Part shown: piece by piece, positions 1 through 64,000 of the stretch
Position numbering within the stretch: position 1 is the stretch's first letter
Layout of the letters: each line of letters opens with the position of its first letter
Assembly (NCBI RefSeq): GCF_900112415.1
Contig: NZ_FOLV01000009.1
Coordinates: forward strand, 1 to 64,000
Reading direction: 5' to 3'
Source: Bacillus sp. 491mf
GTDB lineage: Bacteria > Bacillota > Bacilli > Bacillales > Bacillaceae_G
DNA: 64,000 bases
Made by a program: the position numbers and the translations under genes
Notes under the pieces: generated by a model
The model's input: only the letters and a program-made list of their open reading frames with translations
Databases searched by the model: none
What the model was told of the DNA's origin: nothing

Positions 1-183
1 CTCATTAAGGTAGAACCAAAGTATACTTCACAAGACTGTTCTGTTTGTGGGAATCGTGTGAAGAAGTCTCTCTCTATTCGTACTCACATTTGTACAAAAT
101 GTGGAACGGTATTGGATAGAGACTATAACGCGAGCCGGAACATCTTACAAAAAGGATTAGAAGAATTGCTTGCTACAAATTAA
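1..183 (+). CDS. tnpB: TnpB (IS200/IS605-family OrfB) C-terminus, cut by window edge
   Basis: The window opens inside an open frame of 60 residues ending in TAA. It contains the paired CxxC zinc ribbon (CSVC then CTKC) followed by DRDYNASRN, the C-terminal signature of OrfB/TnpB proteins of IS605/IS1341-type elements. These are RNA-guided nucleases: the Asp of the DRDxNA motif is part of the RuvC-like active site. The N-terminal part lies outside the window, so whether the gene is intact cannot be judged. The element's right end and a likely guide RNA follow immediately. Confidence 0.93.
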   Translation, partial: LIKVEPKYTSQDCSVCGNRVKKSLSIRTHICTKCGTVLDRDYNASRNILQKGLEELLATN

Positions 184-342
184 AACCTATAAACTGTAGG
201 GCAAGGTTATGTCCGAACAGTATAATCTACGCCTGTGGAGACTGTGTAAGACGTAGTGGGACACCCCACTACGCAACGGTCTATGAAACAGGAAGCCCCT
301 TCTTCAATCAGTCCGTAAGGTGGATAAGGAGGGGTTATTCAC
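184..342 (+). ncRNA. Right end of the IS605-type element; omega-RNA scaffold
   Basis: This non-coding stretch follows the tnpB stop. It carries a perfect 9-bp hairpin (CGTAGTGGG at 252-260 pairing with CCCACTACG at 265-273) and ends in a purine-rich segment terminating in TTCAC at 338-342. This is the expected layout of the 3' end of tnpB elements, where the omega-RNA scaffold runs to the element boundary. Host sequence from 343 onward would then be the guide. The boundary was placed by eye from the TTCAC end and is inferred. Confidence 0.65.
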
Positions 343-343
343 T

Positions 344-472
344 GTAGAAGAACGGTTATGTATAGATAAAGAAAAAGAAATTGTTTGTGGGCTTTCTGGA
401 ATAGGACATATTAGTGATGAAGCTAAAAAACATGGGAGAGATTTTAGATTTAGAGGAGAGGATTTGAGATGA
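344..472 (+). pseudogene. C-terminal fragment of a gene interrupted by the tnpB element
   Basis: From the inferred element boundary to TGA at 470-472 there is a coding-looking frame of 42 codons (starting VEERLCIDKEKEIVCGL, ending FRGEDLR). Its TGA overlaps the ATG of the MFS gene in an ATGA junction, so the two were probably translationally coupled. No start or ribosome site belongs to it, and the frame runs back into the mobile element. It looks like the tail of a larger protein that was cut by the insertion. I do not recognise the family. Confidence 0.5.
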
Positions 473-1692
473 AATCCTTTAAAGGCATCATACATAATAA
501 AAATTTATGTATTGTATTAGGAAGTCAACTAGTCTTTCAATTAGGGATATGGTTCGGTACAATTGGTAATTTGCAATTTTTACAAATACATATAAAATCT
601 CATGTTCTTCAGGCTTTTTTTCTTGTTATTGGTGGTGTCCTTGGGGTTATAATAGGCCCTTATGCAGGACGTTATATAGATTCTACTTCTAAATTAAAAG
701 TATTACAATTAGTCGGATTGATGAGAATTGCATCTGTTTTATCAATGTTAGTTGCCATATATACGGGATCAATTTATTGGATGGTTATTTATAGTATAGG
801 AATTGGCTGCTCGGCTTCTTTTTTTAATCCCACTATACAAACAATATTGCCAACTTTAGTTAAAGAAGATGACTTAATTACGGTTAATGCTATCAATATA
901 AATATTATTACTTTATCAAGAATTTTTGGAGCTGTATTAGCTGGTCTTTTATTAACAGTCGCTCCTCTATATACATTATTTATTATTGCTCTTATTGCTT
1001 ATGTAACCTTATACTTTATCAATTTTTTATTAGTTATTCCAAACGATGTACGAGTGAATCCTAAAAAACTTAAGACTAATTTTAAGGATATTTTCCCTGT
1101 TATTATAAAGAATCATTCTATTAAAGTAGTTCTTACGTTATCCATTATCCCTCTAATCTTTATTTCAGGCTTTAATTTATTTGTTATTGAGATTGGAAAG
1201 GGACAACCGGGTTCAATCATGGGTATACTCTATTTTATGGAAGGAGCAAGTATATTAATTGCAGGATTATTTATCAAAAAAGTAATAAAACGATATCAAA
1301 AACAAGTGCGTATCCTTTTATTTGCTTGCTGTTTGATGGGTATAGCTCAAATTTTATTATCATTGACAAACTTTTATCTAACCATTTTTTCTTTTAGTAT
1401 ATTTGGTTTGGCATATGGCATGTTTAATCCTCTTTTATACACATATGCACAACAAAAAGTTCCTTCAAGTATTCATGGAAGATTTTTTTCATTTAAAACA
1501 ATGTTAGATCGGACCATTATGCAACTATGCTTGGTGTTAATTGGATTTTTACTAGATCAAATAGGATATAGAAGTTTAATGGTTTTGTTAGGTATATGTA
1601 CTCTTACCCTAGTTTCTTCTATTATAATTGATTTTAAGGTTAACCCTAAAAGCTATACAATCGAGAATAGAAATAATTATTCTGATGTTTAA
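469..1692 (+). CDS. MFS transporter
   Basis: A 407-residue integral membrane protein with about twelve hydrophobic segments. The loop after the second helix (GPYAGRYIDSTSK) resembles the MFS G-x-x-x-D-R-x-x-R/K signature. It is probably a proton-coupled exporter; the substrate is unknown. The start ATG overlaps the stop of the truncated upstream frame and GAGGAGAGGATTTG supplies a ribosome site. Its original operon partner was broken by the tnpB element. An MFS remnant at 3281-3844 is probably a different paralogue. Confidence 0.8.
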   Translation: MKSFKGIIHNKNLCIVLGSQLVFQLGIWFGTIGNLQFLQIHIKSHVLQAFFLVIGGVLGVIIGPYAGRYIDSTSKLKVLQLVGLMRIASVLSMLVAIYTGSIYWMVIYSIGIGCSASFFNPTIQTILPTLVKEDDLITVNAININIITLSRIFGAVLAGLLLTVAPLYTLFIIALIAYVTLYFINFLLVIPNDVRVNPKKLKTNFKDIFPVIIKNHSIKVVLTLSIIPLIFISGFNLFVIEIGKGQPGSIMGILYFMEGASILIAGLFIKKVIKRYQKQVRILLFACCLMGIAQILLSLTNFYLTIFSFSIFGLAYGMFNPLLYTYAQQKVPSSIHGRFFSFKTMLDRTIMQLCLVLIGFLLDQIGYRSLMVLLGICTLTLVSSIIIDFKVNPKSYTIENRNNYSDV

Positions 1693-1791
1693 TTAACGAA
1701 TGGACCTAGTGACAGGGTTCTTGCTGCAAACCGCGAAGTAAATAAGATCATACTTTTATCAGTGGGCTATTGTATCTCTTTAGCCCCCTAA

Positions 1792-1939
1792 TGAACTTGG
1801 ACATCTACTAAGAGTGGTTTTATACTTGAAGTAGCCAAATAAGGGGGCATTTATTATGCAAAGAAGAAAACATTCTATAGAATTTAAACAACAAGTGGTA
1901 CAAGAAGCAATAGAAACTGGAAATAAAGCATTAGTAGCA
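1792..1939 (+). mobile_element. Left-end remnant of an IS3-family insertion sequence
   Basis: A TGAACTTGGACATCT-like terminus is followed by a short leader with an AAGGGGG ribosome site. The first 28 codons (MQRRKHSIEFKQQVVQEAIE..) match the helix-turn-helix N-terminus of IS3-family OrfA transposases. The homology stops near 1939, where acetyltransferase-like sequence takes over in the same frame. The rest of the element is absent, so it is a dead fragment left after a deletion. Confidence 0.65.
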
Positions 1940-2212
1940 AATAATCATATTCTTGGATTTGCTTCTTTATATTTACTAGAAAACTTTATACATAATTTAT
2001 TTGTTTACCCTGATTTTTCAGGTAAGGGTGTTGGTAGAAAGTTGCTTAGTGCTTCCATCGAAAAAATGAATAAACTATTAAGACTGAAGTGCGTATCTGA
2101 AAATAAAAAAGCAATGAAATTCCATGAAAATAAGGGTTGGAAGAAAGTTATTGAAGAAAGAGAACCTGGCGAAAGATATTGGTTATGGTATATGAATAGG
2201 GAGAGGGAATTT
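1856..2212 (+). pseudogene. Chimeric frame: IS3 OrfA start fused to a GNAT acetyltransferase C-terminus
   Basis: Codons 1-28 are an IS OrfA fragment. From about residue 29 the frame continues as the C-terminal half of a GNAT N-acetyltransferase: LFVYPDFSGKGVGRKLL is the acetyl-CoA-binding motif A (Q/R-x-x-G-x-G/A equivalent), and ENKKAMKFHENKGWKKV is the usual motif B. The N-terminal strands of the GNAT fold are missing, so the product is unlikely to be active. The fusion is in frame because the IS remnant was joined to it by deletion, and it runs on without a stop into the next frame. Confidence 0.6.
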
Positions 2213-2440
2213 TTGGGGAAGAAACGAATAATATTTTTAGGTTTATGTTTTTCTGTTCTTTTAGTAGTGTTTTTGTATCCAAAAGGCTACAGTGGTAAAT
2301 TTGTACAATGGGGGGGCGATAATGTACATTCTGTAAATACAGATATTCTTGAAACAAATCACATTCCATATGAAATTAAAGATAATAAAGTGTATATTCC
2401 AGAGGATGCCTTTGATAGAGCGATATGGTGTTGTTCATAA
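2213..2440 (+). CDS. Small membrane-anchored hypothetical protein
   Basis: Read from TTG at 2213 (GAGAGGGAA lies just upstream) this gives 75 residues: a Lys/Arg start, one hydrophobic helix (IIFLGLCFSVLLVVFLYP), then a hydrophilic domain ending DRAIWCCS. The layout fits a single-pass or lipid-free anchored extracytoplasmic protein. The frame is continuous with the GNAT remnant upstream, so an alternative is that it is expressed only as the tail of the chimera. I recognise no function; the C-terminal CC pair is notable. Confidence 0.5.
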   Translation: MGKKRIIFLGLCFSVLLVVFLYPKGYSGKFVQWGGDNVHSVNTDILETNHIPYEIKDNKVYIPEDAFDRAIWCCS

Positions 2441-2581
2441 GTGTAGATCTAAAACAAGGACCTTTCGACTGTATAGTTTCAAATAACCTGAACTTTTTAA
2501 TCAGTTCTTCAGTCATTAAAATGATGGCAAACTCATCATTTAAAGTTGCTAATGAATTAAAGTTCTTACGAGGTGAAAGTG

Positions 2582-3142
2582 ATGGTAATAAAACAAAACG
2601 AAATTAAAGTAGTAGTTGGAGCTGGAGCATTTAACAATAATCCAGGTTGGATTCAAACTCAAGAAGATGAACTTAACTTATTAGTTGAAACTACATGGGA
2701 AGAAAGATTTGAATATAATTCCATTTCGGCTATTTTAGCTGAGCATGTATGGGAACATCTTACTTTTGAAGAAGGTGTAAAAGCAGCTAAAATTTGCTAT
2801 GAATTTTTAAAACCATCAGGTCATATTCGTTGTGGCGTCCCTGATGCATTTTTCCCAGATGAAACCTACCAAAATATAGTTAAAGTAGGCGGACCAGGGC
2901 CTAAAGACCATCCAGCTGCAAGCCATAAAATAGTTCATAATTATAAAACATTAACGAAAATGTTTGAAACTGCTGGATTTGAAGTAGTTTTACTTGAATA
3001 TTGTGATGAAAATGGGCAATTTTATTACAACGAATGGGATGCGAACGATGGTGTTATTTTCCGTTCAAAAAGGTATGATTCTAGAAATCAAGGAGATAAA
3101 CTTGGTTTTCCATCGCTAATTGTTGATGCGATTAAACGGTAA
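2582..3142 (+). CDS. SAM-dependent methyltransferase-like protein
   Basis: A 186-residue cytoplasmic protein. I chose ATG 2582 because GAGGTG sits seven bases upstream; a GTG nine bases earlier overlaps that ribosome site. The central part (AEHVWEHLTFEEGVKAA... LKPSGHIRCGVPDAFF) matches the C-terminal half of class I methyltransferases. The usual N-terminal glycine-rich SAM loop is weak, with only VVVGAGAF present. It may therefore be a shortened or divergent methyltransferase. The substrate is unknown. It stands alone between gene fragments. Confidence 0.6.
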   Translation: MVIKQNEIKVVVGAGAFNNNPGWIQTQEDELNLLVETTWEERFEYNSISAILAEHVWEHLTFEEGVKAAKICYEFLKPSGHIRCGVPDAFFPDETYQNIVKVGGPGPKDHPAASHKIVHNYKTLTKMFETAGFEVVLLEYCDENGQFYYNEWDANDGVIFRSKRYDSRNQGDKLGFPSLIVDAIKR

Positions 3143-3149
3143 CTTATAG

Positions 3150-3169
3150 AACTAACGCATGCGTTAGTT
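3150..3169. terminator. 20-bp perfect palindrome after the methyltransferase
   Basis: AACTAACGCATGCGTTAGTT is a perfect palindrome eight bases after the methyltransferase stop and is followed by a short T-containing stretch (TCTGT). It may act as a terminator, although the hairpin would have no unpaired loop apart from its central bases; a protein-binding site is the alternative. Confidence 0.45.
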
Positions 3170-3280
3170 TCTGTAGTCTATTAAGAGTAAGAGGGGAGAA
3201 AATAAAAAGACTACATTTAATTAATCAATGGCATGATTATTTTTCTTTTTTTGTTTTCATAAACAAGAGATTGAATTTTT

Positions 3281-3844
3281 AGAAAACGCAAAATTGTTGT
3301 ATTAATTGGATTTGCATTAGATACACAGGAAGTCACATATATTAAACAAATTTTAAAACTAACTGATAGAGATTATGGACTAATAGTAAGTATAACGGGA
3401 ATAGGTGCATTAGTAGGAGCGTTTGTTGCAGCAGTTTGTTCTAAAAAAACTAACCTAAAGTTATATATCGGTGGTGGAATGTTCCTAACATCTATAGGGT
3501 ATATCTTCTTTTATTCATCAATTAATTTTATCACTGCAACTTTCTCATTTGCTTTCTTGGGTTTCTTTATGGCATTTGCAAATACAGGGTATACAACTTT
3601 TTTTCAAAATAATGTTCCAGTAAAAATCATGGGTAGATTCGGCAGTCTAGCTAGTATGGTCGAAGGTATAATCCAAATAACTTTTACTCTTCTTCTAGGT
3701 TTTTTGGCAAAGTGGTTCTCGTTACAGCTAATTTGTCTTATCTTTTCTATTGTTGGTACTTTATTTGCTGCAATTCTTTTTGTAACAATCTTAATACCTT
3801 CAAAAACCAATTATTTTAAAGAAAGTTCAAATCTTAATCACTAA
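3281..3844 (+). pseudogene. MFS transporter remnant (C-terminal half)
   Basis: The frame is open from 3281 to TAA at 3842-3844, but its first good ATG is at 3479, in the middle of a membrane segment. The translation (VVLIGFALDTQEV.., then GLIVSITGIGALVGAFVAAV, later NNVPVKIMGRFGSLASM) is the C-terminal half of a DHA-type MFS exporter, with about six hydrophobic helices. The N-terminal half is absent: upstream sequence is A/T-rich with stops in all frames. It is a truncated pseudogene. Confidence 0.7.
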
Positions 3845-3852
3845 ATAAAAGT

Positions 3853-3894
3853 GTATATTTCTACAAAAAGAATAACGTTTTTGTAGAAATATAC
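3853..3894. terminator. Bidirectional terminator, 17-bp perfect stem
   Basis: GTATATTTCTACAAAAA (3853-3869) pairs perfectly with 3878-3894 around an 8-base loop. A- and T-runs on either side allow it to work in both directions between the MFS remnant and the convergent nucleotidyltransferase. Confidence 0.85.
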
Positions 3895-3918
3895 TTTAAT
3901 GAGCATGAGACGGTATCC

Positions 3919-5040
3919 CTAACGGTGTAGTATATTTTGTAAAAAGTTATTCCCCCTCTTTTTATATAACCTTACATATTCAAAGAAAAGGTGCCTCTCC
4001 GTACTATTTGATCCCAATTCGAAAGAGAGTTCTATTTTGGAAGGCAGAATCCAATTGTATATTGCTATTAGAAGATGTTTAATTGTATCAAAATCTAAAA
4101 AGTTAAAGTAAGCAAAATTTATGTATTGCTTAAATGATTGAAATTCTCTGTCTCTGATTGTGTTGTATTCCCACCATAGATTTCCTTTTCTTTTGAGTGG
4201 GAGCTGTTTTATATTTTCTAATTGTGGAAACAAAGTATAGACAATCGCTAAAGTTCTAATGAGTCTTTTTAAAGTTTTGTGAGAAGCTGCTTCTTTAAAT
4301 AAAACAGCATAATCAAGTTTGTCATGCAACATGTATATCATTTGAATTATATCTATAAAATACTTTAAAGAATTCAAATTATGCTTCCAACCATGAAGGC
4401 AAATCATGTAAAAGGTATGATAATCAGATAGTTCTTTTATATGATTATAAGGTTTTAGAGATGTTGCTTGATTCCAAAATTCTTCTATTTGAAGATTAGA
4501 TGTGTTTTCTTTTAATAAATCCCAATGAATCTCAACCGTTAGCGGAATTGAAGATCCAGGTAATGCCTTACTAAAGCTACAATGGAAATGAGAAGGGATA
4601 TATTCTTCTTCAACTGTAAATCCTAGTGATTTTATACAATCCATCGCTTTGTTTAGATCGGGTGCTTTGATTAACAAATCAATATCTGATGTAGATCTAG
4701 CGCCTATGTGACCAAAATATTTTTCAGCAAAGACTACACCTTTAAGTGGGATAACATCAATTTCAATTTCCTCAAATTTGTTTAGAACTTGTTCAGTTTG
4801 GTTTTTAATAAATAAATTTAGGTATAATGTTTCGTTGTATTTTTGGGTCAACTGTTCTTGAAAAAAAAGGGGTGTTTGATCAAGCATCCCTTTTTGTTTT
4901 AATAAATAATAAATTTGGGAGTGAATTTCAAAAAATTCAATATCCTCCATCGCTTGTTTATAAAATTCGTTGTCAGTTGGTACAGGAATTTGTGGATCAT
5001 ATAATGTTTGTATCAAATGAACAATCAAGGGTTTCAGCAC
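3919..5040 (-). CDS. Nucleotidyltransferase family protein of the RiPP island (NTP_transf_5 type)
   Basis: 373 residues. The segment VIPLKGVVFAEKYFGHIGARSTSDIDLLI carries the G-x(n)-S-D-x-D-L motif of pol-beta-like nucleotidyltransferases, with the DID aspartates as metal ligands. It is followed by the EIHWDL element usual in the uncharacterised family found beside lasso-peptide kinases and ABC exporters. The start is the GTG at 5040, the first possible codon after an in-frame stop. Its ribosome site is poor, so it is probably co-translated with the ABC gene 25 bases upstream. It may nucleotidylate the peptide or a partner; that is inference from context. Confidence 0.8.
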   Translation of the reverse strand: MLKPLIVHLIQTLYDPQIPVPTDNEFYKQAMEDIEFFEIHSQIYYLLKQKGMLDQTPLFFQEQLTQKYNETLYLNLFIKNQTEQVLNKFEEIEIDVIPLKGVVFAEKYFGHIGARSTSDIDLLIKAPDLNKAMDCIKSLGFTVEEEYIPSHFHCSFSKALPGSSIPLTVEIHWDLLKENTSNLQIEEFWNQATSLKPYNHIKELSDYHTFYMICLHGWKHNLNSLKYFIDIIQMIYMLHDKLDYAVLFKEAASHKTLKRLIRTLAIVYTLFPQLENIKQLPLKRKGNLWWEYNTIRDREFQSFKQYINFAYFNFLDFDTIKHLLIAIYNWILPSKIELSFELGSNSTERHLFFEYVRLYKKRGNNFLQNILHR

Positions 5041-5065
5041 CTTTCTGCATTAAATCAATATCAAT

Positions 5066-6892
5066 TTAAGCATTTATAGTTATCGTATTGTTTTCTTTTG
5101 ATTGTTGAGAAACTTGCATGTAATATAAGTTACGATACAATCCGTCTTTTTCTAAGAGCTCCTCATGGCATCCTGTTTGTACAATTTTTCCCTCATCCAT
5201 CACGATAATGCAATCTGCATTTTGAATCGTTGATAATCGGTGTGCGATGACAAGCGTTGTTCGATTCATCATTAATCGATCTAAAGCAGTTTGTACTTGT
5301 TGTTCAGTTTGGCTGTCTAGTGCTGATGTCGCCTCATCTAACAAGAGAATAGGTACATCTTTTAATAGGGCTCTTGCTATGGCAATTCGCTGTTTTTGTC
5401 CCCCAGACAGTTTTATACCTCTTTCACCAATTTCTGTGTCATATCCATTCGGCAAAGATAGAATAAACTCATTGATATTAGCAGCCTTTGCAGCATCAAT
5501 CATTTCCTCCTCAGTAATAGAAGTACCTGGGCGTGCTAATAGAAGGTTTTCCCTTATTGTTCCTCCGAAAAGGAAGGTTTCCTGAGGAACATGAGCAATC
5601 GAACTTCTTAGTTCAGAAGGGGAGAGGCTTTCAATTGCCATATCATCAATCAAAATGCAGCCAGATTGCGGTTTATAAAAACCTTGCAGTAAATTAAATA
5701 AAGTTGTTTTCCCTGCACCGCTTAAACCAACAATTGCAGTTACTTTTCCTGCGTGAATTTGTAAATTAAAATGATTCAATACTTTTTGTTTTTCATTGTA
5801 GCTAAACGTGATGTTTTGGAACTTGATTGATTTTACCACCGGTTTAGCTGGGGAATAGGTTGCTACAGTTGTAGATTCAGTTGGTAATTCCAAAATCTTT
5901 AGGAGTCTTTCTACAGCTGTAATCGATCTTTGAAACCCTGCCCATTGACTTGCTAGTCCTGTTAACGGATATACTAAATGATCTACTAGATTGATGAAGG
6001 TCAATAAGGAACCTACTGACATGACCCCATCTGAAACAAAATATGCCCCTAAACAGAGACTAATTAGAAATGTGAAGGAGCTAACAGCTTGGCCACCTGC
6101 ATTAAACCATCCACCTAGTTTTGTGTTTTCTAATTCTAGAGAATATAGCTGTTGATTTTTCTTGGTGAATTTTTTATATAGAAATGTTTCCATTGTAAAT
6201 GAACGAATCACAGAGAAACCAAGAAAAGTTTCGTTAAGCAGGTTATTTATATTACCTAATAGACTATGTATCAATCGGCTGTTTCGCCGAAGTAATAGAC
6301 CGAAAACAAGTCCTGATATTGCAGCAATAGGTGCGACTAATACACTGAGTAAAGATAATTTCCAGTTAAGGTAAATTAAATAAATGAAAACAGTAACATA
6401 GATAAGGGGAAGTCTAATCAGGTCAATAAGACTTCTTCCTATTACTCCATTAATATTATGAATATCATTGGTAAAGTGAGATAATAATTCTCCTGAACGG
6501 AGGTTAGAAATATCTTTGGAAGGGAGAAGTAATACATGTTTAAATAACTGTTTTTTTAAATCTCTTTTCACACCGTTTGTTGCAACAGATTCGAAGTAAG
6601 TATCAAAAAACCCTGATGTAATACTTATGAATGTTAGGATACACGCTAGCGGAACTAGCCACTTAATACGCTGAAAGTCGCTTTTTATTGCTGCGTCCAA
6701 AATGTTTCCAAAGAGCCAAGCGAACGCTAAAGTAAGGAAGATATCAATAAAAAGTAAGAAAAGGAGAGCCATATACGCCGTGCGATGCTTCATAATATAA
6801 GGTCTTAATAAGGAAAAGGTTTTTTTCATGTCTCCCATTGTAAAGTACTGTTTCATTGTATCTAGTATTGCCTGATTTTTTCGTCCAATCAT
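5066..6892 (-). CDS. ABC transporter, fused permease/ATPase (peptide exporter)
   Basis: 608 residues from the ATG at 6892 (GGGG seven bases upstream); upstream codons have no ribosome site. About six membrane helices occupy the N-terminal 300 residues (ABC_membrane). The ATPase has Walker A GLSGAGKTT, signature LSGGQKQRIAIARAL, Walker B ILLLDEATS and the His switch IAHRLST. No N-terminal C39 peptidase domain is present, so it cannot trim the leader itself. It lies between the precursor and the nucleotidyltransferase, as in paeninodin-type lasso clusters, and probably exports the modified peptide or gives immunity. Confidence 0.92.
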   Translation of the reverse strand: MIGRKNQAILDTMKQYFTMGDMKKTFSLLRPYIMKHRTAYMALLFLLFIDIFLTLAFAWLFGNILDAAIKSDFQRIKWLVPLACILTFISITSGFFDTYFESVATNGVKRDLKKQLFKHVLLLPSKDISNLRSGELLSHFTNDIHNINGVIGRSLIDLIRLPLIYVTVFIYLIYLNWKLSLLSVLVAPIAAISGLVFGLLLRRNSRLIHSLLGNINNLLNETFLGFSVIRSFTMETFLYKKFTKKNQQLYSLELENTKLGGWFNAGGQAVSSFTFLISLCLGAYFVSDGVMSVGSLLTFINLVDHLVYPLTGLASQWAGFQRSITAVERLLKILELPTESTTVATYSPAKPVVKSIKFQNITFSYNEKQKVLNHFNLQIHAGKVTAIVGLSGAGKTTLFNLLQGFYKPQSGCILIDDMAIESLSPSELRSSIAHVPQETFLFGGTIRENLLLARPGTSITEEEMIDAAKAANINEFILSLPNGYDTEIGERGIKLSGGQKQRIAIARALLKDVPILLLDEATSALDSQTEQQVQTALDRLMMNRTTLVIAHRLSTIQNADCIIVMDEGKIVQTGCHEELLEKDGLYRNLYYMQVSQQSKENNTITINA

Positions 6893-7024
6893 ATGAACCC
6901 CTAATTCTATATTTTTTATAATAATGTATTTTCTAGCATATATATGAAAGCTGATAGTGATTGTGCCAGAGAAATTCAATTGTAAAGATAACAATGAACA
7001 CTCTGGCAGACATGTACTTATTAT

Positions 7025-7243
7025 TTACTTGCGTTTTCCACCACCATGGCCGCCGCCATTCCCTTTATGTGGACCTGTGTATGGAGGGTTTGGATAATGT
7101 ATTCCGCCATTTCCATGTCCTGGGTGATCCAAGTTACCATGCCCTTTGTTCCAACTTTGGGCAGTTTCAAAGCGAATAGGCTGACTGCTTAATACCATAG
7201 GACGGGTATAGGCTTTTTGTTCATTTCGGTTCTCTGTATTCAT
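7025..7243 (-). CDS. RiPP precursor peptide, Gly/His/Pro/Asn-rich core
   Basis: 72 residues from ATG 7243, which has AGGAGG eight bases upstream; the longer reading frame upstream has no ribosome site. The leader (residues 1-30) contains YTRPMV at 12-17, the YxxPx(L/V) motif that PqqD-like domains recognise in lasso precursors, and then RFETAQSW. Residues 31-72 hold 14 Gly, 6 His, 5 Pro and 5 Asn, have no Cys, and end GGGKRK. There is no Asp/Glu at positions 7-9 of a core starting after the usual penultimate Thr (Thr27), so a standard lasso ring is not obvious. A metal-binding or unfolded exported peptide is possible. Confidence 0.75.
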   Translation of the reverse strand: MNTENRNEQKAYTRPMVLSSQPIRFETAQSWNKGHGNLDHPGHGNGGIHYPNPPYTGPHKGNGGGHGGGKRK

Positions 7244-7261
7244 CGTTTTACCTCCTAATAT

Positions 7262-7311
7262 AAAGTGTAGTGCTCGTCGTTCATTATAAAGAACGGACAC
7301 TTTAAAGTAAA
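7262..7311 (-). promoter_or_regulatory. SigA-type promoter of the precursor with nested palindrome
   Basis: On the minus strand, TTTACT (7306-7311) and a perfect TATAAT (7283-7288) are 17 bases apart, about 40 bases before the precursor ATG. The -10 region is bracketed by CGTTC (7278-7282) and GAACG (7291-7295). An outer pair, AAAGTGT (7262-7268) and ACACTTT (7297-7303), encloses both. This nested symmetry covering the promoter suggests a repressor site. Confidence 0.75.
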
Positions 7312-7731
7312 GATACATAAAATAATATTTTCCTAGTTTGTCTCAAATTAATAAGTAGTTATCTCTCACCTTAAGATTGTAAGGAATCAAAGAAAATATG
7401 TGGGGATAGCTGCTACTTGCATGTCCTAATTTGGCATACTTACTATCAACAGGATGAATAACCGACTACTGATGGAAATTTCCCTTTATACTTGTATTTC
7501 ATTACTACAAAATAGAGAATTTATTTTTGGTGTTAGACTTAAAACGGAATTTTGAATCCTATAAAAATATATTTACAAACAGAATATCGGTGTTTAAAAT
7601 AAAAATAAATTCTTTATATAGAACATAATAGAGAAAATTGTTTATATTAACGAATTGTACGTGAGGTTTTATTAAAGGAACTAGAATTTTGTCACACGTA
7701 TAAACCAATCTGAAATATAGGAGTTCATGCT
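7312..7731. other. Divergent intergenic region of the RiPP island
   Basis: About 420 bases, very A/T-rich, between the precursor promoter and the kinase gene. No open frame or recognisable RNA was found. It must hold the promoter of the kinase-PqqD-peptidase operon. Several TTGTTT/TATATT-like pairs exist, but none is clear enough to call. A TAGGAG ribosome site precedes the kinase ATG. Confidence 0.5.
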
Positions 7732-8526
7732 ATGGAAAATATATTCGTTCAAATAGGCGAACATACTGTTTCAATCTCTTCTACATCTAAAAAATTAATG
7801 AATTGGATAAAAATACATTTTCAAATTGTTGAAAGAAATCATGTTGCAAAGATTAACTCACTAAATTTATCCATTCATATTAAAGATAATTATGGAGTTC
7901 CTTTTGTAGATTATAATGTAGAAATCTGTTCCGATTCAGATAAGATTACATACCGACGTGCTGATTATCTTATAGATGTTAACAGTACATATAATGAAGC
8001 AACGGTTTCGGTTTATGATGAGCTAGCTTTAAAACATGCTTTACATAATCTATATAGCGCTTTTATCATCCATAATCGTTGGGGACTGCTAATTCATTCT
8101 TCTTGTGTGGATCATCACGGAGAAGCTTATCTATTTAGTGGTCAATCGGGTGCAGGTAAATCGACAGTTGCTAAGTTATCAGCCCCTAGACCACTTTTAT
8201 CTGATGAAGCCACTATTGTGAAAATAGATGAGAATGAAATTAAAGTGTTTGATTCTCCATTTCGAAGTGAACTAACGACATCTTATGGCAACCAATCTTG
8301 CCATCTTTCGTCAATTTACTTTTTGATTCAATCGTTGGATGTGAAGGCTTTACCAGTGAAAAAATCAGATGCTATGTTAGGGATAATGGATAAAATTTTT
8401 TATTGGCACCACGATTCCTTAGAAACTACTAAACTATTGGATATGTGTAAACAATTAGTAGAAAAAGTTCCGGTTTACAATATGTATTTTCAAAAAAATG
8501 ATAGCTTTTGGGAGTTGATATCATGA
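7732..8526 (+). CDS. HPr kinase-like peptide kinase
   Basis: 264 residues. The C-terminal half has the HprK fold signatures: Walker A GQSGAGKST (137-145) and the catalytic-site-like segment LLSDEATIV (D158). The N-terminal half has no similarity to HprK's own regulatory domain. Such short HprK relatives in lasso clusters, for example the paeninodin and Thermobacillus kinases, phosphorylate the precursor's side chains. Here the precursor has Ser only at 19, 20 and 30 and few Thr, so the target residue is uncertain. The TGA overlaps the ATG of the PqqD gene. Confidence 0.85.
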   Translation: MENIFVQIGEHTVSISSTSKKLMNWIKIHFQIVERNHVAKINSLNLSIHIKDNYGVPFVDYNVEICSDSDKITYRRADYLIDVNSTYNEATVSVYDELALKHALHNLYSAFIIHNRWGLLIHSSCVDHHGEAYLFSGQSGAGKSTVAKLSAPRPLLSDEATIVKIDENEIKVFDSPFRSELTTSYGNQSCHLSSIYFLIQSLDVKALPVKKSDAMLGIMDKIFYWHHDSLETTKLLDMCKQLVEKVPVYNMYFQKNDSFWELIS

Positions 8527-8795
8527 GTCTAAAATGTGAATGTGCAAAAAACATAAATATTGTAGAAATTGATAATGAGTGGATTATTATGGATACAGAA
8601 AATTTTACGGTAACAAAAGTAAACGCTATTGGCGCTTATATTTTAGAGGAAGTAAGAGGGCAAAGAGAGCTTGAAGACATCATTTGTAATATTGCAGATA
8701 ACTACGATGTTGATTTAAATACAGCAAGATCAGATGTTTTGATTTTTCTAGAAGAATTAAAAGGGATAGGTTTAATCAAAAATGGAAGAGCGTAG
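8523..8795 (+). CDS. PqqD-family RiPP recognition element (lasso B1-like)
   Basis: 90 residues starting at ATG 8523, which overlaps the kinase stop (ATGA) with TTGGGAG upstream. The sequence (VTKVNAIGAYILEEVRGQRELEDIICNIADNYDVDLNTARSDVLIFLEEL) is a typical PqqD winged-helix domain with the helix-turn pattern of stand-alone B1 proteins. These bind the YxxP motif of the leader and present the precursor to enzymes. A matching YTRP motif is present in the precursor at 7025-7243. It overlaps the peptidase gene by 14 bases. Confidence 0.88.
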   Translation: MSLKCECAKNINIVEIDNEWIIMDTENFTVTKVNAIGAYILEEVRGQRELEDIICNIADNYDVDLNTARSDVLIFLEELKGIGLIKNGRA

Positions 8796-9237
8796 CCTTC
8801 CAGTTTCAGGGATAAAATATTTGCTTCAAAAACAAGGATGGGTTGATCTTCCTTCTGTTGGAGTCAGTATGTATCCTTTGATTCAGGAAGGAGATATTTG
8901 TAGATTCATCCCTTTAGGGAGTGAGGAAGTAAGAAAAGGTGAAGTTGTACTATTTGTATCGAATCAAGGACAGTTAATAGGGCACAGATATTTTGATAAC
9001 TTTGTTGAAAATGGTGTGCTTTACTATGTATGTAAGGGAGATACGAACTTTTCTGTTGATTCTCCAGTGAAAAAATCTCAATTAATAGGGAAATTAGCTT
9101 ATATTAAAAAAGAGAAATTTCAATTGAATTCTAAAGATTTCATAGCTCGATTATGGGGAGGTATTGTTTTAACCTTCCCTAGTTTGCCAAGGGGGTGTAA
9201 AAAATATCTTGATTTGCGGACAAGATTACGAAAATGA
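8782..9237 (+). CDS. S24/S26-family peptidase (SipW/ER-type signal peptidase fold)
   Basis: 151 residues. GVSMYPLI gives the signal-peptidase box with Ser29, followed by EGD at 36-38 and GHRYFD with His68. This is a Ser/His arrangement like SipW and ER-type signal peptidases rather than Ser/Lys. No N-terminal membrane anchor is evident, so it may act in the cytoplasm. It is the third gene of a tight operon and is the only peptidase in the island, so it is a candidate for leader removal. That role is inferred. Confidence 0.8.
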   Translation: MEERSLPVSGIKYLLQKQGWVDLPSVGVSMYPLIQEGDICRFIPLGSEEVRKGEVVLFVSNQGQLIGHRYFDNFVENGVLYYVCKGDTNFSVDSPVKKSQLIGKLAYIKKEKFQLNSKDFIARLWGGIVLTFPSLPRGCKKYLDLRTRLRK

Positions 9238-9239
9238 AG

Positions 9240-9275
9240 CAAGTAGTAAGTTCACTATAATAGACTTACTACTTG
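9240..9275 (+). terminator. 12-bp hairpin after the peptidase gene
   Basis: CAAGTAGTAAGT (9240-9251) pairs perfectly with 9264-9275 around a 12-base loop, directly after the stop codon. No clear T-run follows, so termination may be weak. Bases 9276-9538 are A/T-rich with no recognisable gene; I looked there for a B2-type protease remnant and found none. Confidence 0.55.
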
Positions 9276-9538
9276 AGAAAAAATATTTAAAAACTTTGTC
9301 CCTATATTGACATAGTAAAGGTGAAATGAAAATTTTATTTTGTTGGAGTTCCTTTTATAGAACAAAAAATAGCTATATAATAAAAAATGGATAGTAATAT
9401 TAATTTATAACATTTAATTGGTAATTTACTAAAGAATAAACTTTCGTTCTTTAAAGAGAATGCGGATAACGAAACACAATGCAGGAATTTAACCATATAA
9501 TAGGCTTTTGCTTACTTGTTGCAAAACGGGAGGGAACA

Positions 9539-9763
9539 ATGAGTGCTATAACAGGGATTGTATATTTTAATTATGAGCCTATATCGATCGAGCATGGTAC
9601 AAGATTAATAAAGGATTTGTAACAATATCCTGCTGATGATGTTCAAACATGGCACAAAGGTAACGTCTTCCTTGGTTGTCACGCACAATGGATTACACCA
9701 GAGTCCATTGGTGAACAATTGCCTTTTTATGATTACGAAAGACAATTAGCGATTACTACTTAA
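9539..9763 (+). pseudogene. Lasso-peptide cyclase (asparagine-synthase-like) N-terminal remnant
   Basis: GGGAGGGAAC precedes ATG 9539. The frame reads MSAITGIVYFNYEPISIEHGT.., has an in-frame TAA at 9620-9622 (a likely CAA-to-TAA change), then continues as YPADDVQTWHKGNVF and PESIGEQLPFYDYERQLAIT. This is the N-terminal glutaminase-like domain of asparagine-synthase-related lasso cyclases, which normally run to over 500 residues. It breaks off near 9757, where sequence of an unrelated gene begins. Both the nonsense codon and the deletion make it dead. It shows the island descended from a lasso-type cluster. Confidence 0.82.
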
Positions 9764-10015
9764 CTTCTTGTGGAGTCGCCATTTTTAAGTGATTGCATTC
9801 TAAAACTCCCGATAATTCTTCTAAATTAACACGTCCGCGACCTACAGAAACAATCACCGCAAAAAAATCTTTTTCTGACTTGATCACTAATGTTGCATCT
9901 CAATTCCGAAATAAACTGAACCTTCTTGGGCGGTACGTATTTGTTTTTCATGATGAATAATTTAAATGGAACTCCTTGTTCTTGCAAACTCATTCTTAAA
10001 TTATTCAGGGGCAAG
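9762..10015 (-). pseudogene. YbaK/EbsC-type aminoacyl-tRNA deacylase remnant
   Basis: On the minus strand, pieces in shifting frames read MSLQEQGVPFKLF, HHEKQIRTAQEGSVYFGIE, then VIKSEKDFFAVIVSVGRGRVNLEELSGVLE and KMATPQEV. These match the N-terminal half of YbaK/ProX-type trans-editing deacylases. At least two frameshifts and the loss of the C-terminal half make it a pseudogene. The break point abuts the cyclase remnant, so one deletion probably removed the ends of both genes. Confidence 0.65.
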
Positions 10016-10079
10016 AATCCCCCAGTGTTTAAAGTTATCTCCTAATAAAACTATACTAACTTTTGTAATAAAAAGAAAA

Positions 10080-11312
10080 CTAAGTGTTTGTAACGCTATC
10101 TTTCTCCTCATTTAAAAAGGAAAAGAAGGGAAGTAACATCCCAAATAAAGCAGGAATAATAATAAGGCTACCAATTGCGATATACAAAAAACGGATCCCT
10201 GATATTTCTACAATTTGCCCTGCAAATAAAATACCTAAAGGCATAGTAGCACGGATCAAGAAGAGCCGCACAGAAAATATTTGTCCCATCAGATGAGAAG
10301 GAACGATTTTTTGAAGAAGACTCGTTTGGTGAATATTGAAAAAGGGAAAACAAATACCTCCAAGAATTTCGCATAACACAGCAAGAGGGAAGGATGTTAC
10401 GAAACCAAGTAAGAAGAAAGATACCCCGCCCATAAATAGACCGGAAAGCATAATATATCTTTGCGGCCATGTATTTCTCCATTTACCGACTAGGAAAGAA
10501 CCAATTACATATCCGAAAGGAAAACTCCCCATGAAAATACCATACGAAAATGATGTTCCGTTTAATTCTTCTATTATATAAGGTACATTGATTACCATTG
10601 TGACCCCAACGCTAAATTGAACTAAAGAAGTAAAGAATCCAAGCCATATAAGTGGACGGTGTTTGAAAAAATATTGATACCCTGAAACGATTTGTTTTAA
10701 CCAAGTAGTTTTTTTATTATTATGTGTAACGGAAGGCTCATGAAGATAAGCAAGGCTACTCGCACTTATAAGAAATAAAACTCCGACCAATATGTAAGTA
10801 GATGAAGTGCCTATGTAAGCAATGATGAGTCCTCCCAATGTAGGAGCTAAGAAGCTCATTGTTCGGACTGTACCGTCAAGCCAAGCATTTGCTTGTGTTA
10901 GTTTATTATGTTCGACAATTGTAGGAAGCAGAGCCGATGCAGCTGGAACATACAGAGGCTGCAAAATGCCGAGTACGATTTGAATAACGAACAAACTCCA
11001 TATCTCAATGTGACCCGACACCATAAGAAGAACGGGTATAAAAAACACCATTCCTCTTAAAATTTGAGACCACAGCATAATGTATTTACGACTTATCCGG
11101 TCAATGAAAGGCCCGATAAACAGTTGGAAAATTAAAGACGGGATAAAATACGTTAACCATAGAGTTCCCATAGCCGATTTTGATCCGGTCAGCTCGTACA
11201 ATAATAATGAATTACATAGAGCGCCTATCGCTCCTCCAAATTCAGAAATGGTTTCTCCGAGCCATAAACATAAAAAAGAGCGGTTCTTAAATACATGTTG
11301 ATTCTCGTTCAT
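10080..11312 (-). CDS. MFS transporter (MFS_3-type exporter)
   Basis: 410 residues with twelve predicted membrane helices. The first cytoplasmic loop has GPFIDRISRK, the MFS signature. LPTIVEHNKLTQANAWLDGTVRT resembles the TM4-TM5 region of Bacillus macrolide/multidrug-type MFS proteins. It starts four bases after the ArsR-type regulator stop, so they form one transcript. The regulator probably senses the exported or a related compound. No terminator is obvious downstream. The substrate is unknown. Confidence 0.85.
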   Translation of the reverse strand: MNENQHVFKNRSFLCLWLGETISEFGGAIGALCNSLLLYELTGSKSAMGTLWLTYFIPSLIFQLFIGPFIDRISRKYIMLWSQILRGMVFFIPVLLMVSGHIEIWSLFVIQIVLGILQPLYVPAASALLPTIVEHNKLTQANAWLDGTVRTMSFLAPTLGGLIIAYIGTSSTYILVGVLFLISASSLAYLHEPSVTHNNKKTTWLKQIVSGYQYFFKHRPLIWLGFFTSLVQFSVGVTMVINVPYIIEELNGTSFSYGIFMGSFPFGYVIGSFLVGKWRNTWPQRYIMLSGLFMGGVSFFLLGFVTSFPLAVLCEILGGICFPFFNIHQTSLLQKIVPSHLMGQIFSVRLFLIRATMPLGILFAGQIVEISGIRFLYIAIGSLIIIPALFGMLLPFFSFLNEEKDSVTNT

Positions 11313-11316
11313 TTCA

Positions 11317-12360
11317 TCACCTCTTTTCTAGAAAACGCTGTAATTTTTCTTGGAGAGCAGTTAAGTAATCAAGCTGTATATAATACCGAGAACCTTTTCC
11401 ACTAATGATGCGTGCTGCTCGAAGTAATGACAAATGATGATGAAGCGTTGATTTAGGGATTTTGAGTTGCTCGGTTAGCTCTTGAAGTGAGCGATCTCTT
11501 TCTGTTAGCAACTTGATAATTTTTAATCGCGTTTCATCTCCAAGAGCTTTATAACTATGAACTAATGTAGAAGGCGGGGAATACGGATCTTCTATTAAAC
11601 TTACATTTTCGTCTGAAATCGGATAATAAAACACTTTTATCCCCGGTAAAGTCGTTTCTACATTCCAAGGCCGGTACACATATTGCGGGATAAGTATCAC
11701 TTGGTGAATAGAAGGCTCAGGTTGATATGGACTACCGGTTATAAATTTAACAAGTTCTTCTGGATGATACGTTGATTGAAGCGCGCGTTTTTGCTGGGCA
11801 TCCCGCTCAAGCATGCTAGTAAACTCAGCGTAATTAGGTTGTATTACTGTTTCATACCAGCCTTCAGAGATGATTTTTAAATGTTGTTTTAGTAAGGAAG
11901 TATCTATGGATGAAATATGTTTCATGTATGCTGGAAAGAACTTATGATGTTGGCAAGCTTTTATAAGGGAAGTAATAGCTGCATCGTCTTGCTGGGATGC
12001 TTTTCGCCGATTATCTTCATGCTGCAAACCGATATAAGGTAGGGAGTGCCAGCGTAATTCCTCTTCAGTTCGTTCATCAAGAAAATAAAAGAAACTTTCA
12101 AGAGAATCAAAAATACGGGAGTGAAGTAATTGCAGCAAAGCAAACCATGTGTTGTGTTTGTGTGTATACTGTAGCTCTTTGCGAACGGCCGCAGGTAATT
12201 TTTTATCGATGTCCTTCCAATACTCGATCGGCTTTTCGAAGGTATGATGAAAATCGTAATACGTAAAAGCCGCAATCCCTAATCCCATTTCGAATAAAAT
12301 CGAATGTTTAATTTGAACAGAGTAAGTTTCTCTTGTTGCATTTAAGTTCATTACTTTCAT
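11317..12360 (-). CDS. ArsR-family regulator with DUF5937-like N-terminal domain
   Basis: 347 residues, much longer than classic ArsR. The C-terminal 80 residues (YKALGDETRLKIIKLLTERDRSLQELTEQLKIPKSTLHHHLSLLRAARI) are a clear ArsR winged helix. The N-terminal 250 residues resemble the effector domain often paired with MFS genes in Bacillus. No metal-binding Cys pair is visible in the helix, so a small-molecule ligand is more likely than a metal. It is followed after four bases by the MFS gene and probably autoregulates the pair. Confidence 0.85.
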   Translation of the reverse strand: MKVMNLNATRETYSVQIKHSILFEMGLGIAAFTYYDFHHTFEKPIEYWKDIDKKLPAAVRKELQYTHKHNTWFALLQLLHSRIFDSLESFFYFLDERTEEELRWHSLPYIGLQHEDNRRKASQQDDAAITSLIKACQHHKFFPAYMKHISSIDTSLLKQHLKIISEGWYETVIQPNYAEFTSMLERDAQQKRALQSTYHPEELVKFITGSPYQPEPSIHQVILIPQYVYRPWNVETTLPGIKVFYYPISDENVSLIEDPYSPPSTLVHSYKALGDETRLKIIKLLTERDRSLQELTEQLKIPKSTLHHHLSLLRAARIISGKGSRYYIQLDYLTALQEKLQRFLEKR

Positions 12361-12544
12361 TGCTCATCCTCCTTTTTTATTTTATTCTATATTTTTTGAA
12401 TTTTATTTTCAATAATTTTCGAATAATTATGTGCAAGTTTAGTAAACATTTTTTATTTGCTAGCTATTAATAGACTTCATTTTGAAGTGAAATTTAATGG
12501 TTGAAAATAAAGCTATATAAATACAAATTAAAACTAAAACTCCG

Positions 12545-12630
12545 ATATAAAAATCTTCTTTCTTTTTAGGTGAGCGAGAGCATTTGGGCCTATCACATGC
12601 AAGATTAAAACAAACAGAGCATGCAAGTAG
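12545..12630 (+). repeat. Dispersed intergenic repeat, copy 1
   Basis: Contains TCTTTCTTTTTAGG followed by GAGAGCAT..GGGCC and CACATGCAAGATTAAAAC. The same ordered blocks occur at 20581-20640, 33787-33873 (minus strand) and 38634-38735. This copy lacks the middle section seen in the two longest copies. The rest of the 390-bp gap 12361-12754 is A/T-rich with no gene. Confidence 0.6.
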
Positions 12631-12754
12631 CGATCATGTTGTACTCTGCATAACAACGACTTATATGTTGAATATCAATTTACATTTAGACAATATCCGC
12701 CCTAACGTTTCTATTTTTCTGAAAATATACTAAAATATGACAGAGGGGGATATT

Positions 12755-14959
12755 ATGAAAAAAGTAGTTGTGTTTTTTCTTATTGTAGCTTCTATATTGT
12801 CAGGGTTTATTGCATTTCAACAAACTGATCATAAAGAATTTGAAAAAATGGAAAAGGTAGAACAGAAGATAGGTAAAGAGTTCGTTATCCCAGATGTGTT
12901 AGATTTTGCAAACCCTAGTGAAATTTATCCCATATTGCTTGATGCCGCAAAGGAGTCACATACAAATATTTTTCGTACAAATGTTACGTATCATAAAGAT
13001 GAACAAGCAGAAATTTTGAAGTATGTGTTACTAACAACTGAAACGGCATATTTCAAGCAGTTTCAGTTAAGTGGAGGGAATGTGTTAACGCCAAAAGACA
13101 CGTTCGAAAGTAATGCTTTTTTATCGACAGTACATACGAAGGATACAAGCCAAAAAGGGGTTATAAAAGATTTTGGGGATAATCATAAGATTACAATGAG
13201 ACCACTTCAAGCGTCTTATGAACAATTTCCAATGGCAGGGAGATATTTCGTAGAAGTAGTAGATGATGAATCATACAATGCCTTTTTGAAGCTTTTTTCC
13301 AAAAAGCTAAATCAGCATTTTAAGCCGAAACAGTATATTATTGCTGATGATTTTAAACGTAATCTTAGTAATAACGAAGATGCTATCGGTTCACCCATGA
13401 GCTATTTATCCTATATTCAATATATCGTGTTTATCGTTCTTTTACTTTTTCTGATTTATTATGTTTTTAATGAATCAAAAAGAATTGGTATTATAAAAAT
13501 GCACGGCATATCGAATGTACGTTTATGGTTTATCGTTATAGGTAGAACCATTGCTAGTATGTTTGTTTTATCGTTATGTATTTCCATACTTGCAGCTGCT
13601 TTCGTAAAAAATGTAACCTCAGGGTTTATATACACCATTGTGTTCGATCAATGTAAAACGTATCTCATCATTACAACATTATCTCTCGTTTCATATTTTT
13701 ATATTTCCAAAATTAAAGTCAATCAAATTATTAAAAATAGAAAAGATACAAAAGGTATATTTGTATTAAATACGCTGTTGAAAGTAACTTGCTCTATCAT
13801 ATTTATTTTATTAGGAGCACCTATTTTAGAACAGTATATTACGGTGAAAGAAAAAGAAAAGAATTTAAAAAACTGGGAGAAAAACAAAGATTATGGTGTC
13901 TTTTATCCGCTTTCTGTAGGGAATGATGAAGATCAACAAGGGATGCATAAAATGGAGTCAAGTATAAATGGTGATCTGTATCCTATTTTAAATAAAATGG
14001 GAGCGGTATTAATTGATTCCAAGGATTATGAAGAAATAGAATTGACCAGAAATAAAGATTATAAAGGAATACGGTCAGTTACAGTGAATACTAATTATCT
14101 TCGTGAATTTCCCCTATATGACATGAATGATAAGCAAGTGCAAGTTTCTGAAGATGCAGAAAACTGGATTTTATTAGTACCTGAAAAATACCGAAACAGG
14201 GAAAAAGAAGTTCTTCGCTTTTTTGAAGAGCGAATAAAACCAGCAATAGAATATGAAGAAAAAAGAATGCATAGAGAGGTCCCAAATCATTTACGCAATC
14301 GAAAAATAGAAATGATTTGGATAAAAAATAATCAGGAAATCTTTAGTTTCAATCCAGATGTATATAAATCTGACAATAACAAAATTAGAGATGAAATTAT
14401 TGAGGTAATGACAGAGAAGAATAGTTTTGTTGGAGAAAGAGAGCTTATATTAGGCGGAGGGGCGAAAGATCCTTTAAAGATTAAGTTAATTGACAGAGAT
14501 GCAGGATTAACATATAAGACATTGGCACCAGAGCTTAAAAGGTTAGGGCTAGATGATAATTTAAAATATCTTGTAACAGTTGACCAAGATATTTTAAAAG
14601 ATATATACGATCTGCAAAAAACAATGAAAATACTATTGACGGTTACTAGTGGACTAATTGTTGGCATATTATTTTTGGTCACACAAAATACGATTATATA
14701 TTTCAATAAAAATCAACAGAAAATAGTGGTATATCGCTTATTTGGTATAGGTTTTTTTAGAACGTATAGATGGTACATATTGTTATTTGTATTAACCTGG
14801 ATTGTACAACTATCAATTTGCTTCATCGTAAAAAAAGAGTTTGATATGAAATTACTGATGGTAGTGGAAATGCTTGTTTTAATTGAATTTACTGCCTCAA
14901 TTATCGCATTAATCACTATGGAACGAAGAAATAAAAAAACGGTGATAAAGGGAGGGTAA
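12755..14959 (+). CDS. Bacteriocin-associated integral membrane protein (lactococcin-972-type exporter permease)
   Basis: 734 residues from ATG 12755, which has GAGGGGG at the right distance; an ATG 18 bases earlier lies before that site. It has an N-terminal signal helix, a large extracytoplasmic domain, three helices near 225-330, a second extracytoplasmic domain, and three C-terminal helices. This is the layout of the 'bacteriocin-associated integral membrane protein' family paired with a dedicated ATPase. It probably exports a bacteriocin or gives immunity. The ATPase gene starts 9 bases after it. No lactococcin-972-like peptide gene is visible upstream. Confidence 0.8.
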   Translation: MKKVVVFFLIVASILSGFIAFQQTDHKEFEKMEKVEQKIGKEFVIPDVLDFANPSEIYPILLDAAKESHTNIFRTNVTYHKDEQAEILKYVLLTTETAYFKQFQLSGGNVLTPKDTFESNAFLSTVHTKDTSQKGVIKDFGDNHKITMRPLQASYEQFPMAGRYFVEVVDDESYNAFLKLFSKKLNQHFKPKQYIIADDFKRNLSNNEDAIGSPMSYLSYIQYIVFIVLLLFLIYYVFNESKRIGIIKMHGISNVRLWFIVIGRTIASMFVLSLCISILAAAFVKNVTSGFIYTIVFDQCKTYLIITTLSLVSYFYISKIKVNQIIKNRKDTKGIFVLNTLLKVTCSIIFILLGAPILEQYITVKEKEKNLKNWEKNKDYGVFYPLSVGNDEDQQGMHKMESSINGDLYPILNKMGAVLIDSKDYEEIELTRNKDYKGIRSVTVNTNYLREFPLYDMNDKQVQVSEDAENWILLVPEKYRNREKEVLRFFEERIKPAIEYEEKRMHREVPNHLRNRKIEMIWIKNNQEIFSFNPDVYKSDNNKIRDEIIEVMTEKNSFVGERELILGGGAKDPLKIKLIDRDAGLTYKTLAPELKRLGLDDNLKYLVTVDQDILKDIYDLQKTMKILLTVTSGLIVGILFLVTQNTIIYFNKNQQKIVVYRLFGIGFFRTYRWYILLFVLTWIVQLSICFIVKKEFDMKLLMVVEMLVLIEFTASIIALITMERRNKKTVIKGG

Positions 14960-14968
14960 TAGAAACGA

Positions 14969-15607
14969 ATGCAATATATGTGTGAACTGATAGATGTTAG
15001 TAAAAGTTATGGAGATCGTGCGATATTAGATAAGTTTAATTTGAAAATTTGTGAAGGGGAAATGATTGCGATTACTGGAAAGAGCGGATCTGGTAAAACG
15101 ACGATTCTTAATATTATGGGGATGATCGAATATTCTGATAGTGGAGTCGTTAAATTATTTGGTGAAGAAAGTCCAAGTATGGGTTCTAGCAAAGCGAATA
15201 AACTTTTGAGAACAAGAATGTCATATCTCTTTCAAAATTACGCACTTATCGACAATGATACTGTAAATAAAAATTTAGAAATTCCCTTGATTTATGCGAA
15301 AAAAACAAAGAAGGAAAAGAAAGAACTGAAAACAGCCGCCTTAGAAAAAGTTGGACTGAATGTATCACTACAACAAAAAATACACGAGCTTTCAGGAGGG
15401 GAACAACAAAGGGTCGCGATAGCAAGGATACTTCTAAAACCTTGCGAGTTAATATTGGCCGATGAACCAACAGGCTCTTTAGATGATAACAATAGAAATG
15501 AAATTATACAAATTTTAAAAAATCTAAACAAAGAGGGGAAAACAATTGTTATTGTCACGCATGATCCATATGTAGCACAAGTATGCGATAGAGTCATAGA
15601 ATTATAA
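14969..15607 (+). CDS. ABC transporter ATPase, lactococcin-972 group
   Basis: 212 residues. Walker A is GKSGSGKTT (about residues 37-45), the Q-loop is in SYLFQNYALIDNDTV, the signature is LSGGEQQRVAIARILL, Walker B is LILADEPTG, and the switch His is in IVTHD. MacB/LolD-like in size. It belongs with the upstream permease as one exporter, with the two genes nine bases apart in one operon. It lacks fused membrane segments. Confidence 0.9.
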   Translation: MQYMCELIDVSKSYGDRAILDKFNLKICEGEMIAITGKSGSGKTTILNIMGMIEYSDSGVVKLFGEESPSMGSSKANKLLRTRMSYLFQNYALIDNDTVNKNLEIPLIYAKKTKKEKKELKTAALEKVGLNVSLQQKIHELSGGEQQRVAIARILLKPCELILADEPTGSLDDNNRNEIIQILKNLNKEGKTIVIVTHDPYVAQVCDRVIEL

Positions 15608-15644
15608 TTTTGCGGAAATGAGATTATTAAGGGGAGAGGAAAAT

Positions 15645-16391
15645 ATGCATATACAACAATTTAAGCAACACATTGAAGAACTATTCGGAGAACATTTATG
15701 TAAATACGACGATCAGTTTGGGATAACAAACGCAAGCAATGAGCATTTTCATAAGATAGGTTATGCTACTAATTTAACACTTGAAACGATTGAAGAAGCA
15801 AAGAAAGAAAATGTAGATATGATGATTACGCATCATGATGCATGGGAGTTTTTATACGGAATGGAAGAAGCTTGTCAAACTAAACTGAAAGAATATAACA
15901 TCAATCACTTTTGGGTACATTTACCGTTAGACTTTGTTGAATTCGGAACGTGTACTTCGTTATTCCATACAATCGAAATTGATGAAATGATAACGTATTC
16001 TTCTTATGATGAAGAAGAATTACCGGGCGTTGGTGAATATAAAAATCCATTGCCATTTTCAAAGCTTGTAGAAAGAGTAGAGAGTAAACTCGGTGAAAAA
16101 GTGAAGGCATGGAAAAATAATGATAAAGATGTAAAACGAGTTGGGATTATAACAGGCGCAGGCCATTCAACTGATCATATTCAAGCGGCGCTAGATAGTG
16201 GCTGTGATACATACATTACGGGAGAGAAGACGTTATATACAGTTCAATATGCACAGTTTAAGAAGATTAATCTTATCGTAGGTAGTCATACATTTACCGA
16301 AATATTTGGGGTGGAAAGTTTAGTGAAAAGATTGCAGGAGTGTGATAACTCGCTTGAGGTTGTTCGATTGTATGAGGAGCACATGGAATAG
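15645..16391 (+). CDS. Nif3-like dinuclear metal centre protein
   Basis: 248 residues from ATG 15645, behind GGGGAGAGG; an earlier ATG at 15618 has no good site. VDMMITHHDAWEF gives the N-terminal metal-binding His pair, and VGIITGAGHSTDHIQAALDSGCDTYITGEK and VGSHTFTEIFGVESL give the C-terminal part of the NIF3/YqfO fold. Proteins of this family may act as GTP cyclohydrolase I type 2-like hydrolases; the true substrate is unknown. It lies 37 bases after the bacteriocin ATPase and 18 bases before the NUDIX gene. Confidence 0.88.
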   Translation: MHIQQFKQHIEELFGEHLCKYDDQFGITNASNEHFHKIGYATNLTLETIEEAKKENVDMMITHHDAWEFLYGMEEACQTKLKEYNINHFWVHLPLDFVEFGTCTSLFHTIEIDEMITYSSYDEEELPGVGEYKNPLPFSKLVERVESKLGEKVKAWKNNDKDVKRVGIITGAGHSTDHIQAALDSGCDTYITGEKTLYTVQYAQFKKINLIVGSHTFTEIFGVESLVKRLQECDNSLEVVRLYEEHME

Positions 16392-16409
16392 ATAAAGGGT
16401 GATAAATTC

Positions 16410-16907
16410 ATGACAACGATTTATGCGAATTATGGCCTAGAAACGGTAAAGTTAACATGGAAGGAAGTGAACGAACTTCCGCCCCGTGAACTCATTACAA
16501 GCGTTCACGGATTTTGTTTTTATAATAATGAAGTTTTGTTGGTCAATTTAAATGAACGAGGTTGGGACTTCCCGGGTGGGCATATCGAACTTGATGAAAC
16601 ACCAGAATCTTGTTTTCAACGTGAGGTTATGGAAGAAGGATATGTGGAAGGTATATGTACTTTCCTAGGTTATATTATTGTAGATCATAGTGAGAATATG
16701 TCTTGGAATGAGAAAAGTCCATATCCTAAGATTGGCTATCAACCATTCTATTGTATGGATATTACAACAGTACATGATTTTGCAGGGAAATATGAATCAA
16801 TGAATAGAATATTTATAGAGCCAAGCAAAGTGAACCATTATTATTCGAAATGGAATGCGTTATATGAAGAAATATTCCATTGTGCTCTTAATTTAAATGG
16901 GAAATAG
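16410..16907 (+). CDS. NUDIX hydrolase
   Basis: 165 residues. The Nudix box runs GGHIELDETPESCFQREVME-EGY, with the REVMEE glutamates that bind metal; one residue is missing before the last Gly compared with the strict GX5EX7REUXEEXGU pattern. It hydrolyses a nucleoside-diphosphate-linked compound; the specificity cannot be read. It follows the NIF3 gene after 18 bases and ends at a strong bidirectional terminator. Confidence 0.88.
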   Translation: MTTIYANYGLETVKLTWKEVNELPPRELITSVHGFCFYNNEVLLVNLNERGWDFPGGHIELDETPESCFQREVMEEGYVEGICTFLGYIIVDHSENMSWNEKSPYPKIGYQPFYCMDITTVHDFAGKYESMNRIFIEPSKVNHYYSKWNALYEEIFHCALNLNGK

Positions 16908-16909
16908 AT

Positions 16910-16958
16910 AAATAATAGAAAAAGCATGGTATTTATAACCATGCTTTTTCTATTATTT
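16910..16958. terminator. Bidirectional terminator, 21-bp perfect stem
   Basis: Bases 16910-16930 pair perfectly with 16938-16958 around a 7-base loop; the core is GAAAAAGCATGG. It separates the NUDIX and hydrolase genes. The hydrolase stop codon lies inside the right arm. A near copy occurs at 34718-34761. Confidence 0.9.
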
Positions 16959-17672
16959 GTGAACACTCCTATGTATAAAATCTTCGACGATAATATTAAA
17001 GAGATTAGGAGCATCCTGGTGAACGTGATGGCCAGCTTTAGGAACGACAGCTTTTTCAATAAAAGGAGAATTGTTAAAATGTGAAAATAAATTTTTTGTA
17101 TCAAACTCAGCGTTTGCTCCTGCGATTAATAGAGTGGGTATTTCTATCTTTTTTAATTGTTGAATTTGCTCAAAAGGATACCAGTCACTATGAAAAGAAA
17201 TTTCAAGGAGTGTTCTCCAATCATTTTTTATATGAAGTTCATTAAAATAATGTATCGTATCTGGTTCCTTTATTAATGATTGTAACCGTTGTGCGTTCTC
17301 TTCGTTTAATTTCTCCCATTCTGCTGGTTTTTCTAACATAATACCTGCAAGAGTACAGGAAGAAATGTTTTGTTGGTTAAGTTGTAACATTTGAACAGCA
17401 ATTAGAGCACCTGAGGAGACACCGACAATATTGAATGTTGGTAAGTGGAGATGTTCAGCTAATTCTAGTACATCTAGTGCAGCGACATTTAAATAATCAG
17501 TAAAGTCTTCAGTATATGAATTCCCTTGACCTCGTAAATCAGGAACAATAACCCGAAAATGTCTACTGAAATATTCAATTTGATTTTGAAAGCTTGTCTG
17601 TCCAGTTTCTAGACCTGGATGCAAAAAAATGATAGGGTCTCCGTTTCCGTATTTTTCAAAGTACAATTGCAT
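16953..17672 (-). CDS. Alpha/beta hydrolase
   Basis: 239 residues. FLHPGLETGQTSF gives the oxyanion-hole region, and VGVSSGALIAVQ the nucleophile elbow G-x-S-x-G. The late Asp (GANAEFDTKN region) and His (KAGHHVHQDAP) complete a triad. It is probably a cytoplasmic esterase or lactonase-like enzyme with unknown substrate. AGGTGG upstream supports the ATG at 17672. A second, decayed copy with matching flanks lies at 34755-35476. Confidence 0.88.
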   Translation of the reverse strand: MQLYFEKYGNGDPIIFLHPGLETGQTSFQNQIEYFSRHFRVIVPDLRGQGNSYTEDFTDYLNVAALDVLELAEHLHLPTFNIVGVSSGALIAVQMLQLNQQNISSCTLAGIMLEKPAEWEKLNEENAQRLQSLIKEPDTIHYFNELHIKNDWRTLLEISFHSDWYPFEQIQQLKKIEIPTLLIAGANAEFDTKNLFSHFNNSPFIEKAVVPKAGHHVHQDAPNLFNIIVEDFIHRSVHK

Positions 17673-17812
17673 ATAACCACCTCTGTTGTATAGAATATAT
17701 ATATTATAATTTATTTTCTGAATTTTAACCGGGACAAAATCTTAAAAATGAAGCCATAAGACTTCTAACCATAGGGAGATTAGCCTAATCTAGTAGAAAA
17801 GGAGATAACGGA

Positions 17813-18670
17813 TTGCAGATTCAAACATATATGTTAAATGCCTTTACTAAAGGCGGAAAAGGTGGGAATCCAGCTGGGGTTGTTTTAGACACAAAAGGTT
17901 TAATAACAAAAGCTATGCAAGCTATTGCAAATAAATTAAATTTTTCCGAAACTGTCTTTGTACTTCCTTCTGTAGACGCAGACTATGAAATTAAATATTT
18001 TACACCAAATGAAGAAGTTGCTATATGCGGACATGCCACAATTGCTACTTTCTCCTTATTAGCCCAGATTAGAGGAGTAAACTCAAAGATATACACCATA
18101 AAAACGAAAGCAGGGACACTAAGTGTACAGATGAATAGCAATAAAATGATCTCTTTACAGCAAAATCTTCCGGAATTTCTTCAAACACTTCCCTGTGAAG
18201 AAATTATAAAATCTTTAAATTTAGATAAAGAAAACCTAATACCTGATATGCCTATTCAAATTGTTTCCACAGGTTTACGTGACATCATTATACCGGTAAA
18301 AAGGCTGTCAGTCCTGTTAAAGATTACCCCTAATCTGAAAAGGATTGCTGAAATAAGTAAAACATATAATGTGACGGGTTATCATGTATTTACATTAGAA
18401 ACACTGCATAATTCCACAGCCCATTGTAGAAACTTTGCACCTTTGTTTGATATCCCAGAAGAAAGTGCTACAGGTACATCAAATGCAGCACTAGCATGTT
18501 ATTTAATAAAACATAATAAAAAATATAATACCTTCACCTTTGAACAAGGCTATGTAATGGATAAACCTTCAGAAATTGCTGTAAATGTATCTACTAACCT
18601 TGGTAATATTACAGATGTTCAAGTAGGAGGCTTTGCTTCTAATTTTCAAGAGGAATATATATTTATATAA
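17813..18670 (+). CDS. PhzF-family isomerase/epimerase
   Basis: 285 residues starting at TTG 17813 behind AAAGGAGA. The start fits the family (QIQTYMLNAFTKG), followed by GGNPAGVV, FSETVFV with the catalytic Glu, and CGHATIAT. The C-terminal half has EESATGTSNAALACYL, the substrate-binding repeat. The family has two pseudo-symmetric diaminopimelate-epimerase-like domains and performs isomerisations in secondary or amino-acid metabolism. The substrate here is unknown. It is an isolated gene with its own upstream region. Confidence 0.9.
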   Translation: MQIQTYMLNAFTKGGKGGNPAGVVLDTKGLITKAMQAIANKLNFSETVFVLPSVDADYEIKYFTPNEEVAICGHATIATFSLLAQIRGVNSKIYTIKTKAGTLSVQMNSNKMISLQQNLPEFLQTLPCEEIIKSLNLDKENLIPDMPIQIVSTGLRDIIIPVKRLSVLLKITPNLKRIAEISKTYNVTGYHVFTLETLHNSTAHCRNFAPLFDIPEESATGTSNAALACYLIKHNKKYNTFTFEQGYVMDKPSEIAVNVSTNLGNITDVQVGGFASNFQEEYIFI

Positions 18671-18753
18671 ATTAAGAAATATTAATGATTAATAATCATA
18701 CTTATGTGAAGAACGAGAGCCATATTTTAAGATTAATAATGTCGGAGGTATAT

Positions 18754-19320
18754 ATGCAATTTAAATATGAGTTAATTGGTACCGGTTGGGCAAACGGATT
18801 TATTGAACTAAATTCCCAAAAAATTTCATTTAGCCCCAGTTATATAACTGATGCATTTGGAAATTTGTTGGGTGGTTTAACTGACTTGTCAAATGGTGAA
18901 GAACGTGTTGTAACTTTTTTATGGGAGGAAGAGCCCCATGGATTAGGTTGGAGACTCGAGCTTCAAGACAACAAGAAACTATTCTTAACTATAACAGAAT
19001 ATAATAACACACTAGACTATATTAAGGGGAAGGAAGGCGTAACCATTGTAGACACCACTTGTAATTTTCTTGACTTTGTTAAAATGATTATAAAAGAAGC
19101 GGATCAAATATTACTTAGATATGGAATTGTGGGTTATCAAAATTTATGGGCCGAACACGAATTTCCATTAAGCAGTTACTTGCAATTGAAATATTTCTTA
19201 ATGGAGGCAGACAAAATCTCCTTACAGACTAAAGAGAAAGATAAGGGACAGGGTAAGGATTGTGAAAAGAGTGATTTAAAACAAGAACTTCAATTCCTTA
19301 TTCAGAATTTTAATTTTTAA
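18754..19320 (+). CDS. Hypothetical cytoplasmic protein
   Basis: 188 residues from ATG 18754, behind GGAGG at 18744-18748; a longer frame from 18685 has no ribosome site. No signal peptide or membrane segment is present. The N-terminal part is beta-rich (WANGFIELNSQKISFSPSYI), and the C-terminal part is helical and charged. I do not recognise the family; immunity or sensing proteins of this size and layout exist, but there is no evidence for that here. Confidence 0.7.
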   Translation: MQFKYELIGTGWANGFIELNSQKISFSPSYITDAFGNLLGGLTDLSNGEERVVTFLWEEEPHGLGWRLELQDNKKLFLTITEYNNTLDYIKGKEGVTIVDTTCNFLDFVKMIIKEADQILLRYGIVGYQNLWAEHEFPLSSYLQLKYFLMEADKISLQTKEKDKGQGKDCEKSDLKQELQFLIQNFNF

Positions 19321-19348
19321 CTTTCACTATTAAAAAGGGTGTAAATGA

Positions 19349-19642
19349 ATGATGAATGTATGGATAGAGGTTTTAAAATATGGAACATACATAATAACTA
19401 TCATAAGTGCTGTGATAGCGATTCGAAAAAGAAATGATATAGACTGGTTTTATTTTGGATTTCTCTTCGCTATATCAGGAGCAAGTATAGCAATTACACA
19501 AAATAATTGGTGTTTTGGTATGTTATTTTGTGATATCGTCGCTTTTATATCAATGTTCCTCACAATAAAACAGGCAATGAAACAGCTAACGAATGAAAAG
19601 TATAAAAAGAGATGGGAAACCCATCTCTTTTTATATTTTTAA
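19349..19642 (+). CDS. Small membrane protein ending inside its terminator
   Basis: 97 residues with three hydrophobic helices (YIITIISAVIAI, FYFGFLFAISGASIAI, MLFCDIVAFISMFLTI) and a basic C-terminus. Function is unknown. AAAGGG precedes the ATG-ATG start. The last 13 or so codons (KKRWETHLFLYF) are encoded by the terminator hairpin at 19604-19632, so an ancestral stop was probably lost by readthrough into it. Confidence 0.6.
   Translation: MMNVWIEVLKYGTYIITIISAVIAIRKRNDIDWFYFGFLFAISGASIAITQNNWCFGMLFCDIVAFISMFLTIKQAMKQLTNEKYKKRWETHLFLYF
19604..19632. terminator. Bidirectional terminator, 13-bp stem with AAA loop
   Basis: AAAAAGAGATGGG (19604-19616) pairs perfectly with CCCATCTCTTTTT (19620-19632), with A-run and T-run flanks. 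It serves the small membrane gene and the convergent nickel transporter, and overlaps the former's coding end. Confidence 0.9.
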
Positions 19643-19649
19643 AGAATTG

Positions 19650-20366
19650 CTATTGGATCCAAAGTTTAAACAACCCTTCTGTTACCCCAAGGTTGTACAT
19701 GTAATATACTCCAAATAATATGCTAATGCTCCCAGTTATTTGGGTGAGTGTTTTATTCAGGCTTATTTTTTGAGAACTAAAAACAAATGGAATACCAATA
19801 ATTGTTGTAAAGAAAAGCATCCCGATAACCGTTCCCACACCAAATATAAGAATATAAATAGCGGCTTCCCAAACACTCTTTACCGTACTCATAGTTAATA
19901 TAACCATTGCTCCGCTTCCAGCGAGTCCGTGCACTAAGCCGATGAACATGGATTTTAAATATGAAACATTTTTATGTTGGTGCTTATGCTCATGTTTACC
20001 GCTATGTATATGAGAGTGGATATGCTTATGTTCTTCTCCGTCATGTTCGTGCTGATGAACATGAAGATTTTTTAAAGAGAAGACGGTGGTCACACCAAGA
20101 TAAACGAGCATTATACCTACTAAAAATTCTAATGACATAGCCCACTTTTCTGGTATTTCACCTTTCATAAAAATAAGAATAATTCCAACGATAAATAATG
20201 TAGCAGTATGACCTATTCCCCAGAATACTCCCGCTAAAGTGGAGCGAAATAATTTTTTGCTTTGACTAGCAATAGTAGAAACAGCGATTACATGATCCGG
20301 CTCAATTGCATGCTTGATTCCAAGTACAAATCCTAAAGCCAAAATGGATAGAAAACTCATCTCCAT
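19650..20366 (-). CDS. NicO/UreH-type nickel or cobalt transporter
   Basis: 238 residues. LGFVLGIKHAIEPDHVIAVSTI is the first-helix signature of NiCoT/UreH-type transporters, with His and Asp as metal ligands. About six helices follow, and the loop at roughly 103-132 is extremely His-rich (HVHQHEHDGEEHKHIHSHIH), which probably concentrates Ni2+ or Co2+. AAAGGAGG lies before the ATG. It sits just upstream, divergent to the tat-hydrogenase genes, so supply of nickel for hydrogenase maturation is the likely role. No urease gene is present here. Confidence 0.88.
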   Translation of the reverse strand: MEMSFLSILALGFVLGIKHAIEPDHVIAVSTIASQSKKLFRSTLAGVFWGIGHTATLFIVGIILIFMKGEIPEKWAMSLEFLVGIMLVYLGVTTVFSLKNLHVHQHEHDGEEHKHIHSHIHSGKHEHKHQHKNVSYLKSMFIGLVHGLAGSGAMVILTMSTVKSVWEAAIYILIFGVGTVIGMLFFTTIIGIPFVFSSQKISLNKTLTQITGSISILFGVYYMYNLGVTEGLFKLWIQ

Positions 20367-20580
20367 TCATATACCTCCTTTAATAATATTAATTGTGGGA
20401 TTAAAAGTTTCAAAGCACGTTATAAATGTTAGTAAATAGGAAGCAACATTCAACCAAATACAATGCAGGAATGTCATTTCAAAGGTAAATTATAACAGAT
20501 GGAAATAGATTACTATTATAAAAGTGAATAAATTCAAAAATTCTTCTTAAATTATATAAATATAAATTGAAAAATCAATA

Positions 20581-20640
20581 TAAAACCCTCTTTCTTTTTA
20601 GGAAGGTGAGAGCACCTTTTTACACGAACGACAAAACAGA
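20581..20640 (+). repeat. Dispersed intergenic repeat, copy 2 (short, diverged)
   Basis: Contains ACCCTCTTTCTTTTTAGG and GGTGAGAGCA, as in copies 1 and 3, then diverges. The surrounding gap 20367-20757 is A/T-rich and otherwise holds only a TATAAT at 20711-20716, a possible -10 for tatA; no convincing -35 is visible. Confidence 0.5.
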
Positions 20641-20757
20641 CACATTTCGTTCATATTCGAACTTCTTGTGAACTTTCCACTATTTAGGATGTTATTTACC
20701 AAAATAATACTATAATTAATTTGGAAATAAACATCAGAAGTGAAAGGATGAATATGC

Positions 20758-20964
20758 ATGTTTTCTAATATGGGTGTTCCTGGTTTAATTTTAATTTTAA
20801 TTCTTGCACTTATTTTATTTGGCCCTAAGAAGCTCCCTGAAATTGGTCGTGCGCTTGGTCAAACGTTGAAAGAATTTAAGAAATCTACAGCCGAATTCAG
20901 GGATGATGTAGTAAGTGAAGTAAAGATCGAGAAGAAGGAAGAGCAAAAAGTTGAAACAAAGTAA
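20758..20964 (+). CDS. tatA: Twin-arginine translocase TatA
   Basis: 68 residues: one N-terminal hydrophobic helix ([15 protein letters not shown]), the [14 protein letters not shown] hinge, an amphipathic helix and a charged tail. This is a standard Gram-positive TatA/E. AAAGGATG upstream fixes ATG 20758. With TatC it forms the two-component translocase. In this locus the obvious client is the hydrogenase small subunit 1 kb downstream, whose RRDFLK signal is the only Tat signal seen here. Confidence 0.96.
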
Positions 20965-21008
20965 GGTGTAGTAGAAAGAATTTGGAATGTCTGCGGTTTT
21001 ACTTTTTG

Positions 21009-21022
21009 TGAAAGCGTTTTCG
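21009..21022 (+). promoter_or_regulatory. Probable CcpA site (cre) between tatA and tatC
   Basis: TGAAAGCGTTTTCG matches the cre consensus (TGNAARCGNWWWCA) except for the last base. A related block, TGTGAAGCGG, follows 15 bases later. Its position after tatA would let bound CcpA act as a roadblock on transcription into tatC and the hydrogenase genes. Inference from sequence only. Confidence 0.5.
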
Positions 21023-21071
21023 TTTTTGTGAAGCGGTAGCTGTAACCATTGTGAATGGGTAGGGGAAGAGG

Positions 21072-21836
21072 ATGATAGATAAAGAATTGCAGATTGTGGA
21101 CCATTTAGAGGAATTGCGCAAACGGATTATTATATCAGCTGTTGCATTTGTCGTTTTTTTTATTGTTGGGTTTATGTTTGCCACTGATATTTATAAATGG
21201 TTTGCAAAGGGGATAGATATGAAACTATCGGTACTCGGACCAAGTGATATATTATGGGTGTATTTTATGCTTGCGACGGTGGTTGCAATTGCAGGAACAA
21301 TCCCTGTCATTGCAATGCAGATATGGTTGTTTGTACGTCCTGCGCTGCGGCTGAAGGAGAGAAAGGCTACGCTTACGTATGTACCAGCACTCTTTTTCTT
21401 ATTTATCATCGGACTTGGGTTTGGTTATTTTGTTATATTTCCTATGATTCTTTCGTTTTTGCTTCATCTGGGTCAGGATATGTTTGTGGCTCAATTTACA
21501 GCGGAGAAATATTTTCAATTTCTGATGAATGTGACGTTGCCGTTTGGGGTTTTATTCGAGCTTCCAGTCGTAGTTATGTTTTTAACTTCGCTCGGTATTT
21601 TAAACCCTTATGTATTATCAACCATTCGGAAGTATGCCTATTTTGTTCTGGCTGTAATTGCTGTTTTCATTACGCCGCCAGATTTCGTGTCAGATTTTAT
21701 CGTAACAATCCCGTTATTCGTGTTGTATGAAATCAGTATTTCTCTTTCTAAGTTTGTTTTTCGAAAGCAATTGAAACGCAGACAGGAAGAAGAGAAAGAA
21801 TGGACTGTTTATGAGCAAGGGGACGCTATCAAATAG
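21072..21836 (+). CDS. tatC: Twin-arginine translocase TatC
   Basis: 254 residues with six membrane helices. The N-terminus has VDHLEELRKRII, the conserved TatC motif that contacts the twin-arginine signal, and the first periplasmic loop and the KYFQFLMNVTLPFGVLFELPVV region are conserved. AGGGGAAGAGG precedes ATG 21072. It forms the signal-receptor of the translocase. A 135-bp gap with a possible TTACAT/TATTAT promoter separates it from the hydrogenase small subunit. Confidence 0.96.
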   Translation: MIDKELQIVDHLEELRKRIIISAVAFVVFFIVGFMFATDIYKWFAKGIDMKLSVLGPSDILWVYFMLATVVAIAGTIPVIAMQIWLFVRPALRLKERKATLTYVPALFFLFIIGLGFGYFVIFPMILSFLLHLGQDMFVAQFTAEKYFQFLMNVTLPFGVLFELPVVVMFLTSLGILNPYVLSTIRKYAYFVLAVIAVFITPPDFVSDFIVTIPLFVLYEISISLSKFVFRKQLKRRQEEEKEWTVYEQGDAIK

Positions 21837-21971
21837 TTATGAAAAGTGATGAAAGAGTTTTTGGTAAACAACTCTTCCATATCAGGATGAAAATGTAGTT
21901 CATATATTACATTTATCTTGAATTTCAAAGTATTATCTACTTGTTCCGTGGAAAATGGAGGGGGTTAGTAA

Positions 21972-23045
21972 ATGGAAAAGCAGAAAACAATCTATGAAAC
22001 TGCGATGAATAATGGGGTTACCCGAAGAGATTTTTTAAAAATGTGCACCGCACTGGCTGCGGCGATTGGTCTCGATTTCTCAAAAACTGATAAAGTTGTA
22101 AAGGCGATGGAGACGAGTACAAGAGTTCCTGTAGTATGGCTGCAATTCCAAGATTGTACAGGCTGTTCAGAGTCGTTTATCCGTTCTTCTCAACCTAAGG
22201 TTGAAAGCGTTTTATTTGATATGATTTCACTCGAATACACAGAAGTTCTTTCGGCAGCATCTGGATTTCAAATTGAAGCAGCGATGGAACAGGTGCTGAA
22301 AAAATATAAAGGAAAGTATGTTCTTGCTGTTGAAGGAAGCATTCCCCAAGAGGGCTTTTTAAACATAGGGGGAAAATCAGGGAAAGATACTTTTATTGAA
22401 ATGGCTACGAACGCACAAGCAGTCATTGCCTATGGATCTTGCTCTGCATGGGGTGGCATTCCTGCTGCTTATCCGAATCCAACTGGTGCAAAACCAATTA
22501 CGAGCTTTCAAACGAGCACACCTACTATTCTCGTTCCTGGTTGCCCGCCGATTGCAGAAGTAATGACTGGTGTGATAGCTCACATTATAACATTCGGAAA
22601 ATTGCCGGAATTAGATCATCTCGGACGTCCAAAGGCATTTTATCGCCATCGTATCCATGATAAATGTAATCGCCGTGCCTATTTTGATGCAGGCTTGTTT
22701 GTAGAGTCCTTCGATGATGAAGGAGCAAAGCAAGGGTATTGCTTATATAAGGTTGGTTGCAAAGGGCCAACAACTTATAATTCCTGTGCTGAAATGCGCT
22801 GGAATGGCGGGGTTAGCTATCCGATTCAATCGGGAAATCCGTGTATTGGCTGTTCGGAAAAGGGATTCTGGGATAATGGTCCTTTCTACACAAGAAGAGC
22901 GAAAATTCCTGGCTCACAAACAACGATTAATCCGGATACGATTGGATTAGCGGCCGTTGGTGTTACGACAGCAGGTATTGCTGTTCATGCAGCAGGAACT
23001 GTAATTAAGAAAAAAATCGATGATAAACGAGGGGAAGACGAATGA
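21972..23045 (+). CDS. hyaA: [NiFe] hydrogenase small subunit (Tat-exported)
   Basis: 357 residues. A twin-arginine signal RRDFLKMCTALAAAIGL (about 18-34) directs export. CTGCSESF, GSCSAWGGIP and PGCPP supply proximal [4Fe-4S] ligands; RHRIHDKC and the later Cys supply distal and medial clusters; a C-terminal helix (TIGLAAVGVTTAGIAV) anchors it to the membrane. The two extra cysteines of the oxygen-tolerant six-Cys type are absent: CTGC and WGG instead of CTCC and WGC. It overlaps hyaB by ATGA. It passes electrons to the cytochrome b encoded downstream. Confidence 0.95.
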   Translation: MEKQKTIYETAMNNGVTRRDFLKMCTALAAAIGLDFSKTDKVVKAMETSTRVPVVWLQFQDCTGCSESFIRSSQPKVESVLFDMISLEYTEVLSAASGFQIEAAMEQVLKKYKGKYVLAVEGSIPQEGFLNIGGKSGKDTFIEMATNAQAVIAYGSCSAWGGIPAAYPNPTGAKPITSFQTSTPTILVPGCPPIAEVMTGVIAHIITFGKLPELDHLGRPKAFYRHRIHDKCNRRAYFDAGLFVESFDDEGAKQGYCLYKVGCKGPTTYNSCAEMRWNGGVSYPIQSGNPCIGCSEKGFWDNGPFYTRRAKIPGSQTTINPDTIGLAAVGVTTAGIAVHAAGTVIKKKIDDKRGEDE

Positions 23046-24766
23046 GCGAGCGTATAGTAGTAGATCCAGTTACGAGAATTGAAGGTCATCTTCGCGTTGA
23101 GGTAGATATCGATGATAGGGGAATGATTAAGGATGCATTTAGTTCAGGGACAGCGGTTCGAGGACTGGAGTTAATCGTTCGAGACCGTGATCCTCGTGAC
23201 GTATGGGCGTACATTCAACGTATTTGCGGTGTTTGTACATCGACTCATGCTCTTGCGTCACTTCGGGCTGTTGAGGATGCATTAGAAATTAAAATTCCGA
23301 GAAATGCTCATTTGATACGGGACATTATGAATATGGTAATCTTCTTTCATGACCATGTCGTTCACTTCTATCATTTGCATGCGTTAGACTGGGTCGATGT
23401 AGTAAGTGCGTTACATGCAAATCCTTCTGAAACATCACGAATTGCACAATCGATTTCAAGTTGGCCAAAATCTTCCCCCGGCTATTTTGCAGATGTGCAA
23501 AACAAAGTAAAGAAACTTGTAGATAGCGGACAGCTTGGCATATTTGCGAATGGATATTGGGGACATAATGCATATAAACTTCCGCCAGAAGTGAACTTAT
23601 TAGCAGTTGCTCACTATCTAGAAGCATTGGACTGGCAAAAAGAAGTTGTAAAAGTACAAACTATTTTTGGAGGCAAAAATCCGCATCCTCACTATGTAGT
23701 AGGCGGTATGGCAACTCCACTTGATATTAATAGTGACAATGGTATTCATGCAGAGCGATTAATGCATGTATCTCAAATCATTGACCAAGCTCGTGAATTC
23801 ATAAGTCAAGTATATGTGCCTGACGTAATTGCTATCGGTTCTTACTATAAAGATTGGACATATGGCGGCGGGTTAGATAACTATTTATGCTATGGTGATT
23901 TCTCTACGCGCAGCATATATGATACGAAATCATATCGATTCCCAAGAGGAATTATTTTAAATGGAAACATGAATGAAGTACATGATATAGATCTCAAAGA
24001 TCCTGAACAGGTGAAAGAGTTTATTGATCATTCTTGGTATACATATGATGGCAAGGAAGGCGGTGGGATTGGAAAGCATCCGTTTGAAGGAGAAACGTCT
24101 CTTCATTATACAGGACCGAAAGCACCGTATAAGAATCTGGATACGAATAAGCAATATAGTTGGCTGAAAACACCGCGCTGGAAGAATCAGCCGATGGAAA
24201 CAGGTCCGCTTGCTCGGATGATGGTTGGTTATGCAGCAGGAGATAAAGAGATTATAAGCTTGATGGACGATACGCTGAAAAAGCTAGGTCTTCCAATTAC
24301 TGCAATGAAATCAGCACTTGGTCGTACAGTGGCACGCGCGCTCGAAACGATTCTTCTATCGAATTGGATTCGACATGATATGGATGAATTACTTCATAAT
24401 GTGAAGAATGGAAACCAAGTCACATTTGACCGTACAAAATGGGAGCCAAGTACTTGGCCGAAGAAAACAAAAGGAGTTGGCTGGGTTGAGGCGCCGCGCG
24501 GAGCACTAGGGCACTGGATTGATATTGAAAATGGAAAAACGAAAAATTATCAAGCTGTTGTTCCATCTACTTGGAATGCATCGCCTCGTGATCATAACAA
24601 TAATCTCGGAGCTTATGAAGCGGCATTGAAAGGAACACCGATGCTGAATAAGGAACAGCCATTAGAAATTTTAAGGATTATTCATTCCTTTGATCCTTGT
24701 CTTGCTTGTGCAGTGCATTTAACAGATTTAGAGTCTAATAAAACAACTGAAATTCGATTAGGTTAG
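23042..24766 (+). CDS. hyaB: [NiFe] hydrogenase large subunit
   Basis: 574 residues. RICGVCTSTHA near residue 60 and DPCLACAVH near the C-terminus are the L1 and L2 motifs that bind the Ni-Fe centre. The 15 residues after the final His (starting LTDLES) are the expected extension removed by the maturation protease encoded two genes later. It splits H2 outside the membrane. It folds with the small subunit and is carried across by the latter's Tat signal. Start by ATGA overlap with the small subunit. Confidence 0.96.
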   Translation: MSERIVVDPVTRIEGHLRVEVDIDDRGMIKDAFSSGTAVRGLELIVRDRDPRDVWAYIQRICGVCTSTHALASLRAVEDALEIKIPRNAHLIRDIMNMVIFFHDHVVHFYHLHALDWVDVVSALHANPSETSRIAQSISSWPKSSPGYFADVQNKVKKLVDSGQLGIFANGYWGHNAYKLPPEVNLLAVAHYLEALDWQKEVVKVQTIFGGKNPHPHYVVGGMATPLDINSDNGIHAERLMHVSQIIDQAREFISQVYVPDVIAIGSYYKDWTYGGGLDNYLCYGDFSTRSIYDTKSYRFPRGIILNGNMNEVHDIDLKDPEQVKEFIDHSWYTYDGKEGGGIGKHPFEGETSLHYTGPKAPYKNLDTNKQYSWLKTPRWKNQPMETGPLARMMVGYAAGDKEIISLMDDTLKKLGLPITAMKSALGRTVARALETILLSNWIRHDMDELLHNVKNGNQVTFDRTKWEPSTWPKKTKGVGWVEAPRGALGHWIDIENGKTKNYQAVVPSTWNASPRDHNNNLGAYEAALKGTPMLNKEQPLEILRIIHSFDPCLACAVHLTDLESNKTTEIRLG

Positions 24767-24779
24767 GAGGAGACACATT

Positions 24780-25574
24780 ATGTCAGACCTCATACCAACA
24801 ACACATAACACCAATACGATTGTTCCAGAAAAAAACAGCGAGGTGACGCTTCATCCAGAACGTCCAATTCAATATAAGAAAACAAAAGATGTCGTCAAAG
24901 TTTATGTATGGCAATTACCGGTTCGAGTGTTTCATTGGATTAACGTAGTGGCAATTATTTTGCTTATGATAACAGGAATTTATATTGGAAAACCATTTGT
25001 TAGTTCAAGTGTACAAGAGGAAGCATATTACTCCTATCTCATGGGATGGGCGAGATATATACACTTTTTTGCAGCATTTCTTTTCACAATCAATCTTCTT
25101 TATCGATTGTTCTGGGCGTTTATAGGAAATAAATTTGCCACATCGAACCCATTTCGCTTGGTGTTTTGGAAAGAAGTATTAGAAACAATTAAATTTTACT
25201 TATTCTTAAAAAATAAAAAGCCGCATTACATTGGCCACAATCCGTTGGCACAGCTTAGTTATTGGATTTTTATCGGTCTTGGCTCTTGGGTAATGATGCT
25301 AACAGGCTATTATATGTATTTTGAGCCGCAGCCAGAATCGTTTTGGGCTAAGCTATTTGTTTGGGTTCCGATTCTGTTTGGCGGAGATAGCTATACGATT
25401 CGTTCCTGGCACCACTTAGTGGCATGGGCATTTATGTTATTTACAGTAATTCATGTCTATATGGCAGTTCGTGATGACTATATGGAACGGAATGGCACCA
25501 TTTCGTCGATATTTACAGGCTACAAGACTGAACCAAAAAAATTAGTTGGTGATAAGAATGATGAATCAAAATAA
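24780..25574 (+). CDS. hyaC: Hydrogenase cytochrome b subunit
   Basis: 264 residues with four to five membrane helices. Candidate haem ligands are His in RVFHWINVV, YIHFFAAF and the pair in RSWHHLVAWAFMLFTVIHVYMAV. It takes electrons from the small subunit and reduces the quinone pool, making this an uptake enzyme. GGAGGAGAC lies before ATG 24780. The extra N-terminal 30 residues are hydrophilic. The protease gene overlaps its last codons. Confidence 0.94.
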   Translation: MSDLIPTTHNTNTIVPEKNSEVTLHPERPIQYKKTKDVVKVYVWQLPVRVFHWINVVAIILLMITGIYIGKPFVSSSVQEEAYYSYLMGWARYIHFFAAFLFTINLLYRLFWAFIGNKFATSNPFRLVFWKEVLETIKFYLFLKNKKPHYIGHNPLAQLSYWIFIGLGSWVMMLTGYYMYFEPQPESFWAKLFVWVPILFGGDSYTIRSWHHLVAWAFMLFTVIHVYMAVRDDYMERNGTISSIFTGYKTEPKKLVGDKNDESK

Positions 25575-26046
25575 GAATGCGAAAATCACGATACTTGGAA
25601 TTGGTAACACCCTCTTCACAGACGAGGGTGTTGGTATTCATTTATTACCGCTGCTTGAAGAAGCGTATAAGGATGATAAACAAATTGAGATTATAGAGGG
25701 ATTAACGGATGGAATGAAGCTTCTAGGTCCGGTTGAGGAAGCGGAAAATCTTATTATTATTGATGCGATTAATGCAGGTGTAGAAGGCGGAACTATTCTT
25801 TCATTAGAAGGGGATGAAATTCCTGCTTATTTTGGTATAAAGATGTCCGTTCATCAAATGGGCTTCCAGGAAGTGTTATTTGCAGCGAAATTCAGAGAGC
25901 GCTATCCGAAAAAGATTATTATGTTTGGAATGCAGCCTAGTTCATTAGAGCTTGGTGTAGAACTAACGGAAACAAACCAGGCAAAACTAGGGGACCTAGC
26001 GGAAGCGGTTATGAATCAAGTAAATCGTTGGAGACATAGATCATGA
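25558..26046 (+). CDS. hyaD: Hydrogenase maturation endopeptidase
   Basis: 162 residues from ATG 25558 (or the adjacent ATG 25561), overlapping hyaC by 17 bases; a TTG at 25546 is less likely. GIGNTLFTDEGVG is the family's N-terminal motif, and Glu there, Asp in IIDAIN and His in VHQMG are the nickel ligands of the HybD/HoxM family. It cuts the C-terminal extension of the large subunit after Ni insertion. It overlaps the next gene by ATGA. Confidence 0.94.
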   Translation: MMNQNKNAKITILGIGNTLFTDEGVGIHLLPLLEEAYKDDKQIEIIEGLTDGMKLLGPVEEAENLIIIDAINAGVEGGTILSLEGDEIPAYFGIKMSVHQMGFQEVLFAAKFRERYPKKIIMFGMQPSSLELGVELTETNQAKLGDLAEAVMNQVNRWRHRS

Positions 26047-26471
26047 ATCGTCTCGATTTCTTAAAAGAGGTGACAGGAAGCATATTTCAAACCATGAAAT
26101 ATGTGTATGAGCCCTTTTTAAAGGATGATTTAGAAAAAATGGAAGAAGCGGCAGATCGAGCACTTGGAATTACATGGATACCTGTGATAAAAGTTGATGA
26201 AATGGTTGTCGGGCCGGAAGTTCGCTTTGCTTTTGGCAAATCGATTATCGTTTTCTCGCATGAAGAAAAGCTTCATGCGATTAGCGGTATTTGTCCGATT
26301 TGTTCCAATCTCATTCAAGTTCGTATGTATGATCATCGGGCGACATGTACGATTTGTGACAAGGACTACGATTTTAACACGCTGGGCGGAGAATTATCTG
26401 TCCAAAGGTTACAGATAAAAAGGAAGGACCAAATGTATGTTGTTGGTTTTACAGACAACAGTAGAAGGTGA
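26043..26471 (+). CDS. Four-cysteine Rieske-like hydrogenase accessory protein
   Basis: 142 residues, fused by overlap between hyaD and hypA. The C-terminal 60 residues look like a Rieske domain (HAISGICPICSNLIQ ... ATCTICDKDYDFNTLGG), but both histidine ligands are Cys, giving CxxC-x(n)-CxxC. That favours a rubredoxin-like iron site or a zinc ribbon. The N-terminal 80 residues are helical and acidic with no known motif. It may carry electrons or protect the small subunit during maturation, as HoxR/HupI rubredoxins do elsewhere. The exact family is not recognised. Confidence 0.7.
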   Translation: MNRLDFLKEVTGSIFQTMKYVYEPFLKDDLEKMEEAADRALGITWIPVIKVDEMVVGPEVRFAFGKSIIVFSHEEKLHAISGICPICSNLIQVRMYDHRATCTICDKDYDFNTLGGELSVQRLQIKRKDQMYVVGFTDNSRR

Positions 26472-26476
26472 TCGTG

Positions 26477-26833
26477 ATGCATGAAATGTCATTGATGGGA
26501 GATATTTTGCAGCTTGTTCAAGAGGATGCCGCAAAAAGAAATGTTGTACAAATAAAGAAAATTGAATTAATTGTAGGAGAAATTAGCAATGCGATGCCAA
26601 CTGCATTGCAGATGGCCTTCGAAATTTTTCGTGATCAAAATCTGCATCTCTTTAGCGGCGCAGCGCAATTAATTATTCATACAGAGGAAGCAAAGGCAGA
26701 ATGTGTTATATGCGGGTTAACGTATCATCCTACTCAGAAAATCGCATTGTGCCCGAACTGTAACATTCCATCTGGCAAGATATTAGCAGGGGAAACATTT
26801 CAAATCTTATCATACGAGGGGAACGATGATTGA
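26477..26833 (+). CDS. hypA: Hydrogenase nickel incorporation protein HypA
   Basis: 118 residues. ATG 26477 gives MHEMSL, with the N-terminal His2 that binds nickel; the GTG at 26468 would bury it, so I reject that start. The zinc site is CVICG...CPNC. HypA hands Ni to the large subunit together with HypB, whose ATG overlaps the HypA stop (ATGA-type overlap TGATG). Confidence 0.95.
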   Translation: MHEMSLMGDILQLVQEDAAKRNVVQIKKIELIVGEISNAMPTALQMAFEIFRDQNLHLFSGAAQLIIHTEEAKAECVICGLTYHPTQKIALCPNCNIPSGKILAGETFQILSYEGNDD

Positions 26834-27489
26834 TGAATATAACGTTACGAACGGATGTATTAACGAACAATAATAAAGCGGCTGAATTTAACCGCGACCT
26901 TTTTGAAAAAACAAATACACTTGTGATTAATTTAATGAGTTCTCCTGGAGCTGGTAAAACGACGGTGTTAGAGGAAACGGTAAAGGCGTTATCCGGATCT
27001 TATCGTATTGCTGTTATTGAAGGAGACTTAGCAACGGAGCGAGATGCTAATCGTATCCGCGCAATGGGAGCAAAGGCTGTCCAAATTAACACTTATGGCG
27101 GCTGTCATTTGGATGCACGAATGGTTGCAGCAAGCCTTGGCGAACTGGATTTAGATGAGATTGATGTATTATTTATTGAGAATGTAGGCAACCTTGTCTG
27201 TCCATCTGGATATGATTTAGGACAGAACCATAAAGTTGCGGTTCTGAGCGTTCCTGAAGGAAATGATAAGATTCCGAAATATCCGCAAATGTTTATACGA
27301 ACGGAGCTAGTGCTTCTTAACAAAATTGATTTACTTCCTTATCTTGATTTTAATGTGGAGGAAGCGAAGAAGGATTTAATGGAGATTAACCCAAATTCAA
27401 CCCTTATTCCTCTTTCAGCAAGATCAGAAATCGGACTGGAAGAATGGTATGAATGGATTCAAGAGGCGTATAAAAAATGTACGCAGTAA
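26833..27489 (+). CDS. hypB: Hydrogenase nickel incorporation GTPase HypB
   Basis: 218 residues. Walker A is SSPGAGKTT and the G-domain motifs are NKID and EGDLATERD. It has CH ligands in GGCHLDARM. It lacks the N-terminal poly-His tract of some HypB proteins, so nickel storage may rest with the His-rich transporter upstream. It drives GTP-dependent nickel insertion with HypA. It overlaps hypF by 13 bases. Confidence 0.96.
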   Translation: MNITLRTDVLTNNNKAAEFNRDLFEKTNTLVINLMSSPGAGKTTVLEETVKALSGSYRIAVIEGDLATERDANRIRAMGAKAVQINTYGGCHLDARMVAASLGELDLDEIDVLFIENVGNLVCPSGYDLGQNHKVAVLSVPEGNDKIPKYPQMFIRTELVLLNKIDLLPYLDFNVEEAKKDLMEINPNSTLIPLSARSEIGLEEWYEWIQEAYKKCTQ

Positions 27490-29756
27490 AAGTTAGTATC
27501 CGCGGGAGGGTACAAGGGGTTGGATTTCGTCCATTTGTATACCAGCTTGCCCACCAATATCATCTAGCGGGAACGGTACAAAACAATATGGACGGCGTAA
27601 GAATTACGGCACAAGGAGCGGAGGCGGATGTGCAGCAGTTTTTGTTAGAGCTGCAAAGCAAAGCACCCCGTCTTTCGCGTATTCATAACATAACTGTAGT
27701 AAATATAGAACCAACCGATAGAGCCGAGTTTATCATTATTGATAGCGAGCGTCAGGGAACTTCATCTCTTGTCATTCCAATTGATTCTGCAGTATGTGAT
27801 GATTGTTTACAAGAGATGAATGATAAGGACAATTTCCGTTATGAATATCCGTTTATCAATTGTACGCAGTGTGGACCACGATATACCATTATTGAAGAGC
27901 TGCCCTATGACCGGCCGTACACGGCGATGAAGAACTTTGCGATGTGCACAGATTGCCAAAGAGAATATGAAGATCCAACGAACCGGCGCCATCATGCTCA
28001 ACCTATCGCTTGTCCTGCATGTGGTCCGAAAGTTACACTTTTGGATCAGCATGGACATAAACTTGAAACGAAGCAACCGATTCAACAAGCCGTGCGGTTG
28101 ATACAAGAGGGACATATACTGGCGATAAAGGGGCTCGGCGGCTATCATCTTTGCTGCGATGCAACAAATGAACAGGCTGTGGCACTTTTGCGAAAACGAA
28201 AAGAACGTCCGGCACGGCCACTTGCAGTTATGGCTGCCTCTGTTCTTGCAATTGATACTTTTGCTTATGTGAATGAGGCAGAAAGAAATTTGTTGAAAAG
28301 TCCAGAAGCACCGATTGTAATTGTAAAGAAAAAAGAAGGTAAACTTGCAGGGAATGTAGCGCCAAACATGACGACAATTGGCGTCATGCTTCCCTATACA
28401 CCGCTTCATCATCTACTCTTTAAGTATAATGAGAATGGTTGCTTTGTCATGACGAGTGCCAATCCTTCCGGGATGCCGATTCTCTATAAAGATAATGAAG
28501 CGCTGACTTACTTAGACGGAATCGCTGATTACTTTCTTGTTCATGATCGAGACATCCTTCACCCTGTTGATGATTCAGTAGTGCAAGTAAATAACGGTCG
28601 CTTAGATTTTTTTCGAAGAGCTAGGGGCTATGTTCCTGACCCTTTTGCGGCAAGTCATGATGTATCTGGAATGGTTGCCTTTGGCGGACAACAGAAAACA
28701 ACTTTTACAATTGGAAGAAATGAGCAAATTTTTCTCGGACCGCACATTGGTGATTTGGAAAATGTGGAAACAATGCGTCATTACTGGCAGGAGTATAACC
28801 ATTTAATGAAATGGATGGATACAAAGCAGGATATCGCAGTTATCGATGCGCATCCAGACTATGTAACGAGACAGTTTATTGAAGGATTTCATACAGTGCT
28901 AGAAGTGCAGCATCATCATGCCCATATGGCCGCATGTATGGTGGAACACCATCTTACAGGAAAAGCTTATGGAGTTATCCTTGATGGAACCGGATACGGA
29001 CTTGACGGAAACATTTGGGGATTTGAAATTTTTTATGGAGATGCTAGTAGTGCAAAAAGACTTGCTCATCTGCAATATACACCTCTTCCTGGCGGGGAAG
29101 TGTGTATTCGTGAACCATGGCGAAATGCGGTCGCTATGCTGCTATTCTTGCTTGGGGAAGAAGGAGAAGGTTTAGCAATTCTTCTATTTCCAGATAAAGA
29201 GAAAGAAATTCATATTTTAAAGAAAATGATAGAAAACCATATAAATATTATTCAAGCTGGTACATGCGGTCGCTTGTTTGATGCAGTTAGCGCGCTATGC
29301 GGGATTACAAAAATTGCGCGCTATGACGGAGAGGCGGCAATATTGCTCTCGGAATTAGTAGATGAAACATGCGTGTACGAGCCATATTCGTATGAATACA
29401 TAGAAGATGAGCTTGTTACAATTCAAATGAAAGCAATGATTAAAGAAATTGTGCGTGACGTTTTAGCAGGTGAAGAGGCAGCAAATATTAGCGGTCGCTT
29501 TCATGAAACGGTTGTCCAATCTATTCTTACCGCAATAGAAAGGATAGCTAGTACACAACCTGAGCGAAGCAAAGTCGTCGTACTCGGCGGTGGTAGCTTA
29601 CACAATCGTTATTTGCGTAAACGATTACGAGAAGAATTAGTGAAACGAAAGTTTACCGTATATGTACCAGAACAAGTGCCGTGCAATGATGGCGCTTTAT
29701 CATATGGTCAACTGGCCGTTGCAGCGGCGAAAAGGAGGGCTCAGTCATGTGTGTAG
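27477..29756 (+). CDS. hypF: Carbamoyltransferase HypF
   Basis: 759 residues. Domains in order: acylphosphatase-like (RGRVQGVGFRPFVYQL, residues 9-24), two zinc fingers (CDDC..CTQCG, CTDC..CPACG), a YrdC-like domain and a Kae1-like domain with the VQHHHAHMAA metal-site motif. It makes the carbamoyl group that becomes CN- of the Fe centre, using carbamoyl phosphate and ATP, and passes it to HypE. Length is normal. It overlaps hypB and hypC. Confidence 0.96.
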   Translation: MYAVKVSIRGRVQGVGFRPFVYQLAHQYHLAGTVQNNMDGVRITAQGAEADVQQFLLELQSKAPRLSRIHNITVVNIEPTDRAEFIIIDSERQGTSSLVIPIDSAVCDDCLQEMNDKDNFRYEYPFINCTQCGPRYTIIEELPYDRPYTAMKNFAMCTDCQREYEDPTNRRHHAQPIACPACGPKVTLLDQHGHKLETKQPIQQAVRLIQEGHILAIKGLGGYHLCCDATNEQAVALLRKRKERPARPLAVMAASVLAIDTFAYVNEAERNLLKSPEAPIVIVKKKEGKLAGNVAPNMTTIGVMLPYTPLHHLLFKYNENGCFVMTSANPSGMPILYKDNEALTYLDGIADYFLVHDRDILHPVDDSVVQVNNGRLDFFRRARGYVPDPFAASHDVSGMVAFGGQQKTTFTIGRNEQIFLGPHIGDLENVETMRHYWQEYNHLMKWMDTKQDIAVIDAHPDYVTRQFIEGFHTVLEVQHHHAHMAACMVEHHLTGKAYGVILDGTGYGLDGNIWGFEIFYGDASSAKRLAHLQYTPLPGGEVCIREPWRNAVAMLLFLLGEEGEGLAILLFPDKEKEIHILKKMIENHINIIQAGTCGRLFDAVSALCGITKIARYDGEAAILLSELVDETCVYEPYSYEYIEDELVTIQMKAMIKEIVRDVLAGEEAANISGRFHETVVQSILTAIERIASTQPERSKVVVLGGGSLHNRYLRKRLREELVKRKFTVYVPEQVPCNDGALSYGQLAVAAAKRRAQSCV

Positions 29757-29983
29757 GAGTACCGGCGAAGGTTGTGAAAAAAATGGAATATACGGCGGTA
29801 GTTGATGTGATGGGATCACAAACGACCGTTGGTATTATTTTCGTCCCAGAAGTAGAAGAAGGGGAATTTGTTATTGTTCATGCAGGTCAAGCGATGAGTA
29901 TTGTCGATGAACAATATGCAAAAGATAGCGTGTTGGAATGGAGGAAGTTGGTCGATGCTCGAAATTCTGAAACAGTCGAATGA
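29747..29983 (+). CDS. hypC: Hydrogenase assembly chaperone HypC
   Basis: 78 residues. MCVGVPAKV has the essential N-terminal Cys2, and the IVHAGQAMSIVDE region matches the OB-fold HypC/HybG family. It carries the Fe(CN)2CO group with HypD to the large subunit. ATG lies inside the end of hypF with GGAGG nine bases upstream, and its end overlaps hypD. Confidence 0.95.
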   Translation: MCVGVPAKVVKKMEYTAVVDVMGSQTTVGIIFVPEVEEGEFVIVHAGQAMSIVDEQYAKDSVLEWRKLVDARNSETVE

Positions 29984-31067
29984 TCCAGGCATATGTATGC
30001 CGCTTGTGGAAGCAGTTCTTGAAAAAGCGAAGGAATTTCAAAAGAAGTTTGGACGGAAGCCGGCTTTCATGGAAGTATGCGGTTCTCATACGATGGCACT
30101 TGCTAAAACGGGAGTAAAGCAATGCCTAAAGGCTGATGTAAATTTAATATCTGGTCCAGGATGTCCGGTCTGCGTAACGGATCAAAAGTCTATTGATGCA
30201 ATGATTGCGCTTAGCGATGAAGATAACCGTATTATTTGCACGTTTGGTGATATGATGCGCGTACCTGGGTCGAACAAAACGCTGCTAGATAAAAAAATTG
30301 CTGGCAGTGATATTCGGGTTGTCTATTCTCCGATCGATACGGTTACAATCGCTGAAGAAAATCCGGATAAAGAAGTCATCTTTTTAGGTGTTGGGTTTGA
30401 AACAACCATTCCGATTCTTACACTAATGGTTGGAGAAGCAAAGAAGAGAGAGATTACGAATTTTTCTATTTGGATGACAACGAAATTGGTGGAACCCGTC
30501 CTTCGCTATTTACTAGAAGCAGGGGATGTAAAGCTCGATGGTTTTATCCTTCCAGGACATGTGTCTATTGTGTTAGGGGAATCATCCTATAACTATTTAG
30601 TTGAAGAGTATCATATGTCAGGTAGTATCACAGGATTTGAAACAGCTGACTTGCTGTCTACCATTTATAAACTTATTGATTTAGCATTACAAGAAAAGAC
30701 TGCTATTGAAAATAATTATTCATCGGTTGTAAGCGAAAGCGGAAATGAAGTTGCTAAGCAATGGATGGAAACATATTTAACGACTTGTGATGAAGCTTGG
30801 CGTGGTATCGGTGTTATTTCAAATAGCGGATTAGATTTAAAGAAAGAATATGATTTGTATAATGCAAAAAAGCGGTTTAAGGTGGAAGTAGGAGAACCTC
30901 GGAAAACAAAATGCCGTTGCGGGGAAGTCATAAGAGGTTTGATTTCACCGAGTGAATGCCAATTGTTTGGAAAAGCATGTCAGCCGTTAAATCCAATTGG
31001 TCCATGCATGGTATCGGCAGAGGGTAGCTGCGCGGCCTATTATCAATATATGAGGGAGAGTTTGTAA
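29955..31067 (+). CDS. hypD: Hydrogenase formation protein HypD
   Basis: 370 residues from ATG 29955, with GGAGGAAG nine bases upstream; the longer frame starting inside hypC is not real. It has MEVCGSHT, GPGCPVCV and the C-terminal cysteine cluster (CRCG..C..C..C..C) that binds a [4Fe-4S] centre. It is the scaffold for building the Fe(CN)2CO unit with HypC and HypE. Its TAA shares a base with the hypE ATG. Confidence 0.96.
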   Translation: MLEILKQSNDPGICMPLVEAVLEKAKEFQKKFGRKPAFMEVCGSHTMALAKTGVKQCLKADVNLISGPGCPVCVTDQKSIDAMIALSDEDNRIICTFGDMMRVPGSNKTLLDKKIAGSDIRVVYSPIDTVTIAEENPDKEVIFLGVGFETTIPILTLMVGEAKKREITNFSIWMTTKLVEPVLRYLLEAGDVKLDGFILPGHVSIVLGESSYNYLVEEYHMSGSITGFETADLLSTIYKLIDLALQEKTAIENNYSSVVSESGNEVAKQWMETYLTTCDEAWRGIGVISNSGLDLKKEYDLYNAKKRFKVEVGEPRKTKCRCGEVIRGLISPSECQLFGKACQPLNPIGPCMVSAEGSCAAYYQYMRESL

Positions 31068-32068
31068 TGGAAACGTTCATCAACTTGGCGCACGGAGATG
31101 GAGGAGAATTAACGCATCGTCTCATTCGTGATGTATTTGTAGCTGCATTTGGTAAGAAAGATGCAGCATTGTTTGATGCGGCATCCTTGTATATTCCAAC
31201 CGGAAACGTTGCTGTCACAACCGATTCCTTCGTCATTAAGCCAATTTTCTTTCCAGGCGGTTCGATCGGGAAATTAGCCGTTGCTGGTACGATCAATGAT
31301 TTAGCTGTGAGTGGTGCAAGGCCGCTTTATCTAACGTGCGGCTTTGTTATTGAAGAAGGTTTTCCAATTGCTGATTTAAAGAAAATCGTAATCGATATGG
31401 CGAATGAAGCGAAAAAAACGGGTGTTACGATTGTTGCTGGTGACACAAAGGTAGTTGAAAAGGGAAGTGCCGACGGTGTGTATATTAACACCACTGGGAT
31501 TGGCGTGTATGAACACAATAAAGGCTGCAGCCTTGCTTTTGAAGAAGGCGATGCTATTATCATCTCAGGAACGATTGGCGATCACGGCATTGCAGTTCTA
31601 ACAGCAAGAGGAGATTTAGGAATAACAGCTCCTACCTTAAGCGATTGTGCTTCAATAAACGGCATGATTGACAGTGTACTTCAGCAATGCGGGACTGTTC
31701 GCATTATGCGGGATCCAACGAGAGGTGGTCTTGCTACAACACTTGTAGAAATTGCCGAAGATTTTCAAATTACGATGACAATTAATGAACGCTCGCTGCC
31801 GATTAAACAAGAGGTACATGGTGCCTGTGACATTCTAGGCTTCGATCCTCTTTATCTTGCAAATGAAGGGAAAGCTATTTTTATCGTTGCAGACAGCCAG
31901 AAAGAAAAAGTAATCGATATATTAAAATCCCGCCCCGAAGGAAAAGATGCTACCATCATTGGCAGCATTACAAGCAAAGGAAAAGGACAGTTACTTTTGG
32001 AAACTCCCATTGGTTCTAAACGAATGCTGAATCGATTATCGGGCACTATGTTCCCGCGTATTTGCTAA
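31067..32068 (+). CDS. hypE: Carbamoyl dehydratase HypE
   Basis: 333 residues. HGDGGELT and the DSFVIKPIFFPGGSIGKLAVAGTINDLAVSGA region match the PurM-like ATP-binding fold, and the C-terminus ends PRIC, whose Cys carries the thiocarbamate that is dehydrated to thiocyanate. It ends the hyp operon. A short A/T-rich tail follows with an IS remnant 50 bases later, and no strong terminator is seen. Confidence 0.96.
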   Translation: METFINLAHGDGGELTHRLIRDVFVAAFGKKDAALFDAASLYIPTGNVAVTTDSFVIKPIFFPGGSIGKLAVAGTINDLAVSGARPLYLTCGFVIEEGFPIADLKKIVIDMANEAKKTGVTIVAGDTKVVEKGSADGVYINTTGIGVYEHNKGCSLAFEEGDAIIISGTIGDHGIAVLTARGDLGITAPTLSDCASINGMIDSVLQQCGTVRIMRDPTRGGLATTLVEIAEDFQITMTINERSLPIKQEVHGACDILGFDPLYLANEGKAIFIVADSQKEKVIDILKSRPEGKDATIIGSITSKGKGQLLLETPIGSKRMLNRLSGTMFPRIC

Positions 32069-32120
32069 ATAAAAACCTCCTTTTGGTTTTATCCCTGTCA
32101 AGTAGACAATATAAAAAAGC

Positions 32121-32253
32121 TATGCAGCTAGTGCGTGTCTAAACTCAATCGGCGCACGCTGATTGAGTTTAGATTGAAATCGTTGATAATTATAATAGTA
32201 AATATAATCTTCGACGGCTTGTCTTAACTCACTTTCTGATTTACACTGGTGTA
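32121..32253 (-). pseudogene. IS3-family transposase OrfB C-terminal remnant
   Basis: On the minus strand the frame reads KSESELRQAVEDYIYYYN then QRFQSKLNQRAPIEFRHALAA and stops: the typical rve C-terminus of IS3-family transposases (YIxYYNxxRxQxxLxxxxPxxxR). TGTCAAGTAGACA at 32096-32108 may be the element's terminal repeat. The rest is missing. It abuts a different coding fragment at 32251. It marks a rearrangement point right after hypE. Confidence 0.75.
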
Positions 32254-32319
32254 GATACAACAGGAAAAGAAATTTTCACATTTAAAAAAGATGAACGTAC
32301 AGACTCTACTTTACAATAA
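32251..32319 (+). pseudogene. C-terminal fragment of an unknown protein
   Basis: The frame VDTTGKEIFTFKKDERTDSTLQ ends in TAA at 32317, with no start or ribosome site. It begins where the IS remnant ends, so it is probably the 3' tail of a gene destroyed by the insertion. A strong terminator follows at 32345-32378, as expected for a real gene end. The family is not recognised. Confidence 0.4.
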
Positions 32320-32344
32320 AAAATTTAATATTGGTTTGTTTTTT

Positions 32345-32378
32345 ATAGGCTGTGGAGAAAGATTTCTCCACAGCCTAT
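32345..32378 (+). terminator. 16-bp stem terminator
   Basis: AGGCTGTGGAGAAA pairs with TTTCTCCACAGCCT (outer arms 32345-32360 and 32363-32378), followed by T-rich sequence. It ends the fragment before it. Bases 32379-32491 contain no gene apart from an open frame leading into the next small ORF. Confidence 0.85.
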
Positions 32379-32491
32379 TTTATTATCTAAACATTTTTTA
32401 TCTGAGTCAATTTCATAAATGGTTTTCGATAGAATAAAAACGACGGATTAGAAAAAAAGATCGTAACCTATATAATGAAGGTGTACGAGAT

Positions 32492-32599
32492 ATGTCTAAG
32501 GGTTCTAAACTAATAAGAGACGTACATCAAAAGTTGAAAGACATGGGAGAAACGTACAAAAAACAAATTAAGAAACAAAAAGGGGTATATGAGAAATGA
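32492..32599 (+). CDS. Small basic hypothetical protein coupled to a lipoprotein
   Basis: 35 residues (MSKGSKLIRDVHQKLKDM.., then KKQIKKQKGVYEK), strongly basic and helical, with no signal or membrane segment. The stop overlaps the ATG of the lipoprotein (ATGA), which is the main evidence that it is translated. The frame is open upstream to a stop at about 32435, so it could be the tail of a longer, truncated protein. Family unknown. Confidence 0.45.
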   Translation: MSKGSKLIRDVHQKLKDMGETYKKQIKKQKGVYEK

Positions 32600-33477
32600 A
32601 AGCAAAGACATTAGTAAGTTTAGCAATTCCAATGATGTTACTAGGGGGTTGCGGAGCAGACAAAGTAGAGAAAAAAGCAGACACAAAAGTAGAAAGTAAA
32701 GAAGAAATAGTAAAAATAAAAGTATCAAAAGAAGAGTACCCAAAACGTATGATGGATTTAGACTATACCTTTGAGTATCGGATTTCTGAAATGACGGAGT
32801 TAGCTGTCAAGTCACAAGATAGAAACAATGATGTGCATAAGGTAAACAAGGAACTTGAAGAAACAGTGAAGGATGTACTAAAGTCACTTGATGCCTTCTA
32901 TACAGTTGAACCACCGAAAGAGTTTGAAGAAGCACATAAGACAGTCCTAAAAGCAGTAGATTGTTATAAAGAAGCAATTGAAACAAACACAAAACTTGCA
33001 AAGACGAATTCTGTTACAAAAGAGTCAAGGCAGAAAATGAAAGAAACAATGTCAAAAGGGAATGACTACCTAAAAAAAGGGTTTGAACCGATTAAGAAAG
33101 CATACGCAGAAACGCAACCAAAGAAACTAGAAACTGTATTTCTACAAGACTCCAAGGAACTGGTGGGTGTGTGGGGTAAAAACACAACGAATGGTTTCAG
33201 TAAGACGATGGAATTTAAGGAAGACGGTACATATACAGTCTACGACGATACAAACCATACCTCATACGAACAAAACCACTTAAATGGTACATGGTCTTGC
33301 GATGTAGCCACAAAGAAACTTAATATGACATTTACGGAGTACGTAAAAGACGGGGAAAAGTTAGACAAGAGTGAGGTAAACGATTCCGTTGTGTATACAG
33401 TTATGCACTTCCTAGATGGTAAAATGAATTTACAAGACGACAAAGGTACAAGAGTAGAAGTAGAAAAGAAGAAGTAA
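32596..33477 (+). CDS. Lipoprotein (DUF3994-like)
   Basis: 293 residues. The signal peptide ends in LLGGC, a lipobox, so it is anchored outside the membrane. A helical charged middle (about 45-190) is followed by a lipocalin-like C-terminal domain starting LVGVWGKNTTNGFSKTMEFKEDGTY. Proteins of this layout are common in B. cereus plasmids and prophage-like elements; I place it near DUF3994 from memory and am not certain. Role unknown. It begins by overlap with the small basic ORF and ends at a strong terminator. Confidence 0.75.
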   Translation: MKAKTLVSLAIPMMLLGGCGADKVEKKADTKVESKEEIVKIKVSKEEYPKRMMDLDYTFEYRISEMTELAVKSQDRNNDVHKVNKELEETVKDVLKSLDAFYTVEPPKEFEEAHKTVLKAVDCYKEAIETNTKLAKTNSVTKESRQKMKETMSKGNDYLKKGFEPIKKAYAETQPKKLETVFLQDSKELVGVWGKNTTNGFSKTMEFKEDGTYTVYDDTNHTSYEQNHLNGTWSCDVATKKLNMTFTEYVKDGEKLDKSEVNDSVVYTVMHFLDGKMNLQDDKGTRVEVEKKK

Positions 33478-33498
33478 AAAGTCAACAAGGGGTAGGAG

Positions 33499-33524
33499 AC
33501 AGGTTGCTGTCAAAAGCAACCTGT
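33499..33524 (+). terminator. 10-bp stem terminator after the lipoprotein gene
   Basis: ACAGGTTGCT pairs with AGCAACCTGT around a 6-base loop and is followed by TTTT. The arms are G/C-rich enough for intrinsic termination. Between 33525 and 33786 I find only A/T-rich sequence and one doubtful minus-strand frame with a hydrophobic helix (WIVQLIFFSIVSSILVALFIF) without a start. Confidence 0.8.
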
Positions 33525-33786
33525 TTTATATAAAGTACAAACAGTAAAGGGGTAAATATAAATAACGCTACTAAAATTGAAGATACAATAGAGAAGAAAA
33601 TAAGTTGAACTATCCACCACTTACCGCTCTTAGTGTTAAGTGGCGGGTAATTCAAGCTTTTGAGGTTAGAATGTCTAGTATAATAGAAGGAAAATATAAA
33701 AAAATTTTTCGTAACTACTCCGCCATACATTTCATTTTCAATTTTTCGGTATAAAAATTGTTGACATGAAGATATAAATTGCTGTC

Positions 33787-33873
33787 TTTCTTTGTTTTAA
33801 AACGTTGCACGTGGCAGAAACAGGCCTTGACCACTCCTATACATGGCCAGTCCCTCCCAGACCATATGAAAAA
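33787..33873 (-). repeat. Dispersed intergenic repeat, copy 4 (reverse orientation)
   Basis: Read on the minus strand it aligns block by block with copy 3: GGTCTGGGAGGGACTGGCCATG, then AGTGGTCAAGGCC and TTCTGCCACGTGCAA, then TTTAAAACAAAG. It is the only copy in this orientation. It underlies a spurious minus-strand frame. Confidence 0.65.
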
Positions 33874-33978
33874 ACGCTTTTTTTCTTTTTTATACAGAGT
33901 GACTGAGTAGTTACGATCTTTCTTGAATTGGAGTATTATAACCGAAGGAAATGACATGATATAAAGGAGGGGATAAAA

Positions 33979-34689
33979 CTGAATAAGTATAGTTTACTCT
34001 TATTCGATTTGGACGATACACTTCTTGATTCCACTTGGTTTAACGTCGGACTAATTAAAACTCTTGAAATGCATCCTATAACAAAAAACCTTGACGTATC
34101 TGTATTCCTTGAGAAAAAGTTGCAGATCCCTAAGTCTTTATTGGAGCGTTTTAAAAATCGAGAACTAACCCCAGTTGAATTTAGGAGAGCTAGGTGGAAG
34201 CATGCTTTTGCTCATTTTTATGTGTTACCTGATGTAGAAGTTATTGATGAGATTGATGCATTGTTTCTTAAAACTAGTATGTCTTGCATTGGTATAAATA
34301 ATTCAATTACAAGTTTATTAAATGAGTTAAAAACACATTATAACCTTGGAATAGTCAGCAATGGATTATATGATCCGCGATTAAAAATTTTCCAAATGGG
34401 ACTGTCGGAAGTATTCAGCAACGACACAATATTTCATGCGGAACAATTAGGTTATAGAAAGCCAGATTCAGAAATCTATTTAATGGCATTAGAACGATTT
34501 GGTAAAAAGCCAGGAGAAACTCTTTTTATTGGTGATTCTTGGACTCATGACGTAGTTGGACCAATAGAAGCTGGGATGGACGCCATTTGGGTTAATGCAA
34601 AGAACCTTTCAAAAACTACTGCACATATTCCGATTGCAATCGTATCAGATGTGACGGAAATAAGGGATATATTGCTAGGAAATAACTAA
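33979..34689 (+). CDS. HAD-family hydrolase (phosphatase) with apparent CTG start
   Basis: 236 residues if started at CTG 33979, which has GGAGGGG seven bases upstream. That start restores the full LLLFDLDDTLLDST motif I, which the next in-frame TTG at 34009 would cut. Motif II SNG, motif III (K in YRKPDSE) and motif IV GDSWTHDVVG are all present. It is a subfamily I HAD with a cap, probably a small-molecule phosphatase. No ATG, GTG or TTG fits the ribosome site; an A-to-C change in an old ATG is likely. Confidence 0.85.
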   Translation: MNKYSLLLFDLDDTLLDSTWFNVGLIKTLEMHPITKNLDVSVFLEKKLQIPKSLLERFKNRELTPVEFRRARWKHAFAHFYVLPDVEVIDEIDALFLKTSMSCIGINNSITSLLNELKTHYNLGIVSNGLYDPRLKIFQMGLSEVFSNDTIFHAEQLGYRKPDSEIYLMALERFGKKPGETLFIGDSWTHDVVGPIEAGMDAIWVNAKNLSKTTAHIPIAIVSDVTEIRDILLGNN

Positions 34690-34717
34690 ATTACTCATGT
34701 AAAAGGAAAATAGACAA

Positions 34718-34761
34718 AAAATAGAAAAAGCATGGTGTTTTTGCCATGCTTTTTCTATTTT
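34718..34761. terminator. Bidirectional terminator, 18-bp stem (duplicate of 16910-16958)
   Basis: AAAATAGAAAAAGCATGG (34718-34735) pairs with 34744-34761 around an 8-base loop. Its core matches the terminator beside the intact hydrolase gene, showing that the terminator was duplicated with the gene. Confidence 0.88.
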
Positions 34762-35476
34762 ACATGAACACTCCTGTGTATAAAATCTTAAACGATTTTA
34801 TTAAAGCGATTAGGAGCATCGTGATGAACTAAATGGCCAGCTTTAGGAACGATGGCTTTTTCAATAAAAGGAGAATTGTTGAAATGTGAAAATAAATTTT
34901 TTGTATCAAATTCAGCGTTTGCTCCGGCGATTAATAGAATAGGTATTTCTATCTCTTCTAATTGTTGAATTTGCTCAAAGGGATACCAGTTACTATGAAA
35001 ACTAATTTCAATGAGTGTTTTCCAATCATTTTTCATATGAAGTTTATTAAAATAATGTATCGTATCGGGTTCCTTTATTAATGATTGTGACCGTTGTACG
35101 TTCTCTTTGTTTAATGTCTCCCATTCCGCTGGTTTTTCTAACATAATACCAGCAAGAGTACAGGAAGAAATGTTTTATTGGTTAAGTTGTAATATATGAA
35201 CGGCAATAAGAGTACCTAAAGAGGTACCAACAATATGGTATGTTTCTAAATGGAGCTGCTCAGTTAATTCTAATATATCAAGCGCGCTTGTTGAAAATAA
35301 TTAGTGAAATCTTCAGCGTATGAATGACTGTGTCCTCTTAGATCGGGAACAATAATACGAAAACGCTTACTAAAATAATCAATTTGATTTTGAAAGCTTG
35401 TCTGTCCTGTTTCTAAGCCTAGATGCAAAAAAAGAACAGGCTCCCCGTTTCCATATCCTTCAAAGTGTAATTGCAT
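34755..35476 (-). pseudogene. Second alpha/beta hydrolase copy, inactivated
   Basis: It is the paralogue of the hydrolase at 16953-17672, clearly similar over the whole length at the protein level (MQLHFEGYGNGEPVLFLH against MQLYFEKYGNGDPIIFLH). Three lesions are visible: a frameshift near 35290 after FTNYF; a CAA-to-TAA nonsense where the intact copy has QLNQQN (near 35175); and another stop near the end (NKIV then TAA). The flanking promoter-like region and terminator are duplicated as well. Confidence 0.9.
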
Positions 35477-35603
35477 ATAACCACCTCTATTGTATAGAAT
35501 ATATATATTATAGTTTATTTTCTGATTTTTTGTCGAAGGGTGTTTGTAAGAAATTATATAGTTTATTTACATAATGATAGAAACATATGAAGGGGAATTA
35601 TAT

Positions 35604-36356
35604 TTGGAAATGAAAAAACAATACATAAAAGGAATACCATTTTGTAGTTTGGAGTACAAACAAGTAGCAACTATGTTAAAAGATTGGTTATCAAAAAAGA
35701 ACGAGAAACCAAGATTTATTGTGACTGCCAATCCTGAAATTGTGATGTCTGCGAAAGAGATATCAGCCGAATCTGTACACTTCAAAAATATTTTGTTATC
35801 AGCGGATTTAATTACAGCTGATGGAATCGGTGTTATACTCGGTTCCAAAATTTTAAATGGCCATTTGAAAGAGCGGGTTACAGGTGCTGATTTAACTTAT
35901 GACTTAATAGAATTTTGTAATCAAAACAGGTATCGCGTGTTTCTATTTGGGGCTGCTCCAGAAAATAATGAAAAAGCAATTGAAAATTTAAAAATAAACT
36001 ATCCACATGCTATTTTTCAAGGACAACACGGTTTTATAGGTAAGGAACAAATCGGAGAAGTTAAAAATCATATGAAACAGTTTCAACCACATTTGCTGCT
36101 AGTAGGTCTAGGTTCTCCTAAGCAAGAGATGTTTATCTATGATAATCTTCAAGAACTAAATGTACCATTGTCCATTGGTATTGGCGGGATGATTGACATT
36201 ATATCAGGAAATGTCAAAAGAGCACCAAAGATTATGAGAGATACGGGAACAGAATGGTTATATAGATTGGTAACACAGCCGAAGAGAATCAAACGGCAGC
36301 TTGTACTCCCGAAATTTTTGTTGTCAGTTATGGCGGATCGAGTTAGAAAACAATGA
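35604..36356 (+). CDS. WecG/TagA/CpsF-family glycosyltransferase
   Basis: 250 residues from TTG 35604, which AGGGGAA suits best; ATG 35610 or ATG 35574 are alternatives. FIVTANPEIVMSAKE, the catalytic-site region LITADGIGVILGSK and RVTGADL, and VGLGSPKQE are the family's motifs (GT26). It probably adds N-acetylmannosamine or a related sugar to a lipid-linked precursor at the membrane face. No other cell-wall polymer genes are nearby. Confidence 0.88.
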   Translation: MEMKKQYIKGIPFCSLEYKQVATMLKDWLSKKNEKPRFIVTANPEIVMSAKEISAESVHFKNILLSADLITADGIGVILGSKILNGHLKERVTGADLTYDLIEFCNQNRYRVFLFGAAPENNEKAIENLKINYPHAIFQGQHGFIGKEQIGEVKNHMKQFQPHLLLVGLGSPKQEMFIYDNLQELNVPLSIGIGGMIDIISGNVKRAPKIMRDTGTEWLYRLVTQPKRIKRQLVLPKFLLSVMADRVRKQ

Positions 36357-36412
36357 ATTAAAGACATTTGATCTCAAATTTACAACCACAATTTGAAAGG
36401 GATGTGACTATT

Positions 36413-36540
36413 ATGACGGATATCTTAACGTTATTAGCGTTATTTTTTATACTATATGAACTCATTAAGACAAAAAATGAGCTGAAATTTTTAGAAACGA
36501 TATGAAACGTATATTAGAAAAAGAAGATAAAGATATATAA
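36413..36540 (+). pseudogene. Small membrane peptide with a 3' frameshift
   Basis: AAAGGGATG precedes ATG 36413. The frame gives 30 residues with one hydrophobic helix (MTDILTLLALFFILYELIKT), ending in TGA at 36503. Moving one frame from the TTTTT tract near 36488-36492 gives FRNDMKRILEKEDKDI and TAA at 36538. A single-base change in the T-run is therefore likely, from an ancestral protein of 41 or so residues. The function is unknown. Confidence 0.5.
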
Positions 36541-36611
36541 TTTCACTTTTGTTGACGAATTTTATACAAACTGAAAATACTAACTAAATGTGGGGAAAGG
36601 AAGGTGTTGAA

Positions 36612-37490
36612 TTGGAAGATTATTATTGGGATGAAAAATTGGATTATTTAAAAAATACAAGAGATTTATATTATAATGATGACTATTTAGGGTTTTTGGT
36701 GAATTCAGTTTGGAAAATTTCTAAGCCTGTACATATCATTGACTTTGGTTGTGGGTATGGATATCTAGGGCTTAAGTTATTACCTCTGTTACCAAAATGC
36801 TCAAGATATACGGGTATTGATAAAGGCCAGAAATTGATTAATGATGCAAAAAAATTGTTTGAAACTCTTCCTTACGAAGCTGAATTCATAGTGGCTGATG
36901 TTACTGAAATTGAATTAGAAAGTAAATATGATATAGCAGTTTGCCATGCTTTTCTACTGCATATGACTGATCCAATAAAAATGTTGCAGAAAATGATACA
37001 TTCAGTTGTTAATGAAGGGAATATTATATGTTTTGAACCACATTGGATTTCTAATATGTCTTCATATAATCTTAGTGAATACGATCAATCAGAAATTATG
37101 CAGCTTGGCTTTCTTCAGAAACTGTTTGAAGAAGATACAAAACGCAATGGAAAAGATGGGAACATCGGGATTAAATTACCAACATACTTAAGTGAATTAG
37201 GTGTGGAAAATATTGATTGCCGAGTTAGCGATAAAGTTAATTTTCTAGACTCTAACGCAAGCCAACCAGATAAACAGAGATTATATGATTCTCTCAAAGA
37301 AGAAGGACTAGGTATAGCTCCGGCTGAAAAAGACGAATTTATTGAACGTTTAATAAATCGAGGGGCCACATTTAATGAGGCAAATGAACAATATAAAGCG
37401 GAATTACGGTTTTCTAAGGTATTTAACATTAATTCGTCTTTAAATTATGCTCCAAGTATGAAAATTACTTTTGGGGTTGTAAAAACATGA
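36612..37490 (+). CDS. Class I SAM-dependent methyltransferase
   Basis: 292 residues from TTG 36612, because AAGGAAGG lies seven bases upstream; the ATG at 36588 has no site. VHIIDFGCGYGYLGLKLLPLL is motif I, and GIDKGQKLI and FIVADVTEI follow as motifs II and III. The C-terminal 130 residues have no known motif and may bind the substrate. The substrate is unknown. Confidence 0.88.
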   Translation: MEDYYWDEKLDYLKNTRDLYYNDDYLGFLVNSVWKISKPVHIIDFGCGYGYLGLKLLPLLPKCSRYTGIDKGQKLINDAKKLFETLPYEAEFIVADVTEIELESKYDIAVCHAFLLHMTDPIKMLQKMIHSVVNEGNIICFEPHWISNMSSYNLSEYDQSEIMQLGFLQKLFEEDTKRNGKDGNIGIKLPTYLSELGVENIDCRVSDKVNFLDSNASQPDKQRLYDSLKEEGLGIAPAEKDEFIERLINRGATFNEANEQYKAELRFSKVFNINSSLNYAPSMKITFGVVKT

Positions 37491-37550
37491 GGTAGATAGT
37501 TTATTTACTGCTGATAAGTGTACACCATGTAAAGAAAGAAGGAACCTAAT

Positions 37551-38006
37551 TTGAGTTCAATAAATATGACTTCTATTGGTGAAGTAGCATCAATTATTGA
37601 TGAAAAGGTATATGAACGGTGGGGAGAAGTTGTTTCAACAATCATAATTCATCCAGAATATAAAGATGGACTAGTTGGATTAGAAGATTATTCACATGCG
37701 ATCGTTATTTTTTATATGGATCAATTTAAGGAAAAAACGCAGTCTTGGATTAGAAAACCAAGAGGAATAGAAGCTTTAGATGAAAAGGGCTGTTTTGCAC
37801 AAAGAACAAAGTATCGCCCGAATCCTATCGGGATTTCTACCGTTGAGATCGTATCAATTGACGATAATGTAATGATTGTAAAAGGATTAGATGCTAATAA
37901 TAAGACGCCAGTTCTAGACATTAAGCCATATGTATCAGAGTTTGACTCAAGAGAAGATACTTTTTCGCCAATATGGATGAAGGAATTAATGAAAGATTAT
38001 TTCTGA
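37551..38006 (+). CDS. trmO: tRNA (N6-threonylcarbamoyladenosine-N6)-methyltransferase TrmO
   Basis: 151 residues from TTG 37551, with AAGAAGGAA upstream. The sequence GLVGLEDYSHAIVIFYMDQ and FAQRTKYRPNPIGISTVEI are the two signatures of the TsaA/TrmO (YaeB) family, which methylates t6A at position 37 of tRNAThr using SAM and has a beta-barrel fold. The N-terminal half contributes the SAM pocket. Some TsaA family members in Firmicutes may act on other substrates. Confidence 0.85.
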   Translation: MSSINMTSIGEVASIIDEKVYERWGEVVSTIIIHPEYKDGLVGLEDYSHAIVIFYMDQFKEKTQSWIRKPRGIEALDEKGCFAQRTKYRPNPIGISTVEIVSIDDNVMIVKGLDANNKTPVLDIKPYVSEFDSREDTFSPIWMKELMKDYF

Positions 38007-38082
38007 TTTACTTGATTATCATGAAAGTAGTTTGCGCTAATAAGTAGAGTTGAAAAATAAAGTATAAAGAAGGTGTATTCGT

Positions 38083-38607
38083 ATGTTTTTTCTTCAAATG
38101 TCAGGTTTTCCAGGTTCGGGTAAGTCTACTTTGTCTAGGGAAATAGCAAAAATAACAGGTGCAATTATCATAGACCATGATATTGTGAAAACGGCACTAT
38201 TAGAATCTTTTGGAGTAGATGATATCGATCCAAGCGTTGCTGGTAAAATTTCGTATGATATTGAGTGGGCGTTAATAGATTTTCACCTGTCGCAAGGGCA
38301 TGATGTGATACTTGATAGTCCTTGTTTGTATGTAGAAATGGTGGAGAAGGGGACAGCTTTGTCTAAGAAACATCATGCAAAATACAAATATGTTGAATGT
38401 TATTTGAATGATATGCGGGAAATTAATTATCGATTAAAAAATCGTGAGCGGATGATTACTCAAATTCAGCAGGTAGGATCTGAAACGTTATTTAAGAACT
38501 GGGTTGAAAATAGTAAAAAACCATCTGATTATCATTATTTGGTTGTTGATTCTGGACAATCTTTAGATTCTTATTTAAATGAAGTGATTACATATATTAA
38601 TAGTTAA
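38083..38607 (+). CDS. P-loop kinase (AAA/ZETA-like small-molecule kinase)
   Basis: 174 residues. MSGFPGSGKST is Walker A, and IIDHDIVKTALL and GHDVILDSPC supply the phosphate-acceptor side and Walker B. The lid contains RLKNRERM. It looks like a small-molecule or antibiotic-type kinase; no substrate can be named. AAGAAGG precedes the ATG. The gene is monocistronic. Confidence 0.85.
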   Translation: MFFLQMSGFPGSGKSTLSREIAKITGAIIIDHDIVKTALLESFGVDDIDPSVAGKISYDIEWALIDFHLSQGHDVILDSPCLYVEMVEKGTALSKKHHAKYKYVECYLNDMREINYRLKNRERMITQIQQVGSETLFKNWVENSKKPSDYHYLVVDSGQSLDSYLNEVITYINS

Positions 38608-38633
38608 AAATATATACATACAAATAAAAAATC

Positions 38634-38735
38634 GACATAAAAACCCTCTTTCTTTTTAGGCTGGCAAGAGCATCTGGCCATGCATAGAAGCGGTCAGAAC
38701 CTTCTTCTGCCACATGCAAGGTTTAAAACAAAGAT
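38634..38735 (+). repeat. Dispersed intergenic repeat, copy 3 (longest)
   Basis: Contains ACCCTCTTTCTTTTTAGG, CTGGCAAGAGCATCTGGCCATG, AGCGGTCAGAACC, TTCTGCCACATGCAAGG and TTTAAAACAAAG in that order. It aligns with copies at 12545, 20581 and 33787 (minus). It is the fullest copy and defines the family. It lies after the kinase gene. Confidence 0.65.
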
Positions 38736-38864
38736 GTACGAAGTGTTTCTGGCCTAAATGGAGAGTGGTCATATATCCGAATGGTTATTTTAATGAAATT
38801 AGATAGGTAATATAGATACACCTAATTTTCATTAAGCTACAAATTTAATAAAGAGGTGATTGTC

Positions 38865-39374
38865 TTGAATATTGATGTGAAAATTGAACAATTATTTTTA
38901 ATTGAAGAACATCTTAATGAGCTTTCAGAACTTTTAATAAAGGTTGTAGAAGATGGGGCTTCGATTGGATTCTTACCACCAATGAAAAAAGTAGATGCAG
39001 AGAAGTACTGGGAAACCGTTCTTAGCCCTGAAGTGATTTTATTTGTTGCTAAATTAAACAATCAAATTGTTGGAAGTGTACAGTTACATTTATCGACGAA
39101 GCAAAATGGAAGTCATAGAGCTGAAATCGCAAAGTTAATGACACACCCCAATTATCGACGTAATGGTATCGGTCGTTTACTTATGCAAAGGGCTGAAGAA
39201 GTAGCAAAGCAGAAGGATAGGTCATTATTAGTTCTTGATACAAGAGAAGGAGACCCTTCCAATAAACTATATACTTCATTAGATTATATTCGAGCTGGGC
39301 AGATTCCTAATTATGCGAAATCTGAGAACGGTGAATTAGCTGCTACGATCTTTTACTATAAAAATATCAATTAG
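38865..39374 (+). CDS. GNAT-family N-acetyltransferase
   Basis: 169 residues from TTG 38865, behind AGAGGTGAT; the GTG at 38856 overlaps that site. IAKLMTHPNYRRNGIGRLLMQRAEEVA is motif A with the R-x-x-G-x-G acetyl-CoA loop, and NKLYTSLDYIRAGQIPNYA is motif B. It resembles the acetyltransferases that act on small amines or antibiotics. The gene ends at a clear terminator. Confidence 0.9.
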   Translation: MNIDVKIEQLFLIEEHLNELSELLIKVVEDGASIGFLPPMKKVDAEKYWETVLSPEVILFVAKLNNQIVGSVQLHLSTKQNGSHRAEIAKLMTHPNYRRNGIGRLLMQRAEEVAKQKDRSLLVLDTREGDPSNKLYTSLDYIRAGQIPNYAKSENGELAATIFYYKNIN

Positions 39375-39463
39375 TCTTCTTGAACTAATAGGTGCTTTAG
39401 TGGAATATGGAGCATTAAAATGATTACAATTTTTTATAAAAAACAGCTCTTAAAAATAAAAGT

Positions 39464-39504
39464 AAGCTATCGTTTTGATCAATCTTCATTCAAAACGATA
39501 GCTT
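39464..39504. terminator. 15-bp stem bidirectional terminator
   Basis: AAGCTATCGTTTTGA (39464-39478) pairs with TCAAAACGATAGCTT (39490-39504) followed by TTTT. It ends the GNAT transcript; the convergent thrZ gene ends about 95 bases further. Confidence 0.88.
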
Positions 39505-39598
39505 TTTATATGCAGTGAAATTAATAGTTTAGAGTGATTTTTAATCAACCTTTATTCTAAACCTACAGTTTTGTGGCTTTCTTACGTTTTCTTTTCTG

Positions 39599-41521
39599 TT
39601 ATAAACTTCTATTTTGAATTTCCTGCTGAATGTTAGCGAAGAATTCGTTAAATTGTACAGCTATAGATTGTTGTTCTCCGTATTTTCGAATGTTTACTTC
39701 GTTTCGCTCAGCTTCTTGATCACCAACGACAAGGACATATGGGATTTTTTGAACTTGTGCTTCTCGCATTTTATAACCAAGTTTCTCATTGCGAAGATCG
39801 AGGTCTATGCGTACACCAGCATTTTTTAACTTTTCTTCTATTTCTCTTGCATATTGCTCATGTACTTCAACAGATACAGGTATAATTTTTGCTTGTACGG
39901 GAGCTAACCATGTTGGGAAGGCCCCGGCAAAATGTTCGATTAAGATACCGAAGAATCGATCGATTGAACCAAATACAGCACGGTGAATAACAACAGGACG
40001 TTGTTTTTCATTTTTTTCATTAATGTAACTTAAGTTGAATTTCTCGGGCATTTGGAAATCGAGCTGTACAGTTGCACATTGATGACTTCTATTTAAGGCG
40101 TCTTTAATATGGAAGTCGATTTTCGGGCCGTAAAATGCTCCGTCACCTTCATTGATTTTATAGCGGAAATTTAGTTCTTCTAGTACATTTTGCAGCGCGC
40201 CTTCCGCCTTGTTCCATAACTCGTCGTCTCCCATTGAATTTTCCGGCCTTGTAGAGAGCTCAACTTCATATTCAAAACCGAATATACGATATACATAATC
40301 GATTAAATCAATTACTTCTTTTATTTCATTTTCAATTTGTTCAGGTGTTACAAAAATATGAGCATCATCTTGACAGAATGTACGAACTCTAAGAAGTCCG
40401 TTTAGAGCACCGCTAAATTCATGGCGATGAACTTGCCCAAATTCAGCAATTCGAACCGGTAAATCACGATAAGAGTGCAGCTTATTTCTAAACATCAGCA
40501 TGTGGCCAGGGCAGTTCATTGGCTTTAATGCAAATTTCCCATGATCAACTTCTGTGAAATACATATTTTCTTTATAATGATCCCAATGACCGGAGTTTTC
40601 CCATAGTTTTTGATTCATGATTAAAGGAGTGCGTACTTCTTGATAATTACGCTTTTGTTGAATCCCCCTTAGAAAAGCTTCCATTTCATTTCGGATAATT
40701 TGTCCCTTTGGTAAATAAAATGGCATTCCTGGTGCTTCTTCAGAGAACATAAATAATTCTAATTCATTGCCTAATTTACGATGATTGCGCTTTGCGGCTT
40801 CTTCTAAAAAGATAACATACTCATCTAGTTCCTTTTTAGAAGGGAAGGCAACCCCATATATTCTTTGAAGAACTAGGTTATTACTGTCACCGCGCCAATA
40901 TGCTCCTGAAACATTTGTTAATTTAAAAGCTTTCATAAAGCCAGTAGACGGTAAATGTGGTCCGCGGCATAAGTCTAAAAATTCACCTTGTTTGTAAAGA
41001 GTTATGTTTTGATCAGCAGGGATATCTTCTAATAGCTCTAGTTTTAGATGATCGCCGAGCTCTTCAAATATTTGCTTTGCTTCATCGCGGTTAACTTCGA
41101 TTCGTTGAATTTCCAAATTTTCATCAATAATGTTTTGCATTTCTTGTTCAATTTGAACTAATTCTTCAACTGCAATACTATTCGGAAGATCCATATCATA
41201 ATAAAATCCATTTTCAATAACAGGACCAACACCTAAATTAATGTGACCGTGTATTCTTTTAACTGCTTGCGCTAATATGTGTGCTGCTGAATGACGCATT
41301 ACATCTAAGCCTTCTTTTGATTCTACAGTTAAAATTTCAATTTCTGCATCTTCTTGTATGCCTCTACGTAAATCAAATAATTGCTGATTCACTTTTCCAG
41401 CAATAGCTTTCTTTTTTAACCCAGGACTAATCGATTCGGCAATTACCTCTAATGTAGTTCCTTTTATATACTCCTGTTCACGACCATCTGGAAAACGAAT
41501 TTGAATCATTTTGTTACTCAT
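39599..41521 (-). CDS. thrZ: Threonyl-tRNA synthetase, second/inducible type
   Basis: 640 residues from ATG 41521, with GGAGTG eight bases upstream; the GTG at 41530 overlaps it. Domains: TGS (about 1-62), editing domain with HSAAHIL, class II core with MNCPGHM, RTFCQDDAHIF and IHRAVFGSIDRF, and a C-terminal anticodon domain. The zinc ligands are Cys and His of those motifs. It is preceded by two T-box leaders, so it is the inducible Bacillus paralogue, thrZ-like, rather than the housekeeping thrS. It charges tRNAThr. Confidence 0.93.
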   Translation of the reverse strand: MSNKMIQIRFPDGREQEYIKGTTLEVIAESISPGLKKKAIAGKVNQQLFDLRRGIQEDAEIEILTVESKEGLDVMRHSAAHILAQAVKRIHGHINLGVGPVIENGFYYDMDLPNSIAVEELVQIEQEMQNIIDENLEIQRIEVNRDEAKQIFEELGDHLKLELLEDIPADQNITLYKQGEFLDLCRGPHLPSTGFMKAFKLTNVSGAYWRGDSNNLVLQRIYGVAFPSKKELDEYVIFLEEAAKRNHRKLGNELELFMFSEEAPGMPFYLPKGQIIRNEMEAFLRGIQQKRNYQEVRTPLIMNQKLWENSGHWDHYKENMYFTEVDHGKFALKPMNCPGHMLMFRNKLHSYRDLPVRIAEFGQVHRHEFSGALNGLLRVRTFCQDDAHIFVTPEQIENEIKEVIDLIDYVYRIFGFEYEVELSTRPENSMGDDELWNKAEGALQNVLEELNFRYKINEGDGAFYGPKIDFHIKDALNRSHQCATVQLDFQMPEKFNLSYINEKNEKQRPVVIHRAVFGSIDRFFGILIEHFAGAFPTWLAPVQAKIIPVSVEVHEQYAREIEEKLKNAGVRIDLDLRNEKLGYKMREAQVQKIPYVLVVGDQEAERNEVNIRKYGEQQSIAVQFNEFFANIQQEIQNRSL

Positions 41522-41544
41522 TACTATCACTCCATTTCATAATA

Positions 41545-41797
41545 TAAAAAAACGCACTCATCCCTAAAACAGGGACGAGTGCGTTAAAACCCGTGGTTCC
41601 ACCCAGATTCCCATCGCAGTTAAAAAAGTGACGATGGCTCCGTTCGCTGTAACGTAGCGTCTACGGTATTGGATACTCTGTTTCCCCAATACAGCTCCAA
41701 GGTGGTAAGTATATTCTTCTGCGTTAGGAAGATCTCAGCAATTCTTCCTTCTCTGTAAAACCGTAAGAATACCTCATGTCCTTTTCATAGCTAATTG
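41545..41797 (-). promoter_or_regulatory. T-box riboswitch, proximal to thrZ
   Basis: On the minus strand the T-box core GGGTGGAACCACGGGTT (about 41588-41607) precedes a terminator helix AACGCACTC..GAGTGCGTT (41551-41585) with a T-run. Upstream is the stem-I region with the GGAAGAATTGCTGAGATCTTCC hairpin, and a candidate specifier ACC (in CTTACCACC), a threonine codon. Uncharged tRNAThr would favour the antiterminator. It is highly similar to the second leader further upstream. Confidence 0.93.
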
Positions 41798-41816
41798 TTA
41801 TATGGAATTGAGAAAA

Positions 41817-42080
41817 ATAAAAAACGCACTCATCCCTAAAACAGGGACGAGCGCGTTAAAACCCGTGGTTCCACCCAGATTCCCATCGTACTTTAACAAG
41901 CGTCGATGGCTCCGTTCACTGTAACGTAGCGTCTACGGTATTGGATACTATAATTCCCCAATACAGCTCCAAGGTGGTAAGTATATTCTCCTGCGTTTAG
42001 GAAGATCTCAGCAATTCTTCCTTCTCTGTAAAACCGTAAAGAATATCTCGTGTCCTTTTCGTTGCTTTTTTATAGCATTA
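41817..42080 (-). promoter_or_regulatory. T-box riboswitch, distal tandem copy
   Basis: Same organisation as the proximal copy: T-box core at about 41860-41877, terminator arms 41823-41837 and 41843-41857, identical specifier candidate and stem-I hairpin. Sequence similarity between the two is very high across their length, with changes such as GTGCG to GCGCG in the terminator arm. Two terminators in series give a steeper response to threonine starvation. B. subtilis thrZ has three. Confidence 0.92.
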
Positions 42081-42094
42081 GTATGTTGATTCAT

Positions 42095-42123
42095 AATATA
42101 CAGTATATAAATTATTTTTGCAA
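42095..42123 (-). promoter_or_regulatory. Promoter of the thrZ leader
   Basis: TTGCAA (42118-42123) and TATATT (42095-42100) on the minus strand are separated by 17 bases, just before the distal T-box. This is a fair SigA promoter and the only one evident upstream of the tandem leader. Confidence 0.65.
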
Positions 42124-42331
42124 ATCTTTTTTTGGAATAAATTGCGAATTTTTTTAGGGATTTCGTTTTTGATTAGGGTTTGCAGCGTGAATCTTTTTTA
42201 CAAGTAGTATATGTAAAAAGAAAACTTATTTTACAAAAAGTTTCAAAAACCAAACAGTAAATATATAAATTCTGATATACTACTAATAAATGTCAGAAAA
42301 CACAGAAAATAATAAACAGAGGGGGAAGAGT

Positions 42332-43261
42332 ATGTCGATTTTAGAGAGAATTCGAGAAAATGTCTCACAAGTGATTGTAGGGAAAGAAGAGGTTATCGAT
42401 TTAGCGATGATTGCATTAGTTGCAAACGGACATGTTTTATTAGAAGACGTTCCGGGAACGGGGAAGACATCATTAGCGAAAAGTTTAGCTAAAAGTATAG
42501 ATGGGAAATTTCAACGTGTACAGTTTACATCAGATACATTGCCAGGAGATGTTGTAGGTTTAGAGTATTTCGATATGAAAGAATCTGATTTTAAAACAAG
42601 GATGGGACCGATTTTTGCGAATATCGTGCTTGTCGATGAAATTAATCGTGCTGTTCCACGTACACAGTCCGCTTTATTAGAAGTAATGGAGGAGCGTACG
42701 GTTACGATTGCGGGAGAAACGCATGTGTTGCCGCAGCCATTTATTGTACTTGCTACGCAAAATCCATTAGAGTCTGCCGGCACATTTCCGCTTCCAGATG
42801 CGCAGTTAGATCGCTTTTTATTAACAATCAGGCAAGGGTATCCAAATCGAGTGCACGAAAAGGAGATGTTACGCCGTTTTCGCCAGCAAGACCCGATGCG
42901 CAGTCTGCAAAGTGTCGTGTCTCTTGGAGATATTTTATCTTTGCAAGAACAAGCAAAGCAAGTTGAAATTCACGAAGAAGTGGAAGATTACTTATTGGAT
43001 ATTGTAGAAAAGACACGACAGCATGAACTCGTTGAAATTGGGGTAAGTCCGCGTGGTTCATTAGCTTTCATGAAAGCAGCACAGGCCCGGGCGCTATTAA
43101 AGGGAAGAGAATTTTGTACACCGGATGATCTTTATACGCTAGCAGAGCCAGTATGTGCGCACCGGTTAACTCTTAGTATTGAAGGGGATATGAAAACAAC
43201 GAAAGCACATGTAATGAAAGAAATTTTGGAGCAAGTAGCTGTTCCAGTGGAGAATGTATGA
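42332..43261 (+). CDS. MoxR-family AAA ATPase
   Basis: 309 residues from ATG 42332, behind GAGGGGGAAG. Walker A is EDVPGTGKTSLAK, Walker B is NIVLVDEINRA, and the later QNPLESAGTFPLPDAQLDRF is the MoxR-specific stretch. It probably acts as a chaperone-like ATPase for a membrane or surface complex together with the DUF58 protein, whose gene overlaps it by ATGA. The promoter probably lies near TATACT at 42274. Confidence 0.93.
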   Translation: MSILERIRENVSQVIVGKEEVIDLAMIALVANGHVLLEDVPGTGKTSLAKSLAKSIDGKFQRVQFTSDTLPGDVVGLEYFDMKESDFKTRMGPIFANIVLVDEINRAVPRTQSALLEVMEERTVTIAGETHVLPQPFIVLATQNPLESAGTFPLPDAQLDRFLLTIRQGYPNRVHEKEMLRRFRQQDPMRSLQSVVSLGDILSLQEQAKQVEIHEEVEDYLLDIVEKTRQHELVEIGVSPRGSLAFMKAAQARALLKGREFCTPDDLYTLAEPVCAHRLTLSIEGDMKTTKAHVMKEILEQVAVPVENV

Positions 43262-44358
43262 AAGAGAAATTAATAATTAAACGTCCGCTTGTGGAAGCGT
43301 ATGTTGCATGGAGTGTCGCTTTTATTACAATACTCATGTGGCTATTTGTACAAAATTTCTTTCTATTTGTAATTGCTTTTTTCTATTTGCTGATGGTTAG
43401 TTTTGCTCATTGGTATATTCGAAAAACTACGCAAATATATTGTGAAATAACACAGCAACACGAACGTCTATTTATCGATGAGACTGGGCATTGTCGTGTA
43501 CATATTGTAAATCCAACGAAACTGCCAATTTTTGAAGTTGCTTTTCGGTTTCGCTCAGATGAACATATGAAATGGCAATGGCCAGAAGGAGAATTAGAGC
43601 AATCAGTTCACTCGTATCGTATTCCATTGCAACTGAAAAAGCAGGAAACGGTAGAGATCGATTTACATGTATCTGCGCAGCAAAGAGGACTGCAAAGCTG
43701 GCAAGAAGCTGAAATCATTTTGTCTGATCCATTTCATCTCATTACAATTCACATCCCGATTCGAAAACAACAAATGCCGTGTTTTCGTATTTATCCTCGC
43801 ATTGCCAAAGTAAATATTCCAGAAACAAACAGCTGGAAGCACGGATTTCGAACGGCCGCTGTATCACCTCTTTATGATGAAACGAAAATCATTGGCGTAA
43901 AGGCATATGAACAGGAATCATTTCGAGCAATCCATTGGGGAGCAACTGCAAAAACAGGTGTATTAAGTGCAAAAAAGTATGAATATACGCAAGGTGATCG
44001 ATATGCGGTCTATTTAAATGTATTAGGTTCAACGGGATATACACTGCGCCCAGATATAGAGTATTTAATTGAAGTAACAGCGGGCGTTTGCCGGCAACTA
44101 ATAGCGCAAGATTGTTCATTTGAACTATGGGTAAATAGCATGTGTGAAAATGGAATAGTCCATATAACATCTGGTAAATACCGAAAACAATTACACAAAA
44201 CATTACAATTATTGTCGTCCTTAACAGATCGAGATGTTCCGTTATCCTCGTCTTATTTCTATCAAACAGGTTTCCGCCAGCAAGAAGCTGGAGCTATTCC
44301 AATTATAATTGGGAATCCACCTGAAAAACATGGAGGATGGTTGCAAGTGGTGAGATAA
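43258..44358 (+). CDS. DUF58 protein
   Basis: 366 residues. Two hydrophobic helices near the N-terminus (residues 15-55) are followed by a domain with a beta-rich segment and the DUF58 signature EQESFRAIHWGATAKTGVLSAKKYEY near 215-240, a vWA-like metal-dependent site region. It overlaps the MoxR gene and works with it in a poorly understood membrane-associated complex. The function is not known in detail. Confidence 0.9.
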   Translation: MKEKLIIKRPLVEAYVAWSVAFITILMWLFVQNFFLFVIAFFYLLMVSFAHWYIRKTTQIYCEITQQHERLFIDETGHCRVHIVNPTKLPIFEVAFRFRSDEHMKWQWPEGELEQSVHSYRIPLQLKKQETVEIDLHVSAQQRGLQSWQEAEIILSDPFHLITIHIPIRKQQMPCFRIYPRIAKVNIPETNSWKHGFRTAAVSPLYDETKIIGVKAYEQESFRAIHWGATAKTGVLSAKKYEYTQGDRYAVYLNVLGSTGYTLRPDIEYLIEVTAGVCRQLIAQDCSFELWVNSMCENGIVHITSGKYRKQLHKTLQLLSSLTDRDVPLSSSYFYQTGFRQQEAGAIPIIIGNPPEKHGGWLQVVR

Positions 44359-44412
44359 AGTAGAGGGGATAATCGATAGTTTTTACTGTATTGATCTGAG
44401 GGGCATACAAGT

Positions 44413-45114
44413 ATGGTATATAAGCGAAAGCGTTTTGTATTTCAGATGCTTTTAGTTAGTATTTGTTTAGTACTTGCTATGTGTATATCAAGCGGTGCGC
44501 TTTATACGCAAACAATATTAAAAGAATTGTTGAAACAAGAGCGACTACCTAATACGGATGGGTGGGAGCCCCCTAAAATATCTAAGAACAAAGAAGAAGT
44601 ACCTCCTTGGGAGAAGGAAAAACGGACACAAACAAAATCGAATGTTAAAAAAGGTGAAGGGGAGCCAATGGAACAAGTGGAAAGCGAAGTAAAAAGAAGA
44701 ATCACAGCGCCTCCTGTTGATAGTAAACCCTTTCCTAAACAGCAAATGATCCTTGTGATTTCAGTTATCACAATCGTACTAGTTGTAATTGTATTATATC
44801 GTTTGAAGAGAAAGAGAGGGAAAAGTGAAGAAGAAATTATTAAAATGGGCAGTGAGCTAAAAGGGGAGGAAGCTACTATTCAGCAAGTTTTTTCTCCTTT
44901 ACCGATAAATAAAATTAGGGCTGCTGTTGCACAGTGGGAGAGAACATTACCAAAATATGAACAACGTCGTCCTTTTGAAACCATTCAACAATGGCTATTT
45001 CGTATAAGGAAAAGTAAAGATATTGTTTCGATCTACGAAGATGTACGTTACGGACATTTTGATGCTTCTAATGAAAATGTAGAGAAAGTGAAAAAGTGGA
45101 CAGAAGAAAATTGA
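44413..45114 (+). CDS. Membrane protein with DUF4129-like C-terminus
   Basis: 233 residues: a signal-anchor helix (MLLVSICLVLAMCISSGA), a hydrophilic Pro/Lys-rich stretch, a second helix (QMILVISVITIVLVVIVLYRL), then a cytoplasmic tail of about 90 residues (VAQWERTLPKYEQRRPFETIQQWLFRI) that resembles DUF4129. That domain usually sits at the end of the transglutaminase-like proteins in MoxR-DUF58 operons. Here the transglutaminase part is absent, so the protein is shortened. It ends at a GAAA-loop terminator. Confidence 0.75.
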   Translation: MVYKRKRFVFQMLLVSICLVLAMCISSGALYTQTILKELLKQERLPNTDGWEPPKISKNKEEVPPWEKEKRTQTKSNVKKGEGEPMEQVESEVKRRITAPPVDSKPFPKQQMILVISVITIVLVVIVLYRLKRKRGKSEEEIIKMGSELKGEEATIQQVFSPLPINKIRAAVAQWERTLPKYEQRRPFETIQQWLFRIRKSKDIVSIYEDVRYGHFDASNENVEKVKKWTEEN

Positions 45115-45120
45115 AAATGA

Positions 45121-45154
45121 AAAACATCCTAAACTGAAAAGTTTAGGATGTTTT
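45121..45154. terminator. 15-bp bidirectional terminator with GAAA tetraloop
   Basis: AAAACATCCTAAACT (45121-45135) pairs perfectly with AGTTTAGGATGTTTT (45140-45154) around GAAA. The brnQ stop codon lies inside it. Confidence 0.92.
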
Positions 45155-46510
45155 TTTTCGTGCAAGATCATGAGATGTATCTACACTAGAAGTATTCTTT
45201 ACTCGTAATAAACTAATTCCATAGCCTAATACCGCTCCGATAAGTGCTGGCATAATCCATCCGAGTCCAGCATCATATAAAGGTAAAATGCGTGAGAATA
45301 AAGAATTGATTGCTTCAACTTTTAGATTTGCAGCATTTAGTCCATCAAAGAGACTTACGATAAAAGTAAACAGTAAGCTTACTTGATATACTACTGATCT
45401 TCCTTTAAACACGCGGTGTAAAAACGTTAAGAAAATTAATACAATCGCTAACGGATATATCGCTGTTAATACAGGTACAGATATGGTAATCAGCTCTGTT
45501 AAGCCAAGGTTTGCAATAACTGCACTGAATATAGCTAAAATAACAGCGAATGTTTTATATGATATTTGTGGAAATACTTTATGGAAATAGGATGAACATG
45601 CTGTAGTAAGCCCGACACTTGTCGTTAAACAAGCTACAGTGATCATCATTCCTAATAATAAATTTCCTAAAGAACCGAAGTAGTAATTTGCTACTTTTGA
45701 TAAAACTTCTCCGCCATTTTCTAAGTGCCCTAATTTAGAAACACTAGAAGCGCCCATAAATGCAAGTGAAGTGTAAACAGCAATTAATACGACAGCGGCA
45801 ATTAGTGCTGCTTTTATACAAACATTGATAACTACTTTTTGGTCACTTACACCTTGCGCTTTGATTGCATTAATAATGATAATACCAAATACGAAAGCTG
45901 CGAGAGTATCCATTGTTAAATAGCCTTGCTGAAAGCCTTTGAAGAAAGAATTAGTAACAAATTCTTGTGTTGGCGCTTGAATGTCACCAATTGGTTTTAC
46001 AACAGCCGTAACAACTAAAATGCCGATAAATGATAATTTAATCGGTGTTAAAAATTTTCCGACAACATCAACAATCTTTGTTGGATTTAAAGAGAGTAAA
46101 CACGTAATGCCGAAAAACACAATAGTGAAAATAATCAAAGGTAAATGACTACTATTTTCTCCTACAAATGGTTTTACACCTATTTCAAATGATACGCTTC
46201 CTGCTCGAGGTAAAGCAAAAAGAGGACCAATTGCTAAATAAAGAATAAATGCGTATACACTCGCAAACCATGGATGTACACGACTTGCCATTGCTTGTAA
46301 GTCATCACTACCAGAAACACCAAATGCTAATACACCAAGTAGTGGTACACCAACTCCTGTAATTAAAAATCCAGCGGTAGCAACCCATACGTTACTTCCT
46401 GCTGTTTGTCCTAACATAGCAGGGAAAATTAAATTACCTGCTCCAAAGAAAAGGGCAAAGAGCATAAGCCCAATCACAAAGATATGTGAAGTTTGTACAT
46501 TTTTTGACAC
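45143..46510 (-). CDS. brnQ: Branched-chain amino acid transporter, BrnQ type
   Basis: 455 residues with about twelve membrane helices. FGAGNLIFPAMLGQTAG is the LIV permease N-terminal signature. It takes up Leu/Ile/Val with Na+ or H+. GTG 46510 has GGAGG eight bases upstream. The last codons are inside the terminator shared with the DUF4129 gene. Intergenic sequence before it (46511-46875) is A/T-rich; a CodY-type site could not be confirmed by eye. Confidence 0.93.
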   Translation of the reverse strand: MSKNVQTSHIFVIGLMLFALFFGAGNLIFPAMLGQTAGSNVWVATAGFLITGVGVPLLGVLAFGVSGSDDLQAMASRVHPWFASVYAFILYLAIGPLFALPRAGSVSFEIGVKPFVGENSSHLPLIIFTIVFFGITCLLSLNPTKIVDVVGKFLTPIKLSFIGILVVTAVVKPIGDIQAPTQEFVTNSFFKGFQQGYLTMDTLAAFVFGIIIINAIKAQGVSDQKVVINVCIKAALIAAVVLIAVYTSLAFMGASSVSKLGHLENGGEVLSKVANYYFGSLGNLLLGMMITVACLTTSVGLTTACSSYFHKVFPQISYKTFAVILAIFSAVIANLGLTELITISVPVLTAIYPLAIVLIFLTFLHRVFKGRSVVYQVSLLFTFIVSLFDGLNAANLKVEAINSLFSRILPLYDAGLGWIMPALIGAVLGYGISLLRVKNTSSVDTSHDLARKKTS

Positions 46511-46875
46511 GAAAAAACCTCCAAATTTAAATATTTTGAATTTTTTGTACAGTAATTACAATACAAAGTCATTTTTTGTCGAATTACTACGATAATAACA
46601 AAAATAAATTATTATGCAAGACAAAAATGAATTTTTCGTAAATTTATTTTTTCTATCAATTTTATTGTATATAAAATTCAATTAATTACGTATTTTAAGC
46701 GCTTTCTTTCCGTGGTATATTACAGAGTATTTTATGATAGTCATTATTTTTGTATAACAAACAGAAAAACAAATTGAATATTCTATCATTTTGTAATTAT
46801 CGAAAAAATAATTTGATTTAATAGTTAATTTTGTGATATTCTGTAAGAAGAACAAATGTTTGCGGGAGGGTAGAT
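46511..46875. other. Divergent promoter region brnQ / DinB gene
   Basis: 365 bases, very A/T-rich, with no reliable open frame; the minus-strand frame 46682-46891 has no ribosome site and overlaps the DinB start. TTGATT at about 46811 with TATTCT 18 bases later is a possible promoter for the DinB gene. No riboswitch or strong hairpin was seen. Confidence 0.4.
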
Positions 46876-47328
46876 ATGGCTCAAACATCAATTGTTGAAT
46901 ATTGGGATTATTATTCTAGTCTTACTAATGGTTTATTGAAGCACTTAAGTTCAGAAGATCTTTCTTTTCGTCCATATGAATCTATGAAAACATTAGGTGA
47001 AGAGCTTCGCCATATTGCAGATGCACGTGAAATTTATTTGCGTGCGATGATGAATAAAAAAGGACCATCATGGCGGGAAAAACGAATGGATTCAGAAATG
47101 TCCGTAAATCTCGATAAGTTGAAAGCGTATTATAGTGAATTAGGGAATGGTTACAAATTATTTACCTCGGGACAAATCGAGTGGGAAAGAACTGTGGTTT
47201 GGAAAGAAATGAATGATCCTGATATCGAAAAATGTTTCAATTGGTTAGTTCACTTTGAATGTACGCATCAAGGGATATTAAGTGTGTACTTAACTGGACT
47301 ACATATTGATTATGATATTTCTAGTTAA
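46876..47328 (+). CDS. DinB-family protein
   Basis: 150 residues, all-helical. His in LRHIADAREIYL and the two in HFECTHQGIL form the three-His metal site of the DinB/YfiT four-helix bundle. Family members act as thiol transferases or metal-dependent hydrolases; the role here is open. GGGAGGG precedes the ATG. It is followed after 20 bases by the MBL-fold gene, with which it probably shares a transcript. Confidence 0.88.
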   Translation: MAQTSIVEYWDYYSSLTNGLLKHLSSEDLSFRPYESMKTLGEELRHIADAREIYLRAMMNKKGPSWREKRMDSEMSVNLDKLKAYYSELGNGYKLFTSGQIEWERTVVWKEMNDPDIEKCFNWLVHFECTHQGILSVYLTGLHIDYDISS

Positions 47329-47348
47329 TTTGAAGGAGAGATATAAAG

Positions 47349-48173
47349 ATGAAGCATTATGTTTGTATCACGTGCGGTGTGCAATACCCATTTTATAATG
47401 AACCACCTGTAAACTGTGTAATTTGTAATGAAGAACGTCAATATGTAAATCCGATGGGACAAACATGGACAACGTTAGAGAATTTACAGGAAAGCAAAAC
47501 ATATAAGAATGAGATTGTAAAAGAAGAAGAAAATTTATATAGCATCACAACAAAACCGAAGTTTGCAATCGGCCAAAATGCGTATTTAGTTCAAACAGAT
47601 AAGTCTAACGTGTTATGGGATTGTATTAGCTACATTGATGGAGAGACAGTAGCTAAAATAAATGAGTTAGGTGGAATTCATGCGATTGCTTTATCACATC
47701 CGCATTATTATTCTACACAAGTAGAATGGGCGGAACGATTTGATGTTCCTATTTACATTCATGAAGATGATAAAGAGTGGGTAATACGTCCAAGTGAACG
47801 AATTGTATATTGGTCTGGAGAATCTCTGGAAATTTCCGAGAGCGTAACATTATACCGTTTAGGTGGGCATTTTAGCGGTGGTTCTGTTTTACATTGGAAA
47901 ACTGGGGATGAAGGAAGAGGAGTTCTATTAACCGGAGATATTATTCAAGTTGTTGCTGATGCAAGATGGGTAAGCTTTATGTACAGTTATCCGAATCTCA
48001 TTCCATTACCAGCATGGAAAGTGAAAGAAATGGCTGAGAACGTAAAAGAGCTGAATTTTAACCGATTGTATAATGCATTTCATGGAATTGTGAAGGAAAA
48101 AGCAAATGAAGCTGTTCAAAAATCAGCGAAGAGGTATATAGAGGCACTTGAAGGAAAGTTACTTGATAAATAA
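47349..48173 (+). CDS. MBL-fold metallohydrolase with N-terminal zinc ribbon
   Basis: 274 residues. The N-terminal CITCG...CVICNEE is a rubredoxin-like/zinc ribbon. The metallo-beta-lactamase core has LSHPHYY (a degenerate HxHxDH), GGHFSGG and LLTGDII, and a later His in YNAFHG. The missing Asp-His of HxHxDH suggests one metal site may be incomplete. Role unknown. GGAGAG precedes the ATG. Confidence 0.85.
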   Translation: MKHYVCITCGVQYPFYNEPPVNCVICNEERQYVNPMGQTWTTLENLQESKTYKNEIVKEEENLYSITTKPKFAIGQNAYLVQTDKSNVLWDCISYIDGETVAKINELGGIHAIALSHPHYYSTQVEWAERFDVPIYIHEDDKEWVIRPSERIVYWSGESLEISESVTLYRLGGHFSGGSVLHWKTGDEGRGVLLTGDIIQVVADARWVSFMYSYPNLIPLPAWKVKEMAENVKELNFNRLYNAFHGIVKEKANEAVQKSAKRYIEALEGKLLDK

Positions 48174-48219
48174 TATCATTACAAAGATAGGTTATAAATA
48201 GAAACGGTAGGTGCAGAAA

Positions 48220-48789
48220 GTGAAAAGGTTAATTTGTTTTGGGGATAGTATAACAGCAAGAGAAATGTTTGAAAATAAGGCATTGCGGTTAACACCTAGA
48301 TTGCGAAACGCTTTTCCTGAATGGGAAATTTTGAATGCGGGTATTTCAGGTAATAATACGAATGATGCACTCAAAAGGCTTGAAGAAGATGTATTATCTC
48401 ATCAGCCTAGTTTTGTAATTGTATTTTTTGGTGCGAATGATGCTGCATTTCATAAACAAATACCATTACAAGAATATAGAGAAAATATATTAGAAATTGT
48501 AGAACGAATTTCACCACACAAAGTATTACTAATTAGCCCAGCTCCAATTGATGAGGAAAGGCAAAATGCAAGAACAAATGCTGTTTTAAAGCAATATGCA
48601 GAAGTTGTATCAGATGTAGCTGCTCGAACTGGTAGCAATTTTCTTGATTTATATACATCTATCATTGAACTACCGAATTATAAGCTTCTTTTAGAGAATG
48701 AAAAGCAAGATGGACTACACTTTGGAGTACATGGATATGAATTTTTAGCCGAAGTAATCATTGAAAAGATAAAAGAAATTAAGTGGTGA
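48220..48789 (+). CDS. SGNH/GDSL hydrolase
   Basis: 189 residues from GTG 48220 with AGGTG six bases upstream (an earlier in-frame GTG at 48211 overlaps it). GDSIT holds the catalytic Ser, AGISGNNTND is block II, FGANDAA block III, and DGLHFGVHGY block V with the Asp-His pair. No signal peptide, so it acts in the cytoplasm on a small ester or lysophospholipid-like substrate. Third gene of the DinB-MBL group; ends at a terminator. Confidence 0.92.
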   Translation: MKRLICFGDSITAREMFENKALRLTPRLRNAFPEWEILNAGISGNNTNDALKRLEEDVLSHQPSFVIVFFGANDAAFHKQIPLQEYRENILEIVERISPHKVLLISPAPIDEERQNARTNAVLKQYAEVVSDVAARTGSNFLDLYTSIIELPNYKLLLENEKQDGLHFGVHGYEFLAEVIIEKIKEIKW

Positions 48790-48805
48790 AAAAATAACAG
48801 TAAAG

Positions 48806-48832
48806 AGCGCAAAATCTATAAGATTTTGCGCT
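48806..48832 (+). terminator. 12-bp stem terminator
   Basis: AGCGCAAAATCT pairs with AGATTTTGCGCT around ATA, followed by TTTGTT. It ends the SGNH hydrolase transcript and faces the convergent DUF1272 gene. Confidence 0.88.
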
Positions 48833-48848
48833 TTTGTTGCATAAACTG

Positions 48849-49022
48849 TTATTTCTTTTTCGGTCTTCGAACTAATTCACCACCACAATTTGGACAGACG
48901 TGGTTTGTGCTTTCTGTACAATGTGAGCAAAAGGTACATTCATATACACATATGTATGCTTCTGAATCTTCTTGAAGGGCAGTATTACAAGTTTGACAAT
49001 TCGCTTTCATTTCTAGTGCCAT
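48849..49022 (-). CDS. DUF1272 small cysteine-rich protein
   Basis: 57 residues, too short for usual ORF lists. ATG 49022 has GGAGG nine bases upstream. It reads MALEMKANCQTCNTALQ, then ICVYECTFCSHCTE and HVCPNCGGELVRRPKKK. The Cys pairs (CxxC, CxxC, CxxC) match DUF1272 zinc-ribbon proteins found widely in Bacillus and other bacteria. Cytoplasmic; function unknown. It stands alone between the SGNH gene and an Lrp regulator. Confidence 0.88.
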   Translation of the reverse strand: MALEMKANCQTCNTALQEDSEAYICVYECTFCSHCTESTNHVCPNCGGELVRRPKKK

Positions 49023-49160
49023 GGGGTTGCCTCCTTACATAGAGTAATAAGTTTTATAAGTATATGATAATATAGGATGGAGCTATTTTCCTTTCTGTTC
49101 ATAATGCATTCTATGATTTTTCTTTGTGGTTAAAACAAATTTATGAGAGGGACATTACAA

Positions 49161-49619
49161 ATGAAAATAGATGTAATTGACGCACAAATTTTACAATGTT
49201 TAAATCAAAATTCTCGTCTTTCCATTCGTGAATTATCTAAAAAAGTTAATTTGTCTGCGCCTTCCGTAGCTGAAAGAGTACGGAAGTTAGAGGATGAGGG
49301 GATTATTGAAGGTTATACAACAAAAATTAATTATGATAAGTTAGGTTTTCATATTCATGCTGTATTAGAAGTGAAAACAAAAAATGGACAGTGTGAAAGG
49401 TTTAGAGCATACATGAAAGCTTATCCGCGAGCTGTTTTTTGTTATCGCGTAGCAGGGCCTGCTAGTTATATAGTGAAAATTTCTGTCCGAAGCTTTCAAG
49501 AAGTAGAAGCGTTTATTGATGATGTTTCAAAATTTGCTGAAACAGTTACACATGTTATTTTTTCAGAAGTAGGGATAGGTAATAATGTGTTAGATTATTA
49601 TAGTCCAGATGAAATGTAA
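49161..49619 (+). CDS. Lrp/AsnC-family regulator
   Basis: 152 residues from ATG 49161, with GAGAGGG at the right distance (ATG 49143 lies before it). N-terminal winged helix: IDAQILQCLNQNSRLSIRELSKKVNLSAPSVAERVRKLEDEGII. C-terminal ligand-binding RAM domain. It likely senses an amino acid. Convergent with the EamA exporter, it may regulate that gene or distant targets. Confidence 0.93.
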   Translation: MKIDVIDAQILQCLNQNSRLSIRELSKKVNLSAPSVAERVRKLEDEGIIEGYTTKINYDKLGFHIHAVLEVKTKNGQCERFRAYMKAYPRAVFCYRVAGPASYIVKISVRSFQEVEAFIDDVSKFAETVTHVIFSEVGIGNNVLDYYSPDEM

Positions 49620-49636
49620 CGAATAAAATAATCTAT

Positions 49637-49678
49637 AAAGAAAACAAGGATGGCATTTACACCACCCTTGTTTTCTTT
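49637..49678. terminator. Bidirectional terminator between Lrp and EamA genes
   Basis: AAAGAAAACAAGG (49637-49649) pairs with CCTTGTTTTCTTT (49666-49678), extended by TGG/CCA after one mismatch. The EamA stop codon lies at its edge. Confidence 0.88.
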
Positions 49679-50609
49679 ATCTATCATTGATATATAAAAT
49701 TGTATGTTTATTATGTGAAGATGTCTTTCTTTTATCAATTGCAACGATAAGAACACTCACTACAATGAGTATAGCTCCGATAAAAAATGTGGTTTTTAGC
49801 TCTTCATCCAGTAGTAACCATCCAAGAAATGATCCAACAAGAGGTTGGAAAAAGAAAAAGAGTGAGCCAATTCCTGCATCCATTAATTCCAAACCTTTGT
49901 TCCAAAGAAAAAAAGCACCAGCAGTTGAGATGATACCAAGGTAGATAATTCCTAAGATCAACAATGTATTAAGGCTCTGTAAGCGATATGTTTGTAATTC
50001 CCATATCATACAAGGCGTAATAAACAAAATCGCAAAAAATATGGCGTACGTAGTAATGATTAAGGACGAAAAACGCTGCGAGGCGATTTTGACGTATATC
50101 GATAATAATGCCCACGTAATAGCGGCCCCGACTAAAATGATTGTTCCAGTGAAATACGTTCCAATTTTGATATCCCATCCGATAACAATAGAAACACCTA
50201 ACGTTGCTAGGAGTACGGAAATAAATTTACGTATGGTAATACGTTCTTTAATTATTATTCTTGCAAAAATGATCATAAAGGCTGGTGTTGCTGATGTTAC
50301 TAAAGAACCTGTATGAGCATCGGACAATTTTGTTCCAATGAATTGAAAGGCAATGGAAACAAAATAACCGATAAAACCGATCCAAGCAAATAATAACCAA
50401 TCCTTTCTCTTGATTGATATCTTTGTTTGCTGTTTTCGCTGCGTGATTTGTAAAATGATAAATAAAATCGCAAAAGCGATAACAAAGCGTAACCAAACAA
50501 GCGTAAGCGGGGGAACATATTCGAGTACGTATTTACTAACAACGTACATGCCTCCCCAAATGCTTGCAGCAAGCGATAAACATAATGTCCCGAGTAATGA
50601 ATGTTTCAT
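49677..50609 (-). CDS. EamA-family (DMT) transporter
   Basis: 310 residues with ten membrane helices in two EamA repeats (SIWGGMYVVSKYVLEYVPP and ATITWALLSIYVKIASQ as the repeat starts). The family exports amino acids, metabolites or drugs. The gene lies between two Lrp/AsnC regulators, which suggests amino-acid-responsive efflux. GGAGG lies close to ATG 50609. Confidence 0.9.
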   Translation of the reverse strand: MKHSLLGTLCLSLAASIWGGMYVVSKYVLEYVPPLTLVWLRFVIAFAILFIILQITQRKQQTKISIKRKDWLLFAWIGFIGYFVSIAFQFIGTKLSDAHTGSLVTSATPAFMIIFARIIIKERITIRKFISVLLATLGVSIVIGWDIKIGTYFTGTIILVGAAITWALLSIYVKIASQRFSSLIITTYAIFFAILFITPCMIWELQTYRLQSLNTLLILGIIYLGIISTAGAFFLWNKGLELMDAGIGSLFFFFQPLVGSFLGWLLLDEELKTTFFIGAILIVVSVLIVAIDKRKTSSHNKHTILYINDR

Positions 50610-50744
50610 ATCATAAGACCTCCGTCTAGTTTAGGATTAGAGAAAAATATCCTTAAGACGAAGCAATAGTATGCCCGTCTTAGAGACGGATTACTGGTTG
50701 ATCATTTTCGAATAAGTTGTTGTAATACATCACAATTCTCCTTT

Positions 50745-51173
50745 CTATCTTGAATAAGTTTCTTTTATTTGATGAATGGATAAATTTAAGCGATAGTTGC
50801 CAAATCTTAAAATTTCATTTAATAAATTATGTAAATTTTCTTGGGAGTCTATTTGTACTTTGAGGAAATAACATCCTTCACCGCTAATTTTATGAGCTTC
50901 AACGATGGAATCTTCTTTTGTAATAAATGACGTGAATGTAGTATGTTCATTTGTCTTCATAAAAACCGTGATGAAAGCAGTATACTGCATGCCTAATTTC
51001 AAATGATCTACTAAAATGGTATACGCTTTTATTACTCCTCCATCTTCCATTTTTCGAATACGGTTTCCAACGGATTGGCCTGTCATATGAACGTTTTTTC
51101 CAATATCTTTCCACTGCATTCGAGAGTTGTTCTTTAGTAAATCAAGAATTTGCAAATCTGTTGAATCAATCAT
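50745..51173 (-). CDS. Lrp/AsnC-family regulator
   Basis: 142 residues from ATG 51173, behind AAGGG; the longer frame from 51212 lacks a site. Winged helix: STDLQILDLLKNNSRMQWKDIGKNVHMTGQSVGNRIRKMEDGGVI. C-terminal RAM domain. It lies 136 bases upstream of eamA on the same strand, so it is the more likely of the two Lrp proteins to control it. The intervening sequence contains CCGTCTTAGAGACGG, a short hairpin. Confidence 0.93.
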   Translation of the reverse strand: MIDSTDLQILDLLKNNSRMQWKDIGKNVHMTGQSVGNRIRKMEDGGVIKAYTILVDHLKLGMQYTAFITVFMKTNEHTTFTSFITKEDSIVEAHKISGEGCYFLKVQIDSQENLHNLLNEILRFGNYRLNLSIHQIKETYSR

Positions 51174-51297
51174 GGTTCCAAACCCTTTCATGGTGAAATC
51201 ATATGACGTCAAAGTCTTTCATGAGAATGTTATGGCTAACTCGATAAAGCTCTATAATAAGATTATAACTTAATTTTCAAAATATTGGAGGCCGAAA

Positions 51298-51849
51298 ATG
51301 AAAACAGGACTTGTATTAATTGATATACAAAATGATTATTTTCCAGGAGGCGGGTGTGAATTACATGAACCGTTAAAAGCGGTAGAAAACGCAAAAAAAG
51401 TGATAGGTTTTTTTAGGGGAATGAATTTACCTATATTTCACGTGCAACATATATCAGTAAAAGAAGGGGCTACTTTTTTTATTCCGAATACAGAAGGGGT
51501 AAAAATTCATCCTCATATAGCGCCTCTTAAAAATGAATTTGTTGTACAAAAAAATTATCCGAATAGTTTTCGAGAAACTAATTTATTCGAGTTACTTAAA
51601 CAAGAAGGGATTGAACATTTGGTGATATGCGGAATGATGACGCACATGTGTATCGATACAACAGTTAGAGCTGCTAGTGATTTGGAGTTTGGATGTACAG
51701 TAATTGAAGATGCCTGTACGACAAAAGACCTTGTATTTAACGATGAAACGATTCAGGCTAAACGTGTTCATACGGCATTCATGGGTGCTTTAGAAAAAAT
51801 GTTTGCAAATGTAATAAAAACAACAGAATTTTTATCAAGTAAAATGTAG
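51298..51849 (+). CDS. Isochorismatase-like cysteine hydrolase
   Basis: 183 residues. LVLIDIQNDYF holds the catalytic Asp, KNYPNSF the Lys, and CGMMTHMCIDTTVRAA the nucleophilic Cys with the cis-peptide-like motif. This is a nicotinamidase/isochorismatase-type hydrolase; the substrate is likely an amide or N-carbamoyl compound. GGAGG precedes the ATG closely. It is divergent to the Lrp gene. Confidence 0.93.
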   Translation: MKTGLVLIDIQNDYFPGGGCELHEPLKAVENAKKVIGFFRGMNLPIFHVQHISVKEGATFFIPNTEGVKIHPHIAPLKNEFVVQKNYPNSFRETNLFELLKQEGIEHLVICGMMTHMCIDTTVRAASDLEFGCTVIEDACTTKDLVFNDETIQAKRVHTAFMGALEKMFANVIKTTEFLSSKM

Positions 51850-51881
51850 TAAGAAATTGAAGCTATTCTACGACAAGTAGA

Positions 51882-52158
51882 TTTATCCCGCATTAACGGG
51901 CAGTAATACTCCCACCTCAAAATTCAGCGAAAGCATTGTCCAGCTCCAGCGGCTAGAATCGCAGGTCGTTTCGCCCCCTCGGACGAGGCAAAAAGCGCCT
52001 CTTTGTCAGGGGCGTGGGCGTCCTGCGATTCTGAGCGAGCCGCTTCTGCTTTTCTTAAGAAGTTAGGTGGGAGATAAACTGCCCGTAAAAGCCCGATTGG
52101 TTCAACTAATAATCAGTGGGGGATGAAAAAACCCCCACTGATTAAAGTTTCACTTTAT
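51882..52158. repeat. bcr1-like element with internal Bacillus-wide hairpin repeat, TTTAT at both ends
   Basis: Direct repeats TTTAT bound the element (51882-51886 and 52154-52158). The left end reads CCCGCATTAACGGGCAGTAA, the right end CCCCCACTGATTAAAGTTTCAC; I recall both from the B. cereus-group bcr1 family. ACTCCCACCT and AGGTGGGAG pair across an internal 140-bp block containing TCCAGCTCCAGCGGCTAG, the start of a G/C-rich hairpin repeat seen in many bacilli. An additional 12-bp hairpin (AATCAGTGGGGG/CCCCCACTGATT) lies near the right end. It contains no gene. Confidence 0.7.
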
Positions 52159-52225
52159 AGCTTCTTCTTTTTGACCGGAAAAAGATCTTAATATATTTAT
52201 AAAATGTTATTCTTAACCATAACGT

Positions 52226-52254
52226 TTGACTGTACAGTTTATGTATTGTATGAT
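52226..52254 (+). promoter_or_regulatory. SigA promoter of the MerR gene with palindrome
   Basis: TTGACT (52226-52231) and TATGAT (52249-52254) are 17 bases apart. A perfect 10-bp palindrome ACTGTACAGT (52229-52238) straddles the -35 and the spacer, a good candidate for autoregulation. Confidence 0.75.
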
Positions 52255-52293
52255 ATTTGTAACACATACTGGGGAGGGAAGGTCGTTGGGAAG

Positions 52294-52701
52294 GTGTACC
52301 GAATCGGACAGTTGGCTCACATGGCTCATGTTTCGAAACGAACGATTGATTATTATACGAATCTAGGTATTTTGAAAGCGGAGCGATCTCAATCCAATTA
52401 TCGCTACTACGACGAAACAGCAATTGAAACATTACGTTTTATTGAGAGATGTAAAGAAATGCATATACCGCTTTCTGAAATTAAGGATAGGATCGAGGAG
52501 AAAACAAAGCTGCTCGGTGTTAATGAAAACGTTTCGGAACAAGTACATGATGTAACAGAGCGTATCCACCGTTTGGAGACGGAATTAGTAGAATTAAAAC
52601 CGTTATTAGATGGGTTAACAGATTCACAGCGCGAAAAACTAACGAAACATTTATCAACTCAAACGACAGCTTTAATCCAATCTCTTATCTTACTATTATA
52701 G
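52294..52701 (+). CDS. MerR-family regulator
   Basis: 135 residues from GTG 52294, the only start that gives the usual VYRIGQLAHMAHVSKRTIDYYTNLGIL winged helix; GGGAAGG is very close, and a stronger GGGGAGGG is 12 bases upstream. A coiled-coil dimerisation helix follows (ETLRFIERCKEMHIPLSEIKDRIEEK). It lacks obvious Cys metal ligands. The same pair, MerR beside mpfA/yhdP, is known in B. subtilis (yhdQ-yhdP). It may respond to a different signal. Confidence 0.88.
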   Translation: MYRIGQLAHMAHVSKRTIDYYTNLGILKAERSQSNYRYYDETAIETLRFIERCKEMHIPLSEIKDRIEEKTKLLGVNENVSEQVHDVTERIHRLETELVELKPLLDGLTDSQREKLTKHLSTQTTALIQSLILLL

Positions 52702-52783
52702 TAGATAGAGCTATCCACCCTTTTAATTTCTGTATAGCGCTTTATTTTCTAAATTTAAAGAGTAAAAGAAAGTAATTATTTAT

Positions 52784-52820
52784 ACAGGAGGTGGACACCT
52801 TAGTTTTCAAACTAAGGGGG
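52784..52820 (+). promoter_or_regulatory. Two Shine-Dalgarno sites flanking a hairpin before mpfA
   Basis: AGGAGGTGG (52786-52794) is followed by the hairpin CCTTAGTTT..AAACTAAGG (52798-52817), whose right arm runs into AAGGGGG, the ribosome site used for TTG 52826. GGTG/CACC at 52790-52799 can also pair. Such nested pairings could control translation or attenuation. Confidence 0.4.
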
Positions 52821-52825
52821 ATTCT

Positions 52826-54148
52826 TTGGAAATATTTAATTTAGTTATGATTGCGATTTTAATCGCATTTACTGGATTTTTCGTGGCAGCAGAGTTTGCT
52901 ATGGTTAAGGTGCGTTCAAGTCGTATTGATCAACTTGTCGCAGAGGGAAGACGAGGCGCATTAGCAGCCAAAAAGGTAACAGCGAATTTAGATGAATATT
53001 TATCGGCGTGTCAATTAGGGATAACTATTACAGCTCTTGCGCTCGGATCGCTTGGAGAGCCTACGGTTCATCGTATATTACAGCCGTTATTTCAAGATCT
53101 ACATTTTCCAGATACAGTTGCCAATTCAGTATCGTATATTCTTGCATTTGCAACGGTTACCTTTTTACATGTAGTTGTTGGTGAGCTAGCACCGAAAACA
53201 GTAGCAATTCAAAAGGCAGAAAAAATTACAATGTTGTTTGCAGCACCGCTTATCATGTTTTACAAAATCATGTTCCCGTTTATTTGGATGTTAAATAAAT
53301 CGGCGCGTCTTGTAACGGGGTTATTCGGATTAAAACCAGCATCTGAGCATGAAGTAGCGCACTCGGAAGAGGAATTACGTTTAATTCTTTCAGAGAGCTA
53401 TGAAAATGGGGAAATTAATCAGGCGGAGTATAAATATGTAAACAATATTTTTGAGTTCGATAATCGTATTGCAAAAGAGATTATGGTGCCACGGACAGAA
53501 ATCGTTGGTTTCTATCTTGAAGATTCAGTAGAAGATCATATGAAAGTAATCCGAAGTGAAAAGTACACACGTTACCCAATCTTTGGAGAAGATAAAGACG
53601 ATATTATCGGGATGGTAAACGTAAAAGATTTCTTTATTCGTTATATGAAAAACGATAAAGAAGACCTACAATCTATCAAAACATTTATGCGTCCTATTAT
53701 TGAAGTAATGGAGACAATTCCAATCCATGATTTACTTCTGCAAATGCAAAAGAAGCGAATTCCAATGGCTGTGTTATATGATGAATATGGCGGGACAGCG
53801 GGAATTGTGACGCTTGAAGATATATTAGAAGAAATTGTTGGTGAAATTCGTGATGAATATGATGAAGATGAGCATCCTCCAATTCATCATGTTGATGAGC
53901 ATCATAAAATTGTCGATGGTAAAGTATTGATTAGTGAAATTCAAGATTTATTTGGATTACACATTGATGAAGTAGAAGTTGATACAATTGGCGGTTGGGT
54001 GATGACACAAAATCACGAAATTCAAGAAGGACAATCGGTTGAAGCAGAAGGATATGAATTTAAAGTTTTAGAAAAAGATGCACATCAAATTAAGCGTATC
54101 GAAATTCGTAAAATGGATGTACAACAGGAAGAAGCAGCAACTGTATAG
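52826..54148 (+). CDS. mpfA: CNNM/CorC-type Mg2+ exporter (hemolysin family, YhdP/MpfA-like)
   Basis: 440 residues from TTG 52826 behind AAGGGGG. The N-terminal CNNM/DUF21 domain has four hydrophobic segments (FVAAEFAMVKVRSSRID at its start). Two CBS domains (IMVPRTEIVGFY and FMRPIIEVMETIPI) follow, then a CorC_HlyC domain. It is the homologue of the Bacillus magnesium exporter, and older names call it haemolysin. Its last codons (EEAATV) lie inside the terminator hairpin. The MerR gene is its upstream neighbour. Confidence 0.92.
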   Translation: MEIFNLVMIAILIAFTGFFVAAEFAMVKVRSSRIDQLVAEGRRGALAAKKVTANLDEYLSACQLGITITALALGSLGEPTVHRILQPLFQDLHFPDTVANSVSYILAFATVTFLHVVVGELAPKTVAIQKAEKITMLFAAPLIMFYKIMFPFIWMLNKSARLVTGLFGLKPASEHEVAHSEEELRLILSESYENGEINQAEYKYVNNIFEFDNRIAKEIMVPRTEIVGFYLEDSVEDHMKVIRSEKYTRYPIFGEDKDDIIGMVNVKDFFIRYMKNDKEDLQSIKTFMRPIIEVMETIPIHDLLLQMQKKRIPMAVLYDEYGGTAGIVTLEDILEEIVGEIRDEYDEDEHPPIHHVDEHHKIVDGKVLISEIQDLFGLHIDEVEVDTIGGWVMTQNHEIQEGQSVEAEGYEFKVLEKDAHQIKRIEIRKMDVQQEEAATV

Positions 54149-54161
54149 TTGCTGCTTCTTC
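54128..54161 (+). terminator. 15-bp terminator stem overlapping the end of mpfA
   Basis: GAAGAAGCAGCAACT (54128-54142) pairs perfectly with AGTTGCTGCTTCTTC (54147-54161) around GTAT. The left arm encodes EEAAT of the protein and the stop TAG lies at the start of the right arm. Confidence 0.9.
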
Positions 54162-54268
54162 TTATATTCATGTGAAAATAATGACCTATGTTATGTTTGA
54201 ATATTTTCAATTATTTGGAATTGTGATAAAATGAAAATTACGTCTTTTCAAACGAGAGGTGGAGTCCT

Positions 54269-54625
54269 ATGATATTTTCTTCCTTACCTAGTTGGTTTTG
54301 GGCAATCTACTATGGTGGTTTATTAATCGCATTCAGCCTTTCTTGTCTTTACCTCTCCCAGAAAAAGAAACAACGCATCAGTATGATAGGCAGTATCATT
54401 AATATTTGCTGTATTTTGTTTGTTCCAGTGTTCTCAGCCTTGAACTGTATTGCAAGAGAGGGAAATGAGTGGGATCATATTAAGTTGTCTGTCTCTCAAG
54501 GAGAAAGCTGGACGTTTTATACACTTGGTGGGCATATATATATTCTAGTTTGGACCTTGTTGCTGATTTGGTTACTTTTTCGCCTTTTTAAACGGAAGAG
54601 AATGGAAATAACTATGAAAGAATAG
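54269..54625 (+). CDS. Hypothetical membrane protein
   Basis: 118 residues with four hydrophobic helices (about 10-30, 38-60, 85-100, 92-108), a lysine-rich short loop between the first two, and a basic C-terminus. Cys residues lie in helices 1-2 (CLYL, NICCILF). GAGAGGTGGAG precedes the ATG. I recognise no family. It may belong to the surrounding house-keeping block, as it has no operon partners. Confidence 0.75.
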   Translation: MIFSSLPSWFWAIYYGGLLIAFSLSCLYLSQKKKQRISMIGSIINICCILFVPVFSALNCIAREGNEWDHIKLSVSQGESWTFYTLGGHIYILVWTLLLIWLLFRLFKRKRMEITMKE

Positions 54626-54758
54626 CTTTTCTTTTGCATATTTGAGGATTTTTTAGTGGCTCTTTTTAAAGAGTAGAGTGTTTTTGGTTAATGTCTTTAA
54701 GTGTATAAAATTTGTTAGAATGAAAGTTACGTCTTCAATTAAGAAAGGAAGATAGAGT

Positions 54759-55475
54759 ATGAATAAACAGCAAATTATTGATGCATACGATATATTAGCT
54801 AGTCATTATGAACATTGTGTTGATTATGAGAGTCCGTATAATATAGATTATGAACGTCCGGCTATGATGAGTCAGTTGCCTAGCAGTATGACAGGGATGA
54901 ATATACTCGATGCAGGGTGTGCAGCAGGATGGTATACAGAACAGTTTCTAACTAGGGAAGCAAATGTAATCGCGATTGATGTTAGTAGCGAGATGGTTGC
55001 GGCTACCAAAAGAAGAATAGGGGAGAAAGCAGAGGTTTATCAACTAGATTTTGAAAATACGTTACCTTTTGCGGATAGTACATTTGATTGCATTGTCAGT
55101 TCGTTAGCTCTTCACTATATTGCAGATTGGAACCGTACATTTGCTGAATTTGAGAGGGTATTAAAACAAAATGGAACACTTTTGTTTTCCGTTCATCATC
55201 CAGCGATGGATATTCAGTTATCGGAGAATAAGGAATACTTTAACTGTGAATTTCTTCATGATAAATGGAAGAAAAGCGGTAAGTATATTGATATGTATTT
55301 TTATCGCCGACCACTGCAAGACATTATAAATGATACACTTCATCATTTTGAAATTGAAAAAATAATTGAACCGATCCCAACAGAAGAATTAAGACAAAAT
55401 TACCCATCATCTTATGAAAAGTTATTAAAACAACCAAGTTTTTTAATTATAAAGGCAAAGAAAAAGAGACTCTAA
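54759..55475 (+). CDS. Class I SAM-dependent methyltransferase
   Basis: 238 residues. MNILDAGCAAGWYTEQFL is motif I, AIDVSSEMVAATKRR motif II, and DSTFDCIVSSLALHYIADW motif III with the methyltransf_11 pattern. The C-terminal half (PAMDIQLSENKEYF onward) is like ubiE/BioC-type small-molecule methyltransferases. Substrate unknown. AAAGGAAG precedes the ATG. Confidence 0.9.
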   Translation: MNKQQIIDAYDILASHYEHCVDYESPYNIDYERPAMMSQLPSSMTGMNILDAGCAAGWYTEQFLTREANVIAIDVSSEMVAATKRRIGEKAEVYQLDFENTLPFADSTFDCIVSSLALHYIADWNRTFAEFERVLKQNGTLLFSVHHPAMDIQLSENKEYFNCEFLHDKWKKSGKYIDMYFYRRPLQDIINDTLHHFEIEKIIEPIPTEELRQNYPSSYEKLLKQPSFLIIKAKKKRL

Positions 55476-55559
55476 GAATGCAATAGAAATTGTCGTGTAA
55501 GATGTTACATTTTAGTAGTGTTGATAAATAAAAAATTACAATAATTTCAGGAGGAAATT

Positions 55560-56129
55560 ATGTATACATACATTTATATGGTTAGACATGGCGAATCGCC
55601 AAAAACAGAAGGAGACGAACGAACACGCGGATTGACTGAGAAGGGAAAAATTGATGCAATTAGAGTAACTGAATTATTGAAAGATGAAGGAGTAGACACG
55701 TTCATTTCAAGCCCATATAGCCGAGCTATGTTGACGATAGAGGAGTTAGCTCATTTTTACGAGAAGGAAATATTAGTAGACGAAAACCTTAAAGAATGTA
55801 TGTTTACAAGTGGGGATACGAAAATATCAGATAAGGAATTATATCCGCTTGTAAAGAGAATGTTTTCGAGTCCGGATTTTGCATTACAAGGCGGGGAATC
55901 AAAAACAGATTGTCAGAGCCGTGCTGTGGCAGTGTTGAAGCAAATATTAAAGGATTTTAGAGGGCATAAAATTGTAATGGGTACTCATGGACTTGTTATG
56001 ACTTTAATGATGGAACATTTTGATAGTCGATATGGATATGAATTTTTAATGGAAACATCAAAACCGGATGTATACAGAATGAAGTTTAGTGGTGAGGAAT
56101 TAATTGATATAGAAAGATTATGGACATAA
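55560..56129 (+). CDS. Histidine phosphatase family protein
   Basis: 189 residues. VRHGES gives the RHG motif with the phosphorylated His; SSPYSRAMLT, then GTHGLV provide the second Arg/His set. It hydrolyses or transfers phosphate from a small metabolite (phosphoglycerate-mutase-like fold). AGGAGG lies five bases before the ATG. It ends at a terminator. Confidence 0.93.
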   Translation: MYTYIYMVRHGESPKTEGDERTRGLTEKGKIDAIRVTELLKDEGVDTFISSPYSRAMLTIEELAHFYEKEILVDENLKECMFTSGDTKISDKELYPLVKRMFSSPDFALQGGESKTDCQSRAVAVLKQILKDFRGHKIVMGTHGLVMTLMMEHFDSRYGYEFLMETSKPDVYRMKFSGEELIDIERLWT

Positions 56130-56150
56130 TGATTTTGACTAATTTTTAAG

Positions 56151-56176
56151 AAGGCAAAGCTGAGTAGCTTTGCCTT
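56151..56176 (+). terminator. 11-bp stem terminator
   Basis: AAGGCAAAGCT pairs with AGCTTTGCCTT around GAGT, followed by TT. It ends the histidine phosphatase gene. Confidence 0.88.
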
Positions 56177-56360
56177 TTCATTTGTAAAATTCATGTTGTT
56201 TGTTTGGAATATAGTTTGATCATTTTTGTGCTGGAATGTTCAATTAAAGGGCCAGTTTGTAGAGGGTTTTAACAAGTTTTTTAGAGTTATTATTTAAATA
56301 GGGATTTTGAAGTCTTTTGGTGAATATTAAATGTTAATCTAAAAGATGGAGGTTGCTTTG

Positions 56361-56876
56361 ATGTTGAAACTGTTTCAATATAACTGGCAAGTTCGTGATG
56401 ATTGGTTTACATTGTGCGAAGACATACCGGATGAAGAACTATTAAAGAAACGGGTCGGTGGGTTTGGTAGTATCCTATATACCCTATTTCATATTGTAGA
56501 TGTGGAATATATGTGGATCTTAGGTTTGCGAGGTGAACGAGTACCTGAGGAACCATTATTTGAAGATTATGCCAACTTACAAAAAGTGAAAAATCTTTCA
56601 GCCCAATACCGTAAGAAAGTGAAGCCATTTGTGACGTCTTGGACAAATGAAATGGATTCTCGGAAACTTTCAGAAACTGATTTCAATGAAGACCCGATTA
56701 GCTCTAGAGACGCACCAATCAGGCATCGAGTCATTGAATGTACACACGGAGAGATCATACGTCATGTCATTGCCCACGAAATCCACCATATCGGCCAGTT
56801 ATCTATATGGGCACGTGAAATAGGGAGGGAGCCTATTTCCGCAAATCTAAGAGGAAGAGGGCTATTCGATAATTAG
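56361..56876 (+). CDS. DinB-family protein
   Basis: 171 residues from ATG 56361, behind GGAGG; the ATG at 56346 is before the site. Helical, with His in FHIVDVEYMWI and HVIAHEIHHIGQL forming the DinB three-His site. Longer than the DinB at 46876, and only distantly similar to it. Putative thiol- or metal-dependent enzyme of unknown substrate. Confidence 0.9.
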   Translation: MLKLFQYNWQVRDDWFTLCEDIPDEELLKKRVGGFGSILYTLFHIVDVEYMWILGLRGERVPEEPLFEDYANLQKVKNLSAQYRKKVKPFVTSWTNEMDSRKLSETDFNEDPISSRDAPIRHRVIECTHGEIIRHVIAHEIHHIGQLSIWAREIGREPISANLRGRGLFDN

Positions 56877-57038
56877 ACTGCCTTTGCCAATTTCACAATT
56901 GGGCGCGTTACTGGAACAATGATAGTGCAGTTGCTTCTTCAAGTAACGGGGCAAGTTAATGAAAGAAGAAGCTACGTGAAAATATAAATTTATGTGTTGA
57001 TGTTAAACTGTAATATACAAAAGTCAGGAGGTAATTAT

Positions 57039-57446
57039 ATGGGGAAATCTATCCATTATACGATTGAGTCCCCTGATAACTTTGAGCAATTACTAACCCT
57101 ATATGAATCTTTAGGGTGGAATTCACATAAATTAACAGTTCATGAACTGGAACAAATGTGTAATCAAAGTTGGTATGCAATATATGCTTTTGATAAGCAA
57201 CAATTAGTAGGTATGGGACGTGTTATTTCGGATGGTGTAATTACTGGAATTGTTTGTGGAGTATGTGTGCTGCCAAGCTATCAGTCTGAGGGAATCGGAA
57301 AAGAAATGGTGAATCGAATTATTCAACATTGTGAGAAAAATCGAGTAATGCCTCAACTTATGTGCGTAGAAAGTTTGGAAACATATTATGAAACTTTTGG
57401 ATTTAAGAAATTTACCATTGGTATGAAAAAGAATATAAATCGATAA
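57039..57446 (+). CDS. GNAT-family N-acetyltransferase
   Basis: 135 residues from ATG 57039, behind CAGGAGG. VCVLPSYQSEGIGKEMVNRIIQHCE is the acetyl-CoA motif A, and SLETYYETFGFKKF motif B. The frame could be extended to 56994 without a ribosome site. Small acetyltransferase of unknown substrate. It is preceded by a 115-bp gap with no gene and followed by a terminator. Confidence 0.9.
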   Translation: MGKSIHYTIESPDNFEQLLTLYESLGWNSHKLTVHELEQMCNQSWYAIYAFDKQQLVGMGRVISDGVITGIVCGVCVLPSYQSEGIGKEMVNRIIQHCEKNRVMPQLMCVESLETYYETFGFKKFTIGMKKNINR

Positions 57447-57471
57447 ATTCGAATTAATTTATTGTAGGGGT

Positions 57472-57504
57472 TTTTGGCAGAAAAACTGCGATTTTCTGCC
57501 AAAA
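57472..57504 (+). terminator. 13-bp stem terminator
   Basis: TTTTGGCAGAAAA pairs with TTTTCTGCCAAAA around a 7-base loop. It ends the GNAT gene. T-rich sequence follows after a short gap. Confidence 0.75.
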
Positions 57505-57634
57505 CTCCTTTTAGAATTAGCAAATGCTTATATTGAATAGGCAATGACCTTCAACGATCGGGCGCGATTGTGGGACAACATAGGTAGAAATGATCAATTT
57601 TTTTATAAAAACCAAACTTAAATCTGCTGGAGAA

Positions 57635-57675
57635 GAATCCGTTTTGATCAATCTTTTTTCAAAATGGATTCTTTT
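57635..57675. terminator. Terminator overlapping the end of the AraC gene
   Basis: AGAATCCGTTTTGA (57636-57649) pairs with TCAAAATGGATTCT (57659-57672), with one G-U pair, flanked by A/T runs. The AraC stop and last codons (KNPF) are inside the right arm. Confidence 0.7.
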
Positions 57676-58951
57676 TATTTATCGTACAACTTGGAATTTG
57701 CTCTTCCTTTTTTGGACTCTCCATAATCCCTCTTTTAAATTGGCTTGGAGTCACACCTACAATTTTTTTGAAAACCTTAGTAAAATAACTTTGATCATGG
57801 AAGTTTAAAAGAGTCGAAATTTCAGTTAAAGAATGTGGTGTAAAGGTCAATAAGCTCCTTGCTTCATCCACCTTAGCCTGTTGTATATATTCTTTTATTG
57901 TAATGCCAACTTCTTTTTTAAAAAGATTAGACAGATAGTTTGGATTCATTTCGACTAATTCAGCTAATCGTGAAAGGCTGATATCTTCGTATACATGGGA
58001 AAATATATAAATTTGACAAGTATTAATGGGCTTGGAATATTTCAGTTTCTTTCCTTTATAAACTCGTTCAGTAAGCTCTACAAAAGCATTTTCTAACAAT
58101 TGGTTCACTGATCTATATTCGTTCAATTCCTCCAGCTTTTGGATAAACAAATCGCTTAGAGTGTAAGCAATATCGGGACTAAGACCTCCGTCAACAGCAG
58201 CTCTGGTAGCAAGTGTAATCGCAGCGATAGCCAATTTTTTTATGCTTCGTAATTGACTTGTTTTCGAAAGAACACCTATTTCCCATTCTTTAGGTCGAGT
58301 CTGAAATACTTTAATCAGCTCATCCTTTTTCCCCTCTGTGATACAACAGAAAAATTTCTTTTCATAAAGTGGATCAATATATGACATTGTTGTTTGTCGT
58401 TGTTTTGATACTTGAATTTCTGGCTGTTCAATGTTAAACCTCCTTTCTTCCAACAATCTATTTTGTTGATGTATATCAACCGTATCCAATTCTTTTTGAT
58501 AAACCGTATAAAAAAGAAATCTACTTATGTTAATGAAATCCCACTGACTAATAACAGGAAGGGAACGGTAATATTCCATCAATTTCTCTTTATTTATGCT
58601 TAAATGAAAGTCGTTAAGAATTCCTCTAATGGATTCCTCCGGTATTTTGGAAAAAAGGACAGGTCCAACAATAATTTTTCCGTAAAATTGTTCTTCGAAA
58701 AATATATTAATCGAGAATAGATTTCCCAAGTAATCAGTTTCTGTAAATACGGGGAAGTGCAGCGTGTTATCCCCTAAAAACAATTGATTTAGTAATTTTC
58801 CTTTTAAGTCATCATACAGGTGATGCTGAGGATCAATGTAATGTTCAAATACCGATTCTCCTTGATTATTTAAGAAAAAGATAGGTATTTTAAACACCTC
58901 AAAACCTAGTCTGCAAATGTATTCAAAATCCTCTTGTTTAGGGAAATTCAT
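57659..58951 (-). CDS. AraC-family regulator with N-terminal sensor domain
   Basis: 430 residues from ATG 58951, with GGAGG seven bases upstream; a frame from 58996 lacks it. The C-terminal 100 residues are the double helix-turn-helix (LSRLAELVEMNPNYLSNLFKKEVGITIKEYI and LTEISTLLNFHDQSYFTKVFKK). The N-terminal 300 residues resemble the effector part of sensor AraC proteins, with no membrane helix. It is divergent to the GH3-MFS operon and is likely its activator, sensing a beta-glucoside or its phosphate. Confidence 0.9.
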   Translation of the reverse strand: MNFPKQEDFEYICRLGFEVFKIPIFFLNNQGESVFEHYIDPQHHLYDDLKGKLLNQLFLGDNTLHFPVFTETDYLGNLFSINIFFEEQFYGKIIVGPVLFSKIPEESIRGILNDFHLSINKEKLMEYYRSLPVISQWDFINISRFLFYTVYQKELDTVDIHQQNRLLEERRFNIEQPEIQVSKQRQTTMSYIDPLYEKKFFCCITEGKKDELIKVFQTRPKEWEIGVLSKTSQLRSIKKLAIAAITLATRAAVDGGLSPDIAYTLSDLFIQKLEELNEYRSVNQLLENAFVELTERVYKGKKLKYSKPINTCQIYIFSHVYEDISLSRLAELVEMNPNYLSNLFKKEVGITIKEYIQQAKVDEARSLLTFTPHSLTEISTLLNFHDQSYFTKVFKKIVGVTPSQFKRGIMESPKKEEQIPSCTINKKNPF

Positions 58952-59065
58952 GACTTTCCTCCACTCGTTTAATTTTGATAGATTAAAAAATTTCAACTGT
59001 AATTATTACCTTTTTTCTGTAAATAATACCATATCTGAAGAAAAATAAAACCTATAATAGTTTTA

Positions 59066-59079
59066 AGAAAACGGTTTCA
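59066..59079 (+). promoter_or_regulatory. Probable CcpA site (cre) before the GH3 gene
   Basis: AGAAAACGGTTTCA matches cre (TGNAARCGNWWWCA) except for the first T. TATAAT at 59053-59058 lies just upstream, so CcpA would block elongation or initiation. Fits a carbohydrate-use operon. Only visually matched. Confidence 0.55.
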
Positions 59080-59105
59080 AAAATAAATTAAACAGGAGAA
59101 GCGAT

Positions 59106-61403
59106 ATGAAAAGAAATATAAAGCAGATTATATCCAAAATGACATTAGAAGAAAAAGCTAGTCTTTGTTCAGGTTTAGATTTTTGGCATACAAAAGGGAT
59201 TGAGCGCTTGGGGATTCCGTCCATTATGGTAACCGATGGACCACACGGACTTCGCAAACAGAAGGAAGGGTCCGATCATTTAGGGATTTTTGACAGCGTT
59301 CCTGCAACCTGCTTCCCATCCGCTGTAGGCTTAGCAAGTACATGGAATAGAGAATTAATTAATAAAGTTGGCGTTGCATTAGGAGAAGAATGTCAGGCTG
59401 AAGATGTCGCAGTTTTACTTGGACCTGGGGTAAATATTAAACGTTCTCCACTCTGTGGAAGAAACTTTGAATATTTTTCAGAAGATCCGTACCTTTCTTC
59501 TGAAATGGCAGCAAGTCATATTAATGGTGTGCAAAGTCAAGGGGTTGGGACCTCTTTGAAGCACTTTGCTGCAAATAATCAGGAACACCGTAGAATGTCC
59601 ACCGATGCAATTATAGATGAAAGAACATTACGCGAGATCTACCTTGCCAGTTTTGAAGGCGTTGTAAAGAAAGCGAAGCCATGGACAGTAATGTCAGCTT
59701 ATAACAAAGTTAATGGTGTATACGCATCAGAAAACGAATCCTTGTTAAATAATATTTTAAAGGATGAATGGGGATTTGAAGGCTTTGTGGTTTCTGACTG
59801 GGGAGCAGTAAATGAACGAGGTGATGCTCTTTCCGCCGGATTGGAGCTTGAAATGCCAGCAAGCAATGGAATCGGCGAACAAAAAATTATTAAGGCAGTA
59901 AGAAACGGAGAGCTTTCCGAAGAAAAGTTGGACCTTGCTGTAGAAAGATTTTTAAGTATCATTTTTAAGGCAGCTGAAAACAAAAAGGAAAACGCTGTCT
60001 ATGACATAAATGCCCATCACCGTCTTGCGAGGGAAGTGGCAAGAGAAAGTATGGTTCTCTTGAAAAATGAAGACAAAATCCTTCCTTTGAAAAAAGAAGG
60101 CACAGTTGCTGTAATCGGTGAATTTGCAAAGATACCTAGATATCAAGGTGGCGGAAGCTCCCATATAAAGCCTACAAAATTAGAAAATATTTTGGAAGAG
60201 ATTGAGAACGTTTCAGGTAAGAATACCAGTGTGTTATTCGCAAAGGGATACCTCCTTGAAAGTGATGAGGTGGATAAAAATCTTATCAATGAAGCAAAAG
60301 AAGTTGCTACTGGTGCAGATACAGTAATCATTTTTGTTGGTCTTCCTGACAGGTGCGAATCTGAGGGATATGACCGTGAGCATATGAACTTGCCGGAAAA
60401 CCATGTCCAATTGATCCAAGCTATTGCAGAAATAAATAACAATATTGTTGTTGTATTAAGTAACGGTGCTCCAATTGAAATGCCATGGATCACGAAAGTA
60501 AAAGGACTTTTAGAAGGCTACTTAGGCGGACAGGCACTTGGAGGAGCAATTGCTGATCTATTATTTGGTGATGCGAATCCAAGCGGAAAATTAGCAGAAA
60601 CATTTCCAAGACAATTGTCAGAAACTCCATCGTACCTTAACTTCCCTGGTGAAGGAGATAGAGTAGAGTACAAGGAAGGGATTTTCGTAGGGTACCGTTA
60701 CTATGATAAGAAAAGGATTGAACCATTATTCCCGTTCGGATTTGGCTTGAGTTATACAAACTTTGAATACAGCAAACTCTCCATAAGCGAAAAGGAAATG
60801 AAAGACGCCGGAAAGGTTACAGTGACAGTCAATGTGGGAAATACTGGAAATGTAGCGGGAAAAGAAATTGTACAGCTTTATGTCCGCGATGTGGAAACCA
60901 ATGTAATTAGACCTGAAAAAGAACTAAAAGGTTTTGAAAAAGTGGAATTATTGCCGGATGAGGAGAAAACAGTAACTTTCCTATTGGATAAACGCGCGTT
61001 TGCTTACTATAACGTGGAACTGAAAGACTGGCATGTTGAATCAGGACAATTTGAAATTTTAATCGGGAAATCATCCAGAGATATAATCCTTAAGGACACT
61101 GTTTATGTCGAATCAAGTGTTCTCATTAAGAAGACGGTTCATAGGAATACAACCATTGGAGATTTGTTGATGAATCCAATACTCGCACCAATAGCACAGG
61201 AACTGCTGGCAAAAATGAATGAAGGAAACCCGCATTTGAATACATATCCAAGTGAGACTACTCAATCTGAAATGATGATTGCGATGATGAAATATATGCC
61301 GTTACGAGCAATGGTTAACTTCAGTCAGGGTGCAATGACAGAAGAAATGCTATCGGGGATTATACAACAATTAAACGGGCATTTGGCTAAAGAAACAGTG
61401 TAA
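59106..61403 (+). CDS. GH3 family beta-glucosidase
   Basis: 765 residues. GH3 N-domain with [38 protein letters not shown] and FVVSDWGA, whose Asp is the nucleophile. GH3 C-domain with [32 protein letters not shown], then a fibronectin-III-like domain ([19 protein letters not shown]) and an extra C-terminal helical region. No signal peptide, so it cleaves imported beta-linked sugars. GGAGAAG precedes the ATG. The MFS transporter gene starts about 48 bases after it. Confidence 0.95.
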
Positions 61404-61450
61404 ATGATAAAAATTCATTGCAATTATTCAAATCTATTGGAGGCATGAAT

Positions 61451-62716
61451 ATGAATCCTGCAGTTACACCATTTAAACGTCTTGTTACAGCGTTAATGAT
61501 TTCAAATACTGGTATTTATATAGCTCTTATACCCCCAATGGCATTATTGATTACATTAAAACTGCAGGCAATCGCGCCTCAAAACGTGGCTGGTGCAATG
61601 GCTACCGTTTTATCCATTGGTGCAATTGTCGCTATGATTGCAAATCCAGTGGCTGGTGCCATCAGTGACCGGACCCGCTTAAAATTTGGTCGTCGTCGCA
61701 CCTGGATTCTAATAGGAAGTATATTAGGGGGAGCTTCGGTATTAGGAATCGGATTTAGTAATCAAGTGTGGCAAGTTGTATTAACCTGGTCCTGTGCACA
61801 AATGTTTTTTAACTTTGTTTTATCTGCGAATAATGCTTTGGTAGCAGACCAAGTTGAAGTAACAAGGCGTGGATCGATTTCAGGCATTTTAGGTTCAATT
61901 ACTTCGGTTGCAGCAATTATTGGTATTACGCTAGCTAACGCCTTGGGTCAATCTCAAGTTTTAAAATGGGTTGTGTTAGCAATTATTCCGGTTGTTTTTG
62001 CGATTATTGCGGTTAGTTTGATAAGAGATTCAGGATCAACGGTTTCTAGGGAATCAAAAAAGGAAAAGTTTAGTTTTTCAAAAATTATCCCTAGTCCGCG
62101 AAAATATCCTGCATTTGCATATACTTGGTTAGCTAGATTTCTTGTCTTATTCGTTGGTGCTACAGGTTCCTTCGGGACATTGTTCCTGTCACAACGTTTT
62201 CATTTTTCCGCAGCAGAGTTAGGAGGTAAAGTGGCGTTGTTAACGGCAATTGGTACAATCATCACTTTTTTATTTAGTATCATCGGAGGTTTCTTATCTG
62301 ACTATTTGAAGCGTCAGAAACCATTTGTTATTGGTGCTGGTATTTTAATAGGATTGGCTTTGATTTTACAAGGATTTACTTCGAATTTTACAATCTATTT
62401 AATTTTAGCGGTTATTTCAGCTATTGGCTCGGGTATCTTTTATGCAGTAGATATGGCTCTTCTTACACGTGTCCTTCCAAACCCGGAAGACGCTGCGAAG
62501 GATCTGGGTATATTAAATATTGCAAACGCTTTACCACAAACAATTGTTCCGGCAATTATGCCATTTTTACTTGGACTTGGCGGGTATGAGTTAGCGTTTT
62601 CAGTGATTGGCATTTTGAGTATCTTAGGAGCTATTGCGGTACTTAAAGTTCCAGAAATGTCATCCGAAAAAAAAGGATCGAGTGATTTAAACGATCAAAC
62701 TCTTGAGTTTATTTAA
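61451..62716 (+). CDS. MFS sugar transporter
   Basis: 421 residues from ATG 61451, which has GGAGG eight bases upstream; an ATG two codons earlier is too close to it. Twelve helices; GAISDRTRLKFGRRRTW is the GPH/MFS loop 2-3 signature and DYLKRQK the loop 8-9 equivalent. It resembles glycoside-pentoside or MFS-type transporters. By position it imports the beta-glucosides that the flanking GH3 enzymes cleave. Confidence 0.9.
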   Translation: MNPAVTPFKRLVTALMISNTGIYIALIPPMALLITLKLQAIAPQNVAGAMATVLSIGAIVAMIANPVAGAISDRTRLKFGRRRTWILIGSILGGASVLGIGFSNQVWQVVLTWSCAQMFFNFVLSANNALVADQVEVTRRGSISGILGSITSVAAIIGITLANALGQSQVLKWVVLAIIPVVFAIIAVSLIRDSGSTVSRESKKEKFSFSKIIPSPRKYPAFAYTWLARFLVLFVGATGSFGTLFLSQRFHFSAAELGGKVALLTAIGTIITFLFSIIGGFLSDYLKRQKPFVIGAGILIGLALILQGFTSNFTIYLILAVISAIGSGIFYAVDMALLTRVLPNPEDAAKDLGILNIANALPQTIVPAIMPFLLGLGGYELAFSVIGILSILGAIAVLKVPEMSSEKKGSSDLNDQTLEFI

Positions 62717-62813
62717 TATAAAGGTTAGTTATTTTATTCTTTTCATTTTGCCGCTTCATAAATCGGAGCGGGTCTATTTCATAGGATATTTACCTGAGAA
62801 GGAGTGTAGAAAA

Positions 62814-64000
62814 ATGCTTGGGACTTGGAATACCGTAGTACAAACCCCATTTACGAATATGCAATTTGTTTTTGCAGTTGATAAAAAGGATACGTATACT
62901 TCTACTGTTAAAGAGCCTGCTCAATTAAATATGCAAATTGAATCAGTAACTGTGGAAGGGGAACAGCTTCATGCGCAAGGGAAATGCGTACTTCTTTCAG
63001 AAGAACCTGTGGAGATCAATCTTACTTTTACCAAAGACACGTTTAATGGTTCGATAACTCTTCATCCCTTTGGGAATCTTCCAGTTGAGGGGCAAAAGGG
63101 AGAGGGAATCTCTTTAACACATGCACTAATGAACGAAGTTGAAAAATATAGAAAGCCTGAACTGGTTGTTGACAGAACAGAGCAAGAAATTCAAATCGAA
63201 GTGGACAAGATTGTAAGTAAAATGACGATTATAGAAAAAATTGGTCAAATGAGCCAGTGTTTGGCATCTAATTTTTCATTTGGAGGAGATGTTGAGTCTG
63301 AGCCTGCTGAGAAGATAGTAGCCGAGGGCAAAGCTGGGTCGATTTTAGGTGCATTTGATATTAATCGAGTTTTTGAATTACAAAAAATTGCTATTCAAAA
63401 ATCAAGATTAGGGATTCCATTACTTTTTAACGCTGATATAATCCATGGTCATCAAACCGTTTTTCCTGTCCCGCTTGCTTGGTCCTGTAGCTGGGATATG
63501 GAAGGAATAAAAAGGGCATGTGCGATTGCTGCAAAGGAAGCTTCCGCTTCAGGTATTACCTACAATCATGGACCAATGGTCGATGTGACAAGAGATGCTA
63601 GGTGGGGAAGGGTCGTTGAAGGTGCAGGCGAAGATCCATATTTAGCATCATTAATTGCAAAAGCCCAGGTAGAGGGATTTCAAGGGGATAACCTACTTAG
63701 CGAAGAGACCATCATGGCATGCTTAAAACATTTTATTGCCTATGGCGCTGCAGAAGGTGGTAGGGACTATAACACAGTAGACATTTCAGAGGGAACATTA
63801 AGAAATGTCTATCTCCCTCCTTTTAAAGCAGGACTGGAGGCGGGTGCCGGTTCAGTCATGAACTCTTTCAATGTATATCAGGGAATCCCAGTCGCGGGAA
63901 ATAAAGAGTTATTAAAAGATCTGTTAAGGGATGAACTTGGTTTTAATGGTATATTGATTTCGGACTATGGAGCTATTGATGAAATTATGATTCATGGAGT
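62814..64000 (+). CDS. Second GH3 beta-glucosidase (BglX-like), cut by window edge
   Basis: 395 codons from ATG 62814 (AAGGAGTG upstream) to the window end; open throughout. An extra N-terminal domain of about 115 residues (MLGTWNTVVQTPFTNMQF..) precedes the GH3 domain. Motifs: LLFNADIIHGHQTVFPVPLAWS, DVTRDARWGRVVEGAGEDPYL, CLKHFIAYGAAEGGRDY and LISDYGA with the nucleophile Asp. It is unrelated in detail to the first GH3, so the two probably have different linkage preference. The C-terminus lies outside. Confidence 0.92.
   Translation, partial: MLGTWNTVVQTPFTNMQFVFAVDKKDTYTSTVKEPAQLNMQIESVTVEGEQLHAQGKCVLLSEEPVEINLTFTKDTFNGSITLHPFGNLPVEGQKGEGISLTHALMNEVEKYRKPELVVDRTEQEIQIEVDKIVSKMTIIEKIGQMSQCLASNFSFGGDVESEPAEKIVAEGKAGSILGAFDINRVFELQKIAIQKSRLGIPLLFNADIIHGHQTVFPVPLAWSCSWDMEGIKRACAIAAKEASASGITYNHGPMVDVTRDARWGRVVEGAGEDPYLASLIAKAQVEGFQGDNLLSEETIMACLKHFIAYGAAEGGRDYNTVDISEGTLRNVYLPPFKAGLEAGAGSVMNSFNVYQGIPVAGNKELLKDLLRDELGFNGILISDYGAIDEIMIHG

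Follow-up and report, generated by a model that had tools for sequence, protein, structure and literature searches.

The gene set at the locus

The DNA examined here is a 64-kb stretch from Bacillus sp. 491mf, hereafter the window, that contains between positions 3919 and 9237 all six core genes (lppA, K, B, S, D, and N) of the linear polyphosphorylated peptides (LPPs), a bacterial family published in May 2026 (PMC13381572). An HprK-like kinase, an NTP transferase, and an MsbA-like exporter are found together in the cluster, and gene, domain, and identity matches place the components named in the original prediction for this DNA at or near the positions it had assigned to them. The genes are arranged in two divergent units, a layout common to the window, the LPP locus of Bacillus sp. 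FJAT-14578 (L057/L098), and locus L100.

The leftward unit, on the minus strand, comprises lppN (3919..5040), encoding an NTP_transf_5 nucleotidyltransferase (PF14907, 1.1e-37; 64% identity to the L057/L098 copy), lppD (5066..6892), encoding an MsbA-type ABC exporter with ABC_membrane and ABC_tran domains (75% identity to L098) whose start at 6892 was picked by comparison with relatives, and lppA (7025..7243), encoding a 72-aa Gly/His-rich YxxP precursor. The precursor consists of a 27-aa leader with FET at its end, which matches the LppA leader of PDB 9x8z (7e-6), and a 45-aa core beginning AQSWNKGHG, in which Ser3 is present. Its leader, YTRPMVLSSQPIRFETAQS, follows the motif YxxPxVLxHQxIxFETxxS with one departure, H to S, that is also seen in L057. 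When genome contigs were scanned with lppK, no match was returned; the leader-motif pattern then succeeded and hit 63 DNA stretches across the collected genomes. Among plasmid records, no relative of lppK was found, and lppS gave one weak archaeal match only; the plasmid matches that did occur covered no more than 4% of the queries.

The rightward unit, on the plus strand, begins with lppK (7732..8526), encoding an HprK-like kinase that is 69% identical to that of L057, retains the P-loop, and, of 53 columns that reach 90% conservation or more in an alignment of 71 kinases (the window's included), keeps 52; its match to Pfam Hpr_kinase_C reaches only 0.09, and homology rests on the LPP kinases. 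It is followed by lppB (8523..8795), encoding a discrete PqqD-like RRE (PF05402, 7.3e-15) that carries N33 and D70 and matches the LppB of PDB 9x8z at 6.7e-8, as against 0.045 for the lasso protein PbaB1. WgkC, which features in a tryglysin paper, came up as a weak family match of this RRE and was dropped. The last gene, lppS (8782..9237), encodes a SipW/archaeal-type S26 leader peptidase (TIGR02228, 51.7 bits, slightly short of the 51.85 required). This SpI-like enzyme possesses the Ser, His, and Asp residues of its type: S29, F42, H68, and D93 are each invariant in all 67 aligned rows (window included), which were obtained from 78 tblastn places after length and duplicate filters.

A described counterpart, the LPP cluster of Paenibacillus alginolyticus DSM 5050 (PMC13381572), has the same six genes, leader motif, and FET/AQS cleavage site, a core identical to that of the window at 37 of 45 positions, and the same LppS catalytic and LppB key residues. 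It differs in forming one operon, and its K, S, N, and D products are just 38–65% identical to those encoded here. The FJAT-14578 cluster is divergent like that of the window and closer in its proteins (K 69%, B 66%, S 56%, N 64%, D 75%), but its core is of another type, with Cys rather than Ser at position 3.

That the six genes are intact and under constraint is supported, in keeping with what had been predicted. In comparison with L098, dN/dS is 0.14 for lppK, 0.16 for lppB, and 0.20 for lppA, the three genes for which this check had been suggested, and 0.05 for lppD (dS 1.3–2.9, the highest value, 2.9, being that of lppD); dS is saturated for lppN and lppS. Since the flanks contain gene fragments and a neighboring lasso cluster is dead, the island might be taken for a dead or dying LPP cluster amid broken genes. 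This is an unlikely reading in view of six open frames with conserved active-site residues, low dN/dS values, and a conserved promoter and operators.

Relationship to lasso peptide clusters

The original prediction regarded the island as lasso machinery that had lost its cyclase. Clusters for paeninodin-type lasso peptides do have kinase, RRE, NTP transferase, and exporter types in common with the window, and often a SinR-type operator, but they are described as specifying a WxxP leader, a cyclase (C), a cysteine peptidase (B2), and a threaded product, and LPP clusters as having neither a cyclase nor a B2 of their own and as being characterized by a SipW-like peptidase and a YxxP leader (PMC13381572). 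The window encodes a YxxP leader, and an intact cyclase and B2 are absent from its 64 kb, where only a cyclase remnant of approximately 80 codons was detected. A search with the B2 of L099 gave no match in the window (best E 2.0), so that the earlier statement that B2 is lacking holds for these 64 kb and does not extend beyond them.

Lasso and LPP RREs differ at the residue corresponding to Asn33 of LppB, which is Asn in 70/70 non-lasso RREs and Gly in 8/8 lasso RREs; position 70 is Asp in 58/70 and 1/8, respectively. In the RRE tree, the eight lasso sequences form one separate side, and the window's LppB groups with L068 (96) and L072 (98) among the LPP sequences. With the Bacillus lasso model NF033536, whose cut-off is 80, it reaches 32.7 bits; the L099 lasso RRE passes with 132.

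The cyclase remnant (9539..9778, plus strand) corresponds to the beginning, ~80 codons, of a lasso cyclase of paeninodin type (75% identity over 80 aa to the intact one of L099) and carries an internal stop, the two pieces, of 27 and 46 codons, showing 74% and 87% identity. In the closest relative, the genome that contains L057, an intact lasso cluster with its own C, K, B1, B2, N, and D stands 40 kb from the LPP cluster. Because the matching lasso cluster is set apart from the LPP genes there, the remnant is judged foreign to the LPP pathway and a derivative of a separate paeninodin-type cluster; on this comparative reading, the neighboring lasso cluster decayed, the LPP cluster did not, and nothing was lost from the LPP pathway.

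LPP and lasso clusters often occur together. In 397 genomes of the order to which the L057 genome belongs, B2 occurs in 31 of the 39 with a kinase match as against 62 of the 358 others; the best DNA match to the window's threonyl-tRNA synthetase gene in these 397 genomes was 73%. Removal of five kinase matches with less than 44% identity (G140, G314, G353, G361, and G375) leaves 34 LPP genomes, all of whose LPP stretches also hold LppS; the last four of those removed have B2 within 5 kb and are therefore probably lasso kinases, and G140 is without B2.

Reuse of surviving lasso enzymes on a linear peptide, after loss of cyclase and B2, could draw on the genuine cyclase scrap beginning ~300 nt after lppS and on the detectable lasso-cluster homologues of the kinase, NTP transferase, and exporter. 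It is nevertheless very improbable, given that LPP clusters devoid of a cyclase are a published family, that the L057 lasso set is complete and 40 kb away, and that the RRE, the peptidase, and the leader are all of LPP type. Assignment to the LPPs is preferred because the leader motif and the residues of the peptidase and RRE fit that family and not lasso machinery. The sequence evidence thus points to an intact LPP cluster of divergent, two-unit layout with a putative SinR-type operator at each unit, a reading to which a probability of about 0.83 may be given. A linear phosphorylated peptide is its most likely product, as had been proposed; the idea of making one with lasso-like enzymes is not new, having been published in May 2026 (PMC13381572).

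Promoters and putative SinR-type operators

The SinR consensus is GTTCTYT, which is arranged in inverted pairs in Bacillus subtilis (PMC3163267; PMC5733473), as at eps and at kinB, where the two halves are separated by a 2-nt gap (PMC5733473). Inverted pairs like these are present at both LPP promoters. Upstream of lppA, the promoter TTTACT-17-TATAAT (7283..7311, minus strand) came from a consensus scan in which the "strong promoter" of the original prediction was not outstanding, sites between 7000 and 9800 being at chance level (13 vs. 13.3 expected), but both its hexamers are conserved in the two nearest relatives, L098 and L100. Its -10 element is enclosed by the sequence GTTCTTTATAATGAAC (7279..7294, minus strand), identical in L098 and replaced by GTTCTTTATAATGAAT in L100, the left half of which in the window is exact and the right half one mismatch from GTTCTYT. 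On the other side, a candidate lppK promoter, TTTACA-17-TAAAAT (7572..7600, plus strand), lies in a block conserved in three loci and is followed by ATTCTTTATATAGAAC (7609..7624, plus strand), with two mismatches and an altered half-site; the corresponding position of L098 is occupied by GTTCTTTATAATGAAC, and FJAT-14578 accordingly carries an operator of the same type at both promoters. These sequences look like SinR sites, but they precede RiPP genes, unlike the eps and kinB operators. SinR-type operators did not figure in the original prediction and are the new part of the present analysis.

A scan of the whole window for such operators gave seven matches vs. 0.85 expected, a number reached in none of 100 shuffles. 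The two best fall at lppA and lppK; of the five with three mismatches, two are possible operators upstream of the cyclase remnant (9348..9363 and 9446..9461, plus strand) and three lie elsewhere (33523, 39429, and 40567). The strict repeat GTTC-N8-GAAC occurs six times, where base composition predicts 0.67; one of these copies is internal to lppK and three are distant from the cluster. No SinR-like match was found within the 64 kb.

Among relatives, the strict repeat is found upstream of 37 of 74 LPP precursors and 40 of 52 lasso cyclases (0.2 and 0.3 expected from shuffled sequence). Other upstream regions in the same loci carry it in 28 of 409 cases, above the shuffled rate, and some of these may belong to lasso or EPS genes. 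In six genomes, 22 of 47 strict sites lie within 20 kb of LppK or B2 (0.7 expected), with counts as low as 1/7 in G172 and 2/8 in both G022 and G308, and in the sister genome G031 all eight sites fall in one LPP-exopolysaccharide-lasso stretch. The strict pattern outnumbers its reversed control over the six genomes (58 vs. 26) but is not enriched over it in G031 (11 vs. 10); the argument there rests on place, not number. Paenibacillaceae precursors have the strict operator in 3 of 28 cases, and in 6 of 28 with up to three mismatches. P. alginolyticus, the only species for which bench work exists, has two operators upstream of its lasso cyclase (L101) and, in contrast to the window, none at its precursor, the best match in the 300 nt upstream of lppA having seven mismatches. 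The Spo0A core box consensus TGTCGAA occurs in 25 of 74 precursor upstream regions (2.5 expected for this 7-mer) and was not found in the 300 nt upstream in the window, for which Spo0A control is therefore not claimed.

A possible matrix programme

A SinR homologue is present in 32 of the 34 LPP genomes, which hold 76 SinR-like genes in total, and in 27 of the 34 one lies within 40 kb of LppK (1.4 expected). Taken with the shared repeats, these nearby homologues give the two peptides of Bacillaceae-type genomes the appearance of a single matrix module under SinR. The same operator precedes the LPP precursor, the lasso cyclase, a Wzz-type EPS gene in one genome, and a local sinR-like gene in another (L134), which suggests that the peptides come from matrix-forming cells. 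We consider it probable that in Bacillaceae-type genomes the LPPs and paeninodin-type lasso peptides are two arms of a single SinR-governed matrix programme, made by matrix-forming cells and probably acting in or on the biofilm.

The LPP system might instead be as described with its operators bound by an SlrR-like protein or an island-encoded SinR-fold paralogue. The abundance of SinR-like genes, the operators at the L134 gene, and a nearby homologue in L098 that weakly matches the SlrR model (69 bits vs. a cut-off of 250) speak for this, but the motif reproduces the inverted SinR consensus found at kinB, 2-nt gap included, and it occurs at an EPS gene, EPS operons being named SinR targets (PMC5733473); binding by another repressor is thus a less probable alternative to SinR itself.

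Under SinR-type control, two small operons, A-D-N leftwards and K-B-S rightwards, would be transcribed from a shared 488-nt intergenic region. From the operators and the biology of SinR, a SinR-family repressor would be expected to keep both units down in growing cells, and the block would be lifted in matrix-forming or stationary cells. LppB would then bind LppA via YTRP, an interaction demonstrated with the homologue from P. alginolyticus; LppK would add phosphates to Ser3 of the core, and LppS, to which LppB presents the precursor, would cleave after FET, two steps shown in P. alginolyticus and predicted here from conserved residues. LppN might attach something more to the phosphate, and the linear 45-residue peptide would presumably be exported by LppD.

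In P. alginolyticus, stationary phase brings a joint rise of the lpp, lasso, and EPS genes, and the Discussion of the same article states that the role of LPPs and paeninodin is unknown, with a biofilm role offered as speculation only (PMC13381572). The terms SinR, Spo0A, and operator do not appear in its main text, and a literature search, with subscription papers and preprints outside its reach, found no related paper tying SinR to lasso peptides. The shared SinR-type operator makes the role of LPPs and paeninodin testable, and cheaply so. It also suggests a condition, a sinR-minus background or matrix-inducing growth, under which the final products might be sought, and it offers a reason for the frequent co-occurrence of LPP and lasso clusters.

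An intact LPP cluster and a decayed cyclase

The island, which the original prediction had read as a lasso-type cluster that lost its cyclase, is best explained as an intact divergent cluster for linear polyphosphorylated peptides (LPPs) carrying putative SinR-type operators (probability a little over 0.8). In the available text of the LPP study, the core set comprises a precursor, HprK-like kinase, discrete RRE, SipW-like peptidase, exporter, and NTP transferase, with cyclase absent; Ser3 phosphorylation and cleavage after FET were demonstrated in a heterologous host, and the natural end product is left unidentified (PMC13381572). The predicted gene list was correct, each listed part being found in the window as two divergent units with a common intergenic region of 488 nt. 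The leftward unit contains lppA (7025-7243), lppD (5066-6892), and lppN (3919-5040), and the rightward unit lppK (7732-8526), lppB (8523-8795, overlapping lppK by 4 bases), and lppS (8782-9237, overlapping lppB by 14 bases), with the cyclase remnant (9539-9778) downstream of lppS.

At the sequence level, the cluster fits every LPP feature open to such a test. Its precursor leader matches that of LppA in PDB 9x8z (7e-6), and for the RRE the match to LppB (6.7e-8) is much stronger than the one to lasso PbaB1 (0.045); lppS retains S29, F42, H68, and D93, each invariant in 67/67 aligned rows, and 37 of the 45 core residues are identical to those of P. alginolyticus. The enzyme steps are predicted by homology. 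All six genes are open relative to Bacillus sp. FJAT-14578 (locus L098), with dN/dS of 0.05-0.20 at an already high dS (1.3-2.9) for K, B, D, and A, and saturated dS for N and S; the kinase, PqqD-like lppB, and precursor, for which this comparison had been proposed, are among the constrained genes. Of the 53 kinase columns with at least 90% conservation across 71 rows, 52 are retained as well. In another species (G386), the LppK relative L074 has an in-frame TAG, a possible kinase lesion.

In the FJAT-14578 genome (G031; L057 and L098 are one place), the LPP cluster lies 40 kb from an intact paeninodin-type lasso cluster with its own cyclase, K, B1 (RRE), B2 (cysteine peptidase), N, and exporter. 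Over 80 codons, the remnant in the window shares 75% identity with the cyclase of that cluster, and the remnant's second piece (pN 0.055, pS 0.88; 46 codons) and first piece (pN 0.116, pS 0.46; 27 codons) hint, on few codons, at selection until fairly recently. The match to a separate lasso cluster and the pN/pS pattern together argue for decay of a lasso cluster next to an LPP cluster that stayed intact. We take the flanking gene fragments (1856-2440, 3300-3844, and 9756-9887) to include the start of an IS3-type ORF joined to a fragment of an acetyltransferase, a portion of an MFS transporter, and a YbaK-like segment adjoining the remnant; the gene run at 21072-32068 presumably encodes TatC, [NiFe] hydrogenase, and maturation proteins.

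B2 was found in 31/34 genomes reached via LPP loci (34 of 63 loci used). Among 397 genomes drawn evenly from one order, it occurred in 27/34 LPP genomes versus 66/363 others (Fisher 5e-13, kinship ignored), five genomes with a weak kinase match (G140, G314, G353, G361, and G375) not being counted as LPP genomes. LPP/lasso co-occurrence is given as more than half in the available text of the LPP study (PMC13381572).

Relatives, layout, and cores

A leader-motif scan over one genome per species yielded 63 stretches, all with Bacillales-type names except one MAG. At least one of K, B, and S was present in 51 and both K and S in 43, while K, B, S, and N were all missing from eight, the stretches being 8 kb long with some motifs at their edge. 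A and K share a strand in 65 of 68 loci, a count that L057/L098 and some other genomes enter twice; the exceptions, L057, L098, and L100, represent two genomes, which are exactly the window's neighbours in an RRE tree (SH-aLRT 96 and 98; quick method, 95 columns, 78 rows).

Core and enzymes have different histories: compared with L048 and L057, the window core goes with P. alginolyticus (37/45), and the closest enzyme relative, L057, has another core type. Judged by eye, many cores sort into a few recurring types. The gene order N-K-B-S-D occurs at L078 (G004), L079 (G026), and L076 (G328), genomes in which no B2 was found; the cores of precursors L007 (G004) and L049 (G026) are very short and rich in Lys, EASGKKEKKKKN and TQSGKRKKKDD. 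At position 3 of the core, 5/65 motif-matched precursors (L005, L018, L044, L053, and L057) have Cys in place of the Ser that is phosphorylated, under a pattern that admitted only a few residues there. Since S3A, S3T, and S3Y changes stop phosphorylation, according to the available text of the published work (PMC13381572), these natural variants may carry a different modification.

Putative SinR-type operators

Aligning the window with L098 and L100 revealed a conserved promoter and palindrome in the intergenic region, GTTCTTTATAATGAAC in the window and L098, with L100 differing at the last base. The SinR consensus is GTTCTYT, bound most tightly as an inverted pair, as described in the accessible parts of two reports (PMC3163267, PMC5733473). 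In the 200-300 nt before 86 precursors (74 once near-copies were removed), GTTC-N8-GAAC occurred in 37/74 (shuffled mean 0.2, maximum 2) and GTTCTYT in 48/74 (shuffled 8.5). The 52 repeat sites occupy two main positions relative to the start codon, 28 at -25 to -57, most of them covering a -10 of TATAAT type, and another 23, in many cases GTTCTTTAAAAAGAAC, at -80 to -170. By group, the repeat precedes 18/25 named Bacillaceae-type precursors, 15/20 without a group name, the window's own (1/1), and 3/28 from Paenibacillaceae; upstream of other ORFs at the same loci it occurs in 28/409. Lasso cyclases have it within 600 nt upstream in 40/52 cases (shuffled 0.3), comprising 32/34 in LPP genomes versus 8/18 in genomes without LppK (Fisher 1e-4, kinship ignored; loci L139-L166 and others).

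In the window, GTTCTTTATAAAGAAC with up to three mismatches has seven matches (0.85 expected; 0/100 shuffles reach seven), the best at lppA (one mismatch) and the second at lppK (two). The other five have three mismatches, two lying upstream of the cyclase remnant and three elsewhere, so that the remnant-side pair is only a fair candidate operator. A strict search for GTTCTNTANNNNGAAC across six whole genomes gave 58 matches versus 26 for a reversed control; of 47 distinct sites, 22 lie no more than 20 kb from LppK or B2 (0.7 expected), namely 8/8 in G031, 5/8 in G125, 4/8 in G041, 2/8 each in G022 and G308, and 1/7 in G172. In G031, each LPP promoter has one site, a Wzz-type exopolysaccharide gene is preceded by three, and a further one lies 62 nt upstream of the lasso cyclase, with two more in that stretch. 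Matches in G031 did not exceed the reversed control (11 versus 10), and the evidence is therefore the placement of the sites, not their number.

Candidate regulator and probable matrix link

A SinR homologue (1.4e-21 against PDB 1b0n/3zkc) lies 5.5 kb from LppK in G031. Homologues are present in 32/34 LPP genomes; in 27 of the 34 one lies no more than 40 kb from LppK (1.4 expected by chance), and in 13 no more than 10 kb. In G172, the homologue nearest to LPP lies 648 kb away from it and 4 kb from lasso B2; about 2.4 kb from LPP is a SipW/TasA-like pair, one member TasA-like by family PF12389 and the other, with a sub-threshold S26 match, presumably SipW-like.

The P. alginolyticus lasso cyclase (L101) has two repeats upstream, and no SinR-type repeat was found upstream of its lppA. 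The joint stationary-phase rise of its lpp, lasso, and EPS genes, reported in the available text of the LPP study (PMC13381572), therefore backs the SinR idea only in part. The lack of a repeat before this lppA, together with three-mismatch matches in the window outside the island, slightly tempers our confidence in both the island explanation and the matrix reading. We infer that SinR would bind the putative operators and that the cluster would be expressed in matrix-forming cells. The operators and their distribution are the new part of the finding, and LPPs and paeninodin-type lasso peptides are quite probably two arms of one SinR-governed matrix programme in Bacillaceae-type genomes.
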